This document shows positions 1-64,000 of a stretch of 64,000 bases of DNA, piece after piece. A model generated the notes under the pieces. The model was not told where the DNA came from and searched no databases. It was given only the letters and a program-made list of their open reading frames with translations. Numbering within the stretch: position 1 is the stretch's first letter; each line of letters begins with the position of its first letter. The position numbers and the translations under genes are program-made. The stretch comes from Cymbomonas tetramitiformis (lineage: Eukaryota > Chlorophyta > Pyramimonadophyceae > Pyramimonadales > Pyramimonadaceae), in contig LGRX02035295.1 of the NCBI GenBank assembly GCA_001247695.2, forward strand, positions 38,599-102,598, given 5' to 3'.

Positions 1-3000
1 CCTCCGTTGTTCATAGCACAGTGGTCGGTCTCGCAGCTGATGCCGTTTCGGTGTAGCCTTCAGGACACTCGTCGCATAGGTAGCCGGCGCCGGGAGCCGA
101 CACGTCAGTGCACTGCGTCCCGGCGAAGCACGGGGCGCTGCTGCAGCCGTCCGTGTCGTTGCAGGTGATGCCATCCCCTGTATAGCCCTCGGGGCATTCA
201 TCACAGAGGTAGCCGGAGCCAGGTGCTGGCACGTCGGTGCACTGCACGTCGGCGGAGCACGGGGCGCTGCTGCATGTTGCACGGAGTGAGGTGAGGGGCA
301 TGGAGGTGGGAGTGAAGGGGGACGGAGGTGGGGTTGAAGGGGACGGAGGGTGGGAGTGAGGGGGACGGAGGTGGGAGTGAGGGGGACGGAGGTGGAGGGG
401 AAGGGAATGGAAGTGGGGGTAAGGGGACGGAGGTGGGGTTGAAGGGGACGGAGGTGGGAATGAGGGGGACGGAGGTGGGAGGGGAAGGAATGGGGGTAAG
501 GGGGACGAGGTGGGGGCGAAGGGGATGGAGGTGGGGGTGACGGAGGTGGAGCAGGTGGTGGCTTTGGATGAGAGGGTGGATATGGCACGGGTGGAGGGGA
601 CGGTGGTGGGGAGTACACAACAGCCGCTGTCGTTGTGACTACTTCGCTGGCAGCCATGCTCCCGTACGAGCTGAACTCCGGGCTCGTGAATATCGACCCC
701 GTGTCACTTGCCAACGTCGACTCAAACTGTTCAGTAGACACACCCACAGCTGCCACTGGGATCTCAACACTGGAGGCCACGGAGACACTGGAGGAGGCGA
801 TGCTCGTGATGACAACGGCGCTGGAGCTGACACCGGCGGAGGCGGCCATCTGCGCTTTGAACGAGGCCCTGAACGAGGCGGCCCACGTGGAATTTGAGAA
901 GCTGGCGATGTCCAGGTCAGAGAAGGCAATGCTGGATGACACCACCCTTACCGTGACCGTACCAGGCGGTGGCGGTGGCGGTGGCAGCGGCGGCGGCGGA
1001 GGGGGCAGCGGCGGTGGCAGCGGGGGTGGGGGAGGTGGTGCTGAGGACACTGTAGGTAAGTAGCTTGGTGTAAATGTGGGAGTTCTGGAACTCGGACTTG
1101 CAGTGGGTGTGTGGGAGAGAGGAGATCCGGTGGGGGCCTCAGTGGGCAGCACAGAAGGTACAGGGGTGGTTGGGGGTGCTGTGGTGGGAGCTGCGGTTGA
1201 GACCAATGATGGCGACAAGGTGGGAGAAGATGTCAGGAGTGCAGTAGTGGGAGAGGCAGAGGTCGGGAAAGCGGTTGTTGGGAATCCTGTGGGTGTTGCC
1301 ATGGGCGGTTTTGTGGCCGGGGACCGAGTCCGTGATTGGGTGGGAGGTGCAGAGGTGGGTGATAGTGTCGTGGGTACCGAGGTGGCAGGGGATCGAGTCG
1401 GTGATTGGGTGGGAGGTGCAGATGTGGGTGATAGTGTCGTGGGTACCGAGGTGGCAGGGGATCGAGTCGGTGATTGGGTGGAAGGTGCAGAGGTGGGTGA
1501 CCCTGTGGTGGGCACTGAGGTAGCCGGGGACCGCCGTAAGCTTGATAACTTATGTGTGCCTTGCCCGGCAACGATGGCAACCCGGTTCCCTCGTGCACCG
1601 GATATCTCTGAGCTCGAGTCCGACGTCTGCAGGCTCTGTATCGTCCCAACTATCGGGCTCAGCGTGCTTGCTCCAGACTGAACTTGCAGAGTCACCGTGT
1701 CCACGGTGACCAAGCCCGGCTGCCAGTCAAAACCATCTGCAAAGATCAACACCTGAGTTGGGGGATCGTTAATGAAGCACAAGCTGCACGCAATTGCCAC
1801 CACATCCGTGTCCACAATTGTCAACAAGATGTCAAAAAGATTCAGAGTGTTCGAGCCCGTCTCTATTTGCACCGGGACTGAAAACGTCTCGCCCGCAGCT
1901 GTTGACGTGAACTGCACTCCGTCGTTCAACCCCAGGTCCACATCGTTAGGCATGGGCCTCAAGTTTGCATACACGGACACCGTGTCGGTTACTAGATCTG
2001 TGATGTCAGACGAGCTGCACGTCGATGCGATAGTTAGCACCACTGCCTGGTAATGATTGTCTAGCAGGGTTGCCACGCCTTCGGCCGTCACGGATACCTT
2101 ATGGGTGGCGTCGCTCGTGAAGGTGGTATACTCGGTGGCTGCCACCCAGCTGGACTGGGTTCCGCCCACAATGTCTGTGAACTGCGTGCCGTCACTGAAC
2201 ACAGCCGTCACGCTCAGCGTCTTCGTGCTGTCTTTCACCGCATAAAAAGTGGTAGGAAAGTTAGAACCACTCCACGAGGTGGTGTGGGTGAGCGATGTCA
2301 CGCTCACGCGGTTGCTCTCCACCGTGTATGTAAATGCCGTGGAAGCCACTGAGTAGTATGTTGCCGTCACGTCGCAACTGCCATCAGCGCTTGCTTCCAC
2401 TATGCCGTTGCTTGCTGTCACGCTCAGACCTGACGATTGGGATATCGCATAGCTGGACTCTGAGGTCACGTCATGCGTGTTACCGTCCGACAGCGTGGCA
2501 GTGGCCATCAATACTGCTCTCTGATAGGTGCGTGTGCACTGCACCAAGCTCAGGACACTTTCAGTGAAGCTGCTACTGCCATTATAGGTGGGATACGGGT
2601 TGGAGCTCAAAGCCACTGATGAAACCCCAATCACGGTCACAATCGTCGTCGCGGTAATGCTGCTGGCATACGTTGGAAATGACACCTCAATTGTGACCGC
2701 CCCGAAGCCTGTTGTCCCCTCTATGACTGAGGCCGTCACCGACGATGTGCCCACCGTGACCTCCACCAGGGCACCTCCAGACGTCACGGTGTATGTAGAA
2801 CGAGAATCAAGCGTGAAGTCCCTTGTGGTGCCGTCATCGAATGTCGCCGTGACAGTGAGTGTACTGGACGTTGCAGTATTGATCGGGCTGTTTGCAGCTC
2901 CGTCAGATGATCTTGAAATCTTATTAGTAGGCTGCACACACAAGACAAGCCACCTTTTTCACTCATCAATTCCACACTCTCTATCACCAACCAGGTATCT

Positions 3001-6000
3001 GCAACCTTGCACAGCAACTGCAGAGAGCACCTTACTTCAGCAGAGACTCTCTCTGAATGTCAAGTAAACAAGTCACATGCCGCACATCCAAAACTCACCG
3101 ATGCAGTGATCGTTACACTCGTCGGTGTGGCCAATGCCACAGTTACTCCTCCAAAGCCAGAAGCGATTGTCGTTGAATCACACGAGTCTGTCCATGTCGC
3201 TATAAGCAGCTGTTCAGAGTCGGCACTTGATGGACTATCCGGTACAGTTCCCTTGAAGTCTGCACTTCCAAAGCTTTCCGTTGATACCGTCAGCGCTGAA
3301 CTGTACGAAGAGTTCACGGTGACGCCTGACCCATCCGCCGATGGCACCTCCTGCCAGTACCCATCACTGAAATGTGCAAACACATAAATCGGACCACTGT
3401 CCTCCTCCGCAGTCAAGGACTGCACAAAAGTCGTCTGCGCTGTGAAAGTAGTGCTAGGAGCGAGGCTGGCTGATGAGTCCACCCCACTCCATGTCGCCCC
3501 CGTCACCAGCACCGCACTCAGCACCGACACAGTGACTGCCGTGTCCGTCACCGTGACACTCGTGCTGGCCGACAGCCCGCTTGCCCCACCAGAGATGGAC
3601 ATTGTTGCAGTCCCCACCGCTATACCTGTGGCTGTTGTCCCAGACACCGAAGCCACCCCACTATCACTGGATTCAAACGACACCAGGCACGTCACATCTA
3701 TGTTGGCCACGTAGGTCAACTCGCTTCCGCCCCATGTTGCACTGGCCGACAGCTCAGTTCTCTGATACAATGAGCTGGAGCAGCTCGAAGCTTGCCTCGC
3801 CCCCGTCACCGCGTTCAGCTCCGCGTCATCCGCCGTCACCCTTATGGATGATGGCAACCATACCCGGAATGGCACACTTGTGTTGTACGCCCCATCTGTC
3901 ACGCTCACGGATATGCTGCTTGCACCTGCACTCTGTGAGCTCGTCAGCACTACATCGCAGCTGCTTAGTGTGGCCACAGTGGCATCCGCCAGGCCCGAGC
4001 ATGTTGCGGCGGTTGTGGTTGTGTCACTCTCCCCGCATTTGTTATACACTCTCTTCACCGTGATGCTGCTTGTCACATCCATTCCATCAAGGTACGCAGT
4101 GTTGAAAAGCTCAGCCTGCGCAGCGTATGCATAGATTCCCACCTGTATGAGCTCTGTCACCGTCAGCTGGCCCTGCGTTTGAGCTCCTCCCCGTGCATCG
4201 TTCACCTGCCCCGTCTTCTGCCGTGCAAACTCCACGTTGGCAGTAGTCACCATATGATAAACACTCAAGCTCAACACATTGCTGGATGTGCCAATGGTCG
4301 CCGACGATACCACAGAGAACGCCACCGTGAACAGTGTCACAGCAGTTCCAGTCACATCCGCATCCGCCGTCGAAGACGACAGCCCAGATACCACGACATT
4401 GATCACGCCGTCAGTGCCAGAGCTCACTATGGGAGAAGTATACTTTGAATCTCCAGATAAGCTGTTATACGTCAGTATGCTGCTTGTGTAATACACAATC
4501 GCAGCAAATCCGCCCAGCACATATTCTGTGCCGCCACTCGTTGTGGTCCGCGCCGACACCTGCACCCCGGCAATGGCCCGGCCGAGCCGAGCGAGTCACT
4601 CCCCGGTCCCAGCTTCCCTGTAACTCCCCATATGCGCAATCCATGCACCTCTGCCGCCACCGCCACCCAGATACCTGCAGCGCCTCACACCGTGATAGTT
4701 CAGTGGGCGCACCTGAGAGGTGATGGAGTCCCCACCAAAGCGCGGGCTGTAGGGCATCGTGATCACCATACTCGGCTCGGAGAGAGCTGCATGGGAAGCC
4801 TGCATTCACACATTCTCCCTCACACCTCACCACAATCAGCATCAAAAGCATCACTGCCTCAGCCCCTCCCACTCGTATGCGCGCGTCTCACTCCTCAGAT
4901 CCTCTCCAACAACCACACCACTACATGCGCGCCCCCTGGGCACCAGCACTGACCTCTTAAAGCCTCCCACGATCCTTCTATACATCATGCCGCCCACGTA
5001 ATATCACTCCGAATGTGCAAGTCAGGGCGCTTCTCACCTCTGCTCCTAATGTCAGTGTCAGAGAGGAGCTTTCCGCAACCACAGTGTTGCTATACAACAC
5101 TTGTACCTGCCATAGCACGTGCCGTCAAACATCAACAACCAGCCAGCCATTTGATCTGCTCATCAGTCCCAGCATAATGATGCGTCATCACCCTTTTTCT
5201 CCCCCCCTTCTCAGCCCCCACGCGTACCTTCACTGAGCCAGTCACGTCGCCTGAGGTGCTGAACTCTGAGGACAGCACATTAGATGTGTACAAGCATGTT
5301 GCTGCTCCGGTGGAAGAGCTCGGAGCTGAGCAGGCTGAGGACAGAGAGGTGCTGCCAGCCGTGATCACCAAGTCGACTGTGATCCCACCCGTCGTCACCT
5401 GCACCTTGCCATGAGACCAGAGACGGGAATGAGCAAATGCCACATAGAGTAATGTTCTCCACCCTTGCGCCCCATCTCACCGGACCGGACTTTCCTGACA
5501 AACTGTTCGGCAGTCCCCGTGCATGACTGCGTCCCTTTCCCAATACCTCGCCTGCCTCTGCATGTATGCTTGCCAAGCAAGTGCCCCTTGCTTGTGTGCT
5601 GCAGCGATACAGTGCCCATTATGTAAGCTTCATTCCTTCTCGGCGGCCCCAGGACAGCGGCGATATAGCAGCAGATCATCCACGTCAGGTATTCACCTGC
5701 GGCCGGCCGTCTTCATCGCGCACGTAATACTGCGCACTTATGACATGATTATCGACATAAATAGTGCTCGTGCGCAGCAGCAAAGATATGGACGCAGCTT
5801 GCTTGGTGGCAGTGGTAAACGTTGGGCTATGGTTAGTGCTGAAACTGCTGTCCAGCCCCCCGCCTGCACAGCTCGTGCCCCCAATGTACACCTCCACATT
5901 GCCTGCCACATACACCCATTCCCCCAGTCGCTTCTCAAGCCCAAAAGTGTGCAGTGTCATCACACTTCCTGCAGTGGTAACACACCCTGAGAGCACACCT

Positions 6001-6390
6001 CCATCTCCACACCTCGCTCCCCGCACAAGGTGGTCTCAGGGCTTGCCTCTCTGTCAAAACCCAGAAGGGTGCTCGTCGCATATTTGCGGCTTGCTGCATA
6101 AATGCTCTCCGAGCCGAATTATCCACGAGAAAGAGGACGAGCCTGGCCCCTTAGAAACCTACCTGACGTGCTTGGGATCCTGTTATTAAATGTTGAGAAT
6201 GTGCGGCTGAAAGAGGGAGCGACAGAGGTCGTGCTGCCTTGGGGGAAGGCTGCACTAGTTGACGTCAGCCGCAACACAGTGCGGAGGTAAGTCGCAAACG
6301 AATGTCGATACACCGTGGGAGCACTAGTAGGGGCAGAAGATGCAGTTGGTGCGCTCGTTGCGGTTGGGGTACTTGTCGCTGTCGCTGCCG
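1..6390 (-). CDS. Copy A: large secreted Ig-like/cohesin-like protein, partial (runs off left edge)
   Basis: Multi-exon minus-strand gene with coding blocks at about 6390-6165, 6026-5697, 5398-5230, 5106-5038, 4786-4713, 4559-3099 and 2931-1. Each inner block ends at a GTGAGT/GTAAG-like donor and starts after a CAG acceptor. The 4559-3099 and 2931-1 exons join in phase 0. The protein is Ser/Thr/Val-rich, with repeated Ig-like (BIG-2-like) beta domains and a VWLP segment before an Ig domain, then a cohesin-like region (about 2030-1600). The order of cohesin-like and Ig domains recalls TMEM132 adhesion proteins (family knowledge, not a database hit). The last exon stays open to base 1, passing through a Thr/Pro/Ser linker, a polyproline tract and a SEA-like segment; EGF repeats lie beyond in another frame. 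It is probably extracellular matrix or surface adhesion. No signal peptide is visible, because the 5' end meets the minisatellite. Confidence 0.72.
11..301 (-). CDS. EGF-like repeats, probable terminal exon of copy A
   Basis: Two tandem EGF-like modules with the regular cysteine spacing CSSAPC...C...YLCDECPEGYTGDG...C. They are 120 bp apart and nearly identical. This frame differs from the polyproline frame just upstream, so an intron is likely. A TGCAG acceptor lies immediately before the first CSSAPC, although a frameshift is possible. EGF modules of this kind are extracellular and often follow a stalk, which fits the preceding Pro-rich linker. The second module is cut by the window edge. 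Confidence 0.6.
   Translation of the reverse strand: MPLTSLRATCSSAPCSADVQCTDVPAPGSGYLCDECPEGYTGDGITCNDTDGCSSAPCFAGTQCTDVSAPGAGYLCDECPEGYTETASAARPTTVL
300..620 (-). repeat. Pro-coding minisatellite of the copy A stalk
   Basis: G-rich tandem repeat on the plus strand (GGGGACGGAGGTGGGAGTGA-like units of roughly 20-24 bases). On the minus strand all frames read as proline-rich (PTSVPL, SPPPPSPS). It lies between the SEA-like segment and the EGF repeats of copy A and looks like a length-variable extracellular stalk. Confidence 0.6.
955..1045 (-). repeat. Polyproline-coding GGT/GGC tract
   Basis: Plus-strand GGTGGCGGTGGC-type triplets encode a run of prolines with a few leucines in the copy A minus-strand frame. 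It separates the Thr/Pro linker from a SEA-like segment (AFSDLDIASF then MAASAGVSSSAVVITSI). Confidence 0.6.
1310..1540 (-). repeat. Tandem 69-bp repeat coding a Thr/Pro/Ser linker
   Basis: Three copies of a 69-bp unit encode SPTRSPATSVPTTLSPTSAP-like linkers in copy A. The unit is a multiple of three, so the frame is kept. This linker replaces the dockerin-like region found at the same place in copy B. Confidence 0.6.
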
Positions 6391-6995
6391 GTGCTGAGAT
6401 GGGGAGCCCTGCGATACGGCCAAAATCAGCTTCTTCGGAGATGGGGAGCCGTGCGTTGCGGTCAAAAGCAGCTTCTGAGATGGGGAGCCTCGCGTTGCGG
6501 CCAAACACAGCTGTTAAGATGGGGAGTCGTGCAATGATGCAAAAAGCAGCTGCTGAGATGGGGAGCCCTTCAATGTGGCCAAAAGCAGCTGCTGACATGG
6601 GGAGCTTTGCAATGCGACAACCAAAAGCAGTCGCTGAGATGGGGATCCTTGCAATGCGGCCAAAAGCGGCTTCTGATATGGGGCGCCCTGCAATGCGGCC
6701 AAAAGCAGCTTGGAGATGGGGAGCCCTGCAATGCGACGGCCAAAATAAAGCAAGCTGTTGAGATGGGGAGCCCTGCGTGCTGAGATGGGGAGCCGTCGCC
6801 GGTCAAAAGCAGCTGCTGAGATGGGGAGCCTCGCGGCGTGGCTAAAAACAACTGCTGAGATGGGGATCCCTGCAATGTTTCAAAAAGCAGCTGCTGAGAT
6901 GGGGAGCTCTGCAATGCGGCCAAAAGCAGCTGCTGAGATGGGGAGCTCTGCAATGCGACGGCCAAAAGCAGCTGCTAAGATGGGGAGCCCTTTAA
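6391..6995. repeat. 39-bp minisatellite, cluster 1
   Basis: About 15 degenerate copies of a 39-bp unit (GAGATGGGGAGCCCTGCAAT followed by GCGGCCAAAAGCAGCTGCT). Variants include small insertions and TTGCGGTC for ATGCGGCC. As 39 is divisible by three, frames on both strands stay open (MGSPAMRPKAAAE on plus, FGRIAGLPISAAA on minus). It abuts the 5' end of copy A. Confidence 0.9.
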
Positions 6996-7535
6996 CCCCT
7001 AAGCTGCGAATGGAATTTTTGGCCTTTGAAAATTGCACGTTTCTCGCGATAACTACCTGAATTCTTGCCTGAATGCACTTTTGAAAATAGTGTCGGAAAG
7101 GTCCGTTCAAGGCGGGTTGCATGATGTCGTTCAAATTGGATGACACGGAGTATCAACGACGTGAATTTGAACGGAATATTTAATGGACTCACGTGCTGTT
7201 TTGACAGTTGAAACCCTAATTCTGACCCTAGACCTCAAGTAACAATCTCACCAAGTACTATACATGTTGTTGGGGCTACTTGTTGCCGTTAGGATGATGT
7301 AACACTATTTTATGACCGCCCTACGCGTGACGCGTTATTTTGTAGTTGAAATTGAGTACGTCTCGGTTAAAACTTCGAGTATTGAAATGATTTAGCTGCG
7401 CTCGAGTTAATGGTTACATGCGGCTGATTGAGAGCTTTTCAGAACTGTCTTCAAAAGTGAATTTGATCAATTTCCCGCTGAGAAAATCAAGTTTAGGTGT
7501 TTGTTGCGATATCGCAACACATAGTAGCTTAGGGG
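6996..7535. mobile_element. piggyBac-like MITE inserted in the minisatellite
   Basis: The ends are CCCCTAAGCT and AGCTTAGGGG, a perfect 10-bp TIR, flanked on both sides by TTAA (6992-6995 and 7536-7539). A TTAA duplication and CCC-starting TIRs are the piggyBac signature. The 540-bp interior has no coding potential that I trust. The minisatellite continues on both sides. Confidence 0.8.
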
Positions 7536-7539
7536 TTAA

Positions 7540-7695
7540 TAATGCGGCCAACAACGGCCGCAGAAATGGGGCGCTCTGCAATGCGGCCAAAAGCAGCTGC
7601 TCAGATGGGGAGCTTTGCGTCGCAGTCAAAAGCAGCTTTTGAGATGGGGAGCCTTGCGTTGCGGCCAAACACAACTGCTGAGATGGGGAGCCCTG
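7540..7695. repeat. 39-bp minisatellite, cluster 2
   Basis: Four copies of the same 39-bp unit, between the TTAA-flanked MITE and the 2.8-kb TIR element. Confidence 0.85.
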
Positions 7696-10537
7696 CTCGG
7701 GCCTGCTAAACCGGATCACCCTCATCAAGCGGATTCGAATGTCACATTTATACGATGTGAAACCCTTTTCACATTCTCGGTTTACATACTTAGTGGGATT
7801 AAATCTGAATATCAAAGTTTTGACAGATCACGATTTAAAGTAACGGGCGGTGCTTCCCAGAAATGTCATAGGGTATCATTTTAAAGGTATTTCAAAGGCC
7901 AAGCTCACAAACTTCTCAAATAGTGCTCGGTCCCACCGCCCCACTTTATATTCTCAAAAAACCTCGCGTTTGAAGGGTTTTAACTTCGCTTTCACCGCTT
8001 TCAAAGGGGAAACAAAGGGGGGGAACATGATGTCTGTGTACGATTCATGCCAGTATGGTGTGAAAGGGCGTTTTAATTGGGTGCGCTGTAGCGGTATAGG
8101 ATCCATGTAGATAGACGCCTTCCACATGACGTTTTTGTGATGAATATTAGGTTTTGGACACGGTTTATACATTAATCAAATGTTCTGAGGAGGATTTATA
8201 CATTATTCGCATGGAACGACATGTTCAAAGGATATTCTTTATATTACCATCGCAACGGCCTACACCCTCGAGCCTACACGGCTGAAATTAATCTAAAAAC
8301 TCCAAAAGTGAAGTAGCTATGTAAAGCAAAATATTCCTTCCGTATCCATATTCCATTCCTACTATTGACGAGTAGAGGTCCTAAATATCAGGCGTCCAAC
8401 ATGTCTATCGATATGGCGCAATGACCTGCCGTTTCTGTCTATCGGTCTAAAGCTATATAAATCAATCCATCTTAACCTCAACTAAAATTATTATAATGTG
8501 TATTTCAATCTTGCGTACAGGAATAAAGTGAAAGCCCAAAAATCTTGGGAAGCGTAAGCTGCATTTGATGTGGAATGGCATTTGTACAAAAATTCCGGGT
8601 CAAGTAAGATAGCGAGAGATAGACAGACAGACGCAAACGCTAGACTCTTTCCCCACTGACAAAACATTTCAATCGATCTGACACCGTTAATTTTCCGTTC
8701 TGACGGCAAAAAATAAGCAACTTGCAACTTCTTAAGTATGCAAGGACTGCTTTTCGCCGTTGTCTATCTGCGCATACCCCCTTCCTCTAAAATCTAAATT
8801 GCATTAGGTAAACATTATTTTTAACACGCGTAATTGATATAGATGTATTCATCACAAGAAGAGCTTTTTTTTAAGCTATAGTTTGACCCAATCCGCTTCC
8901 GAATCAGCTTCGTTTGCAGCCGGGACTGCAAGCTAAGTTGACTCGGTGAAAGATTGGGTCGACCCAACGCATGAAAAACTTTGCAGCTGAGGGGTTTTCG
9001 TGCGTTCTAGCGCACGAAACTTAGCACTAATATTGTTGACAGTAATATTAATGCACCCTGTTAAGCTCAAGGACTTTCGATGAGTGTACACGGAATGATC
9101 GCCTCTTGAAAAAGAGCATTTTGGGTTTGGGTTCGAACGTACCCAAACCCTTAAAAGATGCCTAACGGCCGAGGGCTTCCCGTGTGTTCTAGCACACGGA
9201 ACTTGGCACAAATACTGTCAAGATATATATCTTCAAATTCCTTGAATTCCGAGCTTCAAGTTACTTGTGCGCGAAACGGCCAATTTATTTCTAAGGCAGA
9301 TTTATTGGGTTTATTTGGGTTTGGGTTCAAACGTACCCAAACCCAAAGATGCCAAACAGCCGTGGGCTTCTTGGCACAAAAACTCCCAAGGTATATATCT
9401 TTGAGTTACCCGAAGATCAAGGCTTCAGGTTACTTGTGCACAAAACAGGGAATTTATTTCTAAGCCAATCTAAGCTAAAACCCAAACCCAATAAATCTGC
9501 CTTAGAAATGAATTCCCCGTTTTGCTCACAAGTTGTTTCAGTCCTTGTGCGTTGGTCCACCTCAAGATATATATCTTGACAATATTTATGCTAAGCCTCG
9601 TGTGCTAGAACGCACGGGAAGGCCTTGGCTGTTTGGCAGTTCCGTTTTTGGGTACATCAAACCCCAAACCCAAAATGCTCTTTGATATGATGCGCTCATT
9701 TCGAGCATGCTTTAAGAATGTCCTTGCGCTTCAAAGCGGGTGCACCAATATCACTATCAGTAATAGTATTGCCAAGTTTCGTGCGCTGACACGCACGAAA
9801 ACCCCTCCGTTGACAAGCTTTTCATGCCTTGGGTCAACCCCATCGTAAACTGCATCGACTTAGCTGCAGTTGCGACTACTGCAAACGAAGCTGATGCGGT
9901 TGCGGATGGGGTCCATACATCCACAGCTCAAATAGAAGCTATTCGTCTTGCGAATATATTTGTATAGGTTACGAACGTCGAATAAAAATGTACTTCTTGC
10001 AATGTGATGAAAATCACAACGGGCGATGTCAGCAGTAGCACATACAACAAAGTTGGGGCGGGGAAACGATAAGTTATATTTCCATATTTAATAACTTACG
10101 AACGGCACTGTATCCTCCCCCACTGCAACATTTTACCGTTGCGATCTGTTCCGTGTTAAGCAGGTTCGTCTTTCTCACTGTGACGGCCACGTCATATGTC
10201 ATTAGGATGGGACGCAATTTTCATGACCAGATATCTATGGCATCTTTATATTTTTTGATTCCCTGCATCGCGGCCAGATTATTGGTTCAAAATTATAAAA
10301 CAATGGTTTTTTATTGGTTCAGTAGAGTGACAAGGCAGTTTTTCTCAACAGATTCGCGATAGTTTTGATCAAAATATTCCCAAAGTCTTTCATGACGTGT
10401 TATTTACATGGCAGTAAAAGTTCAATGTGAAAGTGCTCCTCACGAGATGTGCCCTCATCAGATTTGAATGTGACTTTCGACAATGTGAAAGTCACATTCG
10501 TATCTGCCCGATGGTCATCCCCCCGAGCGGGCCCGAG
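7696..10537. mobile_element. Non-autonomous TIR element, 2.8 kb, in the minisatellite
   Basis: The left end CTCGGGCCTGCT and right end GCGGGCCCGAG are inverted, and similarity continues inside (ATTCGAATGTCACATT against ATACGAATGTGACTTT). The flanks are TG on both sides (7694-7695 and 10538-10539). Removing the element with one TG rebuilds the minisatellite text GAGCCCTGCAATGCGG. No transposase ORF is visible. Most of the interior is AT-rich, with one large fold-back. The superfamily is unknown. Confidence 0.7.
8925..9870. repeat. Large imperfect fold-back inside the 2.8-kb element
   Basis: The left arm (GGGGTTTTCGTGCGTTCTAG near 8990, then the GTTTGGGTTCGAACGTACCC block near 9125) recurs inverted in the right arm (GTGCGCTGACACGCACGAAA near 9780). 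The centre is near 9400. Several small palindromes (TTCGTGCG...CGCACGAA) and CCCAAACCC blocks repeat within it. Confidence 0.65.
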
Positions 10538-10539
10538 TG

Positions 10540-11500
10540 CAATGCGGCCAAAAGCGGCTTCTGAGATGGGGAGCTCTGCAATGCGCGCGGCCAAAAGCAG
10601 CTGCTGAGATGGGGAGGCCAAAAGCAGCTGCTAAGATGGGGAGCCCTGCAATGCGGCCAACGGCAGCCGCAAAAATGGGGCGCCCTGCAATGCGGCCAAG
10701 CAAAATAAAGCAGCTTCTGAGATGGGGAGCCCTGCGTTGCAGTCAAAAGCAGCTTTCGAGATGGGGAACCTCGCGTTGCGGCCAAACACAGCTGCTGAGA
10801 TGACAGTGAGCCATGCAATGCGGCCAAAAGCAGCTGTTGAGATGGGGAGCTCTGCAACGCGGCCAAAATCAGCTGTCGACATGGGGAGCTCTACAATGCA
10901 GGCCAAAAGTAGCTGCTGAGATGGGGACGGAGCCCTACAATGCGGCCAAAAGCAGCTTTTGAGTGGAGGATCTCTGCAATGCGGCCAAAAGCAGCTGCTG
11001 AGATGGGGAGCCCTGCATTGCGGTCAAAAGCAGCTACTGAGATGGGAAGCCTCGCTCGCGTTGCGGCCAAACACAACTGCTGAGATGGGGAGCCCTGCAA
11101 TGCGGCCAAAAGCAGCTGCTCACATGGGGGCTCTGCACAATGCGACGGCCAAAAGCAAAGCTGCTGAGATGGGACGCCCTGCATTGCGGTCAAAAGCAGC
11201 TTCTGAGATGGGGAGCCCTTCAATGTGGCCAAACACAACTGCTGAGATGGGGAGCCCTACATGCGGCCAAAAGCAGACATGGGGAGCTCTGCAATGCGAC
11301 GGCCAAAAGCAGCTGCTGAGAGGGGGAGCCCCGCAATGCGGTCAAAAGCAGCTTCTGAGATGGACGCCTGCGGCCAAAAGCGGCTGTTGAGTGGGGGAGC
11401 CCTGCGTTGCGGTCAAAAGCAGCTTCTGAGATCGATGGGGAGCCTCGCGTTGCGGCCAAGCACAGCTGCTGAGATAGGGAGCTCTGCATTAAACCTCTAC
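10540..11500. repeat. 39-bp minisatellite, cluster 3
   Basis: The largest cluster, with about 24 units. It directly abuts, and partly replaces, the 3' end of copy B: the minus-strand frame of copy B runs from the Thr/Pro linker into repeat-coded LAALQGSPSQQL units before a stop near 11220. Confidence 0.9.
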
Positions 11501-14500
11501 TGTATGTCGTGGGGCATGCGTTGGGGTGAAAGTTATGATGGAGGTATTCATGTGTGGAGGGGGGGCTTGTAAGCACACTCGTGATTGGGGAGTATGTTGT
11601 TGTGGGGACGTTCGTTGGGGCAAATGTTAGAGTGAAGGTCATTGATTTTGTGGGCGAGGCATCACTTGATGGGGCAGTTGTGAAAATCATTGGACTTGCT
11701 GTCGGGGCGCGTGTAGCCCCAATCAATTCAAATGTGGTGAACGCCCGATATGAGCTCTGATACTGTTGCGTGCTTCCCTGAAATGCCCACACCCGTTGAT
11801 TTCCGGACGCCCCGTTGGAGTCATATGTCTTCACAATCACCACAAACCCCACTTCCGACTCCGCGACGAAAGCATTGCCATTCGACGTCGGCCCAGTTCC
11901 ACTAGCGGTATACACACCGGAGCACGGTCCGGACGCCATCACCAGCACGCCGTCATCTGATGAGCTCACATAGGTCCCCACACTCCATTGCATGTTCAAA
12001 TTCTCGCCCGTCACTCCAATCTCAAACTGCACCACCGTGCTGTCCGACACCACCGTATTATCTTTGCCATAAATGGGGACGCTGAATGTCAGCACTCCAG
12101 GCTCCGTCGGCACACTCACGGCAGCATCCACCTCCTCTGGGCTGCTTAGCTTCATCCACCGGTAAAAGTTGGCATACACAGAACGTGTGTAAAGTATATC
12201 CTGAACGTGAGCACAGGGAGTGCCGTGCGTCCACCCCTGAGGGCACTTGCTTGTGTCATCCGGAGATGTCAGAAAATCCAAGGTTGGGTCGAGCTGCTGC
12301 CGCTGAAAGGTGGTCAAGCGTGTTGGGTTCGTGTAGCCGCTAGATCCCACAACCCAATTCACAAGAGCCTGCACATCAAAGGTGTCAAAAAAGCCATCCC
12401 GATTAACATCCCCGAGGACGTCCATCGTTGTCTGCAGCAAATAGCGCCGCGCTCTGCGGGCATCGAGCTCCCGCTGCTGCTGCGCAAGTGTGTCTGCCAA
12501 CCGACTTTCATAGGCAGCCATTACCTCAACTTCCAGGAGCCGCCGCCACCGTAATCCTGATAACTCATGCGTGCCTTGCCCGGCAACAATGGCAACCTGA
12601 TTGCCTCGTGCATTGGATATCTCTGAGCTCGAGTCCGACGTCTGCAGGCCCTGTATCGTCCCAATTATCGGACTCAGCGCGCTCGCTTCAGACTGAACTT
12701 GCAGAGTCACCATGCCCACGGTGACCAAGCCCGACTGATTTGTCGAGACCGCAGTTCCCGTGATCAGCACCTGAGTTGGGGGATCGTTAATAGTGCAAGA
12801 TGCGACAAAGAAATCGATGCTGCATGCAATTGCCACCACATCCGTGTCCACAATTGTCAACAAGATGTCAAAAAGATTCAGAGTGTTCGAGCCCGTCTCT
12901 ATTTGCACCGGGACTGAAAACGTCTCGCCCGCAGCTGTTGACGTGAACTGCACTCCGTCGTTCAACCCCAGGTCCACATCGTTAGGCATGGGCCTCAAGT
13001 TTGCATACACGGACACCGTGCCGATTACCAGATCTGTGATGTCAGACGAGCTGCACGTCGATGCGGTAGTTAGCACCACTGCCTGGTAATGATTGTCTAG
13101 CAGGGTTGCCACGCCTTCGGCCGTCACGGATACCTTATGTGTGGCGTCGCTCGTGAAGGTGGTATACTCGGTGGCTGCCACCCAGCTGGACTGGGTTCCG
13201 CCCACAATGTCTGTGAACTGCGTGCCGTCACTGAACACAGCCGTCACGCTCAGCGTCTTCGTGCTGTCTTTCACCGCATAAAAAGTGGTAGGAAAGTTAG
13301 AACCACTCCACGAGGTGGTGTGGGTGAGCGATGTCACACTCACGCGGTTGCTCTCCACCGTGTATGTAAATGCCGTGGAAGCCACTGAGTAGTATGTTGC
13401 CGTCACGTCGTAACTGCCATCAGCGCTTGCTTCCACTATGCCGTTGCTTGCTGTCACGCTCAGACCTGACGATTGGGGTATCGCATAGCTGGACTCTGAG
13501 GTCACGGCATGTGTGTTACCGTCCGACAGCGTGGCAGTGGCCATCAATACTGCTCTCTGATAGGTGTGTGTGCACTGCACCAAGCTCAGGACACTTTCGG
13601 TGAAGCTGCTACTGCCATTATAGGTGGGATACGGGTTGGAGCTCAAAGCCACTGATGAAACCCCAATCACGGTCACAATCGTCGTCGCGGTAATGCTGCT
13701 GGCATACGTTGGAAATGACACCTCAATTGTGACCGCCCCGAAGCCTGTTGTCCCCTCTATGACTGAGGCCGTCACCGACGATGTGCCCACCGTGACCTCC
13801 ACCAGGGCACCTCCAGACGTCACGGTGTATGTAGAACGAGAATCAAGCGTGAAGTCCCTTGTGGTGCCGTCATCGAATGTCGCCGTGACAGTGAGTGTAC
13901 TGGACGTTGCAGTATTGATCGGGCTGTTTGCAGCTCCGTCAGATGATCTTGAAATCTTATTAGTAGGCTGCACACACAAGACAAGCCACCTTTTTCACTC
14001 ATCAATTCCACACTCTCTATCACCAACCAGGTATCTGCAACCTTGCACAGCAACTGCAGAGAGCACCTTACTTCAGCAGAGACTCTCTCTGAATGTCAAG
14101 TAAACAAGTCACATGCCGCACATCCAAAACTCACCGATGCAGTGATCGTTACACTCGTCGGTGTGGCCAATGCCACAGTTACTCCTCCAAAGCCAGAAGC
14201 GATTGTCGTTGAATCACACGAGTCTGTCCATGTCGCTATAAGCAGCTGCTCAGAGTCGGCACTTGATGGACTATCTGGTACAGTTCCCTTGAAGTCTGCA
14301 CTTCCAAAGCTTTCCGTTGATACCGTCAGCGCTGAACTGTACGAAGAGTTCACGGTGACGCCTGACCCATCCGCCGATGGCACCTCCTGCCAGTACCCGT
14401 CACTGAAATGTGCAAACACATAAATCGGACCACTGTCCTCCTCCGCAGTCAAGGACTGCACAAAAGTCGTCTGCGCTGTGAAAGTAGTGCTAGGAGCGAG

Positions 14501-17435
14501 GCTGGCTGATGAGTCCACCCCGCTCCATGTCGCCCCCGTCACCAGCACCGCACTCAGCACCGACACAGTGACTGCCGTGTCCGTCACCGTGACACTCGTG
14601 CTGGCCGACAGCCCGCTTGCCCCACCAGAGATGGACATTGTTGCAGTCCCCACCGCTATACCTGTGGCTGTTGTCCCAGACACCGAAGCCACCCCACTAT
14701 CACTGGATTCAAACGACACCAGGCACGTCACATCTATGTTGGCCACGTAGGTCAACTCGCTTCCGCCCCATGTTGCACTGGCCGACAGCTCAGTTCTCTG
14801 ATACAATGAGCTGGAGCAGCTCGAAGCTTGCCTCGCCCCCGTCACCGCGTTCAGCTCCGCGTCATCCGCCGTCACCCTTATGGATGATGGCAACCATACC
14901 CGGAATGGCACACTTGTGTTGTACGCCCCATCTGTCACGCTCACGGATATGCTGCTTGCACCTGCACTCTGTGAGCTCGTCAGCACTACATCGCAGCTGC
15001 TTAGTGTGGCCACAGTGGCATCCGCCAGGCCCGAGCATGTTGCGGCGGTTGTGGTTGTGTCACTCTCCCCGCATTTGTTATACACTCTCTTCACCGTGAT
15101 GCTGCTTGTCACATCCGTTCCATCAAGGTACGCAGTGTTGAAAAGCTCAGCCTGCGCAGCGTATGCATAGATTCCCACCTGTATGAGCTCTGTCACCGTC
15201 AGCTGGCCCTGCGTTTGAGCTCCTCCCCGTGCATCGTTCACCTGCCCCGTCTTCTGCTGTGCAAACTCCACGTTGGCAGTAGTCACCATATGATAAACAC
15301 TCAAGCTCAACACATTGCTGGATGTGCCAATGGTCGCCGACGATACCACAGAGAACGCCACCGTGAACAGTGTCACAGCAGTTCCAGTCACATCCGCATC
15401 CGCCGTCGAAGACGACAGCCCAGATACCGCGACAGTGATCACGCCGTCAGTGCCAGAGCTCACTATGGGAGAAGTATACTTTGAATCTCCAGATAAGCTG
15501 TTATACGTCAGTATGCTGCTTGTGTAATACACACTCGCAATAAATCCGCCCAGCACATATTCTGTGCCGCCACTCGTTGTGGTCCGCGCCGACACCTGCA
15601 CCCCGGCAATGGCCCGGCCGAGCCGAGCGAGTCACTCCCCGGTCCCAGCTTCCCTGCAACTCCCCATATGCGCAATCCATGCACCTCTGCCGCCACCGCC
15701 ACCCAGATACCTGCAGCGCCTCACAACGTGATAGTTCAGTGGGCGCACCTGAGAGGTGATGGAGTCCCCGCCAAAGCGCGGGCTGTAGGGCATCGTGATC
15801 ACCATATTCGGCTCGGAGAGAGCTGCATGGGAAGCCTGCATTCACACATTCTCCCTCACACCTCACCACAATCAGCATCAAAAGCATCACTGCCTCAGCC
15901 CCTCCCACTCGTATGCGCGCGTCTCACTCCTCAGATCCTCTCCAACAACCACACCACTACATGCGCGCCCCCTGGGCACCAGCACTGACCTCTTAAAGCC
16001 TCCCACAATCCTTCTATACATCATGCCGCCCACGTAATATCACTCCGAATGTGCAAGTCAGGGCGCTTCTCACCTCTGCTCCTAATGTCAGTGTCAGAGA
16101 GGAGCTTTCCGCAACCACAGTGTTGCTATACAACACTTGTACCTGCCATAGCACGCGCCGTCAAACATCAACAACCAGCCAGCCATTTGATCTGCTCATC
16201 AGTCCCAGCATAATGATGCGTCATCACCCTTTTTCTCCCCCCCCCTTCTCAGCCCCCACGCGTACCTTCACTGAGCCAGTCACGTTGCCTGAGGTGCTGA
16301 ACTCTGAGGACAGCCCATTAGACGTGTACAAGCATGCTGCTGCTCCGGTGGAAGAGCTCGGAGCTGAGCAGGCTGAGGACAGAGAGGTGCTGCCAGCCGT
16401 GATCACCAAGTCGACTGTGATCCCACCCGTCGTCACCTGCACCTTGCCATGAGACCAGAGACGGGAATGAGCAAATGCCACATAGAGTAATGTTCTCCAC
16501 CCTTGCGCCCCATCTCACCGGACCGGACTTTCCTGACAAACTATTCGGCAGTCCCCATGCATGACTGCGTCCCTTTCCCAATACCTCGCCTGCCTCTGCA
16601 TGTATGCTTGCCAAGCAAGTGCCCCTTGCTTGTGTGCTGCAGCGATACAGTGCCCATTATGTAAGCTTCATTCCTTCTCGGCGGCCCCAGGACAGCGGCG
16701 ATATAGCAGCAGATCATCCACGTCAGGTATTCACCTGCGGCCGGCCGTCTTCATCGCGCACGTAATACTGCGCACTTATGACATGATTATCGACATAAAT
16801 AGTGCTCGTGCGCAGCAGCAAAGATATGGACGCAGCTTGCTTGGTGGCAGTGGTAAACGTTGGGCTATGGTTAGTGCTGAAACTGCTGTCCAGCCCCCCG
16901 CCTGCACAGCTCGTGCCCCCAATGTACACCTCCACATTGCCTGCCACATACACCCATTCCCCCAGTCGCTTCTCAAGCCCAAAAGTGTGCAGTGTCATCA
17001 CACTTCCTGCAGTGGTAACACACCCTGAGAGCACACCTCCATCTCCACACCTCGCTCCCCGCACAAGGTGGTCTCAGGGCTTGCCTCTCTGTCAAAACCC
17101 AGAAGGGTGCTCGTCACATATTTGCGGCTTGTTGCACCAACCAATGCTCTCTGAGTTGAGCTATCCACGAGAAAGAGGACGAGCCTGGCCCCTTAGAACC
17201 TTACCTGACGTGCTTGGGATCCTGTTATTAAATGTTGAGAATGTGCGGCTGAAAGAGGGAGAGGCAGAGGTCGTGCTGCCTTGGGGGAAGGCTGCACTGG
17301 TTGAAGTCAGCCGCAGCACAGTGCGGATGTAAGTCGCAAACGAATACACCGTGGGAGCACTTGTAGGGGCAGAAGATGCAGTTGGTGTGCTCGTTGCGGT
17401 TGGGATTGGGGTACTTGTCGCTGTCGCTGCAGGTG
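11500..17435 (-). CDS. Copy B: large secreted Ig-like/cohesin/dockerin-like protein
   Basis: Coding blocks on the minus strand at about 17435-17205, 17064-16735, 16436-16266, 16142-16074, 15822-15749, 15595-14135 and 13967-11500, bounded by GT...AG sites; the last two join in phase 0. Order: short beta-rich exons (TTGGITVDLVITAG), an Ig-like exon with VWLP and GGASGLSASTSVTVTD, a long exon with more BIG-2-like domains, a cohesin-like region (about 13000-12600), a dockerin-like EF-hand (GDVNRDGFFDTFDVQALV, about 12430-12370), another beta domain and a Thr/Pro tail. Known cohesin and dockerin modules bind one another extracellularly; having both in one chain is inference from motif resemblance. 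The tail runs into the minisatellite, so the native C-terminus may be lost. No signal peptide is seen. Confidence 0.75.
12340..12440 (-). other. Dockerin-like EF-hand segment in copy B
   Basis: The motif GDVNRDGFFDTFDVQALVNW has the D-x-N-x-D-G calcium loop followed by a hydrophobic helix, as in one half of a type I dockerin. A second, weaker partner may be the segment ending LDPTLDFLTSPDD. The cohesin-like region lies directly N-terminal to it. Copy A lacks this part. Confidence 0.55.
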
Positions 17436-17695
17436 CTGAGATGGGGAGCCCTGCGATGTGGCCAAACACAGCTGCTGAGATGGGGAGCCGTGCGTTGTGG
17501 TCAAACGCAGCTTCTAAGATAGGGAGCCTCGCGGTGCAGCCAAACACAGCTGCTGAGATGGGGAGCCCTGCAATACGGCCAAAAGCAGCTGAGACTGAGA
17601 TGGAGAGCCCTGCAAGGCGGCGGCCAAAAGTTGCTGCTGAGAGGGGGAGCCCTGCAATGTGGCTAAAGCAGCTGCTGAGATGAGAGCCTGCCACT
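17436..17695. repeat. 39-bp minisatellite, cluster 4
   Basis: Six to seven units of the same family, directly upstream (5') of copy B on the minus strand, in the same position that cluster 1 has relative to copy A. Confidence 0.85.
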
Positions 17696-17704
17696 CACGT
17701 AAAC

Positions 17705-17935
17705 AATTCCCTAAGGGAAGCTATATAATCCTATATATGCTAGCATCTCCTAGGATTATATAGGATTCGTATAGGATTATATAGGACAATTTAGGATCCT
17801 GTAATAGGATATTAACTTGAGCTTTTCAGCTCAACCTAACAGTGGGATAATCACTTATAAGCTCCTATAGGATATTAACTTGAGCTTTTCAGCTCAGCCT
17901 AAGAGTTGGTGCACCTATGTTAGTGCCAGCCTGGG
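17705..17935. repeat. TAGGATATT-type short repeats
   Basis: AT-rich stretch with repeated TATAGGATTATATAGGA units, and two direct copies of a block containing TAGGATATTAACTTGAGC followed by TTTTCAGCTCA. A diverged third copy lies near 18870. No gene is visible. Confidence 0.6.
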
Positions 17936-18133
17936 TAGCCAAACACCTCACTTTACATCTAGATACAAACCCGAATTTAATGCAATATAGCTTGTAGGGG
18001 AAAGGTTGTAGTTGCAAGAGTTTTACAGATAATTAAGTTCTGTAAAGCCAAGGATTTAAAAGTCGGTTAGACCTGTACGTATCTTTGATGCCAACATGTC
18101 ATTCTGCCATTTGGATGCCTTGCTACAGGTTGC

Positions 18134-18180
18134 CCACACATGACGAAATCGTTAGATTCTGACGATTTCGTCATGTGTGG
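18134..18180. repeat. Perfect 19-bp inverted repeat, 9-base loop
   Basis: The left arm CCACACATGACGAAATCGT (18134-18152) and its exact complement (18162-18180) flank TAGATTCTG. It may be a fold-back end or a cruciform-prone site. Confidence 0.8.
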
Positions 18181-18293
18181 ACACAAGGAACAGCTCAGTC
18201 ATGCGATATCGAATGGCATTTTTTCTTGTTGGGATCCTTACGCGATGGGTTTTTTGAATCGCTGCAAAAACTCACGTCTTCATTCTGACGGGT

Positions 18294-18740
18294 CTTTGCA
18301 ACTATGGAGGGTCCAGAAACGTCACTTTTCGGCCAAAAACAAGTTAGGGTTTGGGTTTGGGTTCGTAGCATGCAAACCGTCACAGGTATTCATGATCTGA
18401 AAATTGCTGATTTTTTTTCAGCTCAATTCCAGTTCACCGAAAAAAAACCGAAAACTCGAATGGAAAATTTGGATCCGTCACATCGACTTGAAAACGGTCA
18501 TGAAAGTGACGCTTTCGTGTCCGTTTTGCGATCAATGTCACGACTTCAAATTTTCGGTTCGAGTTTTGGGGATTGTTGCATCGAATTACATTTGAGCTGA
18601 AAAAAAATACGCACTTTTCAGAACGTGAATACCTATAGCGGTTCGCATTCTATGAACGCGTACCTCAAGTGTTTTTTTGCAGTTTTCTATACAATACAAC
18701 TCTAACTTTGGCCACGACTGGACCCGCGGTACTTGCAAAG
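18294..18740. mobile_element. Fold-back MITE, copy 1
   Basis: Diverged member of the family best seen at 19007-19467. The left end GGTCTTTGCA...GGAGGGTCCAGA is inverted relative to the right end TGGACCCGCGGTACTTGCAAAG. The centre is an imperfect hairpin around GAAAGTGACGCTTTC. Confidence 0.65.
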
Positions 18741-18934
18741 CTCCCGACGGTAGGCTTTCCAAATCTTGTGGAACCCTAACTCGGGTAGGGTTTTGGCCAA
18801 AAACGACAGGTTCTGGCCCAAATATAGGTGCACCATCTGCTAACAGTGGGATTATCACGCCTGTAAGTTCCTATAGGATATTGACCTGAGTTTGTTCAGC
18901 TCCGCCTAACAATGGGATCATAACCTGTAAGCAA

Positions 18935-19006
18935 TGTTGCCAAAAGCTGAGACTGCTGAGATGGCGAGCCCTACAACGTTGCCAAAAGCAGCTTCTGAGA
19001 TGGGGG
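18935..19006. repeat. 39-bp minisatellite, cluster 5
   Basis: About two units immediately left of a fold-back MITE. The array resumes at 19468, so the MITE inserted in the array. Confidence 0.75.
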
Positions 19007-19467
19007 CCTTTGCAGGTACGGAGGGTCCAGAAACGTCACTTTTCGGCCAAAAACAAGTTAGGGTTTGGGTTTGAGTTTGGGTTCGTAGCATGCGAACCGT
19101 CACAGGTATTCACGATCTGAAAATTGCGTATTTTTTTTCAGCTCAATTCCAGTTCGTTGCAAAAAACCCGAGAACTCGAATCGAAGAATTGGATCATTGA
19201 CATCGATCGCAAAACGGTGACGAAAGTGACGCTTTCGTCACCGTTTTGCGATCGATGTCGCGACTTCAAAATTTCGGTTCGGGTTTTGGGGATTGTTGCA
19301 TCAAACTACAATTGAGCTGAAAATACGCACTTTTCAGAACTTGAATACCTATAGCGGTTCACATTTTATGAGCCCAAACGCTAAGTGTATTTTGCAGTTT
19401 TTCAGCCTTTTTCTGTGAAAGTGACTCTAACCTTTGGCCGCCTCTGGACCCTCGGTACCTGCAAAGG
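19007..19467. mobile_element. Fold-back MITE, copy 2, with perfect central hairpin
   Basis: The ends CCTTTGCAGGTACGGAGGG and CCCTCGGTACCTGCAAAGG are inverted. Similarity between the arms is high all the way in, ending in a perfect hairpin: 28-base arms at 19199-19226 and 19232-19259 around the loop TGACG. It lies inside the 39-bp minisatellite. No ORF. Confidence 0.8.
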
Positions 19468-19860
19468 CCCATGGGTCCGAGCCCTGCACCCAGCGGCTAA
19501 AAGCAGCTTCTGAGATGGGGCGCCCTGCAATGCTGCGAAAAGCAGCTTTTGAGATGGAGAGCTCTGCAATGTTGCCAAAAGCAGCTGCTGAGATGGGGAG
19601 CCATGCAATGTTGCTAAAAGCAGCTTCTGAGATGGGTCCGAGCCCGGCAATGTTGCCAAAAGCTGCTGCTGTGATGGAGAGCCCTGCAACGCGGCTAAAA
19701 GCAGCTGCTGAGATGGATTCGAGCCCTGCAATGTTGCCAAAAGCAGCTGCTGAGATGTCAGAGAGCCCTGCAATGCGGCTAAAAGCAGCTGCTGAGATGG
19801 GGAGCCCGGCAATGCTGCCAAAAGTCTTAGCAGAGTCTGCTGAGATTCCAGGGATCGTTA
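19468..19860. repeat. 39-bp minisatellite, cluster 6
   Basis: About nine degenerate units (GCTAAAAGCAGCTGCTGAGA with variable inserts such as TCCGAG or TCAGAG). The frame is open on both strands by period, and I do not call it as a gene. Confidence 0.85.
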
Positions 19861-19883
19861 TGAATGATAATGAGCTACATGAT

Positions 19884-20165
19884 GACACTTGATCGCAAAA
19901 CGATGATGGAAATGACGCTTGATCGTCATCGTTTTGCGATCGATGTCACGACTTCGAATTTTCTGTTCGAGTTTTGGGAAATGTTGCATCGAAGTACAAT
20001 TTCAACAGCTGAAAAAAAAATAAGCACAATTTTTTGAGAACGTGAATGATACCTATAACAGTTCACATTCGATGAACTGATACCTTAAGTGTTGTTTTTG
20101 CAGTTTTCTATACAATACAACTCTTTGAACTTTGGCCACGACTGGACCCGCGGTACTTGCAAAGA
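19884..20165. mobile_element. Fold-back MITE, copy 3 (partial)
   Basis: Contains the central hairpin (GATCGCAAAACGATGATGGA against TCGTCATCGTTTTGCGATC) and the complete right arm ending ACCCGCGGTACTTGCAAAG. The left outer arm is missing. Confidence 0.65.
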
Positions 20166-21500
20166 CCCAGCTATCGCCCTTTGAAGAGTCAGAATAGTAA
20201 TGCTGAAATCTTGCAGCAACACAACGCTAAGGCTAGTATCGTAAAATCACGAAGCAGGTGTTTCGCAAGACATCAATGCAGTGTGACAATTGATCTAATT
20301 TCAAAGGGGTTCCGAAAACGTGGTTGTTGCCTAGCCCAAGGGCACCGGAAAAATCATCAGTCTGCATGCTTCCACTTCTAATCTCCAACATCAGCAAGCA
20401 GAAATACTGTTACCAGGGCTCCGATGATTCTCTTGAAAGATCCCGAGTTCGGGTGATCCGGGCCTCCAATAAGGACAATCGTGGTATTGGTTTCTGGAAG
20501 TTGAAGCTGCGTGAATCACAATGACCTTAAAGCAGCCAGAAGAAAATCTAAAGGGGGAGTCTAAGCGAAAAATAAGCTACTAAGTCTAACTATGATAATC
20601 TATCCGAAGGGTATCTCGTCGAACCCAGCAAAAACATGCCTCGCTCTGTACAATTGAAATTAGTTCAGACATCATGTGATAGTTCTCCGTCCGACCCGAT
20701 CGATCCCCAACCTGAATCCAACGCGAATCGGTACCATAAAACCTCGCAACGCTGCCAAACTCTAATAATGTCTTTTAGGTTTGAAACTTTAATATGAAAA
20801 AGATTCAACTACGGAGGTAGGTTTCATTCGCACGCAACCAAGTCCCTGAGGCAAATGCTTCTAAGAACTCGAAACATGCCGCGTCTTAGAACTTGTCAGA
20901 TCATTGACCCATACGTTGTAATTGCATTACGTTGTTATTGAAGTTTAAATCGTCCGAAAACTCCAAGCTCAAAGTTCTGACAGCAAAAAACATCCATAAC
21001 GAAACGGAGCACCTCTAGGGGGATGACAACGACTGGCACAACTACTATTAACAAAACTCCAAGAATAGGAATCCGCTTATGAGAAAGTGAACAGAATTTC
21101 ATTGGACACTGAGGATCAAGGAATTGTGAGTACCACCTTTCGCGTGCAAGTCCGACTCGTTCAGGATAGTAGCGAACACGATCAAGGCTGAGAGAATTTT
21201 CATGCTAGCCGCGTCCAAGTAGTCTAATGTACCTGCGCACGTTTTATTTGCTTAATTGCAGATTTGAATCTCTTGCCGGAGACTGTCCCGGCGCCAACTT
21301 CGACGTCACCGACGGTGCCACCGTCACCATCATCACCATTTGGTTTCGAACTAAGCTACTTGACACTGTCGTAGTAGCCTGCTTGGAAGACTATACAGCG
21401 GACCTTGCTCACTTCACTGACTTCTGAGATCATCTTTGGAAGCATTTGGTTTGACAATGACGCTTAGAGGCAATATTGACCGAGTTTGAAACATTGTTTG
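20166..21500. other. No recognisable gene
   Basis: Mixed-composition DNA with only short ORFs of no recognisable family. I see no clear repeat ends. Confidence 0.5.
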
Positions 21501-21739
21501 CCCTACTTAAGATTGTGCACATTGAACCTCTTGAAGAAACTTGTGGACCTGCAATCGAATGCACAGATTATGAGATAGAGAGTTTCCAGCAAGGAGTTCG
21601 AACAGTGTTCTGAACACCAAATCGAACAGGATGACATGGACAACAAATGACAGAAATCGCTTGCCTGTACAAAAATCGCTCGCGTGTACATCGAAAACTG
21701 TGTCATAATAAAATTCGCGAACCTGTGTCATAATTCCTC

Positions 21740-21920
21740 GCCGGAGCGTGTTCAGAACAGTGTTCAGAACGAAAGTTTCCGATCACCTCGTCAGTGTTAG
21801 GTGATCAGAAATTTCTGTTCTGAACACTGTTCTGAACACTCGAGAGGTGACGTCACGTTGACGTGTCCGTCACGATTCCAGCGTGGATGATGACCCTGTT
21901 GGATTTGGTGTTCAGAACAC
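21740..21920. repeat. GTTCAGAACA palindromic repeat cluster
   Basis: Two GTTCAGAACAGTGTTCAGAA-like blocks face each other around GATCACCTCG...AGGTGATC. A further GTTCAGAACACTGTTC copy lies at 21910 and related copies at 21600. It is probably the arms of a small fold-back element. Confidence 0.6.
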
Positions 21921-22400
21921 TGTTCAAAACTTGCTGGAAACTGTTGTCGCTGGCACGTCATCGACACCCAATGGTGTTTTGCCATTTGTACAATTACAAA
22001 AGTCGTATTATCTTAGCTGTCTGATGAACTGTCTGATGTGTCACTGTCACACTGCTCCACATGAGTATAAGTCCAGGTGTACTTCTACAAGTCCAGGTGT
22101 ACTTGTATATGTCCAACTGTACATTATACCCCGTGGTGACATGACTGTCACGAGCAGTGATCGAGCGAGACATCAGGCAGAACAGTCAGACAGGCAAGGC
22201 AGGGCGACATGAACATTAAAAATAAAATATTTACCATCGGGTGTAAGATCGCAACTTCCATCTCTAGATTTTAGGGTTTCCGAGGCAAGAGCGAAGAGCG
22301 AAAGCTATGTCACTGCAGTTAGGGTTTAGCAGAGCGAACAGTCTACTACAGGCTATCTGGCTATGTGAGCGAAGCTAATGTTTTGTAATTGAAGCTAATT

Positions 22401-22853
22401 CTACTCGCAGAAGTCGTTCCAATCTTCAGGGGACATCTCAGCCCAGCCAGTCTCCCGCATGGCTTCGCGCGCGTTGGAGTAATTGTAGACGTGGCGGTCG
22501 TTTGAAGAAATGTGAGAGATGGTGGGGCCATGGTGATAATGGACGTTGATGACAGCGTTGTTGCCAACGTTCCAATTCTGCATTTAGGGAGCGTTGGGAA
22601 CCATCATGTTTTCGGGCTGAAAATTCCATTCTGGCGCGGGTGGGGGAAGCGGGGCGACGGGGAAATGGCCGGCGGGATGGGGAATGGGGTAGTGGTGAGG
22701 TGCAGGCGGAAGCGGAGGTGGAAAATGGTGAGGAATTGGTTGCGGAAGAATGAATTCAGGGGGACCCTGCTCAGGGGGACCGGCTGGCGGCTGACCGGCA
22801 TGTTGACGGGGATCGAATTGCGCGCATGCGTACGGCCAGACGTTGGGGGGCAA
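22401..22853 (-). CDS. Pro-rich ORF followed in frame by a short ORF, function unknown
   Basis: On the minus strand a proline/histidine-rich ORF (22853-22584, 89 codons, PPAGPPEQGPPEFILPQPIP) ends at TAA and is followed at once, in the same frame, by ATG and a 60-codon ORF (MQNWNVGNNAVINVHYHHGP, ending EDWNDFCE). One stop codon therefore separates two open stretches. It could be one broken gene, a readthrough product or two small genes. The upstream part extends into a direct duplication. No family is recognised. Confidence 0.35.
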
Positions 22854-22898
22854 GTCCTGACCGAAACCGGAGGCGAGCGTTGAGTCTGGACTGTGCCG

Positions 22899-23825
22899 GA
22901 GGATCTCGTAGGCGAGCGTTGAGCGTGGAGTCGGTCGAAGATGAACACAAGCGGAAAGGGGTCGACTAGTCGAAGGGCATCATGCGGTCGAGCACTGATC
23001 CTGCATGTAAGCAAAAAGTTAGTCATGCATACACATATCGATGCATACACACTTAACGTCAGTCGCAGAAACATTATGCACAAAGATATTCATAGCAGGC
23101 AGGGTCACAGCGGCAGGGTCACAACATGAGGTGCACGGGAAGATGCAAACAAGAAATGGGCTTGAAATTGCATCAGAACTCCCCTTTGGGTTAATTTCGA
23201 AGTTCGAAGCATCGATCTTAGAAATCCAGCTTTCTAGGCATTGATTGGCAGTATCTTTTTGACGATGACAGACGACTGAAAACTCGAACGATCTTGGAAA
23301 TCTGTTTTTTAAGTTTCCGATTGGCTAGTAATTTATAATGTGACTCGCTATTGAAAAGACGATCGACTGCGTTGATGACAGACGATCATCGTAGACATCT
23401 TCACCGTTCGCTTCGCCGTTCGCTGACGCGACGGTAGAGATCACCGTGCGCTGACGCGCCGGTTACAAAACAGCCTGAGGTAGGATAGACTGTGATGACA
23501 TGTCATGACATTGACATGACATGACATGACAGCGACAGCGACAGCGACAGCGACAGTCGACACTGATGACACACCGATGACGTTGTACTGTAAGCAATAT
23601 TTGAGCAATATCGCTATCGCGAGTTGTGATGACGTGGCAGAGTCGAGAAATATTGTTGCAAAGCATATTTCATGACGTGGCTCTCACATGATCCCTTCGA
23701 TTAATCGAGGGCTGATGTGTCACAAATATATCATGAAGAGGTGCTGATTAGCCCCAATATCACCTGAGGGAGCGCGGTCAGCGACCTCAGGTGATATTGG
23801 GGCTAATCAGCTCCTTTTCATACTA
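22899..23825. repeat. Dispersed 0.9-kb duplication, copy 1
   Basis: Near-identical to 25252-26166, starting GAGGATCTCGTAGGCGAGCG and ending in a hairpin and TTCATACTAT. It includes a GACAGC microsatellite at about 23525-23560 that is (ATGAC)n in the other copy. Confidence 0.85.
23743..23811. repeat. Hairpin with 27-base arms (orientation 1)
   Basis: The arms GCTGATTAGCCCCAATATCA...CCTGAGG and their exact complement flank a 15-base loop (GAGCGCGGTCAGCGA). The flanks are TCATGAAGAGGT and TCCTTTTCATA, which look like MITE ends. Confidence 0.85.
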
Positions 23826-24655
23826 TGTATCAATGGTTGATTTTCGGTTCGTTGGGGGGGACGATTTTCGAGGATTTTCGAGGATTTTCGAGTATTATGT
23901 CTATATATATTTGATATTTCACTATTTTTATGATTTTATATATTCCTCTCAAGCCCCTGATCATACCGATACCCAATAGTATTGTACTTCACCATATTTA
24001 TACGTCACACGTTGCATCTAAATAGCCTCATTATGTTGCCACACCGACAGATTCGAGAAAAAAAAACAGTTTTACATGATAGACGATTCTGTTTTCTCAA
24101 TGTTTTCCCAGCCAAATCGCGCCTCGCCAAAGCCGGAAAATGCCATGTGTTTGAAGGAGGCTAACTTCCATTCTAGTGATCTATTTTCGTTGCTTGTATA
24201 ATTTTTCTGGATCGTTTTTCCGCGGTCTTTTGAATGGTGCCTATTGGACAGCCCAATTTGTTATGGAATACGAAATATATATGCATGAATTATACCCTGT
24301 TTCGTTGTTACATGTGTAGTGGATTTGGGGACATGGCTCTTTTTATAGGTGTGTATTCAACCGTGCAGATCTTTTCGGAACTTAATATTTTTGAATGCGG
24401 TTTTTTGGGCGTCGTCAAGGACTCAAATGTGATGCATATAGCATCAACGGGCGTATGATTTGGTAAAGCATACTATAGCTCCACATATTTTATATTATAT
24501 TTATGACACATCGGGTTTGGACCAATGAAAACGTGCCACGCAGGCAGCAATTCTGAGCTATATTAATGATGAAATGCTGATGTGGGAGTAAGGCGGCCAC
24601 GTGTTCAGAACTGGATTGGTCAAGTGCATTGACGTGTTCCCAATGTTCGGAAGAT
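23826..24655. other. AT-rich, no recognisable gene
   Basis: Contains CGAGGATTTT repeats near 23870 and only short ORFs. Confidence 0.5.
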
Positions 24656-24725
24656 TCCATTGAATATTGGTGCTGATCAGCACCAATATTCAGAATATTG
24701 GGGCCATACAGCCCCAATATTCAAA
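24655..24725. repeat. ATTGGTGCTGATCAGCACCAAT palindromes
   Basis: A perfect palindrome built on TTGGTGCTGATCAGCACCAA, followed by a second stem-loop (ATATTGGGGC-CATACA-GCCCCAATAT). The second resembles the arms of the hairpins at 23743 and 26087. Confidence 0.7.
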
Positions 24726-25251
24726 TGAAATATTCCGAAATTGGGAAAATGCCAATGCCCTGACCCAGCCCTGAACACGTGGCATTGACGACTTTGACCC
24801 GAAATTAGGTCAAAGCCGACAACGCCTGCGAAATGCTGTGTTGTGCTCTGCCTAAAAATGTTCTAATGCGTGTCAGACAAATACATTATGCAAACAGAAC
24901 ATACACGGCAAAAGCATGGCCGGGATCTCCGCGGTACGCGGTGATGGGCGAGAAAAACCAAAGCCCCCGGATCCCACACAAGACGTCGGAACGAAAACAT
25001 ACAAGATGAAAACAAACGAATGCGATACACACACGTAAGCGAGTGCATACAAAATGCAGCACACCAGTTGAGCAACAAACACACTGGGCGCGTGTGTCAC
25101 AAGGGGGCATACGCGGATGGCACAAGGGGCATATGGCGGGGGGGATCGGGGAATTAGGGAAAATACACAAGTCATCTGAAAACGTACAGTGACATGAGGG
25201 GCACACACACGAAAGTGCATATGAAACTAAAATGGTATGCGAGGATGCAGC
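24726..25251. other. No recognisable gene
   Basis: Only short ORFs of unlikely composition. No family recognised. Confidence 0.45.
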
Positions 25252-26166
25252 GAGGATCTCGTAGGCGAGCGTTGAGCGTGGAGTCGGTCGAAGATGAACA
25301 CAAGCGGAAAGGAGTCGAGTAGTTGAAGGTCATCATGCGGTCGAGCACTGATCCTGCATGTAAGCAAAAAGTTAGTCATGCATACACATATCGATGCATG
25401 CACACTTAACGTCAGTCGCAGAAACATTATGCGCAAAGATATTCATAGCAGGCAGGGTCACAGCAGCAGGGTCACAGCAGGAGGTGCACGGGAAGATGCA
25501 AACAAGAAATGAACTTGGAATTGCATCAGAACTCCCCTTTGGGTTAATTTCGAAGTTCGAAGCATCGATCTTAGAAATCCAGCTTTCTAGGCATTGATTG
25601 GCAGTATCTTTTTTACTATGACAGACGACTGAAAACTCGAACGATCTTGAAAATCTGTTTTTTGAGTTTCCGATTGGCTAGTATTTTATAATGTGACTCG
25701 TGATTGAAAAGACGATCGACTGCGTTGATGACAGACGATCATCGTAGAGATCCTCACCGTTCGCTTCGCCGTTCGCTGACGCGACGGTACAGATCACCGT
25801 GCGCTGACGCGCCGGTTACAAAACAGCCTGAGGTAGGATAGACTGTGATGACATGTCATGTCATGACATTCACATGACATGACATGACATGACATGACAG
25901 CGACAGTCGACACTGATGACACACCGATGACGCTGCACTGTAAGCAATATTTGAGCAATATCGCGAGTTGTGATGACGTGGCAGAGTCGAGAAATATTGT
26001 TGCAAAGCATATTTCATGACGTGGCTCTCACATGATCCCTTCGATTAATCGAGGGCTGATGTGTCACAAATATATCATGAAGAGGAGCTAATTAGCCCCA
26101 ATATCACCTGAGGTCGCTGACGCTCTCTCAGGTGATATTGGGGCTAATTAGCACCTCTTCATACTA
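25252..26166. repeat. Dispersed 0.9-kb duplication, copy 2
   Basis: Second copy of the block at 22899-23825, with few substitutions and an (ATGAC)n expansion at about 25855-25900. Confidence 0.85.
26087..26152. repeat. Hairpin with 26-base arms (orientation 2)
   Basis: The arms GCTAATTAGCCCCAATATCA...CCTGAG and their complement flank a loop that is close to the reverse complement of the loop at 23770-23784. The outer bases (GAGGAGC left, GCACCTC right) are also swapped relative to copy 1. Confidence 0.8.
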
Positions 26167-27186
26167 TATATCGCTAATGGGGATGTATTCGGTTACCAAT
26201 TGTACTCGGTTACCAAAGTTGGCACATATATGATATAAATATGGATGTTCCTCCAAGTTCACAATATTGTAATTGTTGTGCAGGCGAACAACATAAATTT
26301 CATAGTACCTTGTGCAGGCGAACTTCACCATCTCACGCAAACTGTTCACAACCGAGCGAGCTGTCTGGAACATGAGGCGGACAATATTCGACTTGCTGCT
26401 GCTTCTTGCAGTGGCGAGTTCTTGCAGGGCGTCCGATACTGAAAATATCACAGTGAATACAACCATAAATGCAGCTGATAATTTGACAGCGAACGAATCC
26501 TTTTTGCCGTTTGTTGGCTTCGATGAACCTCAGCGCCCAAGCTCTTTCTTTGACCAGCCGGATCCTCCTTCACCACCTTCGCCACCTGGAGACTTTCCGC
26601 CCGATGTCCGTTCCAATCGTTGGCAGATTTTTCCAGTCGCCATCGTGGTCTACTTGCCAGTTATACTCGAGAACTGGTTTGATCGTAAGGGGAAAGCCCC
26701 TCTCATTCTTGACCCTTCGCACCCTGGCTATGACGAGACGCTAGCGTTCAATGAGGCCATAACACAGTCTTATCTCGAGTACAGCGAGTACATTTTCGAG
26801 GCCACTGAAGGGCTATCCGACCACTTTGGAGATGATAGTGTTGGGCCTCTTATTCTTCAGCCTGGTAACGCTGGTGCGTGCCTTGTGCTTCGTTGTACTC
26901 TCTCATTAAGATGACCTCTAGAATTGCGTGCTCTTCAATTTTCTTTTCTTGTTGCTCCATGGAGTGCATGCGCGTTCGTTTATTGCTCTCGTGCACTACG
27001 TAGGGCACGTACTGTTGAAACGTATGCTTGCGTTCGTGCTGATGAGTGAAGCACGCATTTCGTATGCGTTCGTTCCTCTTGCAGGCTTAAGGGGCGGCAT
27101 CCTGTCTAGTGCGAGTGAAGAAGAAGAGGATGAAGAAGAGGATGATGAGGAGAGCTTGCTGACACCAAACCTGCATGTTAAGCAGG

Positions 27187-27407
27187 TGTTCCGCTCGGGT
27201 AAAACAAACTGGCTAAGCTCCCATAATCAGTCCGGCCGAGTGCTTTTATCATGCATCTCGGAAACCCGGATAATACGAAGTGATGACTGACAGTACAGTA
27301 CTACTGTACTGTCATCCTAGCTACTAGCGGAGTCACGGTTCCGATCAGAGACGGGTCAGGCTAGGGGCTACCAGAGCCCATAATAATAACCCTGAACCTA
27401 AAGTCCA
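27187..27407 (-). repeat. LTR of Gag-only element 1 (3' LTR)
   Basis: 221 bp, matching 30187-30407 with about one difference. On the plus strand it runs TGTTCCGCTCGG to CTAAAGTCCA. It contains a near-perfect palindrome around CAGTACAGTACTACTGTACTG. GCAGG lies just outside it (27182-27186). Confidence 0.88.
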
Positions 27408-27593
27408 GCACACCACCCGGAGCTGTGACTGCAGCCAATAGGGCTAGGCAAGCGGAGCTAAGTAAACAGATAACAAACAACACTTTACTGGAAACAGATA
27501 TACTTCAAGCTGGGTGCCCGGGGACTTGTCCCGGCACAACCCACCACTGCGGCTAAGGCTAATCACACCACCAGGATTTGAAATAAGCAGACT

Positions 27594-29774
27594 CTAGCCA
27601 CTGCAAAGCTGGTCGGCAGAGCCGAGTTCAGCAGACGGATTCCAAGGCAGGAAAACATCCGAAGTAATTTGAGATGAAACATCATAAGTGTTGACACCAC
27701 CAGACCCAAGTGGGTCAGGCGGATCCCAGAGTGGAGTGGCAAGATCATCAAATTGCAGAGCCGCTGAGGTCGATTGAGAAAAGAATTGCGCCACATCCCG
27801 CGGTGGCAATGACGAACCAGTAATAATCACAGGCGGGTAAAGGGAATCCAGTAATGCACCACCGGGATGAACCGCACCGTAGCCGTAGGTGGCTCCGGGC
27901 TCAACCAGGCCCCTGACACCACCGCCGACCACGAGTGTCGGCATCGCCGTAGCACTGAACAGAAACGTAGCCACCATGAAAAGAGTGAGTGCAAATTCTC
28001 CGATGCCAAATGGCCTGGAGCCTTTGGGGACTCCGAACCGCCGAAATGCCGCAGCCGCCGGCGGTGCACCCCCCTCAATTTCAGTCAGGCAGACACCAGG
28101 AGGGCAGCTCGAGCCCTCTCCATCATCATCGGAGTCACACACCTCAACAGGCTCAGGGTCAATGTCAAGCCAGTCAGGGTGGACAGTGTTGAATGTTTTG
28201 AAAGAGTTGTCAGCAGGAGCCATCGGGCCGAGAGCCAGAGAGGCAGACGGCGGCACGAAGGCGGCACGGCTGACCTCATGCAAGTCAATCGGCTTACCAT
28301 GCACGGGTGCAGAGGCCTTCGGCAGCAGCCGCTTGCTGGCGGTCGGCTCAGCGACACCACCAGCAAGCGGACCGCTGACCTCAGCAAATGCAACACGGCC
28401 AATGGAAAGGTGCTCATCAGGTGCGGACTCAGCAGAGGCAGCAGCATCCTTGAACTGCTGCAGAGCCGTAGGCTCTGGAGCAAAGGAATGCGCAGACAGC
28501 TCACAGATTTCAGGTTGCCCCACGAGAGCACACAAGTGCTCCATGGACCCCTCATCCCCAGCGTCATAGTACCGCTGAAAACGAAGGGCAAGCACGTCGG
28601 AGTCATAAGACTCGACGGCTTGGCAGTAGGATGCCGAAATGGACAAGGGGTGAGTGTCCTTGTGAGGACACTCACTCAGCCAATGCTTTGACCCAACGGC
28701 GCGGCACTTCTCGTGCCTGCACGCTGGGACAAAGGTGCCAGACCGCTTGTCAAAAGCCACCTCCGGAGAGGCGGAGTGAGCAAGCGGTTGCACTCCAGGT
28801 CGGTGGAAGTTGCGCGGAGTGTGTTTCCCAGGGGGCTTGGAGCCACCCTTCTTAAGGGAATCCACATCCCGCTGCAACTTGACCAACTGAGCACTGAGCC
28901 GATCAATGGCCGAAGCCAGGCCAGTGTCAGTGGTGCAAGATGCAACAGACATGGGCCGCCCCGCAGTGCGCTTGCCCGAGAGCCGCCCGCAGCGGTACTG
29001 CTCGCGCACGCGCGCCTGCAAGGTGAGCAGACTCACAGCCGCACGCTGGTCAGCTCGAGCAAACGAGTCAACCAGCGTGGCGTAAGCCGGTCCAGACAGG
29101 GCAGAGAGGAATTGCCTTTTAACAGCGTCTTCGGGCAGCGTCGTCAGACGCTGCGCATCCCGAAGACAGCTGTTGAAGAGGCGAATCCCCGCATCAGGGT
29201 CACTCTCGTCAGAAATCTTCACGTCAAGCAGTTCAGTCAGAGCGTCGAACGGAGTCGACGCGTCAGCAAGCATACGCACCACCTCCAGGGTGGCGCGTTT
29301 GCCATCAGCAGGAACATCCGCACCAGAAGCCTCTACCCAGTTACGGGCAGGAGACCCTGGCGCAGTCAGCAGCAGCAGCACAGAGTACAGCAGTTCATTT
29401 GCAGCAGGCAGAACAGGGGTGTCAGCAGCAGTCAGTTCAAACAGGGGTGCGAATGCCGGCGACTGCAGTGTGAAGAGCTGCTGGAGTTCGGACACCAATT
29501 GAGAAAAAATGTCCGAAGCCGATGTTTCGTCCCCACGGAATTTTGCTGCTTTGTCGCCTAACACCTTCGTTGCCGCGGTTTTTGAACTCTGAACGTCGAA
29601 TGAATCTCTGCGCAGCCGATGGACAAGTGTGGCAGCCGCAGTCGAGGCCTCCGACGCAGCCGAATCCAAGTGCGGAGTCGTGGGCGTGGCTGCATGCAAC
29701 GCTCCAACATCATCGAAAATCGTTGCTAATTTACGCGCCCTAGCGCGCGTACGTGGTCTTTGCGGTGTTTCCAT
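27594..29774 (-). CDS. gag: Retrotransposon Gag protein with zinc knuckle
   Basis: Start taken at METPQRPRTRARAR (29774), which gives about 726 codons; the frame stays open upstream to 29978, but that part reads as leader. The N-terminal half is helical and Ala/Leu-rich, with capsid-like segments (FNSCLRDAQRLTTLPEDAVK, FLSALSGPAYATLVDSFARA). A CCHC-like knuckle follows at CRHEKCRAVGSKHWLSEC (C-x4-C-x6-H-x4-C). The C-terminal third has a hydrophobic segment (FALTLFMVATFLFSATAM). Such proteins package element RNA in virus-like particles. There is no pol downstream. It is intact here, whereas the second copy is broken. Confidence 0.85.
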   Translation of the reverse strand: METPQRPRTRARARKLATIFDDVGALHAATPTTPHLDSAASEASTAAATLVHRLRRDSFDVQSSKTAATKVLGDKAAKFRGDETSASDIFSQLVSELQQLFTLQSPAFAPLFELTAADTPVLPAANELLYSVLLLLTAPGSPARNWVEASGADVPADGKRATLEVVRMLADASTPFDALTELLDVKISDESDPDAGIRLFNSCLRDAQRLTTLPEDAVKRQFLSALSGPAYATLVDSFARADQRAAVSLLTLQARVREQYRCGRLSGKRTAGRPMSVASCTTDTGLASAIDRLSAQLVKLQRDVDSLKKGGSKPPGKHTPRNFHRPGVQPLAHSASPEVAFDKRSGTFVPACRHEKCRAVGSKHWLSECPHKDTHPLSISASYCQAVESYDSDVLALRFQRYYDAGDEGSMEHLCALVGQPEICELSAHSFAPEPTALQQFKDAAASAESAPDEHLSIGRVAFAEVSGPLAGGVAEPTASKRLLPKASAPVHGKPIDLHEVSRAAFVPPSASLALGPMAPADNSFKTFNTVHPDWLDIDPEPVEVCDSDDDGEGSSCPPGVCLTEIEGGAPPAAAAFRRFGVPKGSRPFGIGEFALTLFMVATFLFSATAMPTLVVGGGVRGLVEPGATYGYGAVHPGGALLDSLYPPVIITGSSLPPRDVAQFFSQSTSAALQFDDLATPLWDPPDPLGSGGVNTYDVSSQITSDVFLPWNPSAELGSADQLCSG

Positions 29775-30174
29775 GATAAAAATGACGGTGAGATGGGTAG
29801 CGTGGGCTAGCGTGGCGGCAGTAGAAAGATCAGAAAATGCAGCGGCCAATCCCTGCAGAAGCCTCAGCAACAAGAACAACATCAAACAGGTCATGAGCCG
29901 ATTGGCTAAAAGTGGTTGCGAGCCACAATACGCGGAGTGTCCTCTCCACCGGCCAGGTGAAACGTAAGAAGAAGCCATAGCGAGCGACGATACTGCTGCC
30001 GATAAATGTTCCGTAAAAACTGATCTTCACTTCAAAAGAAGGCCATACCGCGAAAAGACGAACTACTGCCTAAGGGGGCGCCCACCCCATCTCTGTGTCA
30101 AAACCTAGCCAGACATGGCAACAGCTAGGCGCTGTGCCATCAGAATTACTAGGGAAGTGGTGACGCGCATAACC

Positions 30175-30410
30175 TGCGAGAACAGGTGTTCCGCTCGGGT
30201 AAAACAAACTGGCTAAGCTCCCATAATCAGTCCGGCCGAGTGCTTTTATCATGCATCTCGGAAACCCGGATAATACGAAGTGATGACTGACAGTACAGTA
30301 CTACTGTACTGTCATCCTAGCTACTAGCGGAGTCACGGTTCCGATCAGAGACGGGTCAGGCTAGGGGCTATCAGAGCCCATAATAATAACCCTGAACCTA
30401 AAGTCCAGCA
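30175..30410 (-). repeat. LTR of Gag-only element 1 (5' LTR)
   Basis: Copy of the left LTR. By comparison with element 2 the full LTR would be 236 bp (TGCTGGACTTT...TTCTCGCA in the sense direction), and all 236 bp are present here, while the left LTR lacks the last bases. Confidence 0.8.
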
Positions 30411-32258
30411 GGCAGCTCGAGCTAAGGCAGCACAGGGTGAGTTCCGATATCCGACTCCGTGTTTTCCAATAAACATCTCGCTGTTTGGGTTTCTTTCGAA
30501 TATTCGTTCTTCTCTTTTGCGGTGACTCCGCTTCTCTCACAGGTTGTGAGGCCTCTCAAGCTTCCGGGTCTCAAGCTTCTGGCTCTGCGTCAGCGCCACC
30601 TCAGGCATCCGGATCTCAAACTGCACAAGCTGTATCCGGAAAACAGAAACGCAAAAGAGCGACCGCCCTTGCTCCACTCGCCCGCTCATCTGCGGAGGCC
30701 TCTGAACAGGCTGCTCAGTTCAGCGAAGAACTTAGTGAGGCCATCGCAACGGTGAGCGTGAACTTCCGTTCCGGCGTTCCTTCCGTTTCTTTCAGTGGCG
30801 TTCCTTCCGTTTCTTTCAGTGGCGTTCCTTCCGTTTCTTTTAGTGGCGGGTGTAGCCTTCATGCTTGCGTTGATGCCACAACATCCCTTCAATGCAATAT
30901 GACACTTTCGTTCACTTTGCACTGTGCAGGCACCTGCCCTCTTGCGGCCGTACATTACGAACCGAATTACTAACTGGAGATTAGGTAGACGTGCTGGGTA
31001 TTGGCTTTTGTTCACGGAATTCAGCAAGGAAACTGACCCAGATACTGGCGTGTTGTGTGCTAACATATACTGTCACAATTGTATATCTTGGGAGGTTACG
31101 CGGGAAGAGTTTCTTTCCGCCAGGAAGAAGCAGGGCATCTACACCTTAAAGTTTAGTCAGGGACATTTCAATGCTGGTGCGATATCTATGCACCTGAAGC
31201 AGACTGACCATGCCCCCATTATTTCGGAAGTATTGACATACCTGGACACTGCCCCTCCGATCATTCGCAGTGAGTTCCTTGGCAAGATCCCACGTGGGGT
31301 TTCACAGACCTCTGCAGGGAAAGTGAGTAGTCGCCCTTTGCAAGTGGCCTTTCAAGCAAGCAAGCCCTTCAGCAAAGACCATCCAACTCGGGTGCAGTTT
31401 GAAGAAGACTTTGTCCTTATGATCTGCAAGGATTATCTTAAGTTTTCCTTGATTGAAAGCCCCTGGTATCGTCGTATGGAATGGCGTCTCGAACCTAGGC
31501 TAACCTTTCCCAGTCGTGCTAGTCTTAGGGACACTGTGCTCCCGCGAGTTTATGAGGAGGTTGACCGCTTTGTATGTGAAGAGACCCCTTGCGGGAGTTC
31601 TTGCTGTTGCCTTATCTTTTGACCTTTGGATGACTCGCAAAACCGAAGATATTTTCTCTATTGTAGCGCATTTCATGGAAGAAATTGTTCTACCCGACAA
31701 TGAAGTCATTTGGACTCCTGCACACCGCAGCCTTGGTTTATTAGAAATGGATGGCACCAGCGGTGCGGAGATCTCAGTTCACCTCAGGGATACCCTTCTG
31801 AAATATGATCTTCTGGATCGAGTTGTTGCTTTTGTTTTTGATGGTGGCAGCAACTTGAAAACATGTTCTGAAGCACTTGCGAATGTTGTCACGTGTGCGG
31901 TTCTCGATCTCCAGCAAGTATATCGAGGCGATTGTTATGCTCACGCAGTAAATGGGGCATGTAACGCGGGAACCCGGCAAAGTGTTTCTCAAGGATTGAA
32001 TCCTGATGATCCGAAGCTCGATTTGATTCAAGAGAGTAGGAAAGCTCTTCAGTCATGTATTACTTACACCAAAAAAAGTGCCAAAGGCGAGAGAATCTGG
32101 CAAACTGCCTGTGGTCAAAAGCTTTTGCGCCCGATTAAGTTACCCACCCCTGTGAAAACACGTTTCTCAAGCACCTTTCACATGTTTGACATCTGTCTCG
32201 AATATCGGTCGAGTATCAGAGATGGCGGAGACTTTCGACCAAGATGACTGATTTATAC

Positions 32259-32312
32259 TTATAGGGGGTACGTAAACGTACAGGTGGGGAAAAAATAATC
32301 CCCAATCTTCGT
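32259..32312 (+). repeat. Repeated end-like sequence TATAGGGGGTACGT...
   Basis: TATAGGGGGTACGTAAACGT, then ACAGGTGGGGAAAA, recurs at 34050-34096 with few changes. In both places it is followed by C-rich DNA. It may be the end of a transposable element. Confidence 0.5.
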
Positions 32313-32383
32313 GAACGATGAACGTATGAACTAAAACTTTGAAAACAACCCAATACCCCCCCTCACTCCCCCTCTCCCCTCCC

Positions 32384-32542
32384 TCACTCCTCCCTCCCTT
32401 CGAGCTTCGACATTCCCTGAGTGGGATTCTCGGTGATGGTTACAAGCACTTCGGTTTTCCCGAGGGTGGCAGCGGTTGCGCCACTCATGACCTTTTCCAT
32501 GAATTCCACGCCTGACAGTTGGTTGAATTGTTGTTGAGACAT
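32384..32542 (-). CDS. Small ORF with upstream TATA box, unknown
   Basis: A 52-codon minus-strand ORF starting MSQQQFNQLSGVEFMEKVMS and ending TENPTQGMSKLEGREE. On the same strand GTATAAAGGGCC (32615-32626) lies about 75 bases upstream and looks like a TATA box, which is why I prefer this ATG over one at 32611. Family unknown; it may be a chance ORF. Confidence 0.3.
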   Translation of the reverse strand: MSQQQFNQLSGVEFMEKVMSGATAATLGKTEVLVTITENPTQGMSKLEGREE

Positions 32543-32924
32543 ATTCTGGAAAGTTGAGGTTGAAGACTGAAGATGTGAAGTGAATTGAAAGTAAAATGAA
32601 GTTGAATTCAAAAGTAGGCCCTTTATACTCCTCGAATCGCGACTAATATCTCTAAGTTGTGTGTATCAACACACCGATATTATTTCATGCCTCCCTATCT
32701 GCTGGTTGGCTGATATATGTCTAAACACTTTCATTGGATAATAACGATTCGGTTGAAATCGTATTGGTTGATACTTCTAGAAATTAGATAAGCCAACGCA
32801 TTCTCCACCAAGGTCGTCAAATTAAGGGCATTGATATTTCAAATATCTCTAGATATTAAGGTATTCAAATATCTAGGTTCTATTATACCTAATGTGCTTC
32901 TGGAGTTTTTAGAATTAGACCACT

Positions 32925-33097
32925 GGTGGGGCTCCGCCCCCCAGATCCCCCCATCCCCAGCGGTACCGCTGGAACCACATACGAAGTCGGTCTCCGCCTC
33001 GACCCCCCGCGTAACGGACCTGACTCCTTCCCCATGTCCAACTCTATCTAAGGGCAAGGGGGTGTGGTAGGTACCGCTGGGGGGGCTCCGCCCCCCC
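32925..33097. repeat. GGGGCTCCGCCCC hairpin-bearing GC-rich block beside the gap
   Basis: GGGGCTCCGCCCCCC occurs at 32938 and again, as GGGGGGGCTCCGCCCCCCC, at 33078-33097 where the sequence stops. CAGCGGTACCGCTG is a further palindrome. Such strong hairpins often break assemblies. Confidence 0.65.
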
Positions 33098-33697
33098 NNN
33101 NNNNNNNNNNNNNNNNNNNNNNNNNNNNNNNNNNNNNNNNNNNNNNNNNNNNNNNNNNNNNNNNNNNNNNNNNNNNNNNNNNNNNNNNNNNNNNNNNNNN
33201 NNNNNNNNNNNNNNNNNNNNNNNNNNNNNNNNNNNNNNNNNNNNNNNNNNNNNNNNNNNNNNNNNNNNNNNNNNNNNNNNNNNNNNNNNNNNNNNNNNNN
33301 NNNNNNNNNNNNNNNNNNNNNNNNNNNNNNNNNNNNNNNNNNNNNNNNNNNNNNNNNNNNNNNNNNNNNNNNNNNNNNNNNNNNNNNNNNNNNNNNNNNN
33401 NNNNNNNNNNNNNNNNNNNNNNNNNNNNNNNNNNNNNNNNNNNNNNNNNNNNNNNNNNNNNNNNNNNNNNNNNNNNNNNNNNNNNNNNNNNNNNNNNNNN
33501 NNNNNNNNNNNNNNNNNNNNNNNNNNNNNNNNNNNNNNNNNNNNNNNNNNNNNNNNNNNNNNNNNNNNNNNNNNNNNNNNNNNNNNNNNNNNNNNNNNNN
33601 NNNNNNNNNNNNNNNNNNNNNNNNNNNNNNNNNNNNNNNNNNNNNNNNNNNNNNNNNNNNNNNNNNNNNNNNNNNNNNNNNNNNNNNNNNNNNNNNN
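33098..33697. other. Assembly gap (600 N)
   Basis: Exactly 600 ambiguous bases between a GC-rich hairpin and a satellite-like unit. The true length is unknown. Confidence 0.99.
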
Positions 33698-34025
33698 CTG
33701 TGTCGTGTACAGCGTACATTGTACAGCCTACGATTCTGGCTTCATTTTTTCGCACTGTTAAGGGGAATTCGACAATGACACAGTGTTAAGAGCCACTGAA
33801 TTTTCGGAATCCGTTCACACATTTCTCAGATTTGAAGAATGAAGACGTAAAAAAAACTGAGACAGAAATCGTATAGCCTGTGACGTTCTGGCTTCATTTT
33901 TTCGCACTGTTAAGGGGATTTCGACAATGACACAGTGTTAAGAGGCACTGAATTATATTTCCCGATTTTTCAAAAGAGGGGGATCTTCGATTCCATCTCC
34001 GATTTTTTCCCCAATACTTTCGAGT
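33698..34025. repeat. Satellite-like unit, copy 1
   Basis: About 330 bp containing two TCGCACTGTTAAGGGG...TCGACAATGACACAGTGTTA sub-blocks and ending TCTCCGATTTTTTCCCCAAT. It matches copies 2 and 3. Confidence 0.85.
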
Positions 34026-34171
34026 GGCTTTTCTTTTATACGGATACTTTTATAGGGGGTACGTGAACATACAGGTGGGGAAAATAAACCCCTCCCTGAG
34101 TATCCATCATCCGCATCATCATCATGTGAAGAGGAGAGACCATGACAAACAGAGGCGCTAAGAGTGCTGGG

Positions 34172-34335
34172 GAGATAGGCTCTGGGGCCCTGCCCCCCAG
34201 ACCCCCCCACCTCATTTTCTTGATGACCTGAATTACATTATTAACGCCGTGTGAAGTCATATGCTGGTCATTTATGCATGAACCAGCAATGAAGGTGGGG
34301 GTGGGGGCTACTGCTGGGGGCCTCAGACCCCCTCC
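34172..34335. repeat. GGGCCCTGCCCCCCAG / GGGGGCCTCAGACCCCC blocks
   Basis: Two GC-rich snap-back blocks (CTCTGGGGCCCTGCCCCCCA and GCTGGGGGCCTCAGACCCCC) near CACCTCATTTTCTTGATG / CCTTCATTATTCACTGACGA, which look like related ends. Confidence 0.4.
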
Positions 34336-34439
34336 CCTTCATTATTCACTGACGACCCAAGCAAATATATCAAAATTTAATTATTACCGCACTGTGAAGT
34401 CATACCTATCATTCATGGATGACCTTTATATTTATATTT

Positions 34440-35430
34440 AATTTTATTTATACTGTCGTGTCGTGTCGTGTCATGTCGTGTCGTGTCGATGTCGTGTCGT
34501 GTCGTGTGTACAGTGACACACTGAGTCGTGTGTCACAGCTCACTGTGTCGTGTGTCACAGCTCTACTCTGTGTCGTGTACAGCGTACAGTGTACAGCCTA
34601 CGATTCTGGCTTCATTTTTCGCACTGTTAAGGGAATTCGTGAGTTTCGACAATGACACAGTGTTAAAGAGCGACTGAATTTTCGAATCCGTTCACACATT
34701 TTCAGATTTGAAGAATGAAGACGTAAAAACTGAGACAAAATCGTGTACAGCGTACAGTGTCACAGTGTCTGGCTTCATTTTTCGCACTGTTAAGGGGAAT
34801 TCGTGAATTTCGACAATGACACAGTGTTAAGAGCGACTGAATTATATATTTCCCGATTTTTCAAAAGAGGGGGATCTTCGATTCCATCTCCGATTTTTTC
34901 CCCAATATTTAATTTTATTTATACTGTCGTGTCGTGTCGTGTCATGTCGTGTCGTGTCGTGTCGTGTCGTGTCGTGTCGTGTCGTGTCATGTCGTGTCGT
35001 GTCGTGTCGTGTCGTGTCGTGTGTACAGTGACACACTGAGTCGTGTGTCACAGCTCACTGTGTCGTGTGTCACAGCTCTACTCTGTGTCGTGTACAGCGT
35101 ACAGTGTACAGCCTACGATTCTGGCTTCATTTTTTCGCACTGTTAAGGGGAATTCGTGAGTTTCGACAATGACACAGTGTTAAGAGCGACTGAATTTTCT
35201 GAATCCGTTCACGCATTTCTCAGATTTGAAGAATGAAGACGTAAAAAAAACTGAGACAAAAATCGTGTACGGCGTACCGTGTCACAGTGTCTGGCTTCAT
35301 TTTTTCGCACTGTTAAGGGGAATTCGTGAATTTCGACAATGACACAGTGTTAAGAGCGACTGAATTATATTTCCCGATTTTTCAAAAGAGGGGGATCTTC
35401 GATTCCATCTCCGATTTTTTCCCCAATACT
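34440..35430. repeat. (TCGTG)n microsatellite plus satellite-like units, copies 2 and 3
   Basis: TCGTG pentamers at 34453-34507 and 34924-35020 each precede a roughly 345-bp unit (34566-34912 and 35083-35427), giving a period of about 517 bp. The pentamer reads as Val-Val-Ser-Cys strings in translation, which I take as non-coding. Confidence 0.85.
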
Positions 35431-35624
35431 GGTACTTTTATGGCTTTTAGTAAATGTTTGATTTATTTTCTTTTATATTTTTTCTTGGCTTTTTGATTTG
35501 AATATGTGTCTACACACTGTGCACTGTCATATTCCGCTTGTATGACGTATCACTAAATAAAATCAGATATAGAAAATCCTGAATTCGCCCACGAACTGCT
35601 AAATTTAGGGGATTATAATCATTA

Positions 35625-35800
35625 AATTGTGCTTATATAAGCGTGTTTATGCTTATATCGACGCTTATATAAGCGTCAACGCTTATATTATATCGACGCT
35701 TATATAAGCGTCGATATTACCATTATATCACCTCGACCCACGGTTATATAAGCGTTGACGCTTATATCTCAAGAATCGATATAACTGTCCACCCCTGGTA
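35625..35800. repeat. GACGCTTATATAAGCGTC palindrome array
   Basis: Repeated perfect palindromes CGCTTATATAAGCG at about 35631, 35671, 35697 and 35740, with spacers such as ATTATATCGACG. Each could extrude as a cruciform and each contains a TATATAA core. Confidence 0.8.
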
Positions 35801-36320
35801 GATACCTTCACGAATAGAGCAGAGGTTATCAAGGGGAATAGAAACAAACAATTGGTTATTTCTCTTCCCCTTGGAGGTTATGGCAGCTTTGAAACGAAGT
35901 CTTGCGCATTAGGTCACTGGGGTTTTTGCGCAGGATTGCTTCCTTCCCCCCACCTCCTCCTCCTCCCCCTCCATCCTTTTTTGGGCGGTGGGTGTAATTC
36001 AATTCACACATTAGGTCGGTGCCGTGTTGCACATCAGGCATTGACGAGATAGCCACTCGCCTGTTGTGTGTGTGATTCTGAACATGCCAAGATAAAGCCA
36101 CAAACTGACTCTGTGAGGTATCAGTATCAAGTTGGCCGCCAACTTGCAAACATTAAGCCTAAGTGCAGAGCCTCCGGGGTTGCGTCCACCTCCTCCTTTG
36201 TAAGTTCTGTTTGGCCACTCGATCTTGAGTTCTTGACTGGCTTGCACCTCTCCGCCCTCGGCCACTCTGGTGGAGACGCGAGGCTGATGACGATCAGCGC
36301 ATGCTGCAGGCATACAGTGC
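35801..36320. other. No recognisable gene; possible 5' region of the membrane-protein gene
   Basis: Includes a C-rich CCCACCTCCTCCTCCTCCCC tract at 35950-35985. Only short ORFs. Confidence 0.4.
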
Positions 36321-36323
36321 GCT

Positions 36324-37436
36324 GTGTGGAATGTAGCACGGCCACTGCTGGAGGGTGAGGTACGGTCAGATATGCAAGATGGCAGGCCCGACGAAGGAGT
36401 TGCAGGGTCTGCAAGTCTCATGTACTTGGAATATTTACGTCTGTGGTATTCGGATAGGCATAATATGAGGAACTCGCTTTCGCTTTACTTTCCTTGCTTT
36501 TTCGTGATCTTTTGGGCTTTCCAAGTGCTATGCGGTGCGCAAAACGTTATTAAGCTGAGCGAAGGCGAACCTTTGATTAATGTTCCGTATTGTTGGTTTC
36601 TGGGGTTAAACGCAACTTACTCTGCAATGCAGCTCGCTCTTACTGTTTTTACGCCGAAAGTGCGCGTAGCCGCTGGTGATTGGCAGAACCTGGTTATGGA
36701 GTGTTTAGCATTTGTGTGTATACCTTGGGCGCATCTTTCAAACTCGGCTCTTGCAGGGCGCTTCAGCGAAGCGTACTCTCTTGAATGGTATCCTTTCAGT
36801 GGTATGCATGGTACCATTCTCGACTCCTTTCTCATTTTGAAGGACTTAAAATTTTTATATGCCATGGCATTACTCGTCTTGGACCCAATTAAGTGTTTCC
36901 CAGCACCGAGGCGACATAGGCGTGTCATACTTTCCCTCAGAGTGCTGACGTACTGCACCCCCTTTCTTTATTCAACTTTCCCACCGAAAACAAAGCTTGT
37001 ACGTGGTGTTGCAAAGGGGATGTCCTTTTCACTACTTTACCATTTTGTCTTTATACCGGTTGATCTGAACGTGCTAAGACGCCTAGACCCGAAGCCAGAA
37101 ACTAACGCTGTCAGGTCGACTGCTGGGGAGTTGAGCGATGTAGCTCGTTATGAAAACGTGGCTGCACTCATTTACGGCTCATTTTATGGCGTGCTAATCT
37201 TAGGTTCTCACTCCTTTCATAAGAATATTGAGGAAGGCACAGAGAAAGGTATCGTGTTCTTTGATGCGCTGAACAGTATATACGCAGCTGCTATAAACGA
37301 CGCGAAGGCCGTATTGGAACCTTATTTTCCAGTCATCCTCTACACGACCCTGGCAGTTCTGGTCGATGAAGTGCAAAGGCGACGGGAAACGCACTATTTC
37401 GCGGAGCAGGCGGCACAGCCTCTGAATGTTGATTGA
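36324..37436 (+). CDS. Polytopic membrane protein, unknown family
   Basis: Single open frame of 370 codons. The start is uncertain: ATG at 36324, or ATG at 36420 (MYLEYLRLWYSDRHNMRNSL), which I find more natural because hydrophobic segments follow closely. About seven or eight hydrophobic stretches are visible (YFPCFFVIFWAFQVLC; PYCWFLGLNATYSAMQLAL; ECLAFVCIPWAHL; FLYAMALLVL; VLTYCTPFLYSTF; FSLLYHFVFIPV; ALIYGSFYGVLIL; YFPVILYTTLAVLV) with short charged loops. This is a typical integral membrane protein of the plasma or an internal membrane. No signature motif is recognised. It lacks introns, unlike the other genes here. Mobile elements lie on both sides. Confidence 0.6.
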   Translation: MWNVARPLLEGEVRSDMQDGRPDEGVAGSASLMYLEYLRLWYSDRHNMRNSLSLYFPCFFVIFWAFQVLCGAQNVIKLSEGEPLINVPYCWFLGLNATYSAMQLALTVFTPKVRVAAGDWQNLVMECLAFVCIPWAHLSNSALAGRFSEAYSLEWYPFSGMHGTILDSFLILKDLKFLYAMALLVLDPIKCFPAPRRHRRVILSLRVLTYCTPFLYSTFPPKTKLVRGVAKGMSFSLLYHFVFIPVDLNVLRRLDPKPETNAVRSTAGELSDVARYENVAALIYGSFYGVLILGSHSFHKNIEEGTEKGIVFFDALNSIYAAAINDAKAVLEPYFPVILYTTLAVLVDEVQRRRETHYFAEQAAQPLNVD

Positions 37437-37439
37437 AAG

Positions 37440-39690
37440 TGTCTGCAACAGACGCCGCACTCGAGACTATTACTGAGTCTCAGATGTCCAATTCGCAATA
37501 AAAGCCGTCACTGATGTCACAGAATTGAAATCAGATAATTTTATCTGGCCTCAGCCTCTCAATTGTGAAGATGAAGCACTGAAGAGCTCGATAGCCGAAC
37601 CCAAAAGGTTTTCACAACCTTGTAGTTGAATTTTTATCCTAGTTCGTTTGTATTCACAAGATTTGCTACATACAAAGTAGACTTCTACAGCATGTCATGC
37701 AATTTGGCACAAGGATGCTTGAGCCCTGGAAGCTATGCCAGGAGCAGGTGTGCGGGAAAATTTGTCGCCATGGAACAAAATGTCCATAATAGGGAGATAG
37801 GGACAATTTGTCGCCAGGCAAAGGGAAGTTTTTACCGTCTCCTTTTCGTGGCCATAGAGGGGGGTTGTTATAATTTGAGTGATTTTGGAAAATGGGGTCA
37901 TTTCGTGTGGGCGATGTTTTTGAAAATGGCCCATGGCGACCAATTTTCTTGTTGGATAGAATACGACGTGGAAATTTTGATCCCAAGCAGAGATTAATGC
38001 ATGCGGGATAAAAGCGATACTATGTAGCACAACACAAGTGAAAACGGGAAGGTGCCCCAATAAAGTATACTATGACTTCCTGCAATCGCCACAGTTAGCC
38101 AGGCCGTGTTGACTGTGATCTCAAGCCGGGAACTAAGATCCGCTGACCGCGGCCTCGTATGACGCTGAAAATAAAAATATTGCAGAGGCAAATCAATCTC
38201 ATCCCAAGTTTTCCTTGGCGCCCGAATATCGGTGAGTCGCGAAGAATGTGCAGGTGCACATCAACCGCAACGGTGAGCGTGGCATCCGCGCTACGGAGAA
38301 TGAGCTAGCGGTCAGCGCCAGGATGTACCTACTGCTCCGACCGCAAGAGAATTGTTTTCATCGCGAGATGTGCGTGGCAAAAAAACTTGTGTCCGCTGCG
38401 AAGCTGTAGGAACACGAACTGATGAAAGTTGAAAAGGCTTTAGAGCCAAAATGATCTCACGATCTCACCCGACCAGATTAGAAGTATTATCAAACATGTG
38501 CCCGGCAATACGCGTTCCGCTCAGTGGCCAGCTTAATATCACTAGTCCTGCTATTGAGCCGTCTAATTGGGCGTTCCTCGTTCGGCTGTTGCGCACTTTT
38601 TAGACGCCTACGATCTTGTCGTAAGTCGCGTCGGACCCAATACTGTGCCCATCGCCCCTCCGCTCGAGAGTCGTATCTCGTACGCGCATGTCGTATCTTG
38701 TATGATCAATCCGAGCGTTGCTGACGCTTGTGAGATTGACACATCTGTATTTGTTTCACATCGACCGTGTTTTGCTCTCATTCTGCACCACAACTCCTTG
38801 CATACAGCCACGCGCAGGTATACGTCTCACCGGGCGGAAACTAGAATGTTGCTATGCAAACCGTAGCAGAACCTGTGCGTATGCAAGCTCGATTAGCTCC
38901 GGACTTAGCAGTGTTCACTTTACAGTATAACGTCTTCATGTTTATGTGTATATTTATACCAACAAGACGTGACTGGCACTGTTAACCCTCTGGAAATTAT
39001 TTATTATACTTATGCCATCCATACGCGCTGGTATATATCGCGGCACACTTTTTAGCATCTTGTCTGTGGCACTCATCGCCTGTATATTTATAATGTCTGA
39101 TTGGGTTCCGCATAAACAACGTGCACCCAAGCGGCGTTACGATGATTTACATCAGGGAGGAAGAAGAAATGGAACTCAATATAGTCAGGTATAAGACTTT
39201 TCGACGACTGTTCTTATTATACCGTGTTGGGATGCCCATCATACATGTACCATTTATGTCACGCTGTATAATTCTATTTCGTGATTTGCTGAAGCCCTAT
39301 CCAGCGAGGGCGCATCTCTATAATTATACAAAAACACCTCGTATCTTGTATGGTAATCGTATATTCAAATTATAGGCTAGTCGAGCTCAAAATCTCCACT
39401 CGGCTAAGGTGACACATGGCAGTAGGCCAGTGACACAGATACGTCAGGGATCCGCGCCAAAGCGTCCGGTAAATTGGTTTCACTTGACAACGACAAACGC
39501 GCCGGTCAGGTCATATCATTGCCACGTCGACAGCATGCACCGCCGGTCACTGCAAGCTCAGAGGAGCGGAAATATTTTGCCAAACATATTTTTTGATATC
39601 CTAAATCTGTTTTGGAGGGCTTAGACACCGGAGAATGGCTGAACAAGGCTACAATCGGACAATTGCAATATCTTTATGTCAGGAAAGATT
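37440..39690. other. No recognisable gene
   Basis: Only short ORFs on both strands, none with recognisable motifs. Composition is even, and I saw no terminal repeats. Confidence 0.45.
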
Positions 39691-39697
39691 ACCAGTA

Positions 39698-39933
39698 TGC
39701 TGGACTTTAGGTTCAGGGTTATTATTATGGGCTCTGATAGCCCCTAGCCTGACCCGTCTCTGATCGGAACCGTGACTCCGCTAGTAGCTAGGATGACAGT
39801 ACAGTAGTACTGTACTGTCAGTCATCACTTCGTACTATCCGGGTTTCCGAGATGCATGATAAAAGCACTCGGCCGGACTGATTATGAGAGCTTAGCCAGT
39901 TTGTTTTACCCGAGCGGAACACCTGTTCTCGCA
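39698..39933 (+). repeat. 5' LTR of Gag-only element 2
   Basis: 236 bp, TG...CA ends, matching the right LTR almost perfectly. Confidence 0.9.
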
Positions 39934-39972
39934 GGTTATGGGCCCACCACGCTTCCACTGCGCAACCTCTGC
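39934..39972 (+). promoter_or_regulatory. Primer-binding site for a half initiator tRNA-Met
   Basis: Directly after the LTR comes GGTTATGGGCCCACCACGCT followed by TCCACTGCGCAACCTCTG. From memory, this is nearly the reverse complement of the 5' half of plant-type initiator tRNA-Met, from the anticodon loop outward. Use of the 5' half-tRNA is the copia mode of priming, which places the element near Ty1/copia. Confidence 0.72.
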
Positions 39973-39974
39973 AA

Positions 39975-40505
39975 AAGTACGGCTGCCGCAGTGGACGCCT
40001 CAGACTCTCCCGAAGCCAAATGCGGAGTCGATGGCGTAGCCGCATTCAGCGCCCCAACATCATCAAAAATGGTTGCTAGCTTCCGCGCTCTAGCGCGTGT
40101 GCGTGGTCCAATCGGAGTCTCCATGGTAAAAATGACGGCAAGATGGGGTTGCGGGCTAACGGAGCGACAGTAGTAAGCATTACGCAGCGGCCAATCCTGC
40201 AGAAGTCTCAGCGGCAAAAACAACATCAAACAGGTCATGAGCCGATTGGCTAAAAGTGGTTGCGACCCACAATACGCGGAATGCCCTCTCCACCGGCCAG
40301 GTGAAACGTAAAAAGAAGCCATAATAAGCGACGATACTGCTGCCGAAAAATGCGCCATAAACTGATCTCCACTTCAAAAAGAGGCCATACCGCGGAAAGA
40401 CGAACTACTGCCTAAGGGGGCGCCCACCCCATCTCTGTGTCAAAACTTAGCCAAACATGGCAACAGCTAGGCGCTGTGCCATCAGAATTACTAGGGAAGT
40501 GGTGC
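39975..40505 (-). pseudogene. Inverted 5' gag fragment
   Basis: Matches the gag N-terminal region of element 1 (METPIGPRTRARARKLATIF and its leader) but lies antisense to the rest of this element. It ends at GGAAGTGGT, where element 1 would continue into its primer-binding site. Confidence 0.8.
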
Positions 40506-40550
40506 AAGATGCAACAGACATGGGCCGCCCCGCAGAGCGCTGCCCGAGGA
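40503..40550 (-). repeat. Second inverted gag patch at a rearrangement junction
   Basis: The GCAAGATGCAACAGACATGG patch is antisense to gag, and its sense copy lies at about 40697-40746. The two form a snap-back pair. The sense gag sequence starts at 40551 without spacer. Confidence 0.75.
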
Positions 40551-42079
40551 CGCTGTTAAACGGCAATTCATCTCTGCGCTGTCTGGGCCGGCTTACGCCG
40601 CGCTGGTTGACTCGTTTGCTCGAGCTGACCAGCGTGCGGCTGTGAGTCTGCTCACCTTGCAGGCACGGGTCCGTGAGCAGTACCGCTGTGGGCGGCTCTC
40701 GGGCAAGCGCACTGCGGGGCGGCCCATGTCTGTTGCATCTTGCACCACTGACACTGGCCTGGCTTCGGCCATTGATCGGCTCAGTGCTCAGTTGGTCAAG
40801 TTGCAGCGGGATGTGGATTCCCTTAAGAAGGGTGGCTCCAAGCCCCCTGGGAAACACACTCCGCGCAACTTCCACCGACCTGGAGTGCAACCGCTTGCTC
40901 ACTCCGCCTCTTCGGAGGTGGCTTTTGACAAGCGGTCTGGCACCTTTGTCCCAACGTGCAGGCACGAGAAGTGCCGCGCCGTTGGGTCAAAGCATTGGCT
41001 GAGTGAGTGTCCTCACAAGGACACTCACCCGCTGTCCATCTCGGCATCCTACTGCCAAGCCGTCGAGTCTTATGACTCCGACGTGCTTGCCCTTCGTTTT
41101 CAGCGGTACTATGACGCTGGGGATGAGGGGTCCATGGAGCACTTGTGTGCTCTCGTGGGGCAACCTGAAATCTGTGAGCTGTCTGCGCATTCCTTTGCTC
41201 CAGAGCCTACGGCTCTGCAGCAGTTCAAGGATGCTGCTGCCTCTGCTGAGTCTGCACCTGATGAGCACCTTTCCATTGGCCGTGTTGCATTTGCTGAGGT
41301 CAGCGGTCCGCTTGCTGGTGGTGTCGCTGAGCCGACCGCCAGCAAGCGGCTGCTGCCGAAGGCCTCTGCACCCGTGCATGGTAAGCCGATTGACTTGCAT
41401 GAGGTCAGCCGTGCCGCCTTCGTGCCGCCGTCTGCCTCTCTGGCTCTCGGCCCGATGGCTCCTGCTGACAACTCTTTCAAAACATTCAACACTGTCCACC
41501 CTGACTGGTTTGACATTGACCCTGAGCCTGTTGAGGTGTGTGACTCCGATGATGATGGGGAGGGCTCGGACTGCCCTCCTGGTGTCTGCCTGACTGAAAT
41601 TGAGGGGGGTGCACCGCCCGGCGGCATTTCGGCGGTTCGGAGTCCCCAGAGGCTCCAGGCCATTTGGCATCGGGGAATTTGCACTCACTCTTTTCATGGT
41701 GGCTACGTTTCTATTCAGTGCTACGGCGATGCCGACACTCGTGGTCGGCGGTGGTGTCAGGGGCCTGGTTGAGCCCGGAGCCACCTACGGCTACGGTGCG
41801 GTTCATCCCGGTGGTGCATTACTGGATTCCCTTTACCCGCCTGTGATTACTACTGGTTCGTCATTGCCGCCGCGGGATATGGCGCAATTCTTTTCTCAAT
41901 CGACCTCAGCGGCTTTGCATTCTGATGGTTTTGCCGCTCCACTTTGGGATCCGCCTGACCCACTTGGGTCTGGTGGTGTCGGTACTTACAGGTTTTCGTC
42001 TCAACTTACTTCGGATGTTTTCCTGCCTTGGAATCCGTCTGCTGAACTCGGCTCTGCCGACCAGCTTTGCAGTGGCTAG
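40551..42079 (+). pseudogene. gag: gag, 5'-truncated and frameshifted
   Basis: Sense remainder of gag from the capsid-like FISALSGPAYAALVDSFARA onward, with the CCHC-like knuckle conserved. About 13 bases (GCCGGCGGCTGCG in element 1) are missing near 41620, which shifts the frame between the acidic region and the hydrophobic C-terminal third. It cannot make full-length Gag. Confidence 0.82.
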
Positions 42080-42262
42080 AGTCTGCTTATTTCAAATCCT
42101 GGTGGTGTGATTAGCCTTAGCCGCAGTGGTGGGTTGTGCCGGGACAAGTCCCCGGGCACCCAGCTTGAAGTATATCTGTTTCCAGTAAAGTGCTGTTTGT
42201 TATCTGTTTAGTTAGCTCCGCTTGCCTAGCCCTATTGGCCGCAGTCACAGCTCCGGGTGGTG

Positions 42263-42498
42263 TGCTGGACTTTAGGTTCAGGGTTATTATTATGGGCTCT
42301 GATAGCCCCTAGCCTGACCCGTCTCTGATCGGAACCGTGACTCCGCTAGTAGCTAGGATGACAGTACAGTAGTACTGTACTGTCAGTCATCACTTCGTAC
42401 TATCCGGGTTTCCGAGATGCATGATAAAAGCACTCGGCCGGACTGATTATGAGAGCTTAGCCAGTTTGTTTTACCCGAGCGGAACACCTGTTCTCGCA
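42263..42498 (+). repeat. 3' LTR of Gag-only element 2
   Basis: 236 bp copy of the left LTR, preceded by the purine-rich GGGTGGTG. Confidence 0.9.
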
Positions 42499-42530
42499 CA
42501 GTATTTTAACAGGGTGAGACAAAGCTCTTC

Positions 42531-42655
42531 CAAATAATTACTTCAAGCTAGAACAGTCTCCACTGGGATAAAATCCAGTCTTGTACTTTCAGGGAGCGCC
42601 TCCCAAATATCTGATGGATCTGTCATGTGTCGGCTAGCATCAATCATATTCTGCC
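42531..42655 (-). CDS. Short open stretch downstream of the retroelement ORF
   Basis: On the minus strand an open stretch begins after a TAG that could be an acceptor (GAGTAG then GATTTGTATAGATGGCAG) and reads DLYRWQNMIDASRHMTDPSD to a stop after VETVLA. It may be a last exon of the ORF at 42709-44662, but donor phase does not clearly fit. Confidence 0.25.
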
Positions 42656-42866
42656 ATCTATACAAATCCTACTCAGGGAATCGGCAAAATAATTTCCCTC
42701 TAGCTTATCTAGTTACCTCTGACTCTTTTCCTCCGAGGAGCCAACTCAGCTTCATCATCACTGTCGAAGTTTCCAGACTTGTCAGGTTGACCCTTCAGCT
42801 TAGATTTGGTCTCCACACCTCGAGCTCGAGCACAACCAGAGACGGCACCAGACTTCTGCTCGAAGA

Positions 42867-43865
42867 TACCGTGTCTACTTTATTATTGGTTTTAAAATTA
42901 AATAATTATTTCGCCCCAAAACGACCTTTGTAAAAGAAATAACAAACAATTAATTGATTTGCTCGATTCCCGGTGGTGAAAAAAAAAACAAATTCGATTA
43001 ATTAATTAATTAATCGACAGTCCCGCCGCTAAAAGAACCAACAACAAGGCCGTAATTAATTCGAATGTCGCCGAATGCTGCCAACAACAAACACCAATGA
43101 CAAATTGGCAAAATAATTCCCGACCCGTCAAAATCGCTCTCACTGCACACCACCACACGCCGGCGGACTCGGGACTGTATCAATATCATAATTTAATGGG
43201 GGACTCGGCGGTGTGTATCTTGTGTAAATGCAGCCCTGTCACTTGTAAATGTGGGAAGACGACCCTGGGTGACATGGCCAAGATGCGCCGTTCGTTAGAC
43301 AAGCGTCAACAGGCGTCACTCATGAGCTTCGGTGTGAAGCGCGGTGTCCCTCCCACTGCAGTGAACAACGACCCTGTTGTAACTCGTCCCGATCCCAAGG
43401 TCTCCGTTGAGGACAGACTTCTACTTTTCTTGGAGAAAGTTTTGCGCCACCTCAACAAGAAGCGCGCTGGCCGCCCTAGAAAGTTGGCATTCGTTGATAG
43501 CCGCAATCTCCTTTTGGTCGAATGCAATGTGGAGTTGGGCGAGCGTCTCGCAGCTTCACGCGACTATGACAAAGATCCCCGAAGGTGGCTCAATGACTTT
43601 GAAAGTGGTGGTAAAATCATTTCATGTGTGTCCTTTGCAAATGAATAACCCATCGGCCTTAAAAGTGTAAATAATTAAATATTTCAACAAATGGTCAGTA
43701 TCTAAAAAAAAAAAAAAAAAAAAAAAAAATTGGTAGGCAGGCTCCGCACTAAAAGAACAAAGAAAAAACTTTAAATACTTAATTGTTTTCAGCCAATAAC
43801 AAACTTTTGTCCCAAGTTTATCGCACCCGGATTCAGGAATAAAAATCAATAAAGTAGACACGGTA
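42867..43865. mobile_element. TA-flanked TIR element, about 1 kb, with one ORF
   Basis: The perfect 18-bp inverted ends TACCGTGTCTACTTTATT (42867-42884) and its complement (43848-43865) include a TA at each edge, taken as the target duplication (Tc1/mariner-like target use). The interior is AT-rich with ATTAATTAATTAATTA runs and a 26-base poly(A) at 43704-43729. It lies inside the acidic ORF, and excision restores that frame. Confidence 0.75.
43097..43648 (+). CDS. Unknown Cys-rich, AT-hook-like protein of the TA element
   Basis: 183 codons. An N-terminal cysteine cluster (CILCKCSPVTCKC) may bind zinc. A central stretch is SLDKRQQASLMSFGVKRG. An AT-hook-like KKRAGRPRK core (GRPRK) follows a helical segment (VEDRLLLFLEKVLRHL). 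It is the only sizeable ORF in the element. No DDE transposase motif is recognised, so it may be a DNA-binding accessory protein or a captured fragment. Confidence 0.45.
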   Translation: MTNWQNNSRPVKIALTAHHHTPADSGLYQYHNLMGDSAVCILCKCSPVTCKCGKTTLGDMAKMRRSLDKRQQASLMSFGVKRGVPPTAVNNDPVVTRPDPKVSVEDRLLLFLEKVLRHLNKKRAGRPRKLAFVDSRNLLLVECNVELGERLAASRDYDKDPRRWLNDFESGGKIISCVSFANE

Positions 43866-44636
43866 GGCTGATCCTCCTGCTGAACGGGCGATGACGGAGA
43901 TGTGCCCTTTAGCACCCAGATAAGTTCACCCTTGTCATCCAGGATCAACTTTAATCCCTGTCTCTTCAGCCTCCGAGCTTCAGCCTGTTCCTCCGGATCG
44001 TCAGCTACCAGGTCATCAAACTCGCTGACGTCATCCTCAGTGTCATCAGAGTCATAATCGACAGGCGTGTCATACTCCCATTTCGGACTGGCAGTGTCAG
44101 TGGCATTCTTGATGTCAGTAGCACCCGTGCCATCGTCGTCATCAGAATCTGACAGCTTCTCCTTACTCCAAGCCACAACACTTGCACCCGAATCGTCACT
44201 GTTCGTAGGCGTCGATTTCTTCGGACGACCAGTGTATGGAGTACCACGATACTCGTCAGTCTCAGTCGAATACTTCCAAGAACGAGCATTACTGATCGGT
44301 AATGAGAATGACGCTACTGGCTCTTTCGCTCGAGTGGCGTCTTCCAGATACCAGCCACCACCTCTCTTACGTTCCCAGCGGCGTAGCGCTCCAGAAGACA
44401 TAACAATAATATGTTGCCAGCAAGAGTCGATCTTATGCGCTATATCTCCACAGTACGCAGTAAATGGTTCTGGGGTCCCGTTCGGTACCGCATTTCCATC
44501 GAGCTGCCCCAGTGGTGGATAGAAATACAATCTGCCAATTGCACGGCTTAGATGTACCACTGACCCCTGGCACAACTCCTCCCCTCTTAGCTTGGCAGTA
44601 CCATGATGGGAGAACTCAGCGTCAAGTGTACAGCAA

Positions 44637-44919
44637 CTAAGATCCAGATACAGGACGGGCATGCGTAGGTATGCGTGCTATGCTTTTCTGATCGAACAAA
44701 TGCTCGAAGAGATGACGAAGCAGTCCAGCGGGCAGAGGGTATACGGCCGCGGAGACTCCAGCTCCTTGTTGCCCAGGATGAGGTCCCAGTTGAGCAGTTT
44801 CCGGATGAGATCTCAAGGTCTGTTGGTGGAGACAAGGAGTATCCATCGTACAGTATCGTAGGTCAACTCGGGGAGGTGACCGCGTCCAGATGCAGGTAGG
44901 CTTGCGGTGTCTAGTGCCA
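44637..44919 (-). pseudogene. C5-cytosine methyltransferase, C-terminal part
   Basis: Continuation of the methyltransferase at 46655-47329 across a TA-flanked element. It starts YGTRHRKPTCIWTRSPP, resembling the YG...KPT-x-IW segment that follows the ENP motif in small C5 methyltransferases. It ends with a helix YPLPAGLLRHLFEHL, as in the C-terminal motif X region, and a TAG stop. Confidence 0.7.
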
Positions 44920-45245
44920 TACACCCCTGGCATTGTTGGTTTGGTAACTAATTAAATCGAGGGGTGTCTTGTCGTAAAAAAAAACAGAAACAGAAGCAAA
45001 GCACAAAGTTAATTAATTATTGTTTTCGGCGACATGTTTACAAACAAACAATAGTTAATGAATTAATTCCAGAGTGTCTCACTCGGAGCTAGCTCAAACA
45101 AACAGAACTTAACAAATTAAATGTCGCCCCAATATGTTATAGCATGGCAAAACACACAGTCCATAATAAATTAAAATTTCGGGGCAAATATTACTTCCTA
45201 TTTGGAGCTCTCGAATCATCAACATACCCGAGTGGCACATACATC

Positions 45246-46099
45246 TTGTCTATTGGGCGCACCTTACGGTGGGTTTACCCACCGTAAGAGACATTCGAAA
45301 ACCGCATGTTAGAGCTAGCATATTGTGCCAACTTGGGCAAACCCATGCTTTTCGACACACCTTGGGGGTTATATTAGTGCGTGGACTTGAAAAAAGTACT
45401 TTACATACTGTATAGATGCGTCTAATATGCGTGCTAATACCAAGGGGTCAAGCGAAAAAACACCTCAAATCCTTACGGTGGGTTACCCAATTATTGCATC
45501 TTTGGGTAGATTTTGAACATGCCCATCACATTCGGAATGTACCTATCACAACATTTTCATGAACTATGGCCCATAACAAATGTTTCTTATACTTGGCGCC
45601 ATTCGATATATCGAATATATCACTCTACACAAGTAACTTAAGAAAAAAAAACAAAAAACATTTGCAATTTCAATGTGTTTCCATACTTAAGGGCAAAAAT
45701 GACGATATTTTGTCTATACGGGGATATATATGCATGTTTCTCGCGAAGTATTGACTCAAGGTGGTAAAAATATATCAAACTTCACGAAATACACCCATGC
45801 GCACATTGGCATCGTGGATGAAACGTAGAAATCGGGCCACGTTTGTGTGCATTTGGGATCACGGCACCGAACGTGCCATCGGAGGTATATTGGGATGGAT
45901 ACCGCGGATATATCCGATCACAAGTACATGTCATTCGGCTTTGTCCAGCTAAACATGAATGTCTAGTTGTGAAATCACATATGATCGACCATATTTGAGA
46001 CCATTCGATGTGCATTATGGTGTTAACAAACTACGCTATGGTTAACCCACCGTAAGGCGTTCTTACGGTGGGTTACCCCACCTTGAGCCCAATAGACAA
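45246..46099. mobile_element. Nested MITE with CTTACGGTGGGT palindromes
   Basis: The inverted ends TTGTCTATTGGGC (45246-45258) and GCCCAATAGACAA (46087-46099) are followed by CTTACGGTGGG-TTTA-CCCACCGTAAG-type palindromes at both ends (45263 and 46040-46075), with another copy at 45472. I could not define a clear target duplication. Confidence 0.65.
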
Positions 46100-46154
46100 T
46101 CTAGTTATCATTCTGCGGCATTATTTCGGGCACGATTGGCTCTCATGTACCTTG

Positions 46155-46376
46155 TCAGATATGCATGCAACTCCAACGCTTGCTCCCTTGGAATACAACC
46201 CATGGAGTCATCTTCATTATCAATGGTGACAGTCTATTAGCGATCTCGAACCGAAATGAATATTCATCTTTGCGACCAGCCACGCACACCATGAACTCTT
46301 TGGTGTCCTCCTTCCCAAAATCCTCCAGTGAGAACTCTTGTTCACCATCCATGTAATCCAATCCAATTCGATCCAA
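46155..46376 (-). CDS. Small acidic ORF in the 1.7-kb TA element
   Basis: About 73 codons starting MDRIGLDYMDGEQEFSLEDF, with no family recognised. It lies between the nested MITE and the right TIR. The internal beta-like text GKEDTKEFMVCVAGRKDEYS is compatible with a real protein fragment. Confidence 0.3.
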   Translation of the reverse strand: MDRIGLDYMDGEQEFSLEDFGKEDTKEFMVCVAGRKDEYSFRFEIANRLSPLIMKMTPWVVFQGSKRWSCMHI

Positions 46377-46654
46377 TCACAAACAATCTTCAAATAATTA
46401 ATTAAATATAGCAAGCCACACGGCGTTCTCCGCACAAAACAAACAATATATATCTATATAATCCGCATGTCGTGCTCAAGTTTCGGGCACAAACAAACAA
46501 TGACGGGAATAAATTATGCCTCGGGCCTAATCCACGTCACGCGCAAACAAACAATGCAGATAATTAATTAAGTCACCCCCTCGATCGTTTGCTACCCCTA
46601 ATGCTTTATGACAACCCGAAAACCGACTAACAAAACAACAATGCCAGGGGTGTA

Positions 46655-47329
46655 CATGCAATAGGAGCAATATAACGGAGTGGGTAAACTGCGGACTACT
46701 GGTCGAAATCGCAGCGCGAAGGGAAACCTGCCCATCGGATTTTCCATAAACCAATGCTTGGGCTTGAGGTAGTCAAGGATTTCGTTGAAGTGTACGGCGT
46801 ACACAGGCATTAGCCTGTCGCAGCTGTCACACCCTAGTAGTCTTGGCTTGAGACTGTATTCCGTGCAAGGCGGGCTAGCCCAGATGACGTCAAAGTAACC
46901 AGGCGTGTAACGCTTAAAATCCCGATATTGTACCTTCTCAGCGTAAGTAGGTTGCCAGCGAAGATCTTGATCCACTGTGACCACCGAGCTGTTCGGGTAG
47001 CAGGAAAGGAAACTCCTCTCCACACTACTAATGCCACTGAAAAGTACCAGCAGGCGCAGCTCGCGAGGAGATATCACAGAGTCCAGGAGGGCCAGATGCG
47101 TCACAAAGGCGTCAGAACAGCGACAGTACTGCTCCCAAGGTAGAAGTTGTCCAAAGAATTCAGGTCCACTTCTCCAGAGGTGTCCAGAAAAGTCAAAGTC
47201 CTGGCGTGTTCCCGCTTCTGCTTCCGCTGCCTTCTGACCTCCTGTGAAGCTTTGAATTCTCGCGAGTTTGCCCTTCACGTGAAAGTCGCAGTTGCTCAAA
47301 CTCGGTGAGCTGCTCGAGTTCACCCCCAT
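46655..47329 (-). pseudogene. C5-cytosine DNA methyltransferase domain, N-terminal catalytic part
   Basis: Motifs in order: LLVLFSGISSVERSF (motif I, SAM site), VVTVDQDLRW (motif II acidic residue), FDVIWASPPCTEYS (motif IV, with the catalytic Pro-Cys), and KHWFMENPMGRF (motif VI, ENP). The domain is cut at 46654 by a TA-flanked element and continues at 44919. Known C5 enzymes transfer methyl from SAM to cytosine C5. It directly follows the integrase and chromodomain on the same strand. Retrotransposon-borne C5 methyltransferases were reported by de Mendoza and colleagues (2018) in algae and dinoflagellates. Several frameshifts nearby suggest the copy is dead. Confidence 0.82.
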
Positions 47330-47333
47330 AGTT

Positions 47334-47600
47334 TTACGACTCTCGAGTCTTCCAGGAATCGTGTGCGTTGGAGTACCCCGTCCAGCGAACCAGAAATTCG
47401 TCTACTTCGTTTCCTCCGCGAGTAGGCTTCTTCACTCTTCGGGCCAGAATCTTGGACACATGGGTCTGGGTCTGCCCATCCACGAGCACCTTGGCAGGTG
47501 TATGCATTTGCTGGCGCAGCGCGAAAGCCTCTTCTGCAGTGCGGTATTCCTTGAGACGATGCTGCGCGAAGACGTCATGGATACGCCATTTCGGTGGCAA
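47334..47600 (-). pseudogene. Integrase C-terminal tail and chromodomain
   Basis: LPPKWRIHDVFAQHRLKEY is the usual end of the integrase GPY/F region. It is followed by a chromodomain, VSKILARRVKKP...EVDEFLVRWTGYSNAHDSW, with the aromatic W...Y...W core. Known chromodomains steer chromovirus integration to methylated histones. The next helical tail (ELEQLTEFEQLR) is in another frame, so a frameshift lies near 47340. Confidence 0.85.
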
Positions 47601-47956
47601 CTTGAGCCGATAACTGTGCCAATCTCCGGCAGCTCCCTCTGCTGATCACTGAAGAACCTCTCGATGATGGGTAAGGGCCCGTGCCAGCGAGGTCCCAGCT
47701 TCCTGAATGATTCGCGGTTCATGATGTTCTCGGTGAGGTGCTTAGCATCCACCCAGACCAAGAAGTCTCCCAGCTGAAAGGATTTGGCAGTATGACGCTG
47801 GTCAAACTGATGTCGCTGGCGTTGCTGCGCAAGTTCCAGTTTAGTGCGGGCGTCCTCCAGCTGGGCCGCAAATTTACTAGTCATTTCATGCGCGGTACCT
47901 TCTCCGCCCTTGCGCTTGGAGTGCTGCCCCGTAGCGGCTTGGAGAAAGAGGTCCAC
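47432..47956 (-). pseudogene. Integrase linker and GPY/F module
   Basis: Helical linker (AAQLEDARTKLELAQQRQRH), then the GDFLVWVDAKHL barrel strand and KLGPRWHGPLPIIERF, the GPY/F motif of Ty3/gypsy integrases. It is in a different frame from both the catalytic core upstream and the chromodomain downstream. Confidence 0.8.
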
Positions 47957-48810
47957 AGCTGTGACATGGGGGAGTGTCCCAGAACCAACTCGAAAGGGGT
48001 GAAACCAGTCACAACACTTCGCGTATCATTGATGGCGAACTCGGCGTTAGCGCACCACAAATCCCAGTCCTCGGGATTGTTGCCCGCAAAGGATCGCAGC
48101 ATGTCTTTTACCACTCTGTTGGTATGTTCTGCTTGTCCGTCAGAACGAGGGTTGTAAGGCGTGGTGGAAGCCACGTTGGTTCCCATAAGTCTCATCAGCT
48201 CCTTCCACATAGCGTCCTGAAAACGTGGATCTCGGTCGGAGACAATCTTCATGGGGGCACCGTGCAGCTTCCAGATGCGGTCGAAGTAGATTCGAGCGAT
48301 CACTTCTGCGGAACTATCCTGGAAGTTCAGGGGGGTGATATGAACCATTTTGCTGAGCTTGCAGGTGAAGGTGGCGAAAGCATCGTGGTTTCGCGCCGTG
48401 ACTGGGAGCCCAGTGACAAAGCCCACGCTGACCACTTGCCACAGCCGCGTGGGAATTCTGTGGGGCAATCCATCTGGGAAGGAGTTCCTCGGTCGCACCG
48501 CTTGACAGATCATGCAAGAGGAAATCCAGCGCCCCACATCCTCAGCTGCTCCTTTCCACCAGAAGCGTCGCAGTACTCGTTCCAGAGGCTTGTCCCTTCC
48601 AGCATACATGTCCAGCCGAGACAGACGCGTGGGCTTCCTGCAGCACCACTTCCCGAAGAGGCGAATCGTCTCCCAGTACCAACTGATAGCGTCCCGCGCT
48701 GACCCTCCACAAGACCTTTCCCACCACACAGAGGTCCCGGGTGCGTTGGTGAGGAGCTTCCTGGATTTCCGTCATCAAAGTCTGCATGCAGTGGACCAGA
48801 TCGCCCATAC
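47881..48810 (-). pseudogene. Ty3/gypsy integrase, zinc-binding and catalytic core
   Basis: The zinc region is split over two frames near 48610: LREVVLQEAHASVSAGH in one, then RRFWWKGAAEDVGRWISSCM with the C-x2-C (CMIC) in the other. The rve core shows VSDRDPRF (second Asp) and YNPRSDGQAEHTNR (Glu). The first Asp is missing: the strand reads VVSVGFVTGLP where the family has VDFVTGLP, so the DDE triad is broken. Known role: joining cDNA ends to target DNA. Same strand and order as RNase H (62.1-63.2 kb) and the chromodomain. Confidence 0.88.
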
Positions 48811-48879
48811 TCCGCTTGCAGGGCTTTAAGGAACTGGTCTCCAGAAATCTGGTGGTTGAGGTCCCGGACGCTGGCCGCC

Positions 48880-49190
48880 TCTCCGGTGCGCACGATGGGG
48901 GGAGGTGAACTCGTTCGCCGTTCTCGCTTGACGCGCTGCTGCGCTAGAGGAGCGTATACCACCAGCAGGGGCCATGGAAGATCCAGTAGGGTTCTATCTG
49001 GTGCTGCGAACATCTGCACTGGTTCTCCTTGAGCGTCGTGAGTAGGTATGATATACTCCACTCTCATTCCAGCTGATATGAACAACTGTCGTCATTGAGG
49101 CATGCGGGACTGGAAGTCAGGAAGGATAAACGGGGCTGAGGTATTTTCGGGGTCCAGTGGCCACTGCCCGGAAGTCCTTGTGGTAGGACC
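48880..49190 (-). pseudogene. Dam-type methyltransferase domain, C-terminal part
   Basis: Minus-strand segments ILPDFQSRMPQ and LFISAGMRVEYIIPTHDAQG, then QMFAAPDRT, resemble the end of the phage/retroelement Dam-type domain (a strand pair followed by an LF-T/A-AP motif). An in-frame TGA separates the two pieces. It lies upstream of the integrase in coding order and would continue the domain at 62112-62350, from which it is separated by a CACTA transposon and a 1.5-kb insert. Confidence 0.55.
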
Positions 49191-50744
49191 AGAAACGCGC
49201 GTAGTCCTATGACAAGGACCACCGTTTCACGATTTTTTCGGGCCGTCAGATAGCCTCAAGAGGTCGTATCCCATGAGCTCATGACTATTTAGCACCTATA
49301 TATTGGTTGGGTGGGGGTGGTTAAGTCAGAAATTGCTATATATATCGCGTTTGAATGCAACAAAGTCAGGCACCTGATGAAAATCTTGGTTGCTTATTTT
49401 CACATATTCAAAAAGGTGCTTAAAATGGTACCCTTACTTCATGATTTTTTACCAATAGCATTTGGACTAAGAGCCACCTGGGCCGCATTCTTATCGCAAC
49501 TATAACTCCATACTAATGATAGTTGGGCCTTGATACGAGGTGGAATTATTCTATATACTCTCAAAATGGCTTCAGCGTTACCCTACACCCAGAAAAACAT
49601 TTTTGATCCAAGAGGTAGAAAATGTTTTTTGTGCTCTTACATAATATGAATAATATGAATAACCTGGTGATAGGTGATATGTGTTATCCGGAATGGGCTC
49701 AAATGATATTATCTTTTACTTAACATATAAATTGATTTTTCAAAAGCTCAATGTTGAGCATATGAAACATATCATGATAGTTATGCATCATTTTAGATGG
49801 GCAACCCTGACTTTTTAGGAGTGGAAAATGCAGTTTTCCTAGGAAAGTCTTACCCGTGCATCCGTGTGAGCGTTGAGGTGTTGTGCGCATGCCCCCATAA
49901 TCCACATGATGGCATTAAACTTTCATTTCGGTCATAAACTTGCACGATATAATTTCCTAGCCCCATCATATTTGATCTAGAAGGTTACACATGCCTCGGA
50001 CACGGTGCTCCTTGTGGTAGGACCACCGACGTTTTGACGATTTTAGCAAAAACACCCTCCTACATGCACACGATTAACAGTGCCCAACTAGACGCGACGA
50101 CACCTACCCTATCATTTAGGAAATTGACTTGACACATACATAACATATGAAAACAGTAGGTTGACCACTTTGAGTATACCATGGGTTCATACAGTAATCA
50201 CTCGCCTTTAAGAAAACCGTAGATTCCAGGTCAGCCAGCTTTTCTCATCGAGTTGGGTACTCCCCCCCGCCGGCGCTATGAGAACGCTATGGATAGTGGA
50301 CCGCGATCTCGTGAGCCAGCCAGCGAATTTCATAACCATCCACGTGGACGCCTTCCCGAGCCAGCCCGTTTTCTCAAGGTGTCCAATTTCCGAGAAAATG
50401 GACCCTGAGAGCCGTGCGCAGCTTAAAGAAATTAAAGCAGGATTTAGATGATGTCATTTTTATCTCTGAAACAGACTATCAGGAACTTAAACCTTTAAGA
50501 CAAGTTGTGTGCAAAAAATCATGAAAAACCATCAAATATACCATATTTGTCAATTTCCCAGCAAAGTTTTATTAGTTTAAGAAATGCCTCTCCAGCTAGG
50601 CAGCCAGCAGCCATTTCCCTTATTTCATGCCATCTCATAAGTCGGAAAATCCAGCCAGCTTTTCTCATCGAGTTGGGCTCCTTAACGTCGAGTTTCCTTA
50701 ACGGTAAGTGATTACTGTAATACGCATTGTACGGTGGTCCTTGT
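49172..50744. mobile_element. 1.5-kb insertion bounded by a 16-base direct repeat
   Basis: GTCCTTGTGGTAGGAC occurs at both borders (49172-49187 and near 50737). A third copy at 50009 lies beside ACCACCG...TTTGACGATTTT, which resembles CCACCGTTTCACGATTTTTT at 49217. The borders are therefore repeats, but their type (target duplication or element ends) is not clear. Only short ORFs inside. Confidence 0.45.
50192..50717. mobile_element. pogo/Tc1-like MITE
   Basis: The inverted ends CAGTAATCACTCGCCTTTAAG and CTTAAC-GGTAAGTGATTACTG are flanked by TA on both sides. AGCCAGCTTTTCTCATCGAG is a direct repeat near both ends (50234, 50655). CAGTAATC-starting TIRs with a TA target are typical of pogo-type elements. 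No transposase. Confidence 0.7.
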
Positions 50745-50799
50745 GGTAGGACTGTGAATTTGGGTAGTAGCCACCCCCTACAAATTATTGCCCCATTCA

Positions 50800-51950
50800 T
50801 CCGTGTGGATTTGCATATGGACAGCGTATGGACATCGCAAGGACCCATATGGACAACCGTATGGACGGTCTGGACAGATTTCTGGCGAAACCTTGATGCA
50901 TATGTAAGAACCATACGGACGACGCGTAATTGTGGTGTCCATATGAAAATGTCCCATGGACACCGTAAGGATTTCGTATGGACACCGTATGGACGGCCGT
51001 GTGGACACCGTATGGACAGAACACATGTCCACATGGTGTCCATACGCATGGACAGAGGCACTATCCAACCGCACGACAGCGCAGGGACACCGTATGGAAA
51101 CCCGTATGGATAACATATGGACGTCGTAACCGGACGTGCGGACAACGTATGGACTACCGTAAGGACAGCGTATGGATAGCGTATGAACATCACAGTCGCA
51201 CGTGCGGACACCGTATGTAATGCCGCAAGGACGGCATATGGACGGCGCATGGACATCGTAAACGTGCGTGCGGACGGCATATGGACTCCCATAAGGACAA
51301 CGTATGGACGTCGCATGGACATCGTAACCGGACGTGCGGACAACGTATGGACCACCGTAAGGACAGCGTATGGATAGCGCATGGACCTCATAATCGCACG
51401 TGCGGACACCGTATGTAATCCCGTAAGGACGGCATATGGACGACGCATGGACATCGTAAACGTGCGTGCGGACGGTATATGGACTCCCATATGGACAACG
51501 TATGGACGACGCATGGACATCATAATCGCACGTACGGACATCGTATGGACCACCGTAAGGACAGCGTATGGATAGCGCATGGACATTATAATCGCACGTG
51601 CGGACACCGTATGTAAATCCGTAAGGATGGCATATGGACGACGCATGGACATCGTAAACGTGCGTGCGGACGGCATATGTACTCCCATATGGACAACGTA
51701 TGGACGACGCATGTACATCATAATCACACGTACGGACACCGTGTAGACTACCGTATGGACATCGTAAACGTGCGTGCGGACGGCATATGGACACCCATAA
51801 GGACGGTCAATAATAGATAGTCCACACGCATGGACATCGGTGTCCGTACGTGTGGATAGCTTGTGTTTATAGATATCAATGCGTATGGACGATGCAGTCC
51901 ACGCGTACGGACATCGGTGTCCGTGCGCGTGGATAGCTTGTGATACACAA
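50800..51950. repeat. Left subterminal array of the CACTA element
   Basis: Dozens of CGTATGGAC / CGTAAGGAC / GTGCGGAC motifs, mostly in one orientation, organised into about 198-bp higher-order repeats (for example ACCGTAAGGACAGCGTATGG near 51153, 51354 and 51554). Because the period is divisible by three, long spurious ORFs arise. Confidence 0.9.
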
Positions 51951-52013
51951 AATATTTACAAGGTACAGGGATACACAAAATGTTTACAAAATGTTTACAA
52001 AATGTTTTCTAGC

Positions 52014-54304
52014 CTAGCTTTTCGACTTCTTTGCTGGCTTTTCACCTTCTTCCTTTTTTCTGTCAACGTTTCTCTTCTTTGGAATTTGGAATTTGGAATT
52101 GGGAGCGGAACCGCCCTTAACCTTCTCATCCTTCTTCCCATCCTTCTTGTCCTCCTCCTCCTCCTCAGAGGTGGTTTGCTCCTCGTCCTCGTCCTTCTTG
52201 TCGACGCCCTCGCCCCTCTCCTCATCCTCCACAGTCTCTCCGTCATTAGCAGCGGCGGGATCCTCGACAGCCTCAACAACAGCATCATTAGCATCACCAT
52301 CGGCCGCGTTCTCCTCTTCAACTTCCGATTCTTGTGCATCTTGCTTCTGACACCCCCGCACGTCCTGGAACCAGTGACGGCTCGTTCCTCTCGTATGGAA
52401 CTGCAAGTGAATGCAACCTAAGTAAGTGCATTAAGAGCAACGACAACAATTGACAAGCTAAATGCCACTAGAACAATACAAGCAAACACACCGTGACGGG
52501 GGGGTATCCACGGTCCCGTTCCGATACCTCAGCAGGCTCCAACTTCAGGCCGGCCAGTTTTCTCGCTGTCAGCCTCTCGGGATACAGCTTCTCCGTGTTG
52601 GCGTGCCTCAAGTAGGCCTTGTGTATCCTGCGTACATAAACCACTTGTTAGACGGCGTCCTTACGTATGTACACCGTCTTCCACCCGTATGGACGGCACA
52701 ATAAATGGTGTCCACGCGTATGGACAGCAAAACAACACCACGCACACATGTACACATGGACGTTCGCGTAAGTGCAAAAGGTAAAAATGTGAACGTTGCA
52801 GGGGAAGGCAGGGAGGGAGGGAGGACTTGCCAGATAACATTTTTTCTTACTATAACTGACTGGAGGTTGTGCTCCAGCATCTCCATCGTTTTATTAGCCG
52901 TCCCGGTGCGGAGTTGCTCGGCACTCACGAGCTCGTCCACCATCGACATGTGGTGGGAAAGAATCCGCTCCACGGGGTAAACCTCCCCCTTATCTGGGAG
53001 GTGAACGACGAATTCAACGTACAGCTCGTAGGTATCTTTGGGCAAAATCATTGGTTTCTCGTTCAATGAATTTCCCGGCCCGATGGCGGCGACGGTAGCC
53101 CGACCAATGACAAGGTTCGGGAGGCCAGATTTGGTGGCCTTTCCGGTGTCGTAACCGGTACCGATACGACCCACGTCCGCCTGGGGGGTGGCGAAGACGT
53201 CCACCTGGTCCCCTACGGCCAAGGGGCCCCCGAGGTTGGGGGAGTGCTTCTCTGCCTGCGGGACCGGCTCTTCGGGGACCGTCTGTTGAGGCGCTTCCAC
53301 CTGGACACCGTGCGGACGACGTGTGGACTAAGTCGTTCGTACGGGCGACACACGCGTGGAAACATATAAGAAAAACAGTGAAGAACTGGCGCTCACTGGC
53401 CAAAACGTACACCCCTGTGGACAACGTGCAAACTACGTGGTTCATAAGGGTGGAAACAATCAAGCGGCACAAGTTGAAAAAAGGTTCACATAACCACGAG
53501 CTTGGACACCGTTGCACAACGTGTGGACACCGGCGCTCACAGGCGGAAGAGCACAAAAGTTACCTTTACTTCCGGTTTCTTTTCAGGGGCTTCAGGGGCT
53601 TTGGCACCAAGCGCTGTGAAGATCTCAAAGTGCTTCCCTTCAGTGAGTGGCTTGCCAGCAGCAATTGCCAGAGCCACCTGCAGGCACGCCTCTGTCTCCT
53701 CCGGGTCCGGCGCATCCCTGTGCCCGTATACCTTGTACCCGGCCGCTGGACCCTTGTACCGGATGTGAAAACCGTCGGGGAAGTCCTGGGTGACCTTCCA
53801 CTTCCAGCGACCGGGCCCCTCCGAGTTATTTTTCAAATAACTCAACCGGTTGGTGACGTATGTTTTCACCATCCGCAAGGGCACCTGCGGGTGGCGGGAC
53901 TGGATATGCTTGGCGATTTTGGTGTGCTTGGCCGCCCCAATGACGGCGACCGTCCCAGGGGGTATCAGGCCTTTTTCCTGCCAGTCGTCGATGACCTCCC
54001 GGGCGTCTTCCTTCATGTCATTTAAGACTTGGGCGCCCGGGTCCACCACCAACCGCGCTGTATTTGCGGCCTGCGCAGCCTCTGCAGGTTGCGCTGCACC
54101 CCCTGCCCCGGCAGCCCCTGCAAACAGCAGCATTTGCTGCTGCATGCTTTGCATCTGCTGAAACATCTGCTGCATGGTGGTGTTTGACGCGGCCGCCTCC
54201 ACCAAGCTGGTTTGGCGACGCTGGTTTGGCGAGGGAGTGGGGGCGGTGGGTGGCGATTTCGGGATCTGTGCGCGTTGTCTACTGGGCTGAACTCGTCTGG
54301 CCAT
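52014..54304 (-). CDS. CACTA second protein (putative TnpA-like DNA-binding factor)
   Basis: Spliced minus-strand gene. Exon 1 runs 54304-53564: MARRVQPSRQRAQIPKSPPT, a Met/Gln coiled-coil-like MQQMFQQMQSMQQQM, then a folded part with VIDDWQEKGLIPPGTVAVIG and RWKWKVTQDFPDGFHIRYKG. Exon 2 runs about 53300-52851: a beta-rich VGDQVDVFATP...LVIGRATVAAIGP and helix VERILSHHMSMVDELVSAEQ. A short exon lies near 52628-52530 (AYLRHANTEKLYPERL). The last exon (about 52385-52014) has an acidic Glu/Asp stretch and a basic KKPAKKSKS-like end, a likely nuclear signal. Some phases were not resolved. The function is inferred from position only: the second gene of CACTA elements binds subterminal repeats. Intron sequences carry the same GTCC-type motif. 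Confidence 0.6.
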
Positions 54305-55960
54305 GTTGGGAACTTACGAAACAAAATTTGCGAGGAGGTTCGTTTGCTGGAGGACTGTGGGCGTTTGTGGGCGTTTTGGCGGCGATGGGATGAAAACGGT
54401 ACTCACGGGCGTGGACAGCGCTGACTTCGTGGCGTTCATCCGTACAGTACGGGCATGAACGTATGGACGTTTGACCGTTGAGCTGGTGCATGAGATAGCA
54501 TCTTTTGAAAATGCATGTCTCAATTTCTTTTTTCTCATTGAAATTGGTATCAGAGTCCTCTCTGTAGGGAAACGCGGTTTTATGAATATAATTTTTGCCG
54601 TGCGGCGGTTTTTCATCATCGTGGGTGCATGGCCGAGTGGTCAAATGTTGGTAAGCCGAACGCGTTCTCGCGAGGGTGAGGGGTTCGAATCCCCTTGGAG
54701 GCATTGGCATCCACGATACCCCTTGTGTTCTAGCGATAAGAGGCGCCGCTAGTGCACAAGGGGTGTCGTGGGTGCCAACCCACGCCTCCATGCCATTTTC
54801 AGTTTCTGTAACTCATGGAGACCGTCCGATTAAGACGGGGGGGTTCATCTGGGCCGTCGATTGCACTGTCCGCTGGGAAACAATCCCACTGAGTGCCTGT
54901 TCTGGGGTAAATCGCAAGCAGCGAGAGGGCGCCTAACCCCCCTCTCACTTTGTTTTTTTTGTCCCCACGCTCCGATTTTAGCCCTCCATCGACCTTTTTT
55001 AGGGGTGTTTTGTTTTTTGCCATTTTTTCGCTAAGTATTTCTACCCAAATGTCCACACGTGTGGTAAAGTGTGCTGTCCGTACGTTGTCCATACGGTTTT
55101 TATGTTTTTAGTTTCCGTGAGGTCAGCTTTTTTTTGCGTCCGTGCGTGTAAAAAAACCGTCCATGGGACATGAATCATACGGACAATCAAGGCTAACTCG
55201 AATGGACAGCGTATGGACTGCTAACTGACGTTTCCACGCGTGTGGACAGTTTTCAACAAAAAACGTACAAACACTATAGAGTCGTACGAAAACACGTAAT
55301 TCACCGTGTGCTTTTGCTATCCATCCATGCGGACTGCTCAAAATGTGTGGTTATTTCAAGGTATGGCTTACGCGAGGTCGAGTTTGCACAAAACTTCTGA
55401 TTTTCTAGATCGTGAGATATAAGCGATTTAAGTATCCGCTTAAGTATGTTTAAGTATGGGAGATAACTGAGCGGTATCGAGCATAACTTTTCAATGCCTG
55501 GGTCAATTGTATACCCGGAGCGCGCAATATGTTAAGATTGCTTTGAGCGACAGGTTTATCGAATAAAAATATTTTCGGAAGTTTTGTGTAAAGTCGACCT
55601 CGCGTAAGCCATACCTTGATTTCCAACCACATGGACAGACCGTCCATGGGACATGCAGACGTACGAAAAATGTGCCATTTCATACGAAATTCGTACAAAA
55701 CCCACATGGACAGCTAACTGACGTTTCCACGCGTGTGGACAACCGATCTCATGGAACCGTATGGACTAGAATGCTTGCGGCATCCACACGGACAACACAT
55801 AGCGTCCATCCATAATCTAACGTGTGGACGACGAGTTTACAACCTTGACGTAAGTGTTGGTGCATGCGCGCAGATGTGACATGGAACGTATGAACATCGT
55901 TGTCCATACGCTGGAAACCTAAGCCGGGCGTACGGACACCGTACGGACGACGCACGGACG
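54305..55960. promoter_or_regulatory. Intergenic region between the divergent CACTA genes
   Basis: Holds the tRNA-like unit, a hairpin at 54695-54790, and a lower density of GTCCACACG/GTCCATACG motifs from 55050 on. A direct repeat with inverted flanks (ATGGCTTACGCGAGGTCGA at 55363 and its complement at 55592) may be another small insert. It should contain both promoters. Confidence 0.45.
54622..54716 (+). tRNA. tRNA-Ser/Leu-like sequence (pseudo-tRNA or SINE head)
   Basis: A perfect A box TGGCCGAGTGG and B box GGTTCGAATCC with a T-arm GGGG-TTCGAAT-CCCC, spaced as in a class II tRNA with a long variable arm. The acceptor stem does not pair in the normal register, and no clean anticodon arm forms. 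Instead ATCGTGGGTGC pairs with GCATCCACGAT further out. It is followed by an inverted repeat (GGAGGCATTGGCATCCACGA...CCCACGCCTCC). It may act as a pol III promoter. Confidence 0.45.
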
Positions 55961-55967
55961 ACCAAAT

Positions 55968-58900
55968 ATGCCATTTTGTCCCTGCGTTGAATGCAATGGT
56001 GAAAGGTGGTTATCCAGTAAGCAAACTCTCCGGCACGTGCGTGCCAATGGACTTCATGGTGATCGATCGCCGTCACCAGAGCGACAACAAGATGAGGAGG
56101 AGACACAAGAACGCAGTGATGAGGAGGAATTCCCAGAAGATGTTGCCATCCACGAGGCAGCAAATGCGACGATCGAAAAAATCAATCGGCTCTTCTTGGG
56201 ACCTCAAGAGGACCCAAGCGCAGAGGTAGGTCCTCCTTATCAGCTAAGTCAGCAATTCAGCATTCATCACATTCATGTGTTCTTTGAGGATGTGTGTGTG
56301 TGTGTGTGTGAGCAGGAAAGTGTAGAAAACGTCCAAGCGTCCGCTAACGTCGTGGCGAACAATTTCGTGTTGGATCTTCTCGTCTCCCACAACCACCACA
56401 ACAGCTCGCAGGCCTACTTCGATGCGATTCTGAACATTCTGCGTGTTCACTACATCGACAATGTAGCCGATAGTGCACATACTCTTATCGCAGAGGTTCC
56501 ATCTACATATGCACAGGTGATGCAGAAGTGGAAGGAGATGTTCAAGGGATACAACGAAGTGGACGTTTGCCCCGAGTGCTCCGAATTCTTTCAGGACGAG
56601 CACGCCAACTGCGACAAGTGTCCGACATGCCTGGAACCGAGATACGAGGACGGAAAGACGGTGAACGGGGTATACATTCCAGGTCGAGCTCGCTGTATTT
56701 TTCGATGGTGGCCGCTCGAAACGCTGTTCACCGTATTCTTCCTGACGCCGGAGTTAGCCATGCTAGCGCGTACGTGGTGGAAAGAAGGCATGTTGGACAA
56801 AGACCCCCGAGCGGAAATACATGGTATACTCGGTGAGTTTACTCCGAAATTTCAATCCATGACTGTGTACACCGCATGGACGTAAGGGCAGTACGTCGTC
56901 CGTAGGTACGATTGGCATCGTCCGCCCGTGTGGACAAAGCAAGTGCGGAATTCGTATGTCGTATTTCCCACTGCTCGTGCAAGCTCGTCCATGTAGGTGA
57001 ACACCATATGGATGGTATGCACGTACGCCGTCCGTACGCACGGACAATGTTACCCACCCATGTGAACAGTTTAATTGCGGAAATCTTAGGTCTCATTTCC
57101 CAGAGCTCGTGTAAACCTGTCCATGACTGTGAACACCGCATGGACAATACGTTCATTCGTTGTCCGTACGTGTGTAAGTAGTTATCCACCCGTGTGGACA
57201 GTGAGTGTAAGGAATTCTTATGTATCGTTTCCCAATGCTCGTGCAGACTCGCCAGGATTTCTCAACTTCGTTCGCAACAAGTGGGACATATTTAAAGACC
57301 CGAGGAACATTGCCATTATGGCGTGTGCAGATGGCGTCCAATCCTTCAACGACGGCATTCGCACGGTGACTCCGCTGTGTTTTACGATTGTCAACTTCCC
57401 GGGAGAAATTCGCTGCAAACGAGAATACGTGATGACTTGGGGAATCTGGGATGGAAAACCGAAAGTCATCAGCAGCAAGTTCTACGACATGTTCACCTTG
57501 GAGGTTAACAGACTGACTAACGGCGTACGCGTGTTCGATGTGATTACCAACACGGTTTTCACGTTCAAGCTCGTGCTGTACAAAATGCTCGAAGATTACA
57601 TTGGCTTGAGCGACGCGGCGAGACGATTCGGAGCTAATTCGTACTACGCTTGCCTGAAATGCTGGATCCGGGGTACCGAGAAATCTACAACTGGTCTAAC
57701 GAAAATCATATATTCCTCACTACACCAAGGACTGCAACCAGGTAAACGCATGACCCCGTCGCTTGTCCCCTTTCCTTCTTCGGCCGTACGTACGGAGTAT
57801 GTGTGCCCACCGTGTGGACACCCCACGGACAGCTCGTGGATTTTAGCTTAAATTATGTGTTAAAGAACACCCTGTCCGGGCTTGTGGATACCGGCGTCCG
57901 CACGCGTGGACGCCTGGAGTCCGATGTGTTCCGTACGCGTGATTCACCGTCTAAGCGTGTCGTGTTGATTTTCGCCGTCATTGAGCAGGTGAACCAATCC
58001 CTTTTCGCACCAACAGCGAAGTCCGTGAAACCCAACAGCTCCACGCCAAGATGATCAGAGAGGGACGAGTGCCTAAACAAATCGTCGAGGAATTCATGAA
58101 GCAGAGCGGGGTTAAGGAACCATGCCCGATGTCAATCATTCCTGATTTTGACGTTGTACGGGACTACCTTCTCGACCTGATGCACATCTTGTACAACCTG
58201 ATTCACGGCGTCCACTGCGTGATTTTTGGTGATGGTTGGGGACCGAACACACGCAACTATGCGCGGAAGATGAAGGTCCATCGATCGTGGGTTATCGCAC
58301 CCCCACCCAGAAATGTAAACGATCGAAGATCTGCTGCGAAGCGACTGGCAGGTAAGCTTGTAGGTCGTTTGCGAGTTTCTGCTGTTCCACACGGGTGAAC
58401 ACCGTGTTGCCGCCGGACGGACGGCGCATGTAACCGTACGGACGACGTATGGACCATCCACTGTATGCCTAACAATGTAAAGTCTTTGCAGACAAACCAT
58501 CACCGTGGGGACTGTCACCGATCGCAAAGACCGGTGCAATCAAGTGGGTACGAGGTCTGAAGCTCGCGACAAATATGGGACCTCTAGCTAAGAAACTTCT
58601 GCAGGAAAAGTACAAGAACCCGAAAAAGGTGCGGAAGATGAAGGCCGCGGAGCTGGTGGTATCCCTCACTTCTGGGATACTGGGCGTTATTGCATCCTGG
58701 CAAAATGCTGACGGGCAAGTTCTCCGACCACAATACGCGAGGTTCGTTGGTGAATTTTCGGTGGTGGTTCGAGAATTAACCGCCCCCTCAATTCATCCAG
58801 AGGTACGTTAAGCCTAATCAACCCGTGTGCTTCCGTGTGGATGTTCTCGGACACCGTACGGACGCCGCACGGACGGCGTATGAAGCCGTTGTCCATCCGG

Positions 58901-60621
58901 TTGTTCCTCCACCATTCACACCTGGCATGTCCCGGTTCGAGATTAAGGTTGCCTCTCATTATTTTGCCTTTCAGGAAATGAACAAGCTGCAGAGCCGAGT
59001 CATGCAGTTGAGAGATGAGATGGAGCGGAACAACTCCCCTGAGGCGTTGGTGATTATGTCGCATCTTCTCGTGCACATTGTCGACCAGCTGAAGGACAAC
59101 GGCCCTGCACGGGAAATCTGGATGTATGTCTTCGAAGACTATTTCGGGTTGTTGAAGCTGTCCATCAAGACCCGCTCACAACCCGTCGCCAGCATGATGA
59201 AAGGACTGGAGTTGCGGCGAACGGTTTCCATGGTTGCTGGCATCAAGCGAATGCATCGAAGTGGTCAAGCTCCCCAGTATCGACCTCCTGCAAAGCAGAA
59301 CATCTTTACAACGAAATCAAGCACTGTGCGGCCAACCGCTGGTGAGCACATCCCTAAGTATCATGTGTGCCATGCATGTTAGTCTTTCCATGCGTGTGGA
59401 TGCTTTTTAAGTACGTGTGCACGTAGTCGTTCACACGTGTGGCCAGCGATCCATACGCACGGACGGTACTTTACTATTGTCCGTTTGGTCAATACCACCT
59501 GTCCAAGCGCGTGGACGAAGAGCCCACCGTGCGGACGACGTCGTCCACATGTGTGGAATACCTGTCCGTACGTACGGATGAGTTTTCACTATTGTCCGTT
59601 TTTTTTTCTCTTCAGTCTTCTTATGAGACAACTAATTCGCTTGCGCGGCGTCAATCGCAACAGATGACAGAGAAAAGATTCAAGTCTACCTTCGTACCGA
59701 GTTCCCCGAGTACGACACTCTGTGCAAAAAGTTCGACGACACACTCGACTCATTCAACAGGTACCAACTTATGTGCATGTCTGTAAATTGTGCGAACGCC
59801 ACGTGGACGGCGTACGGACGGCGTACGGCCACCGTATGACAACGTACGGAACATTGAGTCCACCCGTGTGTACTTGCGAATGCAGGAACGTTGGACAACG
59901 GAATCGTCGCAACCGACGGGCGGGTCGTCGAAGGCCGATGACGAATGACGTGGTTCCGGTGTTTCTACAACCAGACACGTGGAGAAGGTGCCCAAGAACT
60001 TTGCAGATTCAGCCTTTCACCGAGGAGGAGCAGACCTTCGCCTTGGCCGGGATCGCCCCGTGGACGGAGTATCCTAGCATCAAGATTGGGCGTGAAGATT
60101 TTCGAGTGCACGACAGCGACATTGGTTTGAAGAGTTGTCAACGGTATTTCAAGAGCATCTTTCGAAGTCCGGGAGTGCCAACTCCAGCTCAACTTCTTAC
60201 AGGCGAGATACCGGACGATGACGTTGAAGATAGGTATGGGGAAATCATGAAGCTCGTCAAGCTTGATCTTCCCGGTCACGAGATCTTTCTGTTGAAGGCC
60301 CGTTGGTACCCAAAGGCGGCTGCGCTTGCGGACGATATCAGCAAGAACATTTACCTGCGCAAAGACATGCCATGGGACGTGTCTCAGCCATTCGTTCGCG
60401 CAAACAGCATTGAGAATCAAGTGGTAATTCAGGATGTTCCTTTCATGCCGGCTTGGCTTGCCCGGTACAAAGGAAATGTTGTCCCTTTGGCCATTCGACG
60501 ACGAACTGATTGCTTGCAAGTTGTGTTGGATCGCAAGGCGGATTTCTTCCGTGAAATCGATGATAACAGTAGTAGCGAGGATGACCGTAGTAGTTCATCT
60601 GATTCAGATGATTGCGGATGA
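55968..60621 (+). CDS. CACTA (En/Spm) Tnp2-type transposase, 8 exons
   Basis: Exons about 55968-56224, 56314-56832, 57247-57741, about 57990-58351, 58491-58801, 58976-59340, 59614-59760 and 59884-60621, with GT...AG borders. Exon 1 has the N-terminal zinc-like CPCVECNGERW...TLRHVRANG of Tnp2. Exon 2 has CPECSEFF...CDKCPTCLEPRY and PLETLFTVFFL. Exon 3 has the core DPRNIAIMACADGVQSFNDG, ...MTWGIWDGKP and ACLKCW. Exon 6 matches the DUF4218-like part (IMSHLLVHIVDQLKDNGP, MYVFEDYFGLLK). Exon 8 ends with a Ser/Asp tail. It catalyses excision and insertion through a DDE-type core. The exon 3/exon 4 junction is not in a clean phase, so a frameshift or other splice site is possible. Introns contain GTCCRTACG motifs. 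Confidence 0.82.
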
Positions 60622-60659
60622 TACACGATGTATTATATATGCAAATAAACCGTATGTGC

Positions 60660-62093
60660 GCGGACACCTGTATTCACACGCATGATTCCGCTAATCCATA
60701 CGGGTAAACCCTTATCCACACGCGCGGATGTATGTGTCCACACGCGTGTTTCAACAAACTCCAATTTTGACGTCCATACGTATGGATTGGCGAATTCCGA
60801 TCGTCCATACGTCTGTCCACACGTCGTCCGTACGCATGAGTTCGTTCGTTGACACGCCCCCGTGGTGCCCATATATGGCTGATGAAGGGGCAAGCAACGC
60901 TCGGGCACACCCAGGCCCGGGTGCAATGGCTGTCCACACGTGCGGACAAGCGCAAACGAGTGGCACGGCACGGGCCTCACACTGTCCATACGCCCGTCCA
61001 CACGTCGTTCGTACGCGTCGGTACGACCCAGGGACACGCCCCCATGGTGTCCATGTGGCTGATGAAGGGGAAGGAAATGCTTGGGTACACCCAGGCCTGG
61101 GTGCAATGGGTGTCCACACGTGCGGACAAGCGCAAACGAGTGGCACGGCACGGGCCTCACACTGTCCATACGCCCGTCCACACGTCGTCCGTACGCGTCG
61201 GTACGACCCAGGGACACGCCCCCATGGTGTCCATGTGGCTGATGAAGGGGAAGGAAATGCTCGGGTACACCCAGGCCCGGGTGCAATGGCTGTCCACACG
61301 TGCGGACAAGCGCAAACGAGTGGCACGGCACGGGCCTCACACTGTCCATACGCCCGTCCACACGTCGTCCGTACGCGTCGGTACGGTCCAGGGACACGTC
61401 CCCATGGTGTCCATGTGGCTGATGAAGGGGAAGGAAATGCTCGGGTACACCCAGGCCTGGGTGCAATGGGTGTCCACACGTGCGGACAAGCGCAAAAGAG
61501 TGGCACGGCACGGGCCTCACACTGTCCATACGCCCGTCCACACGTCGTCCGTACGCATCAGTACGTCCAGGGACACGTCCACATGGTGTCCACATGGCTG
61601 AGGAGGGGGCAAGCAGTGCTCGGGTACACCCAGGCCCGGGTGCAATGGCTGTCCACACGTGCGGACAAGCGCAAAAGAGTGGCACGGCACGGGCCTCACA
61701 CTGTCCATACGCCCGTCCACACGTCGTCCGTACGCGTGGGTACGGTCCAGGGACACGTCCCCATGGTGTCCATATGGCCGAGGAGGGGTAGAAGCGGCAT
61801 TTCTCGCAGTCCGCACGTGTGGACAACATTTTCCAGTGGTTCATGCGTATGGACGGCACCTATCCATACGGTCGGAGCGTCCACACGCGTAATAAAATCA
61901 GGTAAACTAGCATACGTCGTCCACACGGATGCGCACGTACGGACGACGTATGGATTTATCGTATGGACACCGTATGAACATCACTTTTACAAATTAGACA
62001 ATTTCACACGTGTGGATTTAGCAAAAAAAGCTTCCATAGGGTGTCCGTACGCTGTCCACGCGTCGGACGGACGGTTTTCCACGCGTGTAAAAA
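60660..62093. repeat. Right subterminal array of the CACTA element
   Basis: GTCCATACG / GTCCACACG / GTCCGTACG motifs, inverted relative to the left array, with five tandem copies of a 180-bp unit (60.88-61.79 kb; GCTGATGAAGGGG, then GTGCAATGGCTGTCCACACG). The 180-bp period keeps several frames open, so the 612-codon ORF here is not a gene. Confidence 0.9.
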
Positions 62094-62111
62094 GGCCAAT
62101 AATTTGTAGGG

Positions 62112-63177
62112 ACCAGGCGCCATTCTTCCACATACTTCCTCAAGACTGCCTCGATGGTCAGAATGATGGTTGGAAGAGAATGGAGGATTGCACCAGACGT
62201 TTAATCCTCGCCAGTTCTCCTTCAAACAGTCCGTCCAGTAGCGGTTTGCTTGAGGATTCTTCCCTCCCAAGTCACAGCAGGCGTCCAACTCAAAAGGTCC
62301 ATACTTCTGACTCAGAAATTCGAACATGTCAGCGCGGAACTTCCAATTCTGTCTGTCGCTGGGTTCCGGGAGTCTGGTCGAGGCATTGCTTCGCTTCGGA
62401 GCCGCGCCGTCGCTTGCAGGGAGTTTCTCCGCTGGAGAGGGCAAGGAATCCGTCAGCTTGCCAGAACGCGTCCGAACCGCCAGGGTGGTCTCCTCATATC
62501 CAGTTTCTGCCAACTGCAAGGTGTGCATGGCGTCCAACCAGAGCTGAGGGGAGTCCAACCAGGTGAGAGCTCCAGTATACGCGAGGACTGAATCAGGTTC
62601 TTTTTCCTTCGCGTTGGGGGGCTTGCGCTCCTTCAATTTGTTGGGAGCCACTACTCCCAGCGGGGCTCGTCCTTGGCGGGACTCCTTGTCAGCCGCAGGT
62701 CTGAACTTGCTGACAGTCTTAGCAGCAGAAGAAGATGGTCGTTGCGCCTTCCCGGTAACCGGATGCACAAAGCCTGCTTCCACCAGTCCTTCTCTCGCGG
62801 AGATATCCTTGCAGTCAGGTCGCCGCGACAGAGCGTCTGGAACCCAAAGTAGAGCTCCAGGGATGTACTCCATTTCGGGTACCCCTACTTCCACTAGATC
62901 CATGTAACCTCGCGCCTGGCGTCGACTGAGGGGTTGCCCAGGAGCCATTTTTAGCCAGACTAGTGGTTTATGATCGCCTTGCAGTTGGAACTCGGTCCAG
63001 ATGAGGTAGTGTCGCCAGGTTTGCGTGTTGCAGTGATGGAGAGCGCAGAGTTCTCTTTCGCCAGCATGGTAGTTCCGCTCGGCTCCATTAAACTGTCTGC
63101 TTTCAAAGGCGATCGGCTGCAGTCCATTTCCCACGTCTTGCATCAGTACGCCCCACAGCGCCACTCCACTGGCGCCT
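62112..63177 (-). pseudogene. Ty3/gypsy RNase H and Dam-type (N6-adenine) methyltransferase domain
   Basis: Coding order on minus. The RNase H part starts inside the domain (ASGVALWGVLMQDVGNGLQP) with YHAGERELCALHH, GDHKPLVWL and DALSRR. A Lys/Pro-rich linker follows. Then comes a domain with FELDACCDLGGKNPQANRYW and LNVWCNPPFSS: the FELDA start and NPPF catalytic motif are those of the Dam-type phage N6-adenine methyltransferases. A likely +1 shift follows NPPF, since the next helix (TIEAVLRKYVEEWRLVP) is in another frame. The domain is then broken by the CACTA element. The reverse transcriptase upstream is lost behind a second CACTA-like insertion at 63178. Confidence 0.8.
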
Positions 63178-64000
63178 CCCTACCAAATAGGGACGGGTCC
63201 ATGTGATTCATAAATCACATGGACCCCGCATGGACCTCACGTGGACCCCCGTGGACTTGGAATGGACCTCGCATGCCCCAAATGGTCAGACATTTCTCCC
63301 TAGGGGTCCATATGGGTCCACTGAAGGTCCATGTGGGGTCCATACGGTTTTCAGTCACATGGACCTCACATGGACCCTCCCTACGGGTCCATGTGGGGTC
63401 CATGTGATACCTCTTAGTGTGTACGTAGCATGTGGACCCGACATGGACCGGTGAGGGCCACATGGGTCCGATGGTCAGACATTCCTACGGGTCCATGCGA
63501 CGCATGGACCCCACATGGACCCCGCATGGACCGGTAGGTACAATCACATGGACTTCACGGGGACCACTCAGTTATCATCACATGGACCCCACATGGACCG
63601 GTGAGGGCCACATGGGTCCGATGGTCAGACATTCCTACGGGTCCATGCGACGCATGGACCTCGCATGGACCCGTAGGGAATGCATCACATGGACCCAGCA
63701 TGGACCCCCCCCCACCCCCGTTTGGGCGCTCGCTCGATGGGTTCATATGATTACTCGGCAGGTCCATGTGGTATTTAGGCGGGTCCAAGCGATAATCTAG
63801 CGGGTCCGTGTGAGTATTAAGCGGGTCCGTATGATTATCCGGCGGGTCCACGTGGGCATTAAGCGGGTCCATGTGATTAGTATGTGGGTCTATGCGATTA
63901 TTCTGCGGGTCCATGTGATTATTTTGTGGGTCCATACGATTCTTCGGCGGGTCCATGTGGGTATTAAGCGGGTCCATGCGTTTGTAAAACGGGTCCATGT
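63178..64000. mobile_element. Second CACTA-like transposon, left end only
   Basis: Begins CCCTACCAAATAGGGACG, resembling the TIR of the first element (CCCTACAAATTATTG). It is followed by a dense array of CATGGACC/GGTCCATG motifs, including 24-bp tandem units (GCGGGTCCATGTGATTATTC) at 63765-64000. It is inserted in the RNase H domain. The other end lies outside the window. CCT before 63178 may be the target duplication. Confidence 0.65.

What the first reader, a model, noticed from the sequence alone, without database searches (positions are those of the whole stretch)
44637..63177. Chromovirus that appears to carry both an adenine- and a cytosine-type DNA methyltransferase
Read along the minus strand and ignoring later insertions, one Ty3/gypsy element shows RNase H, a Dam-type domain with NPPF, integrase, chromodomain and a C5 methyltransferase with SPPC and ENP. 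Retrotransposons with a C5 enzyme are known; I do not know of one with an N6-adenine domain as well. Together with the chromodomain, this would let an element both read and write chromatin marks at its own or its target DNA. All pieces are on one strand, in order, and separated only by inserts with defined ends.
Basis: partly seen in the sequence, partly recalled or inferred. Interest (0 to 1): 0.93.

Follow-up and report, generated by a model that had tools for sequence, protein, structure and literature searches.

The report
Retrotransposon with two DNA methyltransferases
The window holds the broken remains of a jumping gene whose intact relatives, common in the same algal genome, carry in one protein an adenine-type and a cytosine-type DNA-methylating enzyme plus a chromatin-binding domain, a combination I did not find described.

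Summary
On the minus strand (44,697-63,173) lie collinear pieces of one Ty3/gypsy pol: RNase H, Dam (PF05869, E 1.1e-9), integrase, chromodomain (9.8e-8) and a C5 methyltransferase (motifs present; Pfam score below cut-off). The copy is dead: a 12.9-kb composite stretch splits Dam, a 1.7-kb TIR element splits C5, and no RT is seen before the contig ends. Relatives settle the question. The same 852-Mb genome, almost certainly Cymbomonas tetramitiformis, has uninterrupted ORFs encoding PR-RT-RH-Dam-INT-chromodomain-C5. Between two capped lists of 150 hits, 60 Dam-C5 pairs sit 2.0-3.2 kb apart and 37 of these share one open-frame length. One copy has near-identical LTRs and a 5-bp TSD. Of 57 database proteins found by either domain, 39 carry both. 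The C5 catalytic Cys is kept in 42 of 42, Dam NPP[YF] in 37 of 45. Both enzymes resemble phage ones. A second gypsy lineage in the genome pairs a different C5 enzyme with a PHD finger and another putative methyltransferase. C5 in Gypsy and Dam in DIRS are published; I found no report of both in one element. Activity is untested.

The parts
62505..63173 (-). RNase H and following linker of Pol
   Evidence: PF17917 5e-19; tblastn to L031 residues 975-1158, 51%
62102..62507 (-). Dam-type methyltransferase, N-terminal part with NPPF
   Evidence: PF05869 1.1e-9 over cut-off; PHROG 111 8.7e-12; tblastn pieces to L031 1359-1500
49167..62101 (.). 12.9-kb composite stretch that splits Dam: tnp2/DUF4218 transposon on the + strand, tandem repeats, other ORFs
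   Evidence: Transposase_21 1.6e-9 and DUF4218 1.5e-10; repeats; no clear flanking duplication
48789..49166 (-). Dam C-terminal part and spacer before integrase
   Evidence: tblastn to L031 1493-1618, 52%; to P0010 87%
47956..48787 (-). Integrase: H2C2 zinc-binding and core domain, with a frame change near 48605
   Evidence: PF17921 2.2e-9, PF00665 2.9e-4; tblastn 62% and 74% to L031
47624..48004 (-). Integrase C-terminal / SH3-like part
   Evidence: tblastn to L031 1880-2005, 56%; SH3_Tf2-1 weak, 9.3e-4
47238..47642 (-). Chromodomain region
   Evidence: PF00385 9.8e-8 over cut-off; tblastn to L031 2004-2136
46652..47170 (-). C5 methyltransferase, N-terminal part with SPPC and ENP
   Evidence: PF00145 0.0028, below cut-off; PHROG 363 3.9e-7; 138.6 bits with a profile of retroelement C5 domains
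44922..46652 (.). 1.73-kb inserted element with terminal inverted repeats that splits C5
   Evidence: 17 identical terminal bases, TA on both sides
44697..44921 (-). C5 methyltransferase, C-terminal part
   Evidence: tblastn to L031 2333-2408, 62%
43865..44530 (-). 3' stretch shared with P0010, nature unknown
   Evidence: 57% to P0010 residues 2114-2352; no Pfam match of the ORF 43625-44677

Best explanation
The window holds a decayed copy of a chromodomain LTR retrotransposon (Ty3/gypsy) from a family whose Pol is PR-RT-RNaseH-Dam-INT-chromodomain-C5MT. Shown: the arrangement, its presence in uninterrupted ORFs of other copies in the same genome, conserved catalytic motifs, low dN/dS and phage-type relatives. 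Inferred: both methyltransferases travel with RT and integrase and modify the element's own cDNA before or just after integration. This would give the new copy marks that the host reads as its own or permitted DNA (5mC, and 6mA if the host uses it), or shield it from nucleases, while the chromodomain steers the insertion. I hold the anatomy about 97% secure and the self-methylation mechanism about 45%.
For: Window domains and collinearity. 3 of 3 Pol ORFs scanned with Pfam have the full order, and L030 by local profile. 60 Dam-C5 pairs 2.0-3.2 kb apart, 39 at exactly 2,352 bases, 37 with the same open-frame length. LTRs with 10 mismatches, TCGAC duplication. SPPC 42 of 42, ENP 41 of 42, NPP[YF] 37 of 45. 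dN/dS Dam 0.27, C5 0.11, RT 0.13, INT 0.09. Dam and C5 distances track RT, RNase H and INT, r 0.84-0.92. Phage DNA methyltransferase matches; Dam model pLDDT 89.8 with phage N6-adenine methyltransferase matches. Published precedent: retrotransposon DNMTs methylate CG de novo in yeast and cDNA self-methylation was proposed (PMC5890265; abstract and section 11).
Against: No activity or methylation data. The C5 domain is below the Pfam cut-off in the window and in 3 of 3 scanned copies. 8 of 45 Dam domains have a changed NPP[YF] motif, so Dam may be dispensable in some lineages. dN/dS rests on few substitutions in overlapping pairs. 9 of 44 C5 hits lack Dam at my threshold, so C5 does not need Dam. 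The solved structures nearest to Dam are RNA adenosine methyltransferases.
Confidence: 0.55

Rival explanations
1. The enzymes act in trans rather than on the element's own cDNA: they disturb host silencing or shape the host methylome, or help the host against DNA viruses, as a review speculates.
For: The review proposes antiviral roles for DAM and DCM domains of retrotransposons (PMC6338049, parts 1-2 of 4 read). The Symbiodinium study links retrotransposon DNMTs to genome-wide CG methylation (PMC5890265).
Against: Both domains lie inside Pol beside RT and integrase and co-diverge with them, as expected of a role in the element's own cycle. No host-level data were seen.
Confidence: 0.2
2. The methyltransferases modify RNA (the element's genomic RNA or cap) rather than DNA.
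Confidence: 0.15
3. The domains are kept as binding or structural modules and no longer methylate.
For: 8 of 45 Dam domains have a changed motif; Pfam scores of C5 are low.
Against: The catalytic Cys is kept in 42 of 42 C5 domains and NPP[YF] in 37 of 45 Dam domains; low dN/dS for both.
Confidence: 0.08
4. The two methyltransferases belong to two different elements nested at this locus, so the combination is a chance mosaic of the window.
For: The window copy is in pieces, with large foreign stretches inside.
Against: Undisturbed ORFs elsewhere hold both, and the window pieces follow the same order.
Confidence: 0.02

Closest known systems
KnitGypsy-Dnmt3 of Klebsormidium nitens (PMC5890265; abstract, sections 9 and 11 and passages seen)
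   Same: Ty3/Gypsy element with a C5 methyltransferase inside Pol, under purifying selection.
   Different: Described there as Dnmt3-type and host-derived; no adenine methyltransferase or chromodomain is mentioned in what I read. Here C5 is phage-like and Dam and a chromodomain are present as well.
DIRS1-like retrotransposons (PMC3266345, passages seen; PMC6338049)
   Same: Pol order RT-RNaseH-methyltransferase, with the methyltransferase right after RNase H; described elsewhere as Dam-like.
   Different: Tyrosine recombinase in place of DDE integrase; no C5 enzyme or chromodomain in the passages. The window family has integrase and both enzymes.
SymbioDIRS-Dnmt3 and SymbioLINE-Dnmt (PMC5890265)
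   Same: Retrotransposon with C5 methyltransferase in its coding region.
   Different: DIRS and LINE classes; one methyltransferase type.
Chromoviruses, including the 'Chlamyvir'-related pol reported in Cymbomonas (PMC10675990, passages seen)
   Same: Gypsy pol with a chromodomain after integrase, in the same alga.
   Different: No methyltransferase is mentioned in that paper (0 occurrences of the word).
Phage Dam (PF05869 / PHROG 111) and phage C5 methyltransferases (PHROG 757 / 363)
   Same: Same domains by sequence; Dam 26.5-33.7% and C5 26.9-33.5% identical in the rows listed.
   Different: Single stand-alone genes in the seven annotated phage loci among the eight that I fetched.
Sola1 DNA transposons of Ectocarpus with a ParB plus DNA methyltransferase protein (PMC12477816, passages seen)
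   Same: A mobile element with an N4C/N6A-type methyltransferase; [quoted passage not shown]
   Different: DNA transposon, separate gene, no C5 enzyme mentioned in the passages.

Membership tests
Ty3/gypsy LTR retrotransposon | Pol order PR-RT-RNaseH-INT | tested here: met
   3 of 3 relatives scanned with Pfam. In the window copy RNaseH-INT order only; no PR or RT is seen before the contig end
Ty3/gypsy LTR retrotransposon | LTR pair with TG...CA ends, short target duplication, primer site and purine tract | tested here: met
   One related copy on C3710; not seen for the window copy. The likeness of the primer site to initiator tRNA is recalled
Chromovirus | Chromodomain C-terminal to integrase | tested here: met
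   Window 9.8e-8; 26.8, 26.8 and 25.9 bits against a cut-off of 25.1 in three relatives
Chromovirus | RT within the chromovirus clade | not tested
   No reference chromoviruses were placed on the RT+INT tree
DIRS retrotransposon | Tyrosine recombinase in place of integrase | tested here: not met
   H2C2 and rve integrase found instead in the window and in relatives
PF05869 Dam methyltransferase | Profile score over the curated cut-off | tested here: met
   38.6 bits against 28.1 in the window; 46.5-48.3 bits in three relatives
PF05869 Dam methyltransferase | NPP[YF] catalytic motif and methyltransferase fold | tested here: met
   NPPF in the window; 37 of 45 domains; model pLDDT 89.8 and phage Dam fold matches
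PF05869 Dam methyltransferase | Methylates adenine N6 in DNA | not testable with these tools
   Needs expression or native modification data
C5 cytosine methyltransferase (PF00145) | Profile score over the curated cut-off | tested here: not met
   17.6 bits against 22 in the window, 13.8-16.1 in three relatives; P0016 and a few others carry a precomputed PF00145
C5 cytosine methyltransferase (PF00145) | Catalytic PC in motif IV and ENx in motif VI (motif names recalled) | tested here: met
   SPPC 42 of 42, ENP 41 of 42; annotated phage C5 enzymes match
C5 cytosine methyltransferase (PF00145) | Methylates cytosine C5 in DNA | not testable with these tools
   Needs expression or native modification data

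The most novel reading that the evidence does not exclude
A widespread lineage of chromodomain Gypsy retrotransposons carries a self-contained epigenetic kit, two DNA methyltransferases for two different bases plus a chromatin reader, and marks each new copy with both 6mA and 5mC. A second, distantly related Gypsy lineage in the same alga converged on the same idea with a different C5 enzyme, a PHD finger and a second putative amino-methyltransferase.
Probability: 0.4. Interest if true: 0.92.

Novelty: new variant of a known kind. Interest (0 to 1): 0.78.

Why it matters
Retrotransposons with one DNA methyltransferase are known, and why they keep it is open. An element with an adenine-type and a cytosine-type enzyme, both conserved in step with RT and integrase, makes the question testable: native nanopore signal can show directly whether young copies carry 6mA, 5mC or both. 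Many methyltransferase genes inside mobile elements could also shape the host's methylome, and would mislead counts of DNA methyltransferase genes in algae and in environmental sequence.

Tried and rejected
Chance mosaic of nested elements: rejected by undisturbed ORFs. DIRS nature of the window copy: rejected, integrase is present. Pfam-only reading of C5: too weak, replaced by motifs, a family profile and phage matches. Solved-structure search by sequence: uninformative for Dam (best rows are complex I subunits at E 0.015, taken as chance) and weak for C5 (E 0.18). The C-terminal domain of the second lineage has no convincing Pfam match (best E 0.1); its model is poor (pLDDT 55, pTM 0.59), though most rows of both fold comparisons are titled methyltransferases. 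CpG depletion was slight (0.70-0.81 in pol ORFs, 0.91 in the whole window, 1.06 in eight C5 loci) and went no further. The Dam tree does not resolve whether Gypsy Dam came from DIRS or from phages (several deep supports 0.16-0.46), and the window's Dam piece was dropped from it as too short. A search for flanking duplications of the 12.9-kb gap gave one 7-base match, taken as chance. Of 28 Dam-region hits, 9 have no C5 by profile: eight with Dam inside Pol end 1-501 residues after the last RT/RH/INT hit, where full ones have about 580, so absence is not shown; P0028 has Dam at the N-terminus. A weak PF00145 match at C-terminal window ORFs other than those listed was not looked for.
Full report
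What is in the window. On the minus strand between 63,173 and 44,697 the window encodes, in order, RNase H, a Dam-type methyltransferase, integrase, chromodomain and a C5-type methyltransferase. Dam (PF05869) scores 38.6 bits against a cut-off of 28.1, E 1.1e-9, in the same ORF as RNase H (5e-19). The chromodomain has E 9.8e-8. The C5 domain is weak against Pfam (E 0.0028, below cut-off), but has SPPC and ENP, matches a phage methyltransferase family (PHROG 363, 3.9e-7) and scores 138.6 bits with a profile of retroelement C5 domains that did not include it. tblastn with the Pol of an intact relative, L031, gives ten pieces in order, 46-74% identical. The Cymbomonas protein P0010 gives ten pieces, nine at 69-91% and one at 57%, the last a 3' stretch at 43,865-44,530. 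The copy is dead: a 12.9-kb composite with a tnp2 transposon and repeats splits Dam, a 1.73-kb element with terminal inverted repeats and flanking TA splits C5, some junctions are frameshifted, and no RT is seen before the contig ends at window position 64,000.

Which organism. The own assembly has 851.7 Mb. All organism-named proteins among the hits are from the green alga Cymbomonas tetramitiformis: 18 of 57, 6 of 8. One of them, P0058, is 99% identical to the query region of an own-genome copy. The published estimate is 850 Mb-1.2 Gb (PMC5741210, start of abstract). The identification is an inference.

Undisturbed relatives. The search for PF05869 scored 150 of 7,257 loose candidates; 47 of the 150 lie in open frames of over 1,500 residues, up to 3,110. 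Three Pol ORFs (L028, L029, L031) were scanned with Pfam, and 3 of 3 hold protease, RT, RNase H, Dam, integrase, SH3, chromodomain and C5 in this order, C5 below its cut-off each time (E 0.008, 0.04, 0.008). L030 shows RT-RH-Dam-INT-chromodomain-C5 by local profiles. The C5 search scored 150 of 8,502 loose candidates. Crossing the two capped lists, 64 of 150 Dam rows share contig and strand with a C5 row; 60 have C5 2.0-3.2 kb downstream, 39 at exactly 2,352 bases, and 37 of the 60 have the same open-frame length. The other 4 of 64 lie 4.1-17.6 kb apart. The remaining 86 Dam rows have no C5 row on the same contig and strand; this does not show absence, since L029 is one of them and has C5. Some are DIRS-type: L019 has Dam next to a weak phage-integrase match. 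One related copy (contig C3710) spans about 16.7 kb, with LTRs of 1,325 and 1,366 bases differing by 10 mismatches and two gaps, a TCGAC duplication, TG...CA ends, a purine tract, and TGGTATCAGATG three bases inside the 5' LTR; its likeness to an initiator-tRNA site is recalled.

Conservation. Among C5 domains of at least 80% length, SPPC is kept in 42 of 42 and ENP in 41 of 42. Among Dam domains NPPY/NPPF is kept in 37 of 45; 8 carry changed motifs (four near-identical own copies are in each set). Pooled dN/dS over six pairs of own-genome copies is Dam 0.27, C5 0.11, RT 0.13, RNase H 0.03, INT 0.09, chromodomain 0.14; these are few substitutions in overlapping pairs. In 30 proteins with all five domains, tree distances of Dam and C5 correlate with those of RT, RNase H and INT at r 0.84-0.92 and with each other at 0.82; RT, RNase H and INT among themselves give 0.93-0.95; 0 of 2,000 permutations reach any of these values. 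Shared ancestry alone produces such correlation.

Spread. Two searches of 5.8 billion proteins gave 28 hits for the Dam region and 44 for the C5 region, 57 proteins in all. By profile 39 of 57 carry both enzymes, and 31 of 57 are RT-RH-Dam-INT-chromodomain-C5. P0052 has a precomputed PF05869 that my threshold missed; P0056 is an ankyrin-domain gene model with a C5 fragment. Other orders exist: C5 before RT (P0040, P0047, P0052, P0054, P0057), C5 between RNase H and INT (P0055), Dam after C5 (P0045, P0049), a PHD finger between Dam and INT (P0027, P0042). 9 of the 28 Dam hits lack C5 and 9 of the 44 C5 hits lack Dam at my threshold. 38 of 57 come from JGI, ENA or lgn records without an organism name; that these are environmental is my inference and their hosts are unknown. 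On an RT+INT tree of 53 sequences (five near-duplicates and all proteins with short RT or INT left out) 34 elements form a group in which every member has Dam and 32 of 34 have C5; the node has support 0.19, or 0.889 without P0032. The set was collected by Dam or C5 matches, so it cannot show how many Gypsy elements lack both.

A second lineage. Own-genome ORFs of 2,398 residues (L009-L012) and eight database proteins (P0058-P0065) carry another C5 enzyme between RNase H and INT, a PHD finger after INT, and a C-terminal domain with P[WF]xGTGxI and TSPWF, invariant in the six sequences aligned of eight. By profile 8 of 8 show C5, INT, PHD and this domain; P0059 lacks RT and RNase H. Pfam places C5 over cut-off and PHD in 4 of 4 Pol ORFs scanned. 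The C-terminal model is poor, but most of its matches are titled methyltransferases, N6-adenine types among them. dN/dS is 0.085 for C5 (45 pairs) and 0.066 for the C-terminal domain (6 pairs). The two C5 types did not find each other with phmmer, which suggests separate acquisition.

Literature. C5 in Gypsy (Klebsormidium) and in DIRS and LINE (Symbiodinium) is published (PMC5890265; abstract, sections 9 and 11, passages). A methyltransferase in DIRS1-like elements is published (PMC3266345, passages), and a review lists DAM in DIRS and DCM in Gypsy and DIRS (PMC6338049, parts 1-2 of 4 read). [quoted passage not shown] I found no report of both enzymes in one element in paper searches of an open-access library, judged from listings and the papers above. 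Most subscription papers, preprints and Repbase were out of reach.

How it may work. Pol of LTR elements is packaged with the RNA (established knowledge, recalled), so enzymes fused inside Pol are placed to act on the new cDNA (inference). Two marks would answer two host readers or defences; the chromodomain would choose the site. Action in trans on the host, or on RNA, stays open.

Noticed in passing
L009-L018 (own genome) and P0058-P0065: Second Gypsy lineage with C5 between RNase H and INT, a PHD finger and a C-terminal putative methyltransferase.
   Followed up: partly
L019-L024, L032 (own genome): Dam next to RT and, in L019, a weak phage-integrase match: DIRS-like elements with Dam in the same alga.
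   Followed up: partly
own genome: L007, L008 and places on C8, C6, C2041, C154, C16883: Seven open frames of 383-401 residues with near-full-length PF00145 matches of similar score; possibly another repeated C5 gene.
   Followed up: no
window 1518-6614 and 12535-17659: Direct repeat of 5.1 kb at 96.7% identity; each copy has a 511-aa minus-strand ORF, the one scanned matching TMEM132 fourth domain at 2.6e-12.
   Followed up: no
window 27183-29140 and 40538-42490: Inverted pair of 1.96 kb at 97.2% identity.
   Followed up: no
window 55923-60621 (+): Remains of a tnp2/DUF4218 DNA transposon inside the stretch that splits Dam.
   Followed up: partly
window 51039-51800, 60803-61891, 63717-64000; also the LTR in L028/L035: Tandem arrays with periods of 66, 180 and 21 bases rich in GGAC/GTCC words; the family LTR on C3710 also holds internal repeats.
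   Followed up: no
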